Below are positions 1 to 34,752 of a stretch of 34,752 nucleotides of DNA, piece by piece. The stretch's first letter is position 1; the number at the start of each line of letters is the position of its first letter. Where the stretch lies: contig CAIJPE010000295.1 of NCBI GenBank assembly GCA_903822435.1, positions 1-34,752 on the forward strand, in the 5' to 3' direction. The DNA comes from an uncultured beta proteobacterium (GTDB taxonomy: Bacteria; Pseudomonadota; Gammaproteobacteria; Burkholderiales; Burkholderiaceae_C). A program made the position numbers and the translations under genes. The notes under the pieces were generated by a model that worked only from the letters and a program-made list of their open reading frames with translations, did no database searches and had not been told where the DNA came from.

Positions 1-243
1 AAACTTGTGGTACTGCCTGCTGTCCGGGTCGACGCTGGCCGCAATGAAGGCATCCAGGCCGTCGGCGTCCTGCAGCTTCAGAATGATCGACACCGTGATC
101 GGGGTCGCATCGGGCGTGGTACCCAGATCTTGGGGTGCAGCCCCTGGGCGCTCACGGGCGTTTGCGGATGGCCCTGCGGCCACGACGGCCGCGGCCAGTG
201 CGACGGCACGCCACAACGCGATGAAAACTTTCTGCTTGGGCAC
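1..243 (-). CDS. S53 (sedolisin/kumamolisin) protease, N-terminal part only, cut by window edge
   Basis: The reading frame stays open from a GTG at 243 to the window edge, giving 81 codons with no stop. The first 29 residues form a typical signal peptide: basic start (MPKQK), hydrophobic core, and an ANA cleavage site. After it comes a stretch with the look of a Pro-kumamolisin activation domain: a beta-strand (TPITVSIILKLQD), then an acidic helix and the DPDSRQYHKF motif that in this family precedes the L-t-x-x-E-F segment. S53 enzymes are exported acid serine-carboxyl proteases; the catalytic Ser-Glu-Asp lies downstream and outside the window. The GTG start is supported by AGGAGT six bases upstream. 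No in-frame ATG fits. It could instead be a degenerate propeptide protein, since only the N-terminus is visible. Confidence 0.7.
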   Translation of the reverse strand, partial: MPKQKVFIALWRAVALAAAVVAAGPSANARERPGAAPQDLGTTPDATPITVSIILKLQDADGLDAFIAASVDPDSRQYHKF

Positions 244-444
244 TCGATGACTCCTGTGGATGGTGGGCGCTGCGGCAGGGGCCGTGCGCACGGGGGCTGC
301 GAATCCAAAAAGTCTGGCAGACCGCTCGATCACCGCACGCCCTTCGCGCTGGATGGCACTACTTGCGAAAGGGTTCACGCAGGGGCCTGCCCCGCCTGAC
401 CGATGCGCGTGTCGGACGTGCTTCGAAAGCCGTGCGCGTCCCGT
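244..444. other. Intergenic gap between the regulator gene and the S53 protease gene
   Basis: This 201-base gap lies between two leftward genes. It must hold the protease promoter and the end of the regulator transcript. I see only a weak GGGG/CCCC stem near 380-395 and no poly-T tract, and no convincing -35/-10 pair. The protease is probably not part of the sugar-acid operon. Confidence 0.4.
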
Positions 445-1194
445 TCAGGCCCTCGGCGCTTGCAGCCGCGAGGCCGGCGCCCTCAGCGAGGGCAGCTTGC
501 GCCGCGAAGAAAGCACATGCTCGATGTCCTGTTGCGCCCCGTCGATCAGCACCGTGCAAGCCCGCTCGGCCCGCACCGGGTCGCGGGCGATGACCGCATC
601 CAGCACGGCGCGGTGCAGGGGCAGCGACATCGCCGGGCCGTTGGCCTTGGTGGTGGAGATTTCGAAGCTGGTGCGCAGCAGCGCCGAAAGCGCCTTGCTC
701 ATCTGCACCACCATGCGGTTGTGGCAGGCGCGCAGCAAGCCCTGGTGGAAGGCCAGGTCATGCGTGACGTAGTCGCCGCCCTCGTCGATGGCCAGCTTCA
801 TGCCGGTGTAGGCCGCTTCGATACCGGCAATGTCGGCCGCAGTGGCGCGCTCGGCCGCCAGCCTCACGGCGGCCGGCTCCACCAGGCGGCGCAGCTCCTG
901 CAGGTCGCGCAGGAAATCCCGCGTCAGGCCGGTTCGGGTGTGCCAGGCCACCACGTCGGGGTCGAACCAGTTCCATTGCTCGGCGGGCAACACGCGCGTG
1001 CCCACTTTCGGACCGGTGACCACCATGCCCTTGGCCACCAGGGACTTGACGGCCTCGCGCACCACGGTGCGGCTGACGCCGAAGGCTTCGCACAGCGTGG
1101 GCTCGGGCGGCACGGAGCTGCCGGGCGGGTAACGGCCCGCCACGATGGCCTCGCCCAGTTGCTCCAGCGTCCGGCCCAGGACGTTCTTGGTCAT
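445..1194 (-). CDS. FadR-type (FCD domain) GntR transcriptional regulator
   Basis: A 249-residue repressor-like protein. Residues about 5-72 form the winged helix-turn-helix of GntR proteins (PPEPTLCEAFGVSRTVVREA at 29-48 is the recognition part). Residues about 90-225 form an all-helical FCD ligand domain, with D146, H150 and H194 as visible candidate metal ligands. FCD regulators bind small organic or sugar acids and usually repress adjacent catabolic genes. The ATG at 1194 overlaps the stop of the cupin gene (ATGA), so it is the last, translationally coupled gene of the leftward transporter operon. The frame is open further upstream, but that part is the shadow of the cupin gene. Its likely operators are the 17-bp motifs at 7381 and 8437. 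Confidence 0.92.
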   Translation of the reverse strand: MTKNVLGRTLEQLGEAIVAGRYPPGSSVPPEPTLCEAFGVSRTVVREAVKSLVAKGMVVTGPKVGTRVLPAEQWNWFDPDVVAWHTRTGLTRDFLRDLQELRRLVEPAAVRLAAERATAADIAGIEAAYTGMKLAIDEGGDYVTHDLAFHQGLLRACHNRMVVQMSKALSALLRTSFEISTTKANGPAMSLPLHRAVLDAVIARDPVRAERACTVLIDGAQQDIEHVLSSRRKLPSLRAPASRLQAPRA

Positions 1195-1571
1195 CCGCGC
1201 ACGAAGACGGTGGTCAGTGGTTCGTCGCCCAGCTGGCGGCTCCAGTGGCCATGGATACCGGGATCGAAGGCCGCGCCGGCCGGCACGGTGTCGGCCGAAT
1301 AGAAGTGCTGCCCCGGGCCGAACACGCGCGATGTGCCGTCCTGCAGGCCGATTTCCATCTGGCCGCCCAGGATGAACACCCACTGCGGGTGGTCGGTGCA
1401 GTGGAACTCGCTGCGAAAACCCACCGGGCTCATCCGCAGCTGGCAGCCGCCGCTGGGCATCAGGGGCGACAGCCTCGCCTGCGGCTTGCCTTCGGTCAAG
1501 GGAATGGCTTCTTCACGGAAGCGCGCACGGCCGTCTTCAGCGGTGTACAGGACGACCTGGGTGAACTGCAT
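1191..1571 (-). CDS. Small cupin-domain protein
   Basis: A 126-residue single-domain cupin. The two cupin motifs are visible: motif 1 around residues 50-72 (FRSEFHCTDHPQWVFILGGQ) and motif 2 around GPGQHFYSADTVPAGAAFDP. Metal ligands appear reduced in motif 1 (H and Q instead of a full HxH-E-H set), so it may be a sugar-acid binding or isomerase-like protein rather than an oxygenase. The ATG at 1571 is preferred because GAGGG lies 7-8 bases upstream; a GTG at 1589 directly after the preceding stop is the alternative. It sits between the SDR and the regulator in the same operon, overlapping the latter by four bases. The exact function is not recognisable. Confidence 0.85.
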   Translation of the reverse strand: MQFTQVVLYTAEDGRARFREEAIPLTEGKPQARLSPLMPSGGCQLRMSPVGFRSEFHCTDHPQWVFILGGQMEIGLQDGTSRVFGPGQHFYSADTVPAGAAFDPGIHGHWSRQLGDEPLTTVFVRG

Positions 1572-1589
1572 GGTGGATCCCTCGGGCAC

Positions 1590-2360
1590 TCAGAGTGTGG
1601 CGGTCATGCCGCCGTCGACGTAGAGGATGTGGCCGTTGACGTAACGGGCCCCGTCGCTGGCCAGAAAGACGGCCGCAGGCGCCAGGTCTTCGAGCTCGCC
1701 CCAGCGGCCCACGGGCGTATGGCCCGCGATCCACGCGCTGATCTTGGGGTCGGCGGCCAGCACGGCCGTCAGCTCGGTCTTGAAGTAGCCCGGTCCGATG
1801 CCGTTGACCGTGATGCCGTGCGGCGCCAGGTCGATGGCCATCGCCTTGGTGAGCATCTTGAGCGCGCCCTTGCTGGCGGTGTAGGCGCAGGCACCGGGAC
1901 GGCCCATCTCGCTCATCACCGAGCAGATGTTGATGATGCGCCCGCGCCGCCGCGGCAGCATGTGCCGGGTGACGGCCTGCGCGACGATCACGGCGCTGTC
2001 CACGTTGGTGCTCATCACCGCGCGCCAATCGTCCTGCGCCATGTCCTGGAAAGGGCCGCGGCGGGTCATTCCTGCGTTGTTGACCAGGATGTCAATAGCG
2101 CCGACCTTCGCTTCGATCTCGTCCACGGCCGCGGCCACGGCGGCAGGGTCGCACACGTCGAAAGCGCGGGCATGGACCGCCAGGCCAGCTTCGCTCAGCG
2201 CCGCGCGCGCAGATTCCAGGCGGGTGGCGTCGCGGGCGTTGAGCACCACCGTGGCGCCGGCCTCGGCCAGGCCGCGGGCCAGGGCCAGGCCGATGCCCGT
2301 GGAAGAACCGGTGACGAGGGCCACGCGGCCGTCCAGGCGAAAGGTCTTGGCATCGATCAT
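1590..2360 (-). CDS. SDR dehydrogenase, gluconate 5-dehydrogenase-like
   Basis: A 256-residue classical short-chain dehydrogenase. It has the nucleotide motif TGSSTGIG (17-24), NNAG at 94-97 and the catalytic set N119, S147, Y160 and K164 (YTASK). The C-terminus ends in the common YVDGGMTATL. The sequence style (LDGRVALVTGSSTGIGLALA, ARAFDVCDPAAV, FQDMAQDDWRAVMSTN) is that of gluconate/5-ketogluconate dehydrogenases (Ga5DH, IdnO). With gluconokinase 29 bases upstream, a role in reducing a keto-aldonate to gluconate before phosphorylation is plausible. The substrate is inferred, not proven, because SDR specificity is hard to read from sequence. The next gene starts within a few bases of its stop. 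Confidence 0.9.
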   Translation of the reverse strand: MIDAKTFRLDGRVALVTGSSTGIGLALARGLAEAGATVVLNARDATRLESARAALSEAGLAVHARAFDVCDPAAVAAAVDEIEAKVGAIDILVNNAGMTRRGPFQDMAQDDWRAVMSTNVDSAVIVAQAVTRHMLPRRRGRIINICSVMSEMGRPGACAYTASKGALKMLTKAMAIDLAPHGITVNGIGPGYFKTELTAVLAADPKISAWIAGHTPVGRWGELEDLAPAAVFLASDGARYVNGHILYVDGGMTATL

Positions 2361-2389
2361 GGGTTGCGGCCTTGTTAGAAAAAGGGGGG

Positions 2390-2923
2390 TCAGGGTTCGG
2401 GATTCGAGGCGACGCCGGGCTTCAACTGCCGCTGCGCCTGGGCCACCAGGGCCTGGGGATCGTCATGGATGTCCAGAACGATGGCGTCTTCATCCGGGCC
2501 GGGCGGCTCCAGCGTGTCGAGCTGGCTTTGCAAGAGCGATGCCGGCATGTAGTGGCCGGCGCGCGACAACAGGCGTTGGCGCAACAAGGCCGGCGTGCCA
2601 GCCAGGTGCACCAGGCGCAGCGCCGGTGCGCCGCCGCGCAGCACGTCGCGGTAACGGCGCTTGAGGGCCGAGCACGACAGCACGCAACCGGTACCCCGCT
2701 GCGCCTTTGCCAGTTCATCGGCCAGCGCCTGCAACCAACCGGCTCGGTCGGCATCGGTCAAGGGCGTGCCCGAGGCCATCAGCGCCACGTTGCGGGGCGG
2801 ATGCAGGCGGTCGCCCTCGATGTAGGGCAGGCCCAGCGCCGCGGCCAGGCTCGCGCCCACGGTGCTCTTGCCGCAGCCGCTCACCCCCATCACCACCACC
2901 ACCGGGCCGGGGATCGGCTTCAT
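2390..2923 (-). CDS. gntK: Gluconokinase
   Basis: A 177-residue protein, the normal length for the GntK family. It carries a P-loop GVSGCGKST at 13-21, the GDRLHPPRNVALMASGTPLTDADR region that binds gluconate, SCSALKRRYRDVLR (the GntK signature) and the lid segment around RAGHYMPASLLQSQLDTLE. It phosphorylates D-gluconate to 6-phosphogluconate in the cytoplasm, using ATP, and feeds the Entner-Doudoroff or pentose phosphate route. It lies 25 bases after the transporter ATPase gene. The ATG at 2923 begins directly before the P-loop strand as in other family members; an ATG at 2938 in frame is possible. This is the clearest substrate indicator in the leftward operon. Confidence 0.95.
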   Translation of the reverse strand: MKPIPGPVVVVMGVSGCGKSTVGASLAAALGLPYIEGDRLHPPRNVALMASGTPLTDADRAGWLQALADELAKAQRGTGCVLSCSALKRRYRDVLRGGAPALRLVHLAGTPALLRQRLLSRAGHYMPASLLQSQLDTLEPPGPDEDAIVLDIHDDPQALVAQAQRQLKPGVASNPEP

Positions 2924-2948
2924 GAGCGGGGGGCCCATCCGTCGGGCG

Positions 2949-4010
<1,062 letters not shown>

Positions 4011-4080
4011 GGTTTTGCTCGCGAAGGCGTGTTCAGTGAGTGCTGATGCCAGCGGTCCATCGCGCCGAACACGACCTGTA

Positions 4081-4091
4081 ACGTATGACGC
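4081..4091 (-). promoter_or_regulatory. Weak third copy of the FadR-type operator core, before the ATPase gene
   Basis: Read towards the ATPase gene this site is GCGTCATACGT. It shares the 8-base core CGTCATAC with the exact 17-bp sites at 7381-7397 and 8437-8453, in the same orientation relative to the downstream gene and about 70 bases before its start. The inner GT-N3-AC of the FadR-family consensus is kept, but the outer T and A are lost, so it is only a candidate. Confidence 0.35.
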
Positions 4092-4110
4092 ACTGGCACC
4101 CGACCAAGCT

Positions 4111-4190
4111 TCCCGCCGCGGATCCGGCTCCGCCGGGCCGCTGGCGGACGGCCCCCTTGGGGGGCAGCGAGCACAAGCGAGCTTGGGGGC
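4111..4190 (-). repeat. Copy A of a GC-rich hairpin repeat, directly after the permease stop codon
   Basis: Read on the minus strand, the element begins with GCCCCCAAGCTCGCTTG immediately after the permease stop and runs about 80 bases. Its first 27 bases match copy B (11004-11100) with one mismatch. A 39-base block beginning GGGCCGTCCGCC matches with three mismatches. The short middle differs but is a hairpin in both copies: here CCCCC-CAA-GGGGG. It sits 3' of a gene in the same orientation as copy B. A termination, attenuation or mRNA-end-protection role is possible. It splits the permease genes from the ATPase gene. Confidence 0.8.
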
Positions 4191-5033
4191 TCATGATTTC
4201 ACCGCGCCGGCCGTCAGGCCCGACACCATGTAGCGCTTGAAGGCGTAGTAGATGGCCGCCGGCGGCAGTGCATACACGCATCCCGTCGCCATCAGCAGTT
4301 CCCACGGCGAATCGTCGGCTGCCAGGAAGTTGCCCAGCGCCACCGACAGCGTGAGGTCGGTCTCCTTGGACAGCAACAGGAAACCGTAGAGGTATTCGTT
4401 CCAGGCCAGCAGCAGCGAGTAGGTGCCCACGGCCACCAGCGAAGGCACCATCAGGGGCAGGTAGACCAAGCGAAACAGTTGCAGCGGCGTGGCGCCATCC
4501 ATGCGGGCAGCTTCGTCCAGTTCCCAGGGGAGCTTGTCGCTGGCCTGCTTGAGTACCCAGATGCAGTAGGGCGAGGCGATGGTCACCATGGCCAGCACCA
4601 GGCTCCAGCGGTTGTTCAGCAGGCCGTAGTTGGCCATGGTCTTGTACATCGGCACGGCCAGGAAGGCCGCGGGGATGAAGTAGGTGAACAACGCCAGGTT
4701 CATCACCGTGCGCCCGCCGCGCACCTTCAGGCGGCTGATGGCAAAGGCCGCACACGTGGCCACGAACAGGGTGATGGCACCCACCGCCACGGCGATCATG
4801 AGGCTGTTGCCCAGCTGTTGCCAGAAGTGGTGCAGGTAGAAGTGCTTCTGGGTGAAGACGATCTCGAAATTCGACAGCGTCGGGTTCTTGGGCCACAGCC
4901 GGCCCGAAGTGGCCGAGTCGCGCTCGGAGATGGCGAACAGGAACATGTGATAAACGGGAATCACCGTCCACAGAAGCACCGGAATGCCCACCAGCAGCAG
5001 TTGGGCTTCGGTGATGACGGCTTTGGCCTTCAT
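4191..5033 (-). CDS. Sugar ABC transporter permease 2 (MalG-like)
   Basis: A 280-residue inner-membrane permease with six predicted helices: near residues 12-33, 78-100, 110-135, 143-165, 200-222 and 250-270. The cytoplasmic EAA loop that docks on the ATPase is clear: EAARMDGATPLQLFRLVYLP. Family: binding-protein-dependent transport inner membrane component, CUT1, second subunit (MalG/UgpE). Its ATG overlaps the stop of permease 1 by ATGA, giving tight coupling and equal stoichiometry. The stop codon is followed at once by repeat copy A. The frame is open upstream of the ATG, but that part is a shadow of permease 1. Confidence 0.93.
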   Translation of the reverse strand: MKAKAVITEAQLLLVGIPVLLWTVIPVYHMFLFAISERDSATSGRLWPKNPTLSNFEIVFTQKHFYLHHFWQQLGNSLMIAVAVGAITLFVATCAAFAISRLKVRGGRTVMNLALFTYFIPAAFLAVPMYKTMANYGLLNNRWSLVLAMVTIASPYCIWVLKQASDKLPWELDEAARMDGATPLQLFRLVYLPLMVPSLVAVGTYSLLLAWNEYLYGFLLLSKETDLTLSVALGNFLAADDSPWELLMATGCVYALPPAAIYYAFKRYMVSGLTAGAVKS

Positions 5034-5917
5034 TTGCCCAGCCGCTTCATCATGACGAACACCAGCGGCAGCACGAAGGGCAGCGCCACGACGATGGAGG
5101 CCATGGCCAGTTCGATCTGGTCCAGCCGCAGGAAGCGGATGCCCAGCGTGGCCAGCACATGGGTCAGGTCGGCGGGGCCGCCCCCCGTGAGCAGGTAGAC
5201 GCTGTTGAAATCGCCCAGCGTCCAGATCATGGACAGGATCGTGGACGTGTAGTACAGGCCGCGCATGGAGGGCCAGGTGATGAAGCGGAACTTCTGCCAG
5301 CGCGTGGCGCCATCCACGCTGGCGGCTTCGTACTGCTCGCCCGGGATGGCCAGCCGGCCCGCCAGCAGGATCAGCGTCCAGAAAGGCAGCGACTTCCAGA
5401 TGTGCATCAGCATCGAGAAGGCCAGTGCCAGCGTCGGGTCGTTCAGCCAATTGGGGCCGTCCAGGCCCGTCAGGCGGAAGATGGTGGTGTTGACCACCCC
5501 CCACTCCGGGTTGAGCATGAAGCGCACCGAGAGGATGGTGGGGATGGAAGGCACCGCCCACGGCAGGATGAACAGCACCGACAGCGCCTTGATCCACCAG
5601 CGCGTCTGCACGAAGAAGCCCGACAGCCCGAGAGCCACGATCATCTTCAGGTTCACGCCCACCACCAGGAAGACCACCGTGTTGATGGCGGTGCGGAAGA
5701 AGATCGGGTCTTCAGCCAGCTTGACGTAGTTCTGCGGCGCACGCGCCAGCCACAGGCCGTACCCCACCGGATACAGCACGAAAACGACAAAGAACAGCAG
5801 GTAGGGCACCACCAGAACGCGGCCCCAGAGCTGCCAGCTGCCCAGCGCCTTGGCGGGCCGCGTCGTGGCGGCGGCCGCAGAGGGCGCGGGCTTGGCTGGG
5901 AGTGCGACGGTGCCCAT
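5030..5917 (-). CDS. Sugar ABC transporter permease 1 (MalF/UgpA-like)
   Basis: A 295-residue inner-membrane permease. After an Ala/Pro-rich cytoplasmic tail (1-28) come six predicted helices, starting with LWGRVLVVPYLLFFVVFVLY. The EAA loop is YEAASVDGATRWQKFRFITWP, around residues 196-216. It forms the heterodimeric channel with the protein encoded at 4191-5033. The gene follows the binding-protein gene by 21 bases and overlaps the next permease gene by four. The ATG start gives a tail length normal for UgpA-like subunits. Confidence 0.93.
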   Translation of the reverse strand: MGTVALPAKPAPSAAAATTRPAKALGSWQLWGRVLVVPYLLFFVVFVLYPVGYGLWLARAPQNYVKLAEDPIFFRTAINTVVFLVVGVNLKMIVALGLSGFFVQTRWWIKALSVLFILPWAVPSIPTILSVRFMLNPEWGVVNTTIFRLTGLDGPNWLNDPTLALAFSMLMHIWKSLPFWTLILLAGRLAIPGEQYEAASVDGATRWQKFRFITWPSMRGLYYTSTILSMIWTLGDFNSVYLLTGGGPADLTHVLATLGIRFLRLDQIELAMASIVVALPFVLPLVFVMMKRLGK

Positions 5918-5938
5918 GCTGCCGGCGGCGTCGGCGCC

Positions 5939-7321
5939 TCAGTTCGCGGCCACGGCCTTGATGCGGGCGATCATCTCGTCCACGGCCTTGTCCACCGGCA
6001 CCTTCTCGCTGAGGATGCGGTTCATGGCCTTGGCCCACACGTTCTCGTTGTTCAGCACCGTGAACTTGTAGTTCTTGGTGAATTCGAACGGCGTGGTGCC
6101 CGCCATGTACTGGTTGTAGACCACCTGGCGGTGCGGGTCGCTCTTCCAGAAGGCGCTTTGCTGGGCCGACTTCTGCACGGGGAACCAGCGGCCCAGGGCG
6201 CCTTCGACATAGGGCGTGAGGTTGGCCTCTTCGAGCAGGAAGGCCACGAAGTTCTTCGCCGCCACCTTGTTCTTCGAATCCTTGAAGATCACGCCGGTCT
6301 TCACCGCCGTGCGGTAGGTCATCTTGGTGCCATCGGGCTTCAGCGGAAAGGCCGAGGTGGCGATGAGCTGCGTGTAGTTCTTCTTGGCCGTGGCCCGCTG
6401 GGCTTCGGTCAGGGTTTCGTTGTTGGAATCATCCAGCCACTTGGCCGCGATGCTGATGGTGGCGTTGTGCGTCAGCGCGATGGTCTTGTTGTGGAAGGCG
6501 ACGTTGTTGTCGGGGTCCTTCCAACTGGTGGACGAGGGCGGCGTGCAGCCCTTGGTGTAGACCGAGGTGTAGTCCGTGATGGCATTGATCAGCCCCTGGC
6601 GCACGGCCGGGTCATCCACCAGCACCTTGCCCGAATCGCTCACCAGCTTGACGTTGTAGGCGTCCACGAACGTGAGGAACGAAAAGAAGGAATCGCTGGA
6701 ATCCACACCCATCGGGAAGCCCGTGCCATAGGCCCGGCTGCCGGTCTTGGCGCGGTAACCCGCCTGCACCTTCTCGCACCAGAAACTCCAGTAGCCCTTC
6801 CAGTCCTTGGGGATGTCGGCCTCGGTGAACCCAGCCTCGCCCAGCATGTCCTTCCAGTACTGGATGTGCATGGTCTGCTGCTTGATCGGGAAGGCGTAGT
6901 AGGCCCGGCTCTGCGTGGTGTTGTTGTAGAGGAAGGTAGTGGCCAGGGCCGTGGGCTCGAACTTGGCACGGATGGGATCGATCACGCTGGACAGGTCTTC
7001 GAGCTTGCCTTCGTAGGCCCACTTGGCCGTGACCTGGAAATCGAACACGTCGCCATAGTCGACATCGGGCGGGTTGCCCGAATCCATGGCCGCCACCGTC
7101 TTGGGAATAGCCTCTTGCGGGGCGTACAGGCTCAGGTCGACCTTGACCTTGGGGTACTTCGCCTCGAACTTCTTGATGGCGGCATACAGCGCATCGTCTT
7201 CAGCCTTGTAGTAGCCCTTGGCCCACCACACGGTGAGCTTTTCCTGGGCCAGCGCAGGGCCACTGGCCCAGACACCGGCAGCCACCACGGCTGTTGCCAG
7301 CCACGTCTTGTTCAGCACCAT
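5939..7321 (-). CDS. Extracellular sugar-binding protein of the ABC transporter (family 1)
   Basis: A 460-residue periplasmic protein. Residues 1-25 are a Sec signal peptide (MVLNKTW, hydrophobic core, ALA cleavage before QEKLTVWWAKGYY). The mature protein has the layout of family 1 solute-binding proteins, with WWAKGYYKAEDDALYAAIKK at the start and many exposed aromatics (W and Y) that usually stack on a sugar ring. It captures the substrate and delivers it to the permeases. The ATG at 7321 has GGAGA about 7 bases upstream; the open frame further upstream is non-coding leader. It is the first gene of the leftward operon and carries an exact 17-bp operator-like site about 60 bases before the start. 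The ligand is unknown; a sugar acid or its parent sugar is inferred from the neighbours. Confidence 0.94.
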   Translation of the reverse strand: MVLNKTWLATAVVAAGVWASGPALAQEKLTVWWAKGYYKAEDDALYAAIKKFEAKYPKVKVDLSLYAPQEAIPKTVAAMDSGNPPDVDYGDVFDFQVTAKWAYEGKLEDLSSVIDPIRAKFEPTALATTFLYNNTTQSRAYYAFPIKQQTMHIQYWKDMLGEAGFTEADIPKDWKGYWSFWCEKVQAGYRAKTGSRAYGTGFPMGVDSSDSFFSFLTFVDAYNVKLVSDSGKVLVDDPAVRQGLINAITDYTSVYTKGCTPPSSTSWKDPDNNVAFHNKTIALTHNATISIAAKWLDDSNNETLTEAQRATAKKNYTQLIATSAFPLKPDGTKMTYRTAVKTGVIFKDSKNKVAAKNFVAFLLEEANLTPYVEGALGRWFPVQKSAQQSAFWKSDPHRQVVYNQYMAGTTPFEFTKNYKFTVLNNENVWAKAMNRILSEKVPVDKAVDEMIARIKAVAAN

Positions 7322-7380
7322 GGGATTTGTCTCCGTCGTTGAAGTTCGGCGAGGGTCGGCACTTGGGCGCCTGTGAATCA

Positions 7381-7397
7381 ATGGTATGACGATTGAA
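7381..7397 (-). promoter_or_regulatory. 17-bp FadR-type operator candidate upstream of the sugar-binding protein gene
   Basis: On the minus strand the site reads TTCAATCGTCATACCAT, identical over 17 bases to 8437-8453. Its core TCGTCATACCA fits TNGTNNNACNA, the pattern recognised by FadR-subfamily GntR proteins. It lies about 60 bases before the gene start, where it would overlap or flank a promoter. An FCD regulator is encoded at the end of this same operon. Confidence 0.7.
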
Positions 7398-7430
7398 CAC
7401 GCAGCCGATCCGGGCTTACCCGCAAACCCA

Positions 7431-8402
7431 TCAAGCGGCGCCGGGCTGGCATTCCGGCACGGGCGTGGGCAGCGGCCGGCCCGCAAAGTGCTCGCGCAGA
7501 TTGGCCGCCGCCAGGTCGGCCATGGCCTGCCGCGTCTGGGCAGTGGCACTGCCGATGTGCGGCGTGAGCACCACCTGCGGCAAGGCCCGCAGGCGCTCGG
7601 GCACCTGGGGCTCGTTCTCGAAGACGTCCAGGCCTGCACCGCCGATGACGCCCTGCTCCAGCGCGTCGATCAGGGCGGCTTCATCCACCACGGAGCCGCG
7701 CGCCACGTTCACCAGGATGCCCTTGGGCCCCAGGGCCTCGAGCACCGCGGCATCGATGAGCCTGCGCGTGCCCGCGCCGCCCGGCGTGATGGCCACCAGG
7801 AAGTCGACTTCGGCCGCCAGCGCAGCCGCCGTGGGGTGGTACGCGAATGGCAGCTCGGACCGAGGGTGCCGGGCGTGGTAAGCCACGCTCATGCCGAAGG
7901 CCAGGGCCCGCTGCGCGATGGCCTGGCCGATGCGGCCCATGCCCACCAGCCCGAGCCGCGCGCCGCTCATCTTGCGGGCCAAGGGCACGTTGCCCGAGGG
8001 CCAGCGGCCTTCGCGCACGTGGCGGTCGGCGGCCGGCAACTGCCGCGCGGCGCACAGCATCAGGCCAATGGCCAGATCGGCCACGTCGTCGTTCAGGACG
8101 CCCGGCGTGTGCGTGACCACCACGCCGCGCGCCCGGGCGGCGGCCACGTCCACGCCGTCGTAGCCCACGCCCATCACCGAGATGATTTCCAGCGCCGGCA
8201 GCGAGGCGATCAGCTCGGCCGACACGGCGGAATCCCCACTGGCCGCGATGGCGCGAATGCCCGGCGCCGCCGCGGCAAAGGCAGCCGGGTCGGTGAGGTG
8301 CAGGCGCTCGTGCACCGCATACGCGGCCCACAACTGCGGCATCAGCAGGGGTGACAGGGCGGCTGCGGTCAGCAATGGAATCGACGGGGAATCGGCGGGC
8401 AA
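7431..8402 (-). CDS. D-2-hydroxyacid dehydrogenase (GhrB / 2-ketoaldonate reductase type)
   Basis: A 323-residue NAD(P)-dependent enzyme. The Rossmann motif GMGRIG is at 154-159 and the catalytic set of the family is complete: R235 (NVARGSVVDE), E264 (ENEP) and H282 (TPHIGSAT). Members reduce glyoxylate, hydroxypyruvate or 2-keto-D-gluconate. Here a 2-ketoaldonate or glyoxylate role fits the neighbouring gluconate and keto-deoxy sugar-acid enzymes; the sequence does not settle which. The start is a TTG at 8402 with AGGAG eight bases upstream; no nearby in-frame ATG keeps the N-terminal strand. It is transcribed alone, divergently from the IlvD-type gene, and shares its 113-base regulatory region. 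Confidence 0.92.
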   Translation of the reverse strand: MPADSPSIPLLTAAALSPLLMPQLWAAYAVHERLHLTDPAAFAAAAPGIRAIAASGDSAVSAELIASLPALEIISVMGVGYDGVDVAAARARGVVVTHTPGVLNDDVADLAIGLMLCAARQLPAADRHVREGRWPSGNVPLARKMSGARLGLVGMGRIGQAIAQRALAFGMSVAYHARHPRSELPFAYHPTAAALAAEVDFLVAITPGGAGTRRLIDAAVLEALGPKGILVNVARGSVVDEAALIDALEQGVIGGAGLDVFENEPQVPERLRALPQVVLTPHIGSATAQTRQAMADLAAANLREHFAGRPLPTPVPECQPGAA

Positions 8403-8436
8403 GATGCGGTCTCCTAAGGGCTTTCACGGCTGCGGC

Positions 8437-8453
8437 TTCAATCGTCATACCAT
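8437..8453 (+). promoter_or_regulatory. 17-bp FadR-type operator candidate in the divergent dehydrogenase/dehydratase promoter region
   Basis: TTCAATCGTCATACCAT is repeated exactly from the site upstream of the sugar-binding protein gene, in the same orientation relative to its rightward target and about 62 bases before that ATG. It is followed by an AT-rich TAATATT tract, the only one in the region, which could serve as a -10 in either direction. A regulator bound here could control both the 7431-8402 gene and the rightward operon. Confidence 0.7.
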
Positions 8454-8515
8454 AATATTCTGCCGGTCCCCGAGCCTCTACCCGGGTAAGCCAGCAGCCC
8501 ACCACGGACCTCCTC

Positions 8516-10252
8516 ATGAGCGACAAGCCCCGCAAGCAACCGCACGAATTGCGCAGCCAGCAGTGGTTCGGACGGCAAGACCGCGACGGCTTCGCCTACC
8601 GCAGCTGGCTGAAGGGCAAAGGCATCCCGCACGACCAGTTCGACGGGCGACCGGTCATCGGCATCTGCAACACCTTCAGCGAACTCACGCCCTGCAATTC
8701 GCACTTCCGCACCCTGGCCGAGCAGGTCAAGATCGGCGTGTACGAAGCCGGCGGCTTCCCGCTCGAATTCCCCGTGATGTCGCTGGGCGAGACCCTGCTG
8801 CGCCCCACCGCCATGCTCTATCGCAACCTGGCCAGCATGGACGTGGAAGAGAGCATCCGCGGCAACCCCATCGACGGCGTGGTCCTGCTGATGGGCTGCG
8901 ACAAGACCACCCCGTCGCTCCTGATGGGTGCGGCCAGCGCCGACCTGCCCACCATCGGCGTGAGCGGCGGGCCCATGCTCAACGGCAAGTGGCGCGGACA
9001 GGAACTGGGCTCCGGCACCGGCCTGTGGAGCATGAGCGAGCAGGTGCGGGCCGGCACGCTCAAGCTGGCCGACTTCTTCGAGGCCGAAAGCTGCATGCAC
9101 CGCAGCCACGGCCACTGCATGACCATGGGCACGGCCAGCACCATGGCCAGCATGGTCGAGGCCCTGGGCGTGGGCCTGCCCGGCAATGCCGCGTACCCGG
9201 CCGTGGACGGGCGGCGCAACGTCATCGCCCGGCAGGCCGGCCGTCGCATCGTCGAGATGGTCCACGTCGACCAGAAGCTCTCGTCCATCCTCACCCGCGA
9301 GGCCTTCGAGAACGCCATCCGGACGTTGGCGGCCATCGGCGGCAGCACCAATGCCGTCATCCACCTGATCGCCATCGCCGGGCGCCTGGGCGTGCCGCTG
9401 ACCATCGACGACTTCGATCGCCTGGCCAGCGAGCTGCCCTGCCTGCTCAACCTGCAGCCTTCGGGCGAGCACCTGATGGAAGACTTCTGCTACGCCGGCG
9501 GGCTGCCGGTGGTGATGAAGGAGATCGCATCGGTGCTGCACACGGGCGCCGTCACGGCCAACGGCCTGACGGTAGGCGAAAACATCGAAAGCGCGCAGAA
9601 CTTCGACCCGCGCGTCATCAAGACCATGGCCGCGCCCTTCAAGGACAAGGCCGGCATCGCCGTGCTGCGCGGCAACCTGGCGCCGCGCGGTGCGGTCATC
9701 AAACCCAGTGCCGCCACCCCGGCGCTGATGACACACACCGGCCGCGCGGTGGTCTTCGAGGACAGCGACGATTTCCACCGCCGCATCGACGACGACGCAC
9801 TGGACGTGGACGAGACCTGCGTCCTTGTGCTCAAGAACTGCGGCCCCAAGGGCTACCCGGGCATGGCCGAGGTGGGCAACATGCCGCTGCCGCCCAAGGT
9901 GCTGAAGAAGGGCATCACCGACATGGTCCGCATCAGCGATGCCCGAATGAGCGGCACGGCTTACGGCACCGTGGTGCTTCACACGGCCCCCGAGGCGGCG
10001 GCCGGCGGCACGCTGGCGCTGGTGCGCAATGGCGACCTGATCACGCTGAACGTGGCCGAGCGACGCCTGCACCTGCACGTGGACGACGATGAACTGGCGC
10101 GGCGCCGCGCCGACTGGAAGCCGCCTGTGCCCCGGCTGGACAGCGGCTACTGGAAGCTCTACATCGACCACGTGCTGCAGGCCGACGAAGGCGCCGACCT
10201 CGACTTCCTGCGCGGCAAGCGCGGGTCTTTCGTTCCCAAGGACAACCACTGA
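8516..10252 (+). CDS. IlvD/Edd-family aldonate (pentonate/hexonate) dehydratase
   Basis: A 578-residue Fe-S dehydratase. Its length and C-terminus (GYWKLYIDHVLQADEGADLDF) place it in the sugar-acid branch (L-arabinonate/D-xylonate dehydratase type) rather than among dihydroxy-acid dehydratases of valine synthesis. Candidate [2Fe-2S] ligands are C60 (TPCN), C128 (GCDKTTP) and C201 (GHCMTMGT). The catalytic serine motif is RMSGTAYG with S479. These positions sit one residue from those known for rhizobial L-arabinonate dehydratase, quoted from memory. It dehydrates an aldonate to a 2-keto-3-deoxy acid. The stop overlaps the next start (TGATG). The exact sugar acid cannot be read from the sequence. 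Confidence 0.9.
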   Translation: MSDKPRKQPHELRSQQWFGRQDRDGFAYRSWLKGKGIPHDQFDGRPVIGICNTFSELTPCNSHFRTLAEQVKIGVYEAGGFPLEFPVMSLGETLLRPTAMLYRNLASMDVEESIRGNPIDGVVLLMGCDKTTPSLLMGAASADLPTIGVSGGPMLNGKWRGQELGSGTGLWSMSEQVRAGTLKLADFFEAESCMHRSHGHCMTMGTASTMASMVEALGVGLPGNAAYPAVDGRRNVIARQAGRRIVEMVHVDQKLSSILTREAFENAIRTLAAIGGSTNAVIHLIAIAGRLGVPLTIDDFDRLASELPCLLNLQPSGEHLMEDFCYAGGLPVVMKEIASVLHTGAVTANGLTVGENIESAQNFDPRVIKTMAAPFKDKAGIAVLRGNLAPRGAVIKPSAATPALMTHTGRAVVFEDSDDFHRRIDDDALDVDETCVLVLKNCGPKGYPGMAEVGNMPLPPKVLKKGITDMVRISDARMSGTAYGTVVLHTAPEAAAGGTLALVRNGDLITLNVAERRLHLHVDDDELARRRADWKPPVPRLDSGYWKLYIDHVLQADEGADLDFLRGKRGSFVPKDNH

Positions 10253-10998
10253 TGAAAACGGCATTGGTCACCGGCGCCGGCAGCGGCATCGGCAAGGGCT
10301 GCGCCACGGCGTTGCTGAAGGATGGCTGGCAGGTGGTGTTCGTCGGCCGCCGCGCCCAGGCGCTTCAGGCGGCCATCGCCGAGGCCGGGGACGATGGCAG
10401 CCGCGGCATCGCCATGCCCTGCGACGTGGGTGACCCCGATGCCGTGACGGCCCTGTTCGACGCCGTGCAGGCGCGCTGCGGACGGCTGGACCTGCTGTTC
10501 AACAACGCCGGCGTCTCGCTGCCTTCCACGCTGCCCGACGAGATGACCGCCGCGCAGTGGAAGCAGATGGTCGACATCAACCTCAACGGCTCGTTCTACT
10601 GCCTGTCCAACGCCTTCAGGCTGATGCGGGCGCAGCAGCCGCAGGGCGGCCGCATCATCAACAACGGCTCGATCTCGGCGCACGCGCCACGCCCGGGGTC
10701 GATCGCCTACACCTCCACCAAGCACGCCATCAGCGGGCTGACGCGGGCGGCGGCGCTGGACGGCCGACCCTTCGATATCGCCGTGGGGCAGATCGACATC
10801 GGTAACGTGGCCAGCGACATGACGGCCCGCATGGCCGTGGGCGTGCCGCAGGCCGACGGCAGCATCAAGCCGGAAGCGCGCATGGACCTGTCGGCCGTGG
10901 TCGACACCTTCATGGCCATGGCGCGCCTGCCGCTCTCGGCCAACGTGCTGTTCATGACCGTGATGGCCACCAAGATGCCTTTCGTGGGCCGCGGGTGA
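10252..10998 (+). CDS. SDR-family oxidoreductase coupled to the IlvD-type dehydratase
   Basis: A 248-residue short-chain dehydrogenase with TGAGSGIG at 7-14, NNAG around 84-87 and the catalytic residues S140, Y153 and K157 (YTSTK). The GRR after strand 2 suggests NADP preference. The C-terminus (ATKMPFVGRG) resembles broad 3-hydroxy-acid/polyol SDRs of the YdfG kind. Translation is coupled to the dehydratase by a one-base TGATG overlap. Plausible roles are oxidation of the parent sugar or reduction of a keto-acid product; neither is proven. The stop codon is followed five bases later by repeat copy B. Confidence 0.88.
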   Translation: MKTALVTGAGSGIGKGCATALLKDGWQVVFVGRRAQALQAAIAEAGDDGSRGIAMPCDVGDPDAVTALFDAVQARCGRLDLLFNNAGVSLPSTLPDEMTAAQWKQMVDINLNGSFYCLSNAFRLMRAQQPQGGRIINNGSISAHAPRPGSIAYTSTKHAISGLTRAAALDGRPFDIAVGQIDIGNVASDMTARMAVGVPQADGSIKPEARMDLSAVVDTFMAMARLPLSANVLFMTVMATKMPFVGRG

Positions 10999-11003
10999 AT
11001 GTG

Positions 11004-11100
11004 GCCCCCAAGCTCGCTTGCGCTCGCTGCCTGCGCCAGAGGCGCCGGGCGTTCGGGCCGTCCGCCGGCGGCCCGGCAGAGCCGGTTCCGCGGCGGGGAT
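11004..11100 (+). repeat. Copy B of the GC-rich hairpin repeat, after the SDR stop codon
   Basis: It starts with GCCCCCAAGCTCGCTTG and ends with CCGCGGCGGGG. Compared with copy A (4111-4190, opposite strand), the outer blocks are nearly identical. The middle is a different sequence that still folds as a hairpin (GCGCC-AGA-GGCGC). Both copies lie directly 3' of a gene and in the same orientation to it. The conserved structure with changed bases suggests the fold matters. Confidence 0.8.
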
Positions 11101-11167
11101 CTTGATTCCGTCCCCATGCTTCGCGCGGTGGAGCACCTGACATGAGTCCGACCAGAGGAGCCTTTCG

Positions 11168-11923
11168 ATGAGCGACAGACTGCAGGGCAAGACCGCCTTC
11201 GTCACCGCGGCAGGCCAGGGCATCGGCCGCGCGGTGGCGCTGGCCTTTGCGCAGCACGGCGCCCGCGTGATTGCCACCGACATCAACACCGCCGCGCTGG
11301 ACAGCCTGGCGACCGAGTGCGGCTGCAGCACGCTGCGCCTGGATGCGACCGATGCAGCGGCCATCACCGCCGCAGCCGCGCAGCACGGGCCGGTGAACGT
11401 GCTGTTCAACGGCGCCGGCTTCGTCCACGCCGGAACGGTGCTGGACTGCACCGAAGCCGAGTGGGACTTCGCCTTCAACCTCAACGTGCGTTCGCAGTTC
11501 CGCACGATCAAGGCCTTCCTGCCGGGCATGCTGGCCGGCGGCGGCGGCTCGATCATCAACGTGGCCTCGGTGGCGGGCAGCATCAAGGGCGCGCCCAACC
11601 GCTTCGTCTACGGCGCCACCAAGGCCGCGGTCATCGGCCTGACCAAGTCGGTGGCGGCCGATTTCGTGGCCAAGGGCATCCGGTGCAATGCGATCTGCCC
11701 GGGCACGGTGGAATCGCCTTCCCTGCGCGACCGCATTGCCGCGCAAGCGCAGGCCAGCGGGCAGACGCTCGCCCAGGTGGAGGCCGGCTTCGTGGCCCGC
11801 CAGCCCATGGGACGCCTGGGCCGCGTGGAAGAAATCGCCGCGCTGGCGGTGTACCTCGCCAGCGACGAATCCGCATTCATGACCGGCACCACCCAAGTGA
11901 TCGATGGTGGCTGGTCTGTCTAA
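11168..11923 (+). CDS. SDR dehydrogenase, 2-keto-3-deoxy-sugar-acid (L-fuconate-type) 4-dehydrogenase candidate
   Basis: A 251-residue NAD-type SDR (acidic D38 after strand 2). It shows TAAGQGIG at 13-20, NGAG at 81-84, and S134, Y148, K152. The sequence closely resembles the DHRS6/BDH2-like group (VLDCTEAEWDFAFNLNVRS; SIKGAPNRFVYGATKAAVIG; VIDGGWSV). Bacterial members of this group next to FAH hydrolases oxidise C4 of 2-keto-3-deoxy-L-fuconate or 2-keto-3-deoxypentonate. The gene is followed by such a hydrolase 51 bases on and then by a UxaA-type dehydratase. AGAGGAG eight bases before the ATG is a strong ribosome-binding site. Lacking a test, 3-hydroxybutyrate-like substrates remain possible. 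Confidence 0.88.
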   Translation: MSDRLQGKTAFVTAAGQGIGRAVALAFAQHGARVIATDINTAALDSLATECGCSTLRLDATDAAAITAAAAQHGPVNVLFNGAGFVHAGTVLDCTEAEWDFAFNLNVRSQFRTIKAFLPGMLAGGGGSIINVASVAGSIKGAPNRFVYGATKAAVIGLTKSVAADFVAKGIRCNAICPGTVESPSLRDRIAAQAQASGQTLAQVEAGFVARQPMGRLGRVEEIAALAVYLASDESAFMTGTTQVIDGGWSV

Positions 11924-11974
11924 CCCACACGGGCGCTTGATCCAAGAGCCTCATCTCCAACTCGAAAGCCAACT

Positions 11975-12838
11975 TTGAAACTACTCCGCCACGGCCCCAA
12001 GGGCCACGAGAAGCCCGGCCTGCTGGATGCCCAAGGCCAGGTGCGCGACCTGTCGGCGCTGATGCCGGATATCACGCCGATGACCTTGACCCCGGCCGGG
12101 CTGGCCGCGCTGCGCAGCGTGGACGTGTCCACGCTGCCGGTGGTGCCCCAGGGGCGGTTGGCGGTGCCCTGGTCGGGGATGGGCAAGTTCATCGCCATCG
12201 GGCTGAACTATGCCGACCACGCGGCGGAATCGGGCATGCCGATCCCGAAGGAACCCATCGTGTTCATGAAGACGCTGGAGTGCGCCGTGGGCGCCAACCA
12301 TCCGGTGGTGCTGCCCCAAGGCTCGGTCAAGAGCGACTGGGAGGTGGAACTGGGCATCGTCATCGGCAGCACGGCGCGCTACGTATCAGAGGCCGATGCC
12401 TTGGAGCACGTGGCCGGCTACTGCGTGGTCAATGATGTGTCCGAGCGCGAATACCAGCTGGAGCGCGGCGGCACCTGGGACAAGGGCAAGTGCTGCGACA
12501 CCTTCGGGCCGGTGGGCCCCTGGATGGTCACGGTCGACGAGGTGGGCGACCCGCAGGCGCTGAGCATGTGGCTGGAGGTCAACGGCCACCGCTACCAGAG
12601 CGGCAGCACCCGCACGATGATCTTCGGCGTGGCCACGCTGGTGAGCTACCTCAGCCGCTTCATGACGCTGCGCCCGGGTGACCTGATCACCACCGGCACG
12701 CCGCCCGGCGTGGGCCTGGGCATCAAGCCGAACCCGGTGTTCCTCAAGGCGGGCGACGTGATGCGCCTGGGCATCGAGAAGCTCGGCGAGCAGCAGCAGA
12801 CCGTGCACGCCTGGGATCCGGCGTTGATCGACGGCTGA
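11975..12838 (+). CDS. FAH-family hydrolase, 2,4-diketo-3-deoxy-sugar-acid hydrolase candidate
   Basis: A 287-residue fumarylacetoacetate-hydrolase-fold protein. Metal ligands E123, E125 (DWEVELGIVIG) and D154 (NDVSERE) are in place, as is the family stretch QLERGGTWDKGKCCDTFGP. The N-terminus MKLLRHGPKG is the standard opening of this group, which fixes the start at a TTG (11975). Relatives hydrolyse 2,4-diketo-3-deoxy-L-fuconate to pyruvate and L-lactate, or the pentose analogue to pyruvate and glycolate, using Mg2+. It lies between the matching 4-dehydrogenase gene and a UxaA-type dehydratase gene, a strong contextual fit. Confidence 0.9.
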   Translation: MKLLRHGPKGHEKPGLLDAQGQVRDLSALMPDITPMTLTPAGLAALRSVDVSTLPVVPQGRLAVPWSGMGKFIAIGLNYADHAAESGMPIPKEPIVFMKTLECAVGANHPVVLPQGSVKSDWEVELGIVIGSTARYVSEADALEHVAGYCVVNDVSEREYQLERGGTWDKGKCCDTFGPVGPWMVTVDEVGDPQALSMWLEVNGHRYQSGSTRTMIFGVATLVSYLSRFMTLRPGDLITTGTPPGVGLGIKPNPVFLKAGDVMRLGIEKLGEQQQTVHAWDPALIDG

Positions 12839-12848
12839 GGGCCAGCCC

Positions 12849-14375
12849 ATGACCCCACCCGCCATCCGCATCCACCCCGCCGACAACGTCGTGATCGCCC
12901 GCCGGCAGTTGCTGGGCGGCACCGTGCTGGATGGCGAAGGCGTGACGGTAGCGGGGCTGATACCGCCCGGGCACAAGGTGGCCACGCGGGCGGTGGCGGC
13001 CGGGGAGCCGGTGAGGCGCTACAACCAGGTCATCGGCACGGCCACGCAGGGCATCGCGCCGGGGCAGCACGTGCACACGCACAACCTGGCCTTCAGCGAT
13101 TTCGCCCGCCGGCACGAGCCCGGCGCGGGCGCGCAACCCACGGCCTACGTGGCCGAGCCGGCCACCTTCGAGGGCATCGTGCGCGAGGACGGCCGCGTGG
13201 CCACGCGCAACTACATCGGCGTGCTGACGTCCGTGAACTGCTCGGCCACTGCCGCACGGGCCATCGCCGACCACTTCAGGCGCGACGTGCACCCCGAGGC
13301 CTTGGCGGACTACCCGAACGTGGATGGGGTGGTGGCGCTCACGCACGGCATGGGCTGCGCCACCGACAGCGATGGCGAAGAACTGCAAGTGCTGCGCCGC
13401 ACGCTGGGTGGCTACGCCCGGCACCCCAATTTCGCGGCCGTGCTGGTGGTGGGCCTGGGCTGCGAGACCAACCAGATCCAGGGCCTGGTGGCCCAAGAGG
13501 GCCTGCAGGAAGGCGCCCGGCTGCTCACCTTCAACATCCAGGACACCGGCGGAACGGCAAAGACAGTGGCCCGAGGGGTCGAGCTGATAACGGGCCTGCT
13601 GCCCGAGGCCAACCGGGTGCGACGCCGGCCGGTGCCGGCCAGCCACCTGGTGGTGGGCCTGCAATGCGGCGGGAGCGACGGTTACTCGGGCATCAGCGCC
13701 AACCCGGCCCTCGGTGCGGCGGTGGACCGGCTGGTGCGCCATGGCGGCACCGCCATCCTCAGCGAAACCCCTGAGATCTACGGCGGCGAACACCTGCTCA
13801 CGCGCCGCGCGGCCAGCCCCGCCGTGGCCGACAAGCTGCTGGCGCGCATCGCCTGGTGGGAGCGCTACACCGCGCGCAACGGCATGAAGATGGACAACAA
13901 CCCATCGGCCGGCAACAAGGCGGGCGGGCTGACCACCATTCTCGAAAAGAGTCTGGGCGCCATCGCCAAGAGCGGCACCACCAACCTGGTGGATGTCTAC
14001 GGCTTTGCCGAGCGCGTGGCAGCCCGCGGCTTCGTCTACATGGACACGCCGGGCTACGACCCGGTCTCGGCCACCGGGCAGGTGGCGGGCGGTGCCAACC
14101 TGATCTGCTTCACCACGGGCCGCGGTTCGGCCTACGGCTGCGCGCCCACGCCTTCGCTCAAGTTCAGCACCAACACCGCCTTGTGGCAGCGGCAGCAAGA
14201 CGACATCGACCTGGACTGCGGCGGCATCGTCGAGGGCCTGGAGACCGTGGATGAAGCCGGCGAGCGCATCTTCCGCTTGATGCTGGACACCGCCTCCGGC
14301 CGCGCCACGCGCAGCGAGCGGCACGGTTACGGCCAGAACGAGTTCGTGCCCTGGCAACTCGGCGCCGTCATGTAG
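12849..14375 (+). CDS. UxaA-family sugar-acid dehydratase (altronate/galactarate/D-arabinonate dehydratase type)
   Basis: A 508-residue full-length UxaA-type enzyme. An N-terminal SAF domain (about 10-85, ending GQHVHTHNLAF) is joined to the large dehydratase domain, with GRVATRNYIGVLTSVNC near 127, GMGCATDSDG near 167, LQCGGSDGYSG near 270 and the NPSAGNKAGGLTTILEKS stretch. Conserved Cys/His residues are the expected metal site. The family dehydrates altronate, galactarate and, in Herbaspirillum as I recall, D-arabinonate. Only 10 bases separate it from the hydrolase gene, so the two probably act in one route. A second dehydratase of a different fold is encoded at 8516. Confidence 0.9.
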   Translation: MTPPAIRIHPADNVVIARRQLLGGTVLDGEGVTVAGLIPPGHKVATRAVAAGEPVRRYNQVIGTATQGIAPGQHVHTHNLAFSDFARRHEPGAGAQPTAYVAEPATFEGIVREDGRVATRNYIGVLTSVNCSATAARAIADHFRRDVHPEALADYPNVDGVVALTHGMGCATDSDGEELQVLRRTLGGYARHPNFAAVLVVGLGCETNQIQGLVAQEGLQEGARLLTFNIQDTGGTAKTVARGVELITGLLPEANRVRRRPVPASHLVVGLQCGGSDGYSGISANPALGAAVDRLVRHGGTAILSETPEIYGGEHLLTRRAASPAVADKLLARIAWWERYTARNGMKMDNNPSAGNKAGGLTTILEKSLGAIAKSGTTNLVDVYGFAERVAARGFVYMDTPGYDPVSATGQVAGGANLICFTTGRGSAYGCAPTPSLKFSTNTALWQRQQDDIDLDCGGIVEGLETVDEAGERIFRLMLDTASGRATRSERHGYGQNEFVPWQLGAVM

Positions 14376-14382
14376 GTCCGCC

Positions 14383-14856
14383 ATGTCCAGGCACACCGTC
14401 CAGATCCACTGGGAACGCCAGGATCAAGCCTTCGTCGACCGGCGCTACAGCCGGCGCCACACCTGGCTTTTCGACGGTGGTGCGGTGGTGATGGGCTCTT
14501 CGTCCCCGCACGTCGTGCCGGCGCCCATGTCGGACCCCGGCGCCGTGGACCCCGAGGAAGCCTTCGTGGCCAGCCTCTCCAGCTGCCACCTGCTGTGGTT
14601 CCTGGACATTGCGCAGCAGGCTGGCTGGACCGTGGACGATTACCGCGACGACGCCGTCGGCCTGATGGCGAAGGACGGCGAGGGCCGGCTGGCCATCACG
14701 CGCGTGACCTTGCGGCCCGTGGTGCGCTTCGCGGGCGAGTCCCGCCCCGACGCGGCCGAGCACCAGCGCCTGCACGACGCCGCCCACGCCGCCTGCTTCA
14801 TCGCCCACTCGGTGCGCAGCGAGGTCCTGTGCGAGCCCACGCTGGCCGGCCGCTGA
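14383..14856 (+). CDS. OsmC/Ohr-family thiol protein
   Basis: A 157-residue OsmC-like protein. The two redox cysteines are C68 (SLSSCHLLWFL) and C138 (HAACFIAHSV), spaced as in the OsmC branch. Such proteins reduce organic or lipid hydroperoxides in the cytoplasm. It begins 7 bases after the UxaA-type gene and is likely the last gene of the rightward catabolic operon. A direct metabolic role is not evident; it may protect the Fe-S dehydratase of the locus, which is speculation. Confidence 0.88.
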   Translation: MSRHTVQIHWERQDQAFVDRRYSRRHTWLFDGGAVVMGSSSPHVVPAPMSDPGAVDPEEAFVASLSSCHLLWFLDIAQQAGWTVDDYRDDAVGLMAKDGEGRLAITRVTLRPVVRFAGESRPDAAEHQRLHDAAHAACFIAHSVRSEVLCEPTLAGR

Positions 14857-15086
14857 GCTCCGGCGCACTCAGCCACCCGGGCGATGCCATCGAGGCTCTG
14901 GATGACCGCCGGCGTGAAGACCGCGGCCTATCGCTCGGGCTGCAGGGTGGACGCCTCGCCGCCGCGGCGCGCATGGGCCGGCTCGACGCGCGCCGCGCGG
15001 CCCACGGCCCACGGCAGAATCGAGGGCCTGCCGGCGCGCGCCTCTCGCTGCCGCCTCCTGCCCCCGCACTCACGGAGCCCCACGCG
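14857..15086. other. 230-base gap before the PaiB-like gene
   Basis: No supported gene. Reading frames here give Arg/Pro/Ala-rich shadows. One minus-strand stretch translates to a protein-like VFTPAVIQSLDGIARV, which could be a gene remnant, but it has no start, no ribosome-binding site and no recognised family. The promoter of the following gene must be here; no clear hexamers were seen. Confidence 0.3.
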
Positions 15087-15740
15087 ATGTACTTGCCACG
15101 CCATTTCGAAGAGACCCGTGCCGAGGTGCTGCACGCGCTGCTCCGGGCCCATCCGCTGGGCCTTCTGATCACGCTGGACACCGGCGGCGCGCCCGTGGCA
15201 AACCCGATCCCGTTCATGCTGGAGACCGCTCCGGCAGACCCTGCCGGAGCCGGCACGCTGGTGGGCCACGTGGCGCGCGCCAACCCGGTCTGGCGCGACG
15301 CGGCCGATCGCCCCGCGCTGGTGGTCTTCCAGGGCGCCGATGGCTATGTCTCGCCGGGCTTCTACCCGAGCAAGCAGGAGACCGGCAAGGTGGTGCCCAC
15401 CTGGAACTACATCGCGGTCGAGGCCCGGGGCCCGCTGCGGGTGCTGGAAGGCACGGCCGCGGCGCATGCGCTGGTTTCGCGGCTCACGCGGCGCCATGAG
15501 GAAACCCGCACCAGGCCCTGGGCGGTGGACGATGCACCGGCCGACTACGTGGACACGATGCTGCGCGCCATCGCGGTGATCGAGATCCCGCTGCAGTCGC
15601 TGATCGGCAAGTACAAGCTGAGCCAGAACCGCAGCGCGGCCGACCGCGGCGGCGTCATCCAGGGTCTGCAGGCCGAAGGCGAGCCCGCCGGCGCCGCGGC
15701 GCTGGCCGGCGCCATGGTGGCACACGGCGGGCCAGCCTGA
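15087..15740 (+). CDS. PaiB-family FMN-binding transcriptional regulator-like protein
   Basis: A 217-residue protein with the split-barrel flavin-binding fold of the PaiB family. It has the family opening MYLPRHFEE, the strand LLITLDTGGAPVANPIPFML, and the hallmarks SKQETGKVVPTWNY and KLSQNRSAADRGGVIQGL. PaiB was first described as a negative regulator of protease and sporulation genes in Bacillus; in Gram-negatives the role is poorly known and may be enzymatic. It is a single gene ending tail-to-tail with the c-di-GMP regulator. The frame is open far upstream but similarity starts at the ATG at 15087. Confidence 0.9.
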   Translation: MYLPRHFEETRAEVLHALLRAHPLGLLITLDTGGAPVANPIPFMLETAPADPAGAGTLVGHVARANPVWRDAADRPALVVFQGADGYVSPGFYPSKQETGKVVPTWNYIAVEARGPLRVLEGTAAAHALVSRLTRRHEETRTRPWAVDDAPADYVDTMLRAIAVIEIPLQSLIGKYKLSQNRSAADRGGVIQGLQAEGEPAGAAALAGAMVAHGGPA

Positions 15741-15769
15741 GCCGCCGGACCGGGCCGCGCCAGGCTCAG
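15737..15769. terminator. Possible bidirectional terminator between convergent genes
   Basis: A 7-base perfect inverted repeat CTGAGCC/GGCTCAG spans both stop codons of the convergent genes, with a GC-rich loop of 19 bases. There is no T tract. The location suits a shared transcript end, but the stem is short. Confidence 0.35.
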
Positions 15770-17925
15770 ACCGCGTCGGCCATGAACGCCGAATTGCGGG
15801 GTGCCAGCAGCACCGGCACCGGGCGGCGGCGCATCAGCCGCTTGAACTCTTCCGGATCGACGGCGCGGCTGGTCAGGAAGCCCTGATACTCGTCGCAGGA
15901 CAGGGATTGCAGGAAGGCCAGTTGGGCCTCGGTCTCCACGCCCTCGGCGACCACCTTGAGCTTCAGGCTGTGGGCCAGGGCAATGATGGCCGTGACGATG
16001 GCCTCGTCGTCGGGGTCGGTGCCCAGGTCGCGCACGAACGAGCGGTCGATCTTCAAGGCCGCGATGGGCAGCTTCTTGAGGTAGGCCAGCGACGAATAGC
16101 CCGTGCCGAAATCGTCGATGGAGATCTGCACGCCCATCTCGGCCAGCTCCTGCGCGATGCGCACGCTCAGTTCCGGGTCGGCCAGCAGGATCGATTCGGT
16201 GACCTCGATCTCCAGGCAGGCCGCCGACACGCCGTGCTCCTTGAGGGCCTGGGCCACCAGCGCCGGCAGGCCCCGCTCTCGCAGGTGGGTCGAGGCCAGG
16301 TTCACCGCCACGGGAATGGACTCCAGGCCGTCGGCAATCCACTGGGCGCTCTGGCGGCAGACCGTGCGGATGGCCCATTCGCCAATGGGAATGACCAGCC
16401 CGGCATCTTCGACCAGCGGGATGAACTCCGACGGCGGCAGCATGCCGCGCTCGGGGTGCTGCCAGCGGATGAGCGCCTCCGCGCCCACCACGCGGCCCGT
16501 GACCACGTCCACCCGCGGCTGGTAGTGCAGCACGAACTCGTCGCGCTCCAGGGCGCGGCGCAGGCGGGTCTCGGTGCGCAGGCGCTCCAGCGCCCGCTCG
16601 TTCATCGACCGGTCGTAGAGCTGGAAGCCCCCGCGGCCCGCCGCCTTGGCGCGGTACATCGCGGTGTCGGCATTCATCAGCAGGGTGTCGATGTCGTGGC
16701 CGTCCTCGGGGAACATGGCCACGCCCACACTGCCGCCCACGAAGACCTCGGTGCCTTCCACCGTGACGGCCGCATTCAGCGCCTCCACCAGCCGGGCCGC
16801 CACGGCTGCGGCGTCTTCCGGGCGGTCCACGTCGGTCAACAGCACGATGAACTCGTCTCCGCCCAGGCGGGCGATGCTGTGCGGCGAGTTCTCCGGGCTG
16901 GCCCGGCCCAGGCCATCCTGCTGGCGCAGGGCGCCCAGCAGGCGAGCGCCGGCCAGGCGCAGGAGTTCGTCCCCGGCCTTGTGGCCCAGCGTGTCGTTGA
17001 CGCGCTTGAAGTTGTCCAGGTCCACGAACATGATCGCCGCGCGACGGTGGTGCCGCTCGGCCTGTGCAATGGCCTTGCCCAGCTGCTCCACGAAGAGCAG
17101 CCGGTTCGGCAGGCCGGTCAGCGGGTCGTAGTAGGCCAGCTGGCGGATCTGTTCCTCGGCGTCCTTGCGGCGCGAGATGTCGTGCACCGCGCCGGCCAGC
17201 CGCACGGCCGTGCCGTCGGTGTGCCGCTCGATCACCTCCACCTGCTGGTGGACGTGGCGCACGGCCCCGTCGGGCAGGTTGATGCGGTGGTCGATGGCAA
17301 ACCCTTCCCCGTTGGCCACGGCCCGCGAACAGGCCTGCGTGAAGCGCGCCGCGTCCTCGGCGTGCACGGTGGAGAAGAATTCGGAGGGTTCGGCGCCCTC
17401 GGTCGAGTGCGGGTGCCCGAAGATGCGCCAGGCCTGGTCCGAAGGCTCCAGCAGGCGGCGCGGCACGTCCCATTCCCAGTCGCCCATCTCACCGATGCGC
17501 TGGGCATTGGACAGGCGGCGCTGGTTCTGCTGCAGGCTGTTGATGGCAGCACTGGCCCGCAGGATGTACTGCACCCGGTGCGGCAGCACGCCCCAGTTGA
17601 TGGGCTTGGTGATGAAATCGGTGGCACCGGCCTTGAACGCACGCTCGATCGATTCCGTGTCGTCCAGGCCGGTCATCATCACCACCGGTATGCGGTCGCC
17701 GCTGGGCAAGGCGCGCAGGTGTTCGCAAGCCGTGAAGCCGTCCATCACCGGCATGCTGACGTCCAGCAGGATGAGCGCCGGCAGCTCCAGCTTCAGGACG
17801 TCCAGGGCGGCCTGGCCATTCTGGGCCTCGATCACCATGAAGCCGGCCTTGGTGAGCGTGGCGCGCGTCAGGCGTCGGCCGCCGGCGTCGTCGTCCACCA
17901 CCAGGATGCGTGGGCCCGTTTTCAT
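15766..17925 (-). CDS. Response regulator with REC, PAS, GGDEF and EAL domains
   Basis: A 719-residue c-di-GMP protein. REC occupies 1-125 with phospho-acceptor D55, T85 and K107. A PAS domain follows (about 145-255). The GGDEF domain spans about 265-440 with an intact GGDEF at 355-359; the EAL domain spans about 450-700. EAL catalytic residues are present: E482 (EAL), N541, E573, D603-D604 (DDFGTGYSS), K624, E660 (AEGVET) and Q680. Both cyclase and phosphodiesterase could be active; phosphodiesterase looks complete. The RxxD inhibitory site is absent and an extra stretch of about ten residues precedes GGDEF. The start ATG overlaps the kinase stop (ATGA), so kinase and regulator are very likely cognate. 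Confidence 0.95.
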   Translation of the reverse strand: MKTGPRILVVDDDAGGRRLTRATLTKAGFMVIEAQNGQAALDVLKLELPALILLDVSMPVMDGFTACEHLRALPSGDRIPVVMMTGLDDTESIERAFKAGATDFITKPINWGVLPHRVQYILRASAAINSLQQNQRRLSNAQRIGEMGDWEWDVPRRLLEPSDQAWRIFGHPHSTEGAEPSEFFSTVHAEDAARFTQACSRAVANGEGFAIDHRINLPDGAVRHVHQQVEVIERHTDGTAVRLAGAVHDISRRKDAEEQIRQLAYYDPLTGLPNRLLFVEQLGKAIAQAERHHRRAAIMFVDLDNFKRVNDTLGHKAGDELLRLAGARLLGALRQQDGLGRASPENSPHSIARLGGDEFIVLLTDVDRPEDAAAVAARLVEALNAAVTVEGTEVFVGGSVGVAMFPEDGHDIDTLLMNADTAMYRAKAAGRGGFQLYDRSMNERALERLRTETRLRRALERDEFVLHYQPRVDVVTGRVVGAEALIRWQHPERGMLPPSEFIPLVEDAGLVIPIGEWAIRTVCRQSAQWIADGLESIPVAVNLASTHLRERGLPALVAQALKEHGVSAACLEIEVTESILLADPELSVRIAQELAEMGVQISIDDFGTGYSSLAYLKKLPIAALKIDRSFVRDLGTDPDDEAIVTAIIALAHSLKLKVVAEGVETEAQLAFLQSLSCDEYQGFLTSRAVDPEEFKRLMRRRPVPVLLAPRNSAFMADAV

Positions 17926-20804
17926 GCGGGTTGCCTCATTTCTGCGCGCAGTGCCGGTTGCACCCGGTCCATCATGGCTTCGATGGCCGCGACCAGATCC
18001 CCCGCCCCGGAGAGGTCCCCGGCCTTGGCCCGCTGTTCGAGCTTGCGGCACAGTTCTCCGAGCGACTTGGCGCCGACGTTGAAGCTGGCCGACTTCAGGG
18101 CGTGGGACACGCTGCCCATCTCGGCGGCGTTGGCGTTTTCCAACGCGCGACGCAGGCCGGCCAGGTGTTGCGGGGCTTCGTCCAGGTACATCTGCAGCAC
18201 CTCGATGATGACGGAGCCGTCTTCGTCCACGGCGCGAATGTTGTCCAGCGCCGCGCGGTCGAGCACGCGGTCGCGCGTGTCGGCAGCCGGTGCGACCGAT
18301 GCCGCGGGCTCGGCAGCCGCAGGCGCATCGCGGCGTGAGACCCGGTCGGGCGGCAGCCAGCGCGCCAGGATCGAGGCCAGCTGCTTGCGCGTGTAGGGCT
18401 TGGCCAGGTGGGCGTCCATCCCGGCGGCCAGGCACTGCTCGGCATCGCCCACCAGGGCATTGGCGGTCAGGGCCACGATGGGCTTGTGCCCGCCCGTGCC
18501 GCGCGTGCGCTCGATGTCGCGGATCGCCCGGGTGGCCTCGTAGCCGTCCATCAGGGGCATCTGGCAGTCCATCAGGATGATGTCGTAGGGCTCGCGCTCG
18601 AACGCGGCCACGGCTTCCTGGCCGTTGGGCACGATGTCCCAGGTGCAGCCCAGCGCCTTGAGCATGTTGCGCGCCACCACCTGGTTGACACCGTTGTCCT
18701 CGGCCAGCAGCACGCGGGCCTGGATGCGCGGCAGCGAGAGGTCCACCGTCGAGCGGGTGGCCTCGGGTGCGACCAGGCCGACGGTCTGGGCCAGCGCACG
18801 GAACAGGTCCATCCGCTTGACCGGCTTGGAAAGGTAGCCCTCGAAGCCCGCGGCGCGTGCCCGTGAGACTTCTTCGGAGGAATGCAGCGAAGTGACCAGC
18901 ACCATCGAGATCCTGGCGAAGTCCGGGTCCGCCCGCATGGCCGTGGCGAGCTCGATACCGTCCATCCGCGGCATCTTCATGTCGATCACGGCGATCTCGA
19001 AGGGATCGCCCGCAGCCAGGGCCGCGCGCAACTGCTCCAGCGCCTCGAAGCCGTCGCCCGCGGTCTCGGTGCGCATGCCGCCGGCCAGCACGTGCTGCTC
19101 GAGGATCTCGCGGTTGGTGGCGTTGTCGTCCACCACCAGAACCCGGCGGCTGGACAGGCCCCCCGGGTGCGGCACCACGGGTGCGTGGTTGGCCGCGATC
19201 AGCGGCAGCGTGAACCAGAACGTGGAGCCATCGCCCGGCGTGCTGTCCACGCCGATCTGGCCGCCCATCAGTTCGACCAGGCTGCGGCAGATCGCCAGGC
19301 CCAAGCCACTGCCGCCGAAGCGCCGCGTGGTGGACCCGTCGGCCTGCTCGAAGGCCTGGAAGAGCCGCTGCCGCACCTCTTCGGGGATGCCGATCCCGGT
19401 GTCGTGGACCGCCACCCGCAAGGTGCGCTCGTCCTGTTGCTGCACGTCCACCAGCACTTCACCGCTGTCGGTGAACTTGACCGAATTGCCGATGAGGTTG
19501 GTGAGCACCTGGCGCAACCGGTAGGGGTCGCCGCGCAGGGCGCTGGGCAGGCGTTCGTCGATGCGGCAGGCGATCTCCAGCTGCTTGGCATGCGCACGCG
19601 GCGCCAGCAGCTGCACCACGTCCTCGATGGCCTGGTACAGGTCGAAGTCCAGAGTCTCGGTCTCGAGCTTGCCGGCCTCGATCTTCGAGAAGTCCAGGAT
19701 GTCGTTGATGATCGATAGCAGCGCTTCGCCCGAGGTGCGGATGGTCTCCACGAAGGGCCGCTGCTGCTCGTCCAGGGGGGTCTCCAGCAGCAGTTCCGCC
19801 AGGCCCAGCACGCCGTTCATCGGGGTGCGGATCTCATGGCTCATGTTGGCCAGGAACTCCGACTTCGAGCGGCTGGCGTGCTCGGCCGCTTCTTTGGCGG
19901 TGCGCAGTTCCTGCTCGCGCTGGAGCAATTGCTGCTCGGTCTGCGCGCGCTGCGTGATGTCGAAGAACACCGTGTAGACGCCCACCACCACGCCCTGGTC
20001 GTTGACGTCGGGCACATGGCGGCCCGAGTGCCACACGGTATGGCCCTGGCGGTCCACGCGCTGGCGCTCCAGCGGCACGTGTTCGCCCTGCAGGGCCGCC
20101 GTCAGCTTGGGTTCGATGTCGGCCCAGACCTGGTCGCCGACCACGTCGTGGACCAGGCGCCCCGAGACTTCGTCGTCGGTCTTGCCGAGCCACTGCTCCT
20201 GGGCGCGGTTGATGTAGCGGTAGTGCCCCTCGGCGTCGATGTACGAGATGGTGACCGGGATCTGGTCCATGATCACCCGCAGGCGCCGCTCACCAGCCAC
20301 GGACTTGTCCAGAGCGCGCTGCAGCAGGCTCACTTCCATGGCCAGCAGATCGCAGCCCACCACCTGGCCCTTGCCATCCGTTCGCGGAGCCAGCTCCACC
20401 TGCAGCCAACGGTCCGCGGCAGAGGGCCGCAGGTGGCAGCACACCAGGCGCCGCGCGTGGCCGGCCAGGGCGTCGGCCACGGCCGGGCCCAGCGCGTGGG
20501 CGGCCAGCGGGCCGAAGATGTCGGCCAGGGGCTGTCCCAGCTGCTGCTCGGCGGGGGTTCCCAGCCATTCGACCAACGCGGGTGAAAGGGCGATGCATTC
20601 GCGGTGGCGGCCCGCACTGGCGGCCATTGCACCCGCGGGCAGGCGGGCCGGCGCGCCGCCGGGCCGTGGAGGCCGCGTGAAGCCGCTCTCACCCGCTTCG
20701 TGGTGGGCGGTGCGGCGTCTTTCGAGCAGTCGCCAGCCCACCCACAGTGCGAGGGCCGCGAGCGCTGCAACGGACAGCGCGTCCATCGGCAGGATGATGT
20801 TCAT
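17922..20804 (-). CDS. Hybrid histidine kinase: PAS-HisKA-HATPase-REC-REC-HPt
   Basis: A 960-residue membrane-anchored kinase. One helix (about 9-26) leads into a PAS-like region (65-160) and a second PAS with PAC (175-290). The HisKA site is H323 (NMSHEIRTPMNG); the ATPase N box (NLIGNSVKF), G1 (DTGIGI) and G2 (GGSGLGLA) follow. Two receiver domains carry D608 and D746, and a C-terminal HPt domain carries H901 (SHALKSAS). This is a complete phosphorelay in one chain, BarA/ArcB-like, whose HPt would pass phosphate to the REC of the GGDEF-EAL protein encoded next. The ATG overlaps the preceding phosphatase-fold gene by four bases. It has no periplasmic domain of its own, so external sensing would need partners. 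Confidence 0.95.
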   Translation of the reverse strand: MNIILPMDALSVAALAALALWVGWRLLERRRTAHHEAGESGFTRPPRPGGAPARLPAGAMAASAGRHRECIALSPALVEWLGTPAEQQLGQPLADIFGPLAAHALGPAVADALAGHARRLVCCHLRPSAADRWLQVELAPRTDGKGQVVGCDLLAMEVSLLQRALDKSVAGERRLRVIMDQIPVTISYIDAEGHYRYINRAQEQWLGKTDDEVSGRLVHDVVGDQVWADIEPKLTAALQGEHVPLERQRVDRQGHTVWHSGRHVPDVNDQGVVVGVYTVFFDITQRAQTEQQLLQREQELRTAKEAAEHASRSKSEFLANMSHEIRTPMNGVLGLAELLLETPLDEQQRPFVETIRTSGEALLSIINDILDFSKIEAGKLETETLDFDLYQAIEDVVQLLAPRAHAKQLEIACRIDERLPSALRGDPYRLRQVLTNLIGNSVKFTDSGEVLVDVQQQDERTLRVAVHDTGIGIPEEVRQRLFQAFEQADGSTTRRFGGSGLGLAICRSLVELMGGQIGVDSTPGDGSTFWFTLPLIAANHAPVVPHPGGLSSRRVLVVDDNATNREILEQHVLAGGMRTETAGDGFEALEQLRAALAAGDPFEIAVIDMKMPRMDGIELATAMRADPDFARISMVLVTSLHSSEEVSRARAAGFEGYLSKPVKRMDLFRALAQTVGLVAPEATRSTVDLSLPRIQARVLLAEDNGVNQVVARNMLKALGCTWDIVPNGQEAVAAFEREPYDIILMDCQMPLMDGYEATRAIRDIERTRGTGGHKPIVALTANALVGDAEQCLAAGMDAHLAKPYTRKQLASILARWLPPDRVSRRDAPAAAEPAASVAPAADTRDRVLDRAALDNIRAVDEDGSVIIEVLQMYLDEAPQHLAGLRRALENANAAEMGSVSHALKSASFNVGAKSLGELCRKLEQRAKAGDLSGAGDLVAAIEAMMDRVQPALRAEMRQPA

Positions 20805-21391
20805 GCTGCGCTCCCCATGGCTTGCAGGCTCATCAATCGGGCCCCGTCGAAGGTCTCGACGACACCGTTGGCCAGTTCAAGGCGGCCGCTCCGGCCCGAG
20901 AGTTCGCCCAGCACGCGGGCCACGCCCTTGCTGCCCACCAACAGCGGCCGGCGGGCCAGGCAGGGCGCGATGCGGCGCAGGGCGCCCTCGATGCGGGCCA
21001 TGAATTCGTCCTCGGACTCGCCGCCCGGAGGGGTCTGGCGGGCCTCGAGCAAAGGCTGCGTCGCAGCGATGCTCTGCAGGTTCCACTGGCCCAGCAGCCG
21101 TTCGCCGAAGGCGGGCTCGACCACGACCGGCACGCCGCGCAGGCGGCTCGCGATGATCCGGGCCGTCTCGCGGGTGCGCTGCAGGTCGCTCGTCACGATC
21201 AACCCGACGGCCGGGTCGAGGCGGGCGATCTGCGCGGCCGCTGCCTGGGCCTGCTCACGGCCCTGTTCGGTCAGCGGCAGGTCGAGATCGCCCCCGCAGC
21301 GAAGGCCCGCCAGGTTGGCCGCGGTGGCCCCATGACGGACAAAACGCAGGGGGTGCCGCGTGGCGACGTGAGAGTCGGGTTGGGCGTTCAT
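20801..21391 (-). CDS. Histidine-phosphatase-fold protein lacking the second catalytic histidine
   Basis: A 196-residue branch-1 histidine phosphatase fold. The phospho-accepting motif is present (FVRHGATAAN, with R19 and H20), as is the second arginine (SDLQRTRETA, R72). The usual C-terminal S/G-H-G-G motif reads LLVGSKGVARVL, with K165 where histidine normally sits. That change should weaken or alter phosphatase chemistry; the protein may bind rather than cleave phospho-ligands. It lies in an operon between the alpha/beta hydrolase gene (20 bases) and the hybrid kinase gene (4-base overlap). SixA, a related phosphatase, acts on HPt domains, so a role in modulating this phosphorelay is conceivable. 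Confidence 0.85.
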   Translation of the reverse strand: MNAQPDSHVATRHPLRFVRHGATAANLAGLRCGGDLDLPLTEQGREQAQAAAAQIARLDPAVGLIVTSDLQRTRETARIIASRLRGVPVVVEPAFGERLLGQWNLQSIAATQPLLEARQTPPGGESEDEFMARIEGALRRIAPCLARRPLLVGSKGVARVLGELSGRSGRLELANGVVETFDGARLMSLQAMGSAA

Positions 21392-21411
21392 GGCGGTGGC
21401 GCGCACGAAGC

Positions 21412-22563
21412 TCAGCGCAAGGCGCCCAGGGGCGCGAAAGCGATGGGGTTGCCCGGGTAGGCGGTGCGCGCCTCGGCGTGCAGCACGCTCCATTCCTTTC
21501 CGTCGGGGGCCTGGCCATCGAGCCATTGGCGGATGAAGCCGATGTGGTTGCGATCGGCCAGCAGCGGGGTGTGGCCGGTGTCGGGCACATGCATGATCGT
21601 GATGGGCTTGCCGCGAGACATGCGCCGGATGGTCGGCTCGAACAACGCATCCGACTGCATGCCGTGGATCAGCATCACCGGGCAGTTCACGCGCTTCCAC
21701 TGCTCCCACTGCAGCACGCTGCGATGGGCGCCGCGCCGGTAGGCCTGCATCGCGCGCACGTCGTGGCGGTAGATGCGGCCGCCTTCGTCGTCCGACCAGC
21801 GGGTCTGGTGGAAGGTCAGGTTGAAGCGGATGTCGTCGCTGACCGGCCCGTCGTTCTTCACCGAAGCCCCGACCTTGCGCAGCAGGTCGGCCGGGTGGCG
21901 GAAGACGTAGTGGCGGGCGATGGTGTCGGCCCGCCGCTTGCGACGCCGCGCCGGGATGTGCGGCCCGACGTCGTTCAAGATCAGGCGTTGCACCAACTGC
22001 GGATGCCGCGCCATCAATTCGATGGCGGCGCTGCCGCCCATGGAAGAACCCAGGATGGTGACGGGGCGCCCGCCCAGGTGCAGGATGGTCTGGCGCAGCT
22101 GTTCTGCGTAGGTGGCCAGCGAGTAGTCGTCCTCGGCGGCCAGCCAGCCGGAGCGGCCGCGGCCCAGCCAGTCCATGCAGATGACCCGGTAGCGGTCGCA
22201 CAGATCGGCAGCCAGGTAGTGAAAGCGCATGGCCACGTTGGCCACGCCGCCGCAGCACAGCAGGACCGGCGCATCGGCCGGGCCCCATTCGGTGTAGGCC
22301 ACGCTGGCGTGATAGGGCTTCTTCAGCCGCAGCGGTGTGCCGGGTTGCAGACGCGTCGGGTGCTCATAGTCGAAATGGCTCAGCCGGAACTGCCCGTGGA
22401 AGCGGCCGACCACGCGGCTGGCCAGTGCCATGTACTCCTGCCAGCTGGTCAGGATCCGGCGCTGGCCGCGCACGGGCGGCTCCCAGGCAACGTCCATCAG
22501 GGCACCGGGCACCGTGTCGCCTGACGCCTCGTCCCGGGGCACGACCACCAAGGCGGGCTTCAA
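21412..22563 (-). CDS. Alpha/beta-fold hydrolase
   Basis: A 383-residue hydrolase when read from the TTG at 22563, which has AGGAG seven bases upstream; the longer open frame has no such signal. An N-terminal extension of about 80 residues precedes the fold. The nucleophile elbow is GSSMGG with S172; the oxyanion region is CCGGVANVAMRFHYLA, and the likely acid and base are D303 (HGMQSD) and H329 (DTGHTPLL). Family members include esterases, haloalkane dehalogenase-like and acyl-ester hydrolases; the substrate is unknown. It is the first gene of the leftward signalling operon, 288 bases from the divergent sensor operon. It may process a ligand of the sensor module. Confidence 0.88.
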   Translation of the reverse strand: MKPALVVVPRDEASGDTVPGALMDVAWEPPVRGQRRILTSWQEYMALASRVVGRFHGQFRLSHFDYEHPTRLQPGTPLRLKKPYHASVAYTEWGPADAPVLLCCGGVANVAMRFHYLAADLCDRYRVICMDWLGRGRSGWLAAEDDYSLATYAEQLRQTILHLGGRPVTILGSSMGGSAAIELMARHPQLVQRLILNDVGPHIPARRRKRRADTIARHYVFRHPADLLRKVGASVKNDGPVSDDIRFNLTFHQTRWSDDEGGRIYRHDVRAMQAYRRGAHRSVLQWEQWKRVNCPVMLIHGMQSDALFEPTIRRMSRGKPITIMHVPDTGHTPLLADRNHIGFIRQWLDGQAPDGKEWSVLHAEARTAYPGNPIAFAPLGALR

Positions 22564-22851
22564 GCATGGCTCCTGAGGCACGAGAAGGCGGGCAAGACGT
22601 TCGTCATCCGTTTTCCTGGTCAGGGACTTCACGCCAGGCCACGGGGCCGATCGCAAAGCCATCCAAAAGTTGTGAAAGCAAGCGAAACCGCCGCATCTGC
22701 TGGAGCTATCGGCGCGGTGGGGCAGCGACTTGAGCCGGCAAAGCGTCGCTGTTTTCTCGACCACTGGTTACGCAGTTCGGGTCAAGTCACGTCCTGACAC
22801 GCCGAAATCCACGATGAAGCCGGTGCTGCAACGAACAGGGAGATCCAGGGT
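22564..22851. promoter_or_regulatory. Divergent intergenic region of the signalling/transport locus
   Basis: This 288-base region separates the leftward hydrolase-phosphatase-kinase-regulator operon from the rightward sensor-MFS-binding-protein operon and must hold both promoters. It is less GC-rich than its surroundings. I saw no confident -35/-10 pair, palindromic operator or small gene. Confidence 0.45.
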
Positions 22852-23619
22852 ATGCAGAGGACTACGGGTCGCATGGTCACCGTCGCCGTCGTGGTGTGCG
22901 GATTCGCGGTGGGCATGGCCGGGTTGCTGAACTACTTCAAGTACCGCAGCACCGCCAACAGGATCGTCACGGAGCGGCTGGTCGTCACCGGCAAGGCCGT
23001 GGAGAACGTGGTGCAGGTGGCGCTTGACCTGGGCCTGCAATTCGACGAGATCACCACGCTGCCGGCCACCCTGGACCGCGAGCGGCGTACGGACAACCTG
23101 ATCCAGGGCATCGACATCTTCGATGCCGAGGGCAAGATGCTCTACAGCACGGATCCCAAGCGGGCTTCCAGCACCGTCCCGGCAGCCTGGCTGGCCGCCG
23201 CGGCCAAGGCGCACGGTGAGGACTGGATGGTCGACGACAGCACCGAGCCCGCGGCGGGCATGATGATGAAGACCAGCTTCGGCGTGGCCGTCGGGCAGCT
23301 CGCGCTGCGCTACTCCAACGTGGGCGTGGAAAGCGCCAACGGCGACGTGGCCAAGGCCGTGGCCCTGGATGCCGCGCTCGTCTTCGTGATCGCGTCCGCC
23401 CTGGCCGCACTGTCCATGACCTGGGTCATGCGCCATCTGGCACGCGACGTGGCCGAGGCCGAGGCGGCACTGTTGTCCGGCGAGGCCGCGCGCGCCGGCA
23501 GCGGGGCCGCGCGAGGCCCCTTCGGCGCCGCGTTGCGGCGATTCATCCAGACCACGCGGAACGTGGAGGCGGAGATCGCCGACCTCGCCAGCCGCGCCCA
23601 ACGCGGCCACCAGCCATGA
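22852..23619 (+). CDS. Membrane sensor protein with periplasmic Cache-like domain and no output domain
   Basis: A 255-residue protein. Helices at about 8-28 and 167-192 bracket a periplasmic domain of some 135 residues. That domain contains ALDLGLQFDEITTLP and IQGIDIFDAEGKMLYST, the pattern of Cache-type ligand domains (xLGIPLxxL then IxDxxGxVLY). A short HAMP/coiled-coil-like tail follows (193-255), with nothing resembling a kinase, cyclase or methyl-accepting domain. It is similar in layout to the N-terminal third of the next protein, suggesting duplication. ATGA overlap couples it to that MFS-fusion gene; the two may hetero-oligomerise. GGGAGATCC lies before the ATG. I know no named family. 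Confidence 0.8.
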   Translation: MQRTTGRMVTVAVVVCGFAVGMAGLLNYFKYRSTANRIVTERLVVTGKAVENVVQVALDLGLQFDEITTLPATLDRERRTDNLIQGIDIFDAEGKMLYSTDPKRASSTVPAAWLAAAAKAHGEDWMVDDSTEPAAGMMMKTSFGVAVGQLALRYSNVGVESANGDVAKAVALDAALVFVIASALAALSMTWVMRHLARDVAEAEAALLSGEAARAGSGAARGPFGAALRRFIQTTRNVEAEIADLASRAQRGHQP

Positions 23620-25721
23620 ACGACACCTACCTGCGGGGCATCTACCTGCGCCTGGCGGGCGTCGTGACCTTGATCGTCACGGTGGCGCTGCTGGCCAACG
23701 CCATGCTCTCGCACCGCACCTTCGAGCAGGCCCTGGCCCCGCAGATGGCCGCCAAGGTGGCCAGCGTGGGTTCTTCGATCCGCGCGCTGGTCTACAAGGC
23801 GGTCGACCTGGGCCTGGACTTCAAGAGCCTGTACGGCGTGAACGAGCGCTTCCTGGACGCCAAGGACGAAGGCCGTGAGATCACCTACATGGCGATCACC
23901 GACGACAAGGGCGCGGTGCTGTACGAGAACGAGAAGACACCCAGCGAGGCGGCCGAGTATTTCCGCAGCGCCCCCATCCTGAATGCCATCCAGCGCAACG
24001 ACGATGGCGTCACGCCCCTGAACCGCGTGGGCGGGCTGTTCGTGGTGTCGATGACCCTGGGTGTGCCGGACCATCCGCTGGGGATGCTGCACCTGGGCGT
24101 GGACAGCTCCTTTGCCGACCGCATCGTGCTGGACATGCTCTACGACGTGGGCGTCGTGCTGGTGGTGAGCCTGTTCTTCACCATGGAATTGCTGCACTTC
24201 ATCGCCGGCATCAAGCTCGAGAACTCGTTGCGGGTCCTGGGCGCATCGTTCGAGCGCGGCGCGGAAGGCAACTTCGCAACCCAGGCCTACCGCAGCGGCG
24301 AGCACGCCTTCGGTGGACTTCTCAAGGTGATGGACGGCATCCTGGCCCGGGTGAACAACGCCTATGCGGCGCTTGCCGGCGTGATCGAAGCCGGCCGGCA
24401 GCTGCCGGCGCATGAGCGCCCGCCAGGCCTGGCCTCTGCGCAGGCCGGCATGAAGTCGCTCGCGCAGCGCTTCCGCTTCGGCACCGAAGCGTCGGTGGCC
24501 CGCGTCGACGAAGGGCAGCTGGCCCGCGTGCGGGCACCGCTGTTCATGTTCATCCTGGCCGAGGAGCTGACCCGTTCATTCATTCCCGGCTACGTCAAGG
24601 AACTGCTGGTGCCGATCCCCGGCCTGTCGCCACAGATCGTGGTGGGCCTGCCGATCGTGCTGTTCATGCTGATCGTAGCCGTGGGGCAGCCCTTCCTGGG
24701 CGTGTACTGCGAGCGCGTCGGGCACCGCCGCCTGATGTTGACGGGCGCGGGCATCACCACCCTGGGCTTCGTGGCCACGGCCATGGCCCACACCGTGATC
24801 GATCTTTTGCTGTGGCGCTCGATGTGCGCGGTGGGCTACGCCATGGTCTTCGTGGCGGGGCAGTCGTTCGTGCTGGACAACGCCACGCCGGCCAATCGGG
24901 CACGCAGCTTTGCGGTGTTCGTGGGGGCGATCATGGCGGCCACGGTCTGCGGGCCGTCCATCGGCGGCATCCTGGCCGACAACATCGGCGAAAGGCCCAC
25001 CCTGCTGATCGCCGCCCTGCTGGCGGCCGGCTCGATGGGGGTGATCCGCTTCATGCCGGGCGCGCTGCCGGCCGCGGAAGGCAAGGCCCCGGCCCGGTTG
25101 CCGACCCTCCGCGAGATGGCCACGCTGCTCACCAACCGCCGCTTCATGACCATGACCGGCCTGGCCGCCATGCCGGCCAAGATCCTGCTGACCGGCGTGT
25201 GCTTCTACCTGCTGCCGCTGTACATCGTCTCGGTGGGCAGCACGCAGGCGATGGCCGGGCGCATCCTGATGACCTACGCGGTCATGATGGTGGTGCTGGC
25301 CCCCGTGACCGCCCGCCTGGCGGTAAGCCGCGAGCGCATGCAATGGCTGGTGGGCGGCGGCCTGATCGTCTCGGGCTGCGGCGCCATGCTGATGCTGGTG
25401 GGCAACGGCGTGGGCTGGGTGTTCGGCGCCGTCGGGCTCATCGGGCTCGGTCAGTCGATGTCCATCTCGGCGCAGAGCGCCCTGGTCAGCGAACACTGCG
25501 AAGCCGAGATCGACAAGCTCGGCGATGGCGTGGTGTATGGCGTCTACCGCCTGTTGGAGCGGCTGGGCAACGCGCTGGGCCCGTTGATCGCGGCCTTCCT
25601 GGTCCTGGGCTTCAGCTACCGCACCGGCTTCGTGGCCATCGGCGCGGCCGTGGCGCTGTGCGGCGTGGGATTCATCCTGGCCACCCGCCGGGGCCCGGGC
25701 CCTGCGCTGGCCACCGCCTGA
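23616..25721 (+). CDS. Fusion of a Cache-like sensor and HAMP-like linker to an MFS transporter
   Basis: A 701-residue protein. Helix 1 is at 12-31. A periplasmic Cache-like domain follows (32-175: AVDLGLDFKSLYGVNERFL, then ITYMAITDDKGAVLYENE). Helix 2 is at 176-198, followed by a HAMP-like/helical linker at 199-300. From about 305 to 695 it is an MFS permease of about 12 helices, with the loop 2-3 motif GVYCERVGHRRLM (362-374) and a long central loop (480-500). MFS proteins are normally about 400 residues and lack sensor domains, so ligand sensing appears wired directly to transport. Neighbours suggest signalling by ligand. The fold boundaries are estimates. A frameshift-created join is unlikely, since the frame is continuous and codon use is uniform. 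Confidence 0.88.
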   Translation: MNDTYLRGIYLRLAGVVTLIVTVALLANAMLSHRTFEQALAPQMAAKVASVGSSIRALVYKAVDLGLDFKSLYGVNERFLDAKDEGREITYMAITDDKGAVLYENEKTPSEAAEYFRSAPILNAIQRNDDGVTPLNRVGGLFVVSMTLGVPDHPLGMLHLGVDSSFADRIVLDMLYDVGVVLVVSLFFTMELLHFIAGIKLENSLRVLGASFERGAEGNFATQAYRSGEHAFGGLLKVMDGILARVNNAYAALAGVIEAGRQLPAHERPPGLASAQAGMKSLAQRFRFGTEASVARVDEGQLARVRAPLFMFILAEELTRSFIPGYVKELLVPIPGLSPQIVVGLPIVLFMLIVAVGQPFLGVYCERVGHRRLMLTGAGITTLGFVATAMAHTVIDLLLWRSMCAVGYAMVFVAGQSFVLDNATPANRARSFAVFVGAIMAATVCGPSIGGILADNIGERPTLLIAALLAAGSMGVIRFMPGALPAAEGKAPARLPTLREMATLLTNRRFMTMTGLAAMPAKILLTGVCFYLLPLYIVSVGSTQAMAGRILMTYAVMMVVLAPVTARLAVSRERMQWLVGGGLIVSGCGAMLMLVGNGVGWVFGAVGLIGLGQSMSISAQSALVSEHCEAEIDKLGDGVVYGVYRLLERLGNALGPLIAAFLVLGFSYRTGFVAIGAAVALCGVGFILATRRGPGPALATA

Positions 25722-25757
25722 GCGGGCTCAACAAGCATCGAATCGGGAGAACACACC

Positions 25758-26801
25758 TTGGACACTTCGAGCACCCGTCGCCAATGGCTGGCAGCGGCCA
25801 TGGCCGCCGCCCTGCCCGCCGGCGCCCTCGCGCAGAAGACGGCGGCAGACCGCAGCGGCAAGCCGTTCCAGATCTACGCCATCACCTTCCGAGGCATGAC
25901 CGACGTGGAGAAGGGCTTCGCCGACTACCTCAGTTCGCGCAAGATCCCGGTGCAGATCACCTACCGCGACCTCAACCGCGATGCCACGCGCATGCCGGGG
26001 TTCATGGAAGAGATCCGAGCCACCAAGCCCGATCTCATCTACACCTGGGGCACCTCGGTCACGCTGGGCGTGGTGGGGCCCTACGACACGCCGAATCCGG
26101 CGCAGTACATCAACGACATTCCGGTGCTCTTCACGCTGGTGGCCGCGCCCACCATGGCCAAGATCGTCAGGGACCTGCGCACGCCGCGCCGCAACGTCAG
26201 CGGCGTGACACACGTCGGCTCGGCGGAGGCGCAGATGCGCGCGATGGCCAAGTACCGGCCGTTCAAGACGGTGGGCGTGCTGTACACCACCACCGAGCAG
26301 AACTCGGTGGCGGTGATGAAGGACATGCGGCGCATCGGCGACGAAAAGGGCTTCCGCGTGATCGAGCGCACCTTCAAGCTGGACGGCAACCGCAAGCCCA
26401 CGGCCGACGGTGCGGTGGAAATGCTCCACGAGATCAAGGAGTCGGGCGCCGAGTGGCTGTACCTGCTGCCCGACAGTTATCTGGGCACGCTGGCCGAAGC
26501 GCTGATCATCCCCACCGCCATGCAGTTGAACCTGGCGACCTTCGCATCGACAGAGCAGCTGATGCAGGCCGGGGCGCTGTCGGGCCTGGTCAGCCGCTAC
26601 TACAACGTGGGGCAGTTCACCGCGCACAAGGCCGAGCAGATCCTGATCGCACGCGAGCCGATGGCCAATATCCCGGTCGAAACGTTGTCTCGCTTCTCCT
26701 ACCAGGTGCGCATGCCCGCCGCGCGTCAGCTGAACCTGCCGCCGCCGCTGCCATTGCTGAGCTATGCCGAGCTGATCACCACCGAAGTGGCCACGCAGTA
26801 G
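25758..26801 (+). CDS. ABC_sub_bind-type periplasmic binding protein with twin-arginine signal
   Basis: A 347-residue exported protein. The N-terminus STRRQWLAAAMAAALPAGALAQ has a twin-arginine-like motif and an ALA cleavage site near residue 26. The mature part resembles the ABC_sub_bind (TrpX/YrpB-like) family: a two-lobed fold with TKPDLIYTWGTSVTLGVVG, PVLFTLVAAPTMAKIV and FATFASTEQLMQAGALSGLV-like segments. The start is TTG at 25758, with GGGAGA seven bases upstream. No ABC permease or ATPase gene is adjacent, so it may present ligand to the Cache-like sensors or to the MFS fusion, whose gene ends 36 bases upstream. Its transcript ends against a convergent oxidoreductase gene. Confidence 0.88.
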   Translation: MDTSSTRRQWLAAAMAAALPAGALAQKTAADRSGKPFQIYAITFRGMTDVEKGFADYLSSRKIPVQITYRDLNRDATRMPGFMEEIRATKPDLIYTWGTSVTLGVVGPYDTPNPAQYINDIPVLFTLVAAPTMAKIVRDLRTPRRNVSGVTHVGSAEAQMRAMAKYRPFKTVGVLYTTTEQNSVAVMKDMRRIGDEKGFRVIERTFKLDGNRKPTADGAVEMLHEIKESGAEWLYLLPDSYLGTLAEALIIPTAMQLNLATFASTEQLMQAGALSGLVSRYYNVGQFTAHKAEQILIAREPMANIPVETLSRFSYQVRMPAARQLNLPPPLPLLSYAELITTEVATQ

Positions 26802-26802
26802 G

Positions 26803-26817
26803 ACCGGTGCGGCCGGT
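26803..26817. terminator. Short hairpin between convergent genes
   Basis: ACCGG-TGCGG-CCGGT, five pairs with a five-base loop, followed on the plus strand by GGCTTT. It fills the 21-base gap between two convergent genes. The stem is small and the T tract is only three bases, so this is a weak call. Confidence 0.3.
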
Positions 26818-26822
26818 GGCTT

Positions 26823-28484
26823 TCAGGCCGGCTGGTGGTTCTCGGCCAACAGCCGCAAGCCCAGGGCCTCGGCCACCTCGATGCCGTCCACGCCGGCCGA
26901 CATGATGCCGCCGGCATACCCGGCACCCTCGCCGGCCGGATAGAGGCCCGCCACGTTCAGGCTCTGGTAATCCTTGCCGCGGGTGATGCGCAGCGGCGAC
27001 GAGGTGCGCGTCTCCACCCCCGTGAGCACCGCGTCGGGCCTGGAAAAGCCGGCGATCTGGCGATCGAAGGCAGGCAGCGCTTCGCGGATGGCCTCCAGCA
27101 CGTAGCCAGGCAGGCTCGGCCGGGCCGGGTCGGCCAGATCGGTCAGCTGCACGCCCGGCTTGTACGAGGGCAGCACGCCGCCCCAGGTGCGGGAGCGCTG
27201 GCCCTTGATGAAGTCGCCCACCAGCTGCCCGGGGGCCTGGTAGCCGCCCCCGCCGAGCTCGTAGGCCCGCGACTCCCATTGCCGCTGGAAGGCCACGCCG
27301 TCCAGCGGATCGACCGGGCCGTCGCCAGGCGCCTGCCGGTAGTCCTGCGGCGAGATGCCCACCACGATGCCCGCGTTGGCGTTGCGCTCGTTGCGTGAGT
27401 ACTGGCTCATGCCGTTGGTGACCACCCGCCCGGGCTCCGACGTGGCCGCCACCACCGTGCCGCCCGGGCACATGCAGAAGCTGTAGACGCTGCGCCCGTT
27501 GCGGGCGTGGTGCACGAGCTTGTAGTCGGCCGCACCGAGGATCGGGTGGCCGGCACTGGGGCCGAAGCGGGCCCGGTCGATGACGCTTTGCGGGTGCTCG
27601 ATACGGAAGCCCACCGAGAAGGGCTTGGCCTCGAGGTGGACGCCGCGCTTCTGGAGCATCGCAAAGGTGTCCCGGGCGCTGTGGCCCAGGGCCAGCACGA
27701 CGTGGTCGGCACGGATCTCTTCGCCGCTGGCCAGCGTGAGCCCGCGCACGTGGCCGTCCTCGATCTTCAGGTCGACCACCTGCTGCCCGAAGCGCACCTC
27801 GCCGCCCAGTGCCACGATGTCGGCCCGCATCTTCTCGATCATGCTGACCAAACGGAAGGTGCCGATGTGCGGCTTGCTGACGTAGAGGATCTCGTCCGGG
27901 GCCCCGGCCTTGACGAACTCGGTCAGCACCTTTCGCGTGAGGTGCCGCGGGTCGGTGATCTGGCTCCACAGCTTGCCGTCGCTGAAGGTGCCCGCGCCGC
28001 CTTCGCCGAACTGCACATTCGACCCCGGGTCGAGCACGCCCTGGCGCCACAGTCCCCAGGTGTCCTTGGTGCGTTCGCGGACTTCCTTGCCGCGCTCCAG
28101 CACGATGGGCGCCAGGCCCATCTGGGCCAGCACCAGTGCGGCAAACAGTCCGCAGGGGCCGAAGCCCACCACCACCGGCCGCGGACGGCCCCCGGCCCGG
28201 AAATCGGCGGGCGCGTGGCCCACGAAGCAGTAGCGGGTGTCGGGCGCGGGGCGGATGTGCGGGTCACCGCCGTGGCGGGCCAGCACCGCAACGGGGTCGC
28301 GCAGCCGGCAATCCAGCGTGTAGATCAGCACCACCGCGCTCTTGCGCCGCGCGTCGTAGGCGCGGCGGAAAACCGTCAGCGCGATCAGGTCGGCATCGTC
28401 AACGCCCAGGCGCGCCAGCACCGCGGGGCGGAGGTCCCCTTCGGCGTGGGCCAGCGGCAGGCGGAGCTCGGTGATGCGGACCAT
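26823..28484 (-). CDS. FAD-dependent oxidoreductase, uncharacterised NAD(FAD)-utilising dehydrogenase type
   Basis: A 553-residue flavoprotein. A 90-residue N-terminal domain (VRITELRLPL, RRAYDARRKSAVVLIYTLD) precedes the FAD Rossmann motif VVVGFGPCGLFAA (G107, G109, G112). Further marks are QFGEGGAGTFSDGKL, the ALGHSARDTF stretch, PGGTVVAATSEPG and the C-terminal AGEGAGYAGGIMSAGVDG second FAD-binding motif. This layout is common in many bacteria as a predicted dehydrogenase with no known substrate. The ATG at 28484 starts the conserved N-terminal domain. It is transcribed alone, convergent with the binding-protein gene. Confidence 0.9.
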   Translation of the reverse strand: MVRITELRLPLAHAEGDLRPAVLARLGVDDADLIALTVFRRAYDARRKSAVVLIYTLDCRLRDPVAVLARHGGDPHIRPAPDTRYCFVGHAPADFRAGGRPRPVVVGFGPCGLFAALVLAQMGLAPIVLERGKEVRERTKDTWGLWRQGVLDPGSNVQFGEGGAGTFSDGKLWSQITDPRHLTRKVLTEFVKAGAPDEILYVSKPHIGTFRLVSMIEKMRADIVALGGEVRFGQQVVDLKIEDGHVRGLTLASGEEIRADHVVLALGHSARDTFAMLQKRGVHLEAKPFSVGFRIEHPQSVIDRARFGPSAGHPILGAADYKLVHHARNGRSVYSFCMCPGGTVVAATSEPGRVVTNGMSQYSRNERNANAGIVVGISPQDYRQAPGDGPVDPLDGVAFQRQWESRAYELGGGGYQAPGQLVGDFIKGQRSRTWGGVLPSYKPGVQLTDLADPARPSLPGYVLEAIREALPAFDRQIAGFSRPDAVLTGVETRTSSPLRITRGKDYQSLNVAGLYPAGEGAGYAGGIMSAGVDGIEVAEALGLRLLAENHQPA

Positions 28485-28540
28485 CGGCCCCACTGCACTT
28501 GCCCCTGTGTGCCCGCCCCCGGCCACGGCCTGCAGGCGGG

Positions 28541-28708
28541 TCAGCCGCCCTTCTTCGGGCGCTTGCCCGGGTTCTTCTTGCTGCGCGTGTGCGAGCCACG
28601 CTCCAGGCTGATCTTCTGGCCCTTGCGGACGGTGATGGTCACGCCGTTGGGTGCGGGCGGCCGCGGGGTGGCCTTGCGGTCGGCTTCGGTGATGATCTTG
28701 TTGGCCAT
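28541..28708 (-). CDS. Small basic protein of 55 residues
   Basis: MANKIITEADRKATPRPPAPNG starts a 55-residue protein whose C-terminal half is strongly basic (SHTRSKKNPGKRPKKGG). The ATG at 28708 has CGGAG about seven bases upstream. It has no membrane segment and no recognised family. The charge suggests nucleic-acid or ribosome binding. It lies between the oxidoreductase and metallopeptidase genes, in the same direction as both. Confidence 0.7.
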   Translation of the reverse strand: MANKIITEADRKATPRPPAPNGVTITVRKGQKISLERGSHTRSKKNPGKRPKKGG

Positions 28709-28786
28709 GGCAGGCTCCGTTTGCGATTGGCGAAACCCGCGATTAGGCCACATCCGGCGGCCTTCCCGCCAGTGGGCCCGCAAATG

Positions 28787-29680
28787 CTAGAGGCGCGACT
28801 CGAAGGTGTTGCACTGGTTCACGGTGCCGGAATCGAAGCCGCGCTTGAACCACGTCATGCGCTGCTGGCTGGTGCCGTGCGTGAAGCTCTCGGGCACCAC
28901 CGTGCCGCGGGCCTTGCGCTGCAGGGTGTCGTCGCCGATCTGGTTGGCCGCGTTCAGCGCGGATTCGATGTCGCCGCTCTCCAGCCAGCCCTTGCTCTGC
29001 TGCGAGTGGTGGGCCCACACGCCGGCCAGGCAATCGGCCTGCAGCTCCACCCGCACCGAGACGGCGTTGGCCTGGGCTTCGGTCTCACGGGACCGCAGGG
29101 CGTCCACCTTGCCGGTGATGCCCATCAGGTTCTGCACGTGGTGGCCCACCTCGTGGGCAATCACGTAGGCGCGGGCAAACTCGCCGGGCGCGCCCAGGCG
29201 GCTGCTCATCTCGTCGAAGAAGCTCAGGTCGATGTAGACCTTGCGGTCGCCCGGGCAGTAGAAGGGCCCCTGGGCGCTCTGGCCGGTGCCGCAGGCCGTG
29301 CCGATGGCCCGGCGGTAGATGTCCAGCTTGGGCGCCTGGTAGGTGCTGCCGGAGGCCTGGAAGATCTGGCCCCAGACTTTTTCGGTGTCGCGCAGCACGA
29401 TGGAGACGAACTGGGCGGCCTTGTCTTCGGCCGGCGGGCGCGGGGCAGGCCCGGTGGGGGCCTGCTGCACCATGGGCGCCCCGCCGCCCTGGCCGCTGAG
29501 CAGGCCCAGCACCGTGAGCGGGTTGATACCGAAGACCCAGCCCGCCACCAAGGCGATGGCGATGGTTCCCAGGCCGATGTGGCGCCCGCCGATGCCGCTG
29601 CCGCCGAACCCGCCCCCGCCGCCGGTTTCACCGCGACGGTCTTCGACGTTCTCGCTCTGCTCCTGGCCTTCCCACTTCAT
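28787..29680 (-). CDS. Neutral zinc metallopeptidase, YpfJ/KPN_02809 family
   Basis: A 297-residue membrane-bound peptidase. A Gly-rich cytoplasmic N-terminus (about 19-33) is followed by one helix (about 37-60) and a long Pro/Gln linker. The zinc site is HEVGH (H176, E177, H180), with E212 in ELQADC as the probable third ligand. Cysteines around 130-142 and near the C-terminus may form disulfides, which fits an extracytoplasmic domain. The natural substrate is unknown. The ATG at 29680 starts with MKWEGQEQSENVEDRRG, the typical opening of the family. Confidence 0.93.
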   Translation of the reverse strand: MKWEGQEQSENVEDRRGETGGGGGFGGSGIGGRHIGLGTIAIALVAGWVFGINPLTVLGLLSGQGGGAPMVQQAPTGPAPRPPAEDKAAQFVSIVLRDTEKVWGQIFQASGSTYQAPKLDIYRRAIGTACGTGQSAQGPFYCPGDRKVYIDLSFFDEMSSRLGAPGEFARAYVIAHEVGHHVQNLMGITGKVDALRSRETEAQANAVSVRVELQADCLAGVWAHHSQQSKGWLESGDIESALNAANQIGDDTLQRKARGTVVPESFTHGTSQQRMTWFKRGFDSGTVNQCNTFESRL

Positions 29681-29759
29681 CGCTGCGCTCCCGTCAGGCA
29701 AGCGTGAATTCTGCGGTACGGCCGCAGGCCTTTGGCGCCCCCCGAAGCAGGGTGTCCGT

Positions 29760-30329
29760 TCAAGTCCGGGGCAGGGTGACCCCGCGCTGGCCCTGGTACT
29801 TGCCGCCGCGGTCCTTGTAGCTGGTCTCGCAGACCTCGTCGCTCTCGAAGAACAACACCTGCGCGCAACCCTCGCCGGCGTAGATCTTGGCTGGCAGGGG
29901 CGTGGTGTTGCTGAATTCGAGGGTCACGAAGCCTTCCCACTCCGGCTCGAAGGGCGTGACGTTGACGATGATGCCGCAGCGCGCATACGTGCTCTTGCCC
30001 AGGCAGATCGTCAACACGTTGCGCGGGATGCGGAAGTACTCCAGCGTGCGGGCCAGCGCGAAGCTGTTGGGCGGGATGATGCAGACGTCCTTCTCGATGT
30101 CCACGAAGCTGTTCTCGTCGAAGTTCTTCGGGTCCACCACGGTGCTGTGAATGTTGGTGAACACCTTGAACTCCGGCGCGCAGCGGATGTCGTAGCCATA
30201 GCTGCTGGTGCCGTAGCTGACGATGCGCTGGCCTTCGGCGTTGGTGCGCACCTGCCCGGGCTCGAAGGGTTCGATCATGCCGTGCTGCTCGGCCATGCGG
30301 CGGATCCACTTGTCGCTCTTGATCGTCAT
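29760..30329 (-). CDS. dcd: dCTP deaminase
   Basis: A 189-residue enzyme, close to the usual 188-193. It converts dCTP to dUTP, the source of dUMP for dTMP synthesis. Visible motifs are SSYGYDIR (42-49), [10 protein letters not shown] (111-120) and the catalytic segment [10 protein letters not shown] with E138, the residue number of the catalytic glutamate in the E. coli enzyme as I recall it. The C-terminal [11 protein letters not shown] closes over the nucleotide. Divergent from the leader ORF and reductase gene; the two share the short region 30330-30397. Confidence 0.97.
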
Positions 30330-30397
30330 GTCTGGCCCTCGGAGTACCCGGTCATTCTAGGAGTCTGCGCTAGCATCGACGATCAAGGAGTTCCTTC

Positions 30398-30490
30398 ATG
30401 GCGCCGCCGTACTGCCACCCTTCTGCCCCATCCGCAAGCCGCACCGCCACGGCCCTGCGGCCGGGCCCACGGCCCGGCCCGCAGCCATGA
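30398..30490 (+). CDS. 30-codon leader ORF coupled to the ketopantoate-reductase-family gene
   Basis: An ATG preceded by AAGGAG seven bases upstream, the best ribosome-binding site in this part of the window, opens a 30-residue Pro/Ala-rich frame (MAPPYCHPSAPS...). It ends TGA inside ATGA, overlapping the start of the downstream gene. The last codons lie in a strong hairpin (30455-30484: nine perfect pairs, loop CAC, plus four more pairs after one bulge) that ends two bases before that start. The downstream gene has no ribosome-binding site of its own. Translation of the leader would melt the hairpin and deliver ribosomes. The peptide itself may not matter. Confidence 0.55.
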   Translation: MAPPYCHPSAPSASRTATALRPGPRPGPQP

Positions 30491-31491
30491 GCACCGCCCA
30501 GCCCGGCAGGGTGCTGGTGATGGGTGCTGGCAGCGTGGGCTGCTTCGTGGGCGGGCGCCTGGCCGCCTCGGGGGCCGACGTGTGTTTCGTGGGCCGGCCG
30601 CGCGTGCTGGGCGCCCTTCGCGAGCACGGCCTGCACCTGACCGACCTGGACGGCGGCGATGTCCGGGTGGCAGCCAGCGCGCTGCGGCTGCTGCCGGCGC
30701 CCGAAGGCCCGGCCGGCCTGGTTCTGCTGTGCGTGAAGTCGGGGGCCAGCGCCGGGGCTGCGCGCGAACTGGCCGCCTGCCTGCCGGCTGGCACGCCCGT
30801 GCTCTCGCTGCAGAACGGCGTGGCCAATGCCGACGTGGGGGCGCAGGCCGCGCCGGCGCTGCAATGGCTGCCCGGCATGGTGCCCTTCAACATCGCCGAA
30901 CTGGCACCCGGGCACTACCACCGCGGCACGGCCGGCACCCTGGCGGCCCAGGAGCACCCCGCCCTGGCGCCCTGGCTGCCGGTGTTCGAGCGGGCCGGGC
31001 TGCCCTTGAAGCTGCACGCGGCGCTGGCACCGGTGCAGTGGGGCAAGTTGCTGCTGAACCTGAACAACCCGGTCAACGCGCTGTCGGGCCGGCCCTTGAA
31101 GGCGCAGCTGCTCGATCGCCACTACCGCCGGGTGCTCGCCGCGTTGCAGGAAGAAGGCCTGCAGGCCCTGCGCGCGGCCGGGATCCGGCCGGCTGCGGTG
31201 GCCGGGGTATCGCCCCGCCTGCTGCCCACGCTGCTGCGCCTGCCCACCTGGGCCTTCCGGCTGCTGGCGCGGCGGATGCTGCGCATCGACGAGCAGGCGC
31301 GCTCGAGCATGGCCGACGATCTGGAACAGGGGCGCGTGACCGAGATCGACGCCCTGTGCGGCGCCGTGGTGCGCCTGGCGCGGGCACAGGGCGTGGATGC
31401 GCCCCTGAACGCCCGCATGATGTCGCTGCTGGCGGCGCGCACCGCCGGCGCGATGAGCGGGCGCTCGATGCGCCGCGCGCTGGGCCTCTGA
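30487..31491 (+). CDS. panE: 2-dehydropantoate 2-reductase family protein
   Basis: A 334-residue reductase, a little longer than E. coli PanE (303). The NADPH motif GAGSVG is at 13-18. The catalytic lysine is K187 (QWGKLLLNLNNPVNAL), followed by N191, N195, S274 (RSSMADDLEQGRVTEID) and E286. It would reduce ketopantoate to pantoate for coenzyme A synthesis, although the family also holds paralogues with other 2-keto acids as substrates. The start at 30487 overlaps the stop of a leader ORF and has no Shine-Dalgarno sequence. moeA begins 37 bases downstream, probably on the same transcript. Confidence 0.9.
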   Translation: MSTAQPGRVLVMGAGSVGCFVGGRLAASGADVCFVGRPRVLGALREHGLHLTDLDGGDVRVAASALRLLPAPEGPAGLVLLCVKSGASAGAARELAACLPAGTPVLSLQNGVANADVGAQAAPALQWLPGMVPFNIAELAPGHYHRGTAGTLAAQEHPALAPWLPVFERAGLPLKLHAALAPVQWGKLLLNLNNPVNALSGRPLKAQLLDRHYRRVLAALQEEGLQALRAAGIRPAAVAGVSPRLLPTLLRLPTWAFRLLARRMLRIDEQARSSMADDLEQGRVTEIDALCGAVVRLARAQGVDAPLNARMMSLLAARTAGAMSGRSMRRALGL

Positions 31492-31528
31492 GCGCGCCAC
31501 GCGATCGGCTGCAGGCGCCCACCCCCCG

Positions 31529-32806
31529 ATGAGCGCACCCCTGAAGAGCGCCGGCGGCTCGCCACCCGATCTGTCCGTGCAGGAGGCTTCGCACACCATC
31601 CTGGCGCAGTTGCACCCTGTCGCCGGCTCGCAGGCCGTGCCGTTGGGGCAGGCCCTGGGGCGCGTGCTGAGTGCCGATGTGGTCTCGCCGCTGGACGTCC
31701 CGGCGCACGACAACGCGGCCATGGATGGCTTCGCGCTGGCCGGTGGCGATCTGCAGGCCCGTGCGGCCACCACCTTGCGCGTGGTGGGCACCGTGCTCGC
31801 GGGGGCTCCGGCCGGCCCCGGCACCCCGCCGGGCCCCGGCGACTGCGTGCGGATCATGACCGGAGCGGCCCTGCCGCTGGGGCTGGACACGGTGGTGCCG
31901 CACGAGCTCTGCCGCGCCGAAGCCGGCCAGGTGCGCATTGAAGCCGGCTCCTTGCGGCCCGGCGACCACCGGCGCCTGCGCGGCGAGGATCTGCGGGCCG
32001 GTGGCCTGGCGCTGCCGGCTGGCCGGGTGTTGCGGGCGGCGGATCTCGGCCTCCTGGCCTCGCTGGGCATGGCCGAGGCGACCGTGCGACAGCGCCTGCG
32101 CGTGGCGCTCTTCTCCACCGGCGATGAACTCACCCAGCCGGGCGTGGCGCTCGCGCCGGGCCACGTCTACGACAGCAACCGGTTTGCCCTGGCCGGGGCG
32201 CTCCAACGGCTGGGCGCCGATGTCATCGACCTGGGCTGCGTGCCCGACGACCCCGCGGCGCTGGACCGCACGCTGGCCGGGGCCTTGCAGCGGGCCGACG
32301 CCATCGTGACGACGGGGGGCGTGAGCATGGGAGATGCCGACCACACGCGGGCCGCCCTGGCGCGCCGGGGCGAGGTCTCGTTCTGGAAGGTCGCGATCCG
32401 GCCGGGCCGACCCTTCGCATTCGGGCGCCTGGCCCGGCCCTCGGGCGCGACACCGGCCTGGCTCTTTGCGCTGCCCGGCAACCCGGTGGCGGCGCTGGTC
32501 ACCTTCTACGTGCTGGTCCGGCCTGCGCTGCTGCGCCTGGCCGGCGCCAACGTCGAGCCCCTGCCCACGCTGCCGGTGCGCAGCGCCCAGGCCATCCGCA
32601 AGCGCCCGGGGCGCAGCGAGTACCTGCGCGCCGTGCTCGAGCCGGCGCCGGGCGGCGGTGTCCAGGCGCGGCTGACCGGCCCTCAAGGCGCGGGCATCCT
32701 CAGCAGCATGAGCCGGGCCCAGGTGCTGCTGGCGCTGGGCCACGAACAGGGCCCGGTGGCAGCGGGCGACTGGGTGGACGCATGGCCCCTGGACGGGCTG
32801 GCCTGA
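31529..32806 (+). CDS. moeA: Molybdopterin molybdenumtransferase
   Basis: A 425-residue MoeA. Motifs in order: DNAAMDGFA (61-69), RIMTGAALP (108-116), STGDEL (196-201), YDSN (214-217), TTGGVSMGD (261-269), KVAIRPGRP (287-295) and LPGNPVA (315-321). It inserts molybdate into adenylated molybdopterin to make molybdenum cofactor in the cytoplasm. Domain IV follows to the C-terminus. mobA lies 1.5 kb further in the same direction, with an antisense MATE gene between them. The Ala/Gly-rich first 12 residues are not conserved in the family; a later start is possible but none has a better signal. Confidence 0.95.
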   Translation: MSAPLKSAGGSPPDLSVQEASHTILAQLHPVAGSQAVPLGQALGRVLSADVVSPLDVPAHDNAAMDGFALAGGDLQARAATTLRVVGTVLAGAPAGPGTPPGPGDCVRIMTGAALPLGLDTVVPHELCRAEAGQVRIEAGSLRPGDHRRLRGEDLRAGGLALPAGRVLRAADLGLLASLGMAEATVRQRLRVALFSTGDELTQPGVALAPGHVYDSNRFALAGALQRLGADVIDLGCVPDDPAALDRTLAGALQRADAIVTTGGVSMGDADHTRAALARRGEVSFWKVAIRPGRPFAFGRLARPSGATPAWLFALPGNPVAALVTFYVLVRPALLRLAGANVEPLPTLPVRSAQAIRKRPGRSEYLRAVLEPAPGGGVQARLTGPQGAGILSSMSRAQVLLALGHEQGPVAAGDWVDAWPLDGLA

Positions 32807-32808
32807 GG

Positions 32809-32837
32809 CGTCCGGCAATGGGCTCGCGCGCCGGACG
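32809..32837. terminator. Hairpin between convergent moeA and MATE genes
   Basis: CGTCCGGC and GCCGGACG form an eight-base perfect stem with a 13-base loop, placed exactly between the two stop codons. It lacks a T tract on either side. The position suits a bidirectional terminator in a GC-rich genome. Confidence 0.5.
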
Positions 32838-32838
32838 T

Positions 32839-34242
32839 CTAAGAGGCCGGCGCGGCGACGCGGCGCGGCCAGGCCAGCGGCCCGAACCACGCCCCGGCCG
32901 CTACCGCGGCCGCATTGACCCCGCCATACAGCACCAGCGCCACCGCCTGCGCCGCGAACACCCCGCCCAGGCCGCCGCCCGCGTGCAGCGCCGCCCAGCC
33001 CCCCAGCGCGGCCACCGTCAGGCGGACGATGTTGGCGGTGACAGGCCACTTCAGCCGCCCCGCCCCTTGCGAGGCGAAGTACAGCACCAGGCCCATGCCG
33101 AAGAAGCCATACGTCGGGCCCACCGTGCGCAGGTAGGTGGTGCCAGCCTGCAGCATGGCGGGGTCCGTTCCGAACAGGCTCAGCCAGGCCTGCGGAAAGG
33201 CCGCCGCAGCCAGGCCGATGGCTTCGGTCATCGCCAGCGACAGGCCCGCGCCCATCCAGGCGGCCTTCAGCGCCCGGTCGCGCTGGCCGGCGCCGATGGA
33301 GGTGCCCACCATGGCCACCAGCGGCGCCCCGAAGCCGAAGACCAGCGGCACCAGCAGGTACTCCAGCCGCGACGCCGTGCCATAACCGGCGATGGCAGCG
33401 CTGCCGAAGCCCCCCACGAGGGCGGTGGTGATGGCGATGGTGAGGTTGGTCGCCACCGTGGACACTGCGCCGGCCAGGCCCACGGCCAGGATGGGCCGGA
33501 ACAGCGCCCATCGGTACTGCACGCCGCGCAAGGGCAACGTCAGCAGGCTGCGGCGCGAGCGCAGGTAGGCCACCAGCGCCAGGCTGCCCAGCAGGTAGTA
33601 CGCCAGCAAGGCCAGGGCTCCACCGGCGATACCCAGGCCCGGCAACGGGCCCCAACCGAAGATCAGCAGCGCCGACAGCGGCACCAGCACCACGGCGCCC
33701 ACCGTGGTGACGACGGCGGGCAGCAGCATGTTGCCCGTACCCCGGATGACCGCGGCCAGCGAATTGAAGATCCACACCAGCGTGGCCCCGGCGAAGACCC
33801 AGTTGGAGTACACCAGGGCCGCCTCCAGTGCCGCGCCGCGGCCGCCCATGCTCTGGTACAGAGGCCGCCCGAAGGCCAGCAGCACCCCCATGAAGATGAG
33901 CCCGAAACCCACTGCAATGGCCAGCGCGTGCGGCACCAGGGCGTTGGCATCGTCGGTGCGGCGCGCGCCGAGGGTGCGGGCCACGGCCGATGCGATGCCA
34001 CCGCCCATCGCGCCGGCGGAGGTCATCTGCATCAGCATGACCAGCGGAAACACCAGGGCCATGCCGGCCAGGGCATCGGTGCCCAGCTTGCCCACGAAAT
34101 AGGTCTCTATGAGGCCCACGCCAGCCTGCGCCAGCATCACCAGCACGTTGGGCGCCCCCAGGCGCAGCAGCGTGGGCAGGATCGGCGCCTCCAGCAGCAT
34201 GCGGGTGCGGGGATTCAGCGCGGGAGCCTGATTTGATTGCAT
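32839..34242 (-). CDS. MATE-family efflux transporter
   Basis: A 467-residue inner-membrane exporter with about 12 predicted helices and the two-fold MATE repeat (first half from [21 protein letters not shown], second half from [16 protein letters not shown]). MATE proteins export cationic drugs and dyes in exchange for H+ or Na+. The ATG at 34242 has no Shine-Dalgarno sequence; a TTG at 34248 is in frame. A TATAGT hexamer ends six bases before the ATG, so transcription may start at or near the start codon (leaderless mRNA). A perfect 12-bp palindrome covers both start candidates. It is antisense to and between moeA and mobA. Confidence 0.93.
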
Positions 34243-34248
34243 ATGCAA
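34237..34248. promoter_or_regulatory. 12-bp perfect palindrome over the MATE start, operator candidate
   Basis: TTGCATATGCAA is perfectly palindromic and rare in such GC-rich sequence. It lies next to the -10-like TATAGT for the MATE gene and in the gap before mobA. Its size and AT-rich symmetric form resemble MarR-family operators, which often control efflux genes; no such regulator gene is inside the window. Confidence 0.5.
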
Positions 34249-34297
34249 CTATAAGCCAGGCCCACGCTTCTTGCTGGCGCTGGCTCCGGCAAGCGCC

Positions 34298-34752
34298 ATG
34301 ACGCTGCCGGCCGGGTGCATCACCGGGCTGATCCTGGCCGGCGGCCAGGGGTTGCGCATGGGGGGTATGGACAAGGGTCTGCAGCCCTGGCAAGGCCGGC
34401 CGCTGGCCGGCCACGTGCTGCAGCGGCTGCAGGGCCAGGTGGGCACCGTGATGATCAGCGCGAACCGCAACGCAGCGGCCTACGCCGCGCTGGGGGTGCC
34501 CGTCTGGCCCGACCTGCAGCCCGGCCATGCGGGGCCCCTGGCCGGGCTGCTGGCCGGCCTGAGCCACGCCGCCACCCCGTATGTGGCGGCCGTGCCCTGC
34601 GATGCGCCGCTGCTGCCGCTGGACCTTGTGGCACGGCTGGCCGATGCCCTGCAGGCGGCCGATGCCGAGATGGCCGTTGCATCCACCCTGGAACGGGGCG
34701 CCTGGCAGGCACAGCCGGTGTTCTGCCTGCTGCGCCGCGAACTCAGGGGCAG
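34298..34752 (+). CDS. mobA: Molybdenum cofactor guanylyltransferase, 3' end beyond window
   Basis: The frame is open from the ATG at 34298 to the window edge: 151 codons of an expected 190-220. The nucleotide-binding motif [18 protein letters not shown] is at 11-28, with K26 in the usual place. [18 protein letters not shown] (GTP/molybdopterin binding) and VPCDAPLLP (metal-binding Asp) follow. It attaches GMP to molybdenum cofactor to make the MGD form used by DMSO-reductase-family enzymes. It belongs with moeA in function, though the MATE gene separates them. Truncated only by the window edge. Confidence 0.93.

Follow-up and report, generated by a model that had tools for sequence, protein, structure and literature searches.

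A putative sensor-transporter trio encoded beside exchangeable signalling enzymes in an uncultured betaproteobacterium

Gene content and conservation of the divergent locus

The window analysed here, a stretch of 34,752 nucleotides from an uncultured betaproteobacterium, contains seven open reading frames between 15766 and 26801 that are arranged as two divergent operons around a region of 288 bp (Table 1), as described in an earlier note on this DNA. The kinase gene shares 4 bp with each of its neighbours, the regulator gene and the gene of the phosphatase-fold protein, again in agreement with that note, and the sensor gene overlaps the MFS-fusion gene by the same length. No sigma-70-like consensus or promoter was found in 22540-22880, which spans the divergent region, and a single terminator-like stem lies at 22587-22605. 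The TTG start of the hydrolase was our own choice, and longer starts are possible.

Table 1. Genes and intergenic region of the divergent locus
Feature	Position	Strand	Length, start and basis
REC-PAS-GGDEF-EAL response regulator, c-di-GMP cyclase/phosphodiesterase (predicted)	15766..17925	-	719 aa; Pfam
Hybrid histidine kinase (PAS, HisKA, HATPase, two REC, HPt)	17922..20804	-	960 aa; Pfam, TM scan
Histidine-phosphatase-fold protein	20801..21391	-	196 aa; Pfam, alignments
Alpha/beta hydrolase with N-terminal extension	21412..22563	-	383 aa, TTG start; Pfam, motif alignment, genome searches
Divergent intergenic region	22564..22851		288 bp
Stand-alone single-Cache sensor subunit	22852..23619	+	255 aa; AlphaFold2, Foldseek
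Single-Cache sensor fused to 12-TM MFS transporter	23616..25721	+	701 aa; AlphaFold2, Foldseek
ABC_sub_bind (TrpX-like) periplasmic substrate-binding protein	25758..26801	+	347 aa, TTG start; Pfam/NCBIfam

The seven genes are a real unit. All of them share the same divergent layout and orientations in 12 of the 13 loci that carry the same kinase (the window included), and the thirteenth is truncated by its contig ends. Moreover, in genome searches the hydrolase, phosphatase-fold and kinase genes had close orthologues only within ~6 kb of an MFS-fusion gene. Orthologues of the hydrolase (E<=1e-50) occur in 4 of 349 genomes of the order, and the same four genomes hold those of the phosphatase-fold protein (E<=1e-20); one of the four is the window's own genome and the other three belong to one genus. 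Kinase orthologues (E<=1e-200) occur in 3 of 61 relatives, namely the three same-genus holders of the MFS fusion, own genome included. Homologues lying far apart or alone, which would have spoken against a joint module, were not seen among close orthologues in the 349 genomes of the order and the 61 relatives, and the shared layout together with this specific co-occurrence upholds the earlier proposal that the two operons belong together. No relative was found in the viral contigs scanned. In the relatives, gene starts were assigned automatically by a script, and not all of them are correct or certain (the binding protein of locus L032 is one example); in the motif alignment the start of the window's own binding protein is unreliable, and the one given in Table 1 was used.

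The sensor, the MFS fusion and the binding protein

Pfam detects no domain in the stand-alone sensor and only MFS_1 in the fusion. In the AlphaFold2 models (mean pLDDT 86.2 and 85.9, respectively), the former is predicted to consist of a TM helix, a Cache domain, a second TM helix and a cytosolic helix without an output domain, and the latter of a TM helix, a sensor domain, another TM helix and cytosolic helices, followed by a 12-helix MFS. Foldseek relates the domain of the stand-alone sensor to Cache/PAS-like domains of the CitA/WalK/DcuS type, and the modelled sensor half of the fusion has the same order of secondary-structure elements, so that the predicted models and Foldseek matches show the TM-Cache fold-TM topology of Cache receptors. 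PF17203 is precomputed on some relatives, and residues 1-330 of the fusion matched 454 proteins when used as a query.

The MFS part has a complete fold with Foldseek matches to MdfA, VMAT and NorA. Its loop 2-3 and helix 5 motifs, which we take to be those of working MFS antiporters, are conserved in near relatives and varied or partly kept in distant ones; these motifs and 12 TM helices are present in the predicted model and the alignment. Of the 35 invariant columns in a 51-row alignment, 33 belong to the MFS part, beyond residue 300.

A part resembling the lone sensor is itself fused to the MFS protein in 13 loci, and for this reason the lone sensor and the MFS fusion probably make one receptor. 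All 13 long proteins tested match the lone-sensor profile and then the fusion's own sensor profile, two of them weakly. In seven of the 13 the N-terminal profile is matched only up to about position 195-199 of 292, and several of the fused proteins retain little of the cytosolic linker through which a signal would pass. The earlier description of a sensor without output is correct as far as the missing output domain goes, but given the 13 fusions a second subunit of an MFS receptor is the better reading of this protein. Its conservation and its fusion to the MFS protein in relatives rule out a decayed receptor.

The third product of the plus-strand operon belongs to the ABC_sub_bind family (solved relatives 3lkv, 3lft and 6hni) and carries a twin-arginine-type signal. 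No ABC ATPase or permease, the subunits that an ABC importer would have encoded with its binding protein, was found among the 17 window proteins scanned (the seven and ten others), which agrees with the earlier claim of a Tat-exported binding protein without an ABC transporter. At one other locus (L101) a fused ABC_membrane-ABC_tran gene of exporter-type layout lies beside the three genes, hereafter the trio. In 67 of 68 loci the gene for the binding protein lies no more than 10 kb from that of the MFS fusion, and the remaining locus is truncated by a contig end; this retained neighbourhood rules out a leftover of an ABC importer.

Signalling genes and their exchange beside the trio

The phospho-acceptor His of the kinase is kept in all 12 alignment rows that cover it, and the two Asp and the HPt His in 13 of 13. 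The receiver Asp of the regulator is retained in 12 of 12 rows, and its GGDEF and EAL motifs are intact in the 11 covering rows, a signature consistent with cyclase and phosphodiesterase activity. The window kinase has a short N-terminal TM segment. This membrane anchor is not clearly conserved: 0-2 TM segments precede the H-box in the 12 kinases examined, with a TM called in six. None of the 12 has a TM pair enclosing a periplasmic domain, which confirms that part of the earlier account. The argument built on it, that such a kinase complements the sensor domains of the opposite operon, is weakened both by the anchor being called in only half of the kinases and by the Ser/Thr kinase of the sister clade (see below), which carries its own dCache domain and HAMP.

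The phosphatase-fold protein matches PF00300 and keeps the RHG/RHA, Arg and Glu positions. However, the second catalytic His required, with the RHG His, Arg and acid, in branch 1 histidine phosphatases is replaced by Ser within a conserved S-K-G motif in 21 of 21 locus rows, and the 120 database matches listed, out of 1117, all have this Ser as well. The fold named in the earlier note therefore stands, but judging from these residues the protein may not be an ordinary phosphatase. A SixA-type phosphohistidine phosphatase feeding the phosphorelay was rejected (sixA model score 20.7 against a cut-off of 74.5, and Ser for the second His). The hydrolase keeps a candidate Ser-Asp-His set in 26 aligned rows except that of L045, with Asn for the acid. 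It also ranks with the most highly conserved proteins when loci of different output types are compared. Neither gene was found in ten Oxalobacteraceae loci with the trio and a Ser/Thr kinase, and hence the two do not belong to the core of the module.

The output side of the trio is exchangeable. Within 10 kb of the trio, 30 of the 68 loci have a Ser/Thr kinase, 13 the hybrid kinase and GGDEF-EAL regulator, six a SpoIIE phosphatase, four an adenylate cyclase and four type VI secretion genes; these raw counts cover trio loci alone. The remaining 11 have no recognised output within this distance. Five of them have short flanks, and six (L050, L068, L076, L100, L110 and L139) extend more than 3 kb on either side. 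The 68 loci leave out L073 and L074, duplicates of L049 and L040, and the automatic loci L001-L030, L077-L099, L116-L132, L140, L141 and L143-L147. Since the same trio accompanies very dissimilar signalling enzymes in other bacteria, it has the look of a plug-in sensor. Genes for the phosphorelay and c-di-GMP turnover proposed earlier are present in the window, but the module is not specific for them, because they represent one of five kinds of neighbour of the same trio.

In the phylogenetic trees the histidine-kinase version forms one clade, and the adjoining clade has a Ser/Thr kinase together with the same hydrolase and phosphatase-fold gene (the hydrolase tree has 26 rows; the MFS tree leaves out the fragment L111, L073-L075 and the loci of one further retrieval). 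Owing to its own periplasmic dCache, the Ser/Thr kinase of this sister clade may sense without the trio. A nearly full-length relative of the Ser/Thr kinase (49%) is found in one genome with the histidine-kinase version (G012), and shorter matches to the kinase region in two others (G017 and G000). No trio gene lies in the 5.4-kb locus of the G012 copy. A mere relocation of the Ser/Thr kinase in the histidine-kinase genomes can be dismissed, as a relative survives in one of the three and not beside the trio.

A proposed sensor-transporter receptor and its alternatives

We lean slightly towards a model in which the sensor-transporter receptor controls the enzyme encoded beside it, with the contact, transport, ligand and direction of control all inferred. 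The plus-strand operon would encode one membrane receptor, in which the separate sensor subunit may pair with the N-terminal sensor of the fusion, giving two periplasmic Cache domains atop a working MFS. The secreted binding protein would present a small molecule to this pair, and ligand binding, transport turnover or both would change its cytosolic helices. These would in turn act on a signalling enzyme that has a gene of its own. In the window this would be the hybrid kinase, presumably reached through its cytoplasmic PAS region, and from the kinase phosphate could pass along a His-Asp-(Asp)-His(HPt) path to the receiver of the GGDEF-EAL protein and set the level of c-di-GMP. The hydrolase would serve this module specifically, its substrate probably being the signal molecule or something made from it, and for the phosphatase-fold protein with its Ser substitution a regulatory role or an altered enzymatic activity is probable. 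In favour of the model are the linkage of the seven genes, the nearly constant presence of the binding protein, the sensor-MFS gene fusions in relatives, the conserved motifs and complete fold of the MFS part, and the exchange of output enzymes beside one trio. Counting against it are the inconstant anchor of the kinase, the shortened linker of several fused proteins, the dCache domain of the sister-clade Ser/Thr kinase and the 11 trios that lack a recognised output; moreover, the exchange of neighbours might stem from a common requirement for one metabolite instead of contact.

The trio might instead be a sensor-gated transporter only, in which a periplasmic ligand, acting on the Cache pair, determines whether the MFS is open or closed, while the signalling operon responds separately to the transported molecule in the cytosol through PAS or controls transporter expression, so that the linkage reflects a shared substrate. 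This is rather unlikely, though well worth considering: the MFS motifs conserved in near relatives, the antiporter fold, the cytosolic PAS domains of the kinase with its inconstant anchor and the trios without a recognised output all fit it. On the other hand, 53 of the 68 trios lie near one of four unrelated classes of signalling enzyme (a raw count over trio loci) and four more near type VI secretion genes, neighbours that a plain transporter would not need, and the output of the window regulator is c-di-GMP rather than a DNA-binding domain.

We regard it as improbable that the MFS part serves sensing alone, with binding but no transport. Its fusion to a sensor and its linkage to signalling genes would suit such a role, but near relatives retain the antiporter motifs and distant ones do so in part, the invariant columns are concentrated in the MFS part, and LysP, DctA and UhpC are described as transporting independently of their signalling partners (PMC7096432). 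There is a similarly small chance that the locus is a degradation or detoxification island, in which the hydrolase and phosphatase-fold enzyme process a compound that the MFS exports and the binding protein scavenges, the phosphorelay/c-di-GMP pair being a passenger regulator; the conserved candidate catalytic residues and the high conservation of the hydrolase point this way, and the Oxalobacteraceae loci, in which neither enzyme gene was found, point against it. Nothing was found in favour of a chance neighbourhood of the two operons, which is already contradicted by the common layout and specific co-occurrence, and its likelihood is negligible.

Several known systems resemble parts of the receptor-and-enzyme arrangement that we favour. 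UhpC is an MFS protein, and UhpABC combines a kinase with many TM helices and a response regulator of the DNA-binding type. In the locus studied here, by contrast, the MFS of drug/amine-antiporter fold carries a Cache sensor itself, is accompanied by a further Cache subunit and a binding protein, and is linked to an HPt hybrid kinase, a GGDEF-EAL regulator and, elsewhere, to other enzymes. Its nearest folds lie outside the organophosphate-antiporter/UhpC group, the NCBIfam matches listed (25 of 31) are mostly drug-efflux MFS models with none for UhpC or UhpT, and neither the few TM segments before the H-box nor the REC-PAS-GGDEF-EAL regulator is of the UhpABC type. The likeness to UhpA-UhpB-UhpC, which senses glucose-6-phosphate, is a transporter-like membrane protein that is described as reporting its ligand to a linked histidine kinase (PMC7096432). 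CbrA, described as an SLC5 transporter fused to a kinase (PMC7096432), also joins transport and sensing in one signalling chain, whereas the transporter of the present locus has a sensor domain as its fusion partner and occurs beside several output classes. In DcuS-DcuR, the transporter co-sensor DctA or DcuB is reported to act via the cytosolic PAS domain of the kinase (PMC3892338, PMC8307970). Cache-type sensing (Foldseek matches DcuS) and a transporter co-sensor are common to both, but the sensor domain sits on the kinase there and on the transporter and a separate subunit here. DcuS with DctA and UhpC are precedents for transporter-kinase coupling and count for the receptor model. DcuS/DctA is not known to include a binding protein.

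Periplasmic binding proteins feed signalling proteins in TorT-TorS and LuxP-LuxQ, and the kinases TorS, LuxQ and AioS have their own periplasmic domain. The trio shares with these systems and AioX-AioS a binding protein linked to signalling genes without an ABC transporter, but the window kinase has no periplasmic domain to dock it. For the AioX family, such feeding is described in PMC5908839. The kinase also shares the HisKA-HATPase-REC-HPt phosphorelay of BarA/TorS-type tripartite hybrid kinases, but scores below both equivalog cut-offs (BarA 506 against 890; TorS 508.6 against 676.5) and differs in lacking the periplasmic domain.

Some of the literature searches listed no paper that seemed relevant. 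Tentatively, and with somewhat more doubt than belief, we suggest that the trio represents an undescribed class of universal front end: a transporter-based Cache receptor of two subunits, supplied by a dedicated binding protein and plugged into at least five unrelated outputs, with transport itself as a signal input for widely differing kinds of signalling chemistry. The locus offers a candidate route by which an outside signal may reach a c-di-GMP regulator even though the kinase lacks an outward-facing domain. The natural swaps among Ser/Thr kinase, histidine kinase, phosphatase, cyclase and secretion cluster form a comparative set for signal-carrying surfaces. Transporter-coupled sensing is known from few cases (UhpC, DctA/DcuB and CbrA), and if the proposal is true, the trio would turn such sensing into a general and exchangeable way of feeding several signalling chemistries.

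Composition and linkage of the seven-gene locus

The earlier note described seven divergently arranged genes in the window, and open reading frames together with Pfam matches show this description to be accurate. Neighbouring genes overlap by 4 bases at three junctions, and 288 bp separate the two operons. Of the NCBIfam matches, listed up to 25 per protein, no equivalog scored above its cut-off for any of the seven proteins, and GGDEF, a domain model, was the sole model to pass. The upstream sugar-acid-type cluster (8516-14375; IlvD/Edd dehydratase, two short-chain dehydrogenases, FAA hydrolase and altronate/galactarate dehydratase) is probably unrelated to the locus.

Genes of the divergent locus in the window
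Gene	Coordinates	Strand	Position	Basis
Alpha/beta hydrolase	21412-22563	minus	nearest the divergent point on the minus side	Pfam
Histidine-phosphatase-fold protein	20801-21391	minus	second outwards from the divergent point	Pfam
Hybrid histidine kinase	17922-20804	minus	third outwards	Pfam
REC-PAS-GGDEF-EAL regulator	15766-17925	minus	outermost	Pfam
Lone sensor	22852-23619	plus	first gene of the plus side	
Sensor-MFS fusion	23616-25721	plus	after the lone sensor	
ABC_sub_bind-type binding protein	25758-26801	plus	after the MFS fusion	

Residues 1-330 of the MFS fusion matched 454 proteins, 120 of which were listed. Scanning the genome collection for a pattern matched 145 stretches and gave 42 loci for comparison, to which further genome searches added others. 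Neighbourhoods were counted in 68 loci, the window included. The hybrid kinase is present in 13 of these, and all seven genes occur together in 12 of the 13, the regulator gene being truncated at the contig start in L047. The thirteenth, L037, lies on a contig that truncates the regulator gene at one end and stops just past the MFS gene, so that the binding protein is missing. Gene orientations agree in all 13 kinase loci for the genes seen. L035 belongs to the same clade, and its contig begins before the kinase side could show. Reading frames are split for the kinase in L034 and the hydrolase in L038, both among the 12, and for the MFS gene in L070, which may reflect errors of sequencing or assembly.

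The other genes, used as queries, gave concordant results. Kinase orthologues (E ≤ 1e-200) were found in 3 of 61 relatives, namely the three same-genus genomes that hold the MFS fusion. Hydrolase orthologues (E ≤ 1e-50) occur in 4 of 349 genomes of the order, and phosphatase-fold orthologues (E ≤ 1e-20) in the same four, at most about 6 kb from an MFS match; each of these three counts includes the window's own genome, and a single genus accounts for three of the four order genomes. An MFS match (E ≤ 1e-30) is present in 16 of the 349, including all four, and neither the hydrolase nor the phosphatase-fold gene was found at those thresholds in the other 12. At a looser E ≤ 1e-30 the hydrolase search reached 16 of 61 relatives and took in general homologues, with 30-36% identity below the four strong genomes. 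Candidates were scored per genome, the best at first look only (kinase 14; in the order set hydrolase 5, phosphatase-fold 9 and MFS 3). The proposal that the two operons form one unit is upheld by these searches and by the joint occurrence of the seven genes in 12 of 13 kinase loci. The system is real, conserved and broader than first described.

Output enzymes beside the trio

The output side beside the trio of lone sensor, MFS fusion and binding protein is exchangeable, a feature absent from the first reading. In the 68 loci, and as raw counts without an unrelated-MFS baseline, the stretch up to 10 kb from the MFS gene contains a Ser/Thr kinase domain in 30, the hybrid kinase in 13, a SpoIIE-type phosphatase in 6, an adenylate cyclase with dCache and HAMP in 4 (Pfam on L101) and type VI secretion genes in 4. 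No locus of the 68 has both kinase types, and L105 carries a kinase of another type, with TPR repeats. No recognised output was found within 10 kb in 11 loci, five of which (L035, L067, L106, L109 and L111) extend less than 3 kb from the MFS centre in one direction or both. Of the 68 loci, 67 have the binding protein, 22 the phosphatase-fold gene and 27 the hydrolase (13 hybrid-kinase loci, 12 Ser/Thr-kinase loci, L050 and L063). In distant loci the trio adjoins a protein of about 750-900 aa with the Pfam architecture Pkinase-dCache-HAMP, as scanned in seven proteins (L043, L048, L051, L052, L053, L056 and L058).

Several neighbourhoods have further particular features. The type VI clusters of L133, L134, L137 and L138, all from genomes of the same class, enclose the trio, L134 and L138 being placed in this group by sequence match; Pfam matches in L133 and L137 are VgrG-type, ImpA, VipA, ClpB/V-type and FHA, and the trio adjoins VgrG-type and DUF6931 genes in L133 and ClpB/V-type and FHA genes in L137. 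A trio with a SpoIIE phosphatase lies near a YscU/FlhB-family export gene in L136 (8353-9393 and neighbours), and a secretin gene adjoins the trio in L076 (12700-15330). An adenylate cyclase-FHA gene near the trio and Ser/Thr kinase in L041, L046, L048, L051, L075 and L115 (Pfam on L051 only) suggests a step from phospho-threonine to cAMP; L036 has such a match about 9 kb away. A divergent, fused ABC transporter gene (ABC_membrane and ABC_tran; L101, 5208-7058) adjoins the trio of an adenylate-cyclase locus, and similar-sized reading frames occupy this position in L102-L104. All ten Oxalobacteraceae loci (L058-L061, L064-L066, L069, L071 and L072) have an unassigned protein after the binding protein, about 222-231 aa where called, and the L060 copy had no Pfam match. 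An Acetyltransf_3 gene lies upstream of the sensor in L051, with matches in L076, L105, L113 and L114. Genomes G058, G188 and G286 possess a second, diverged trio copy (L076, L114 and L113, respectively), and two of these three copies have their own Ser/Thr kinase.

Sensors, transporter and catalytic residues

AlphaFold2 models of the MFS fusion (51-row alignment) and the lone sensor (31 rows) are good, with mean pLDDT of 85.9 and 86.2, respectively. By Foldseek, the predicted lone sensor groups with the Cache/PAS-like periplasmic domains of WalK, CitA and DcuS, and the MFS part of the fusion with MdfA, VMAT1/2 and NorA. Near relatives conserve the motifs GxxxERxGxRR, CGPSIGGxLAD and LERxGNAxGP, and the motifs are changed in distant relatives; we read this as favouring a working transporter (altered forms are e.g. 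CAPAVGG in Oxalobacteraceae rows and SGAAIGG in L100-L104). When compared in sequence, the lone sensor and the sensor part of the fusion match weakly but collinearly (23% over 141 residues; E 0.001, for a single comparison). Thirteen long MFS fusions (L050, L052-L057, L062, L107, L110, L112, L137 and L138) match the lone-sensor profile over their first ~200 residues (33.8-170.4 bits; residues 29-141 only in L112), then match a profile of the sensor that belongs to the fusion itself (27.7-116.6 bits), and the MFS part follows. The weak ends of these ranges are L112 and L137; in addition, a separate sensor-like reading frame lies near the fusion in L107 and L112. The window's own MFS fusion, to which the lone sensor is not joined, scores only 28.6 bits against the lone-sensor profile, within the shared Cache region. 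Since both proteins form one polypeptide in the long-fusion loci, they are likely to work together, and the lone sensor is probably a second subunit of the MFS receptor.

An RR pair lies close to the N-terminus of the binding protein in all 12 rows of the clade whose start could be used, the window among them, and was not found in 5 of 6 sister-clade rows. The protein's nearest solved relatives are 3lkv, 3lft and 6hni, and no ligand was assigned because its score against the TrpX model (81.7 bits) is below the cut-off of 390.

The kinase H-box His is kept in 12/12 covering rows, both receiver Asp and the HPt His in 13/13, and the GGDEF and EAL motifs of the regulator are intact in 11/11. The candidate Ser (GSSxGG) and His of the hydrolase are conserved in 26/26 rows; the candidate acid, which we assign by sequence pattern, is kept in 25 and is Asn in L045. 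The phosphatase fold retains RHG, Arg and Glu, with RHA in place of RHG in one of the 19 locus rows that cover it and in 10 of 120 from the database. In alpha-ribazole phosphatase 2owd the second His (THGG) is catalytic; the aligned residue here is Ser (GSKG), in 21/21 locus rows and in all 120 listed of 1117 database hits. The window protein and these 120 hits constitute a subfamily with Ser-Lys-Gly, once Ser-Arg-Gly, at this motif, and judging from these residues the protein may be an inactive or altered enzyme.

Evolutionary history and proposed mechanism

In the midpoint-rooted MFS tree (59 fusions), all 13 histidine-kinase loci and the truncated L035 form one branch (100/100), which joins a Ser/Thr-kinase group (L041, L043, L044, L045, L048 and L115) at 97/97. 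Apart from the short contig L044, the loci of this sister group share with that branch both the hydrolase and the phosphatase-fold gene. The histidine-kinase loci group together once more (SH-aLRT 92) in a hydrolase tree of 26 rows, built by a short search with the one long row L063 as root, where they meet two groups of Ser/Thr-kinase loci at an unresolved fork. The simplest explanation is one replacement, of a Ser/Thr kinase by the hybrid kinase and GGDEF-EAL regulator, with the trio, hydrolase and phosphatase-fold gene retained; its direction depends on the rooting. Gene order has changed as well: the seven Ser/Thr-kinase loci that have a phosphatase-fold gene carry it past the hydrolase and not on the strand of the kinase gene; loci of the window clade carry it between hydrolase and kinase. 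We are unsure of the placement of the SpoIIE rows because of their long branches in the MFS tree.

We think that the trio is a sensor-transporter receptor controlling the adjacent enzyme, presumably by direct contact; a linkage of the two without such contact is a possible alternative. Under direct contact, the trio would touch the window kinase in the cytosol through its PAS region, resembling the DctA-DcuS pair, in which the cytosolic PAS domain of DcuS or the linker before it serves the transporter DctA, according to PMC3892338 and PMC8307970. The contact is likely to be cytosolic because only 6 of 12 kinase orthologues have a called TM anchor, a count affected by start uncertainty. The earlier argument that the parts are complementary, the kinase having no periplasmic domain, is weakened because the alternative Ser/Thr kinase carries its own dCache.

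PMC4822843 treats Cache domains in kinases, cyclases, phosphatases and Ser/Thr kinases, PMC8846402 c-di-GMP sensing and PMC7096432 trigger transporters; "transporter" and "MFS" are absent from the main text of the first, and "MFS" and "major facilitator" from the second. The literature searched, with most subscription papers outside its scope, yielded no description of an MFS protein fused to a Cache domain or a sensor and accompanied by these partners, a silence that lends weak support to novelty. The trio system would extend transporter-coupled sensing, and its apparent plug-in behaviour is the noteworthy part.
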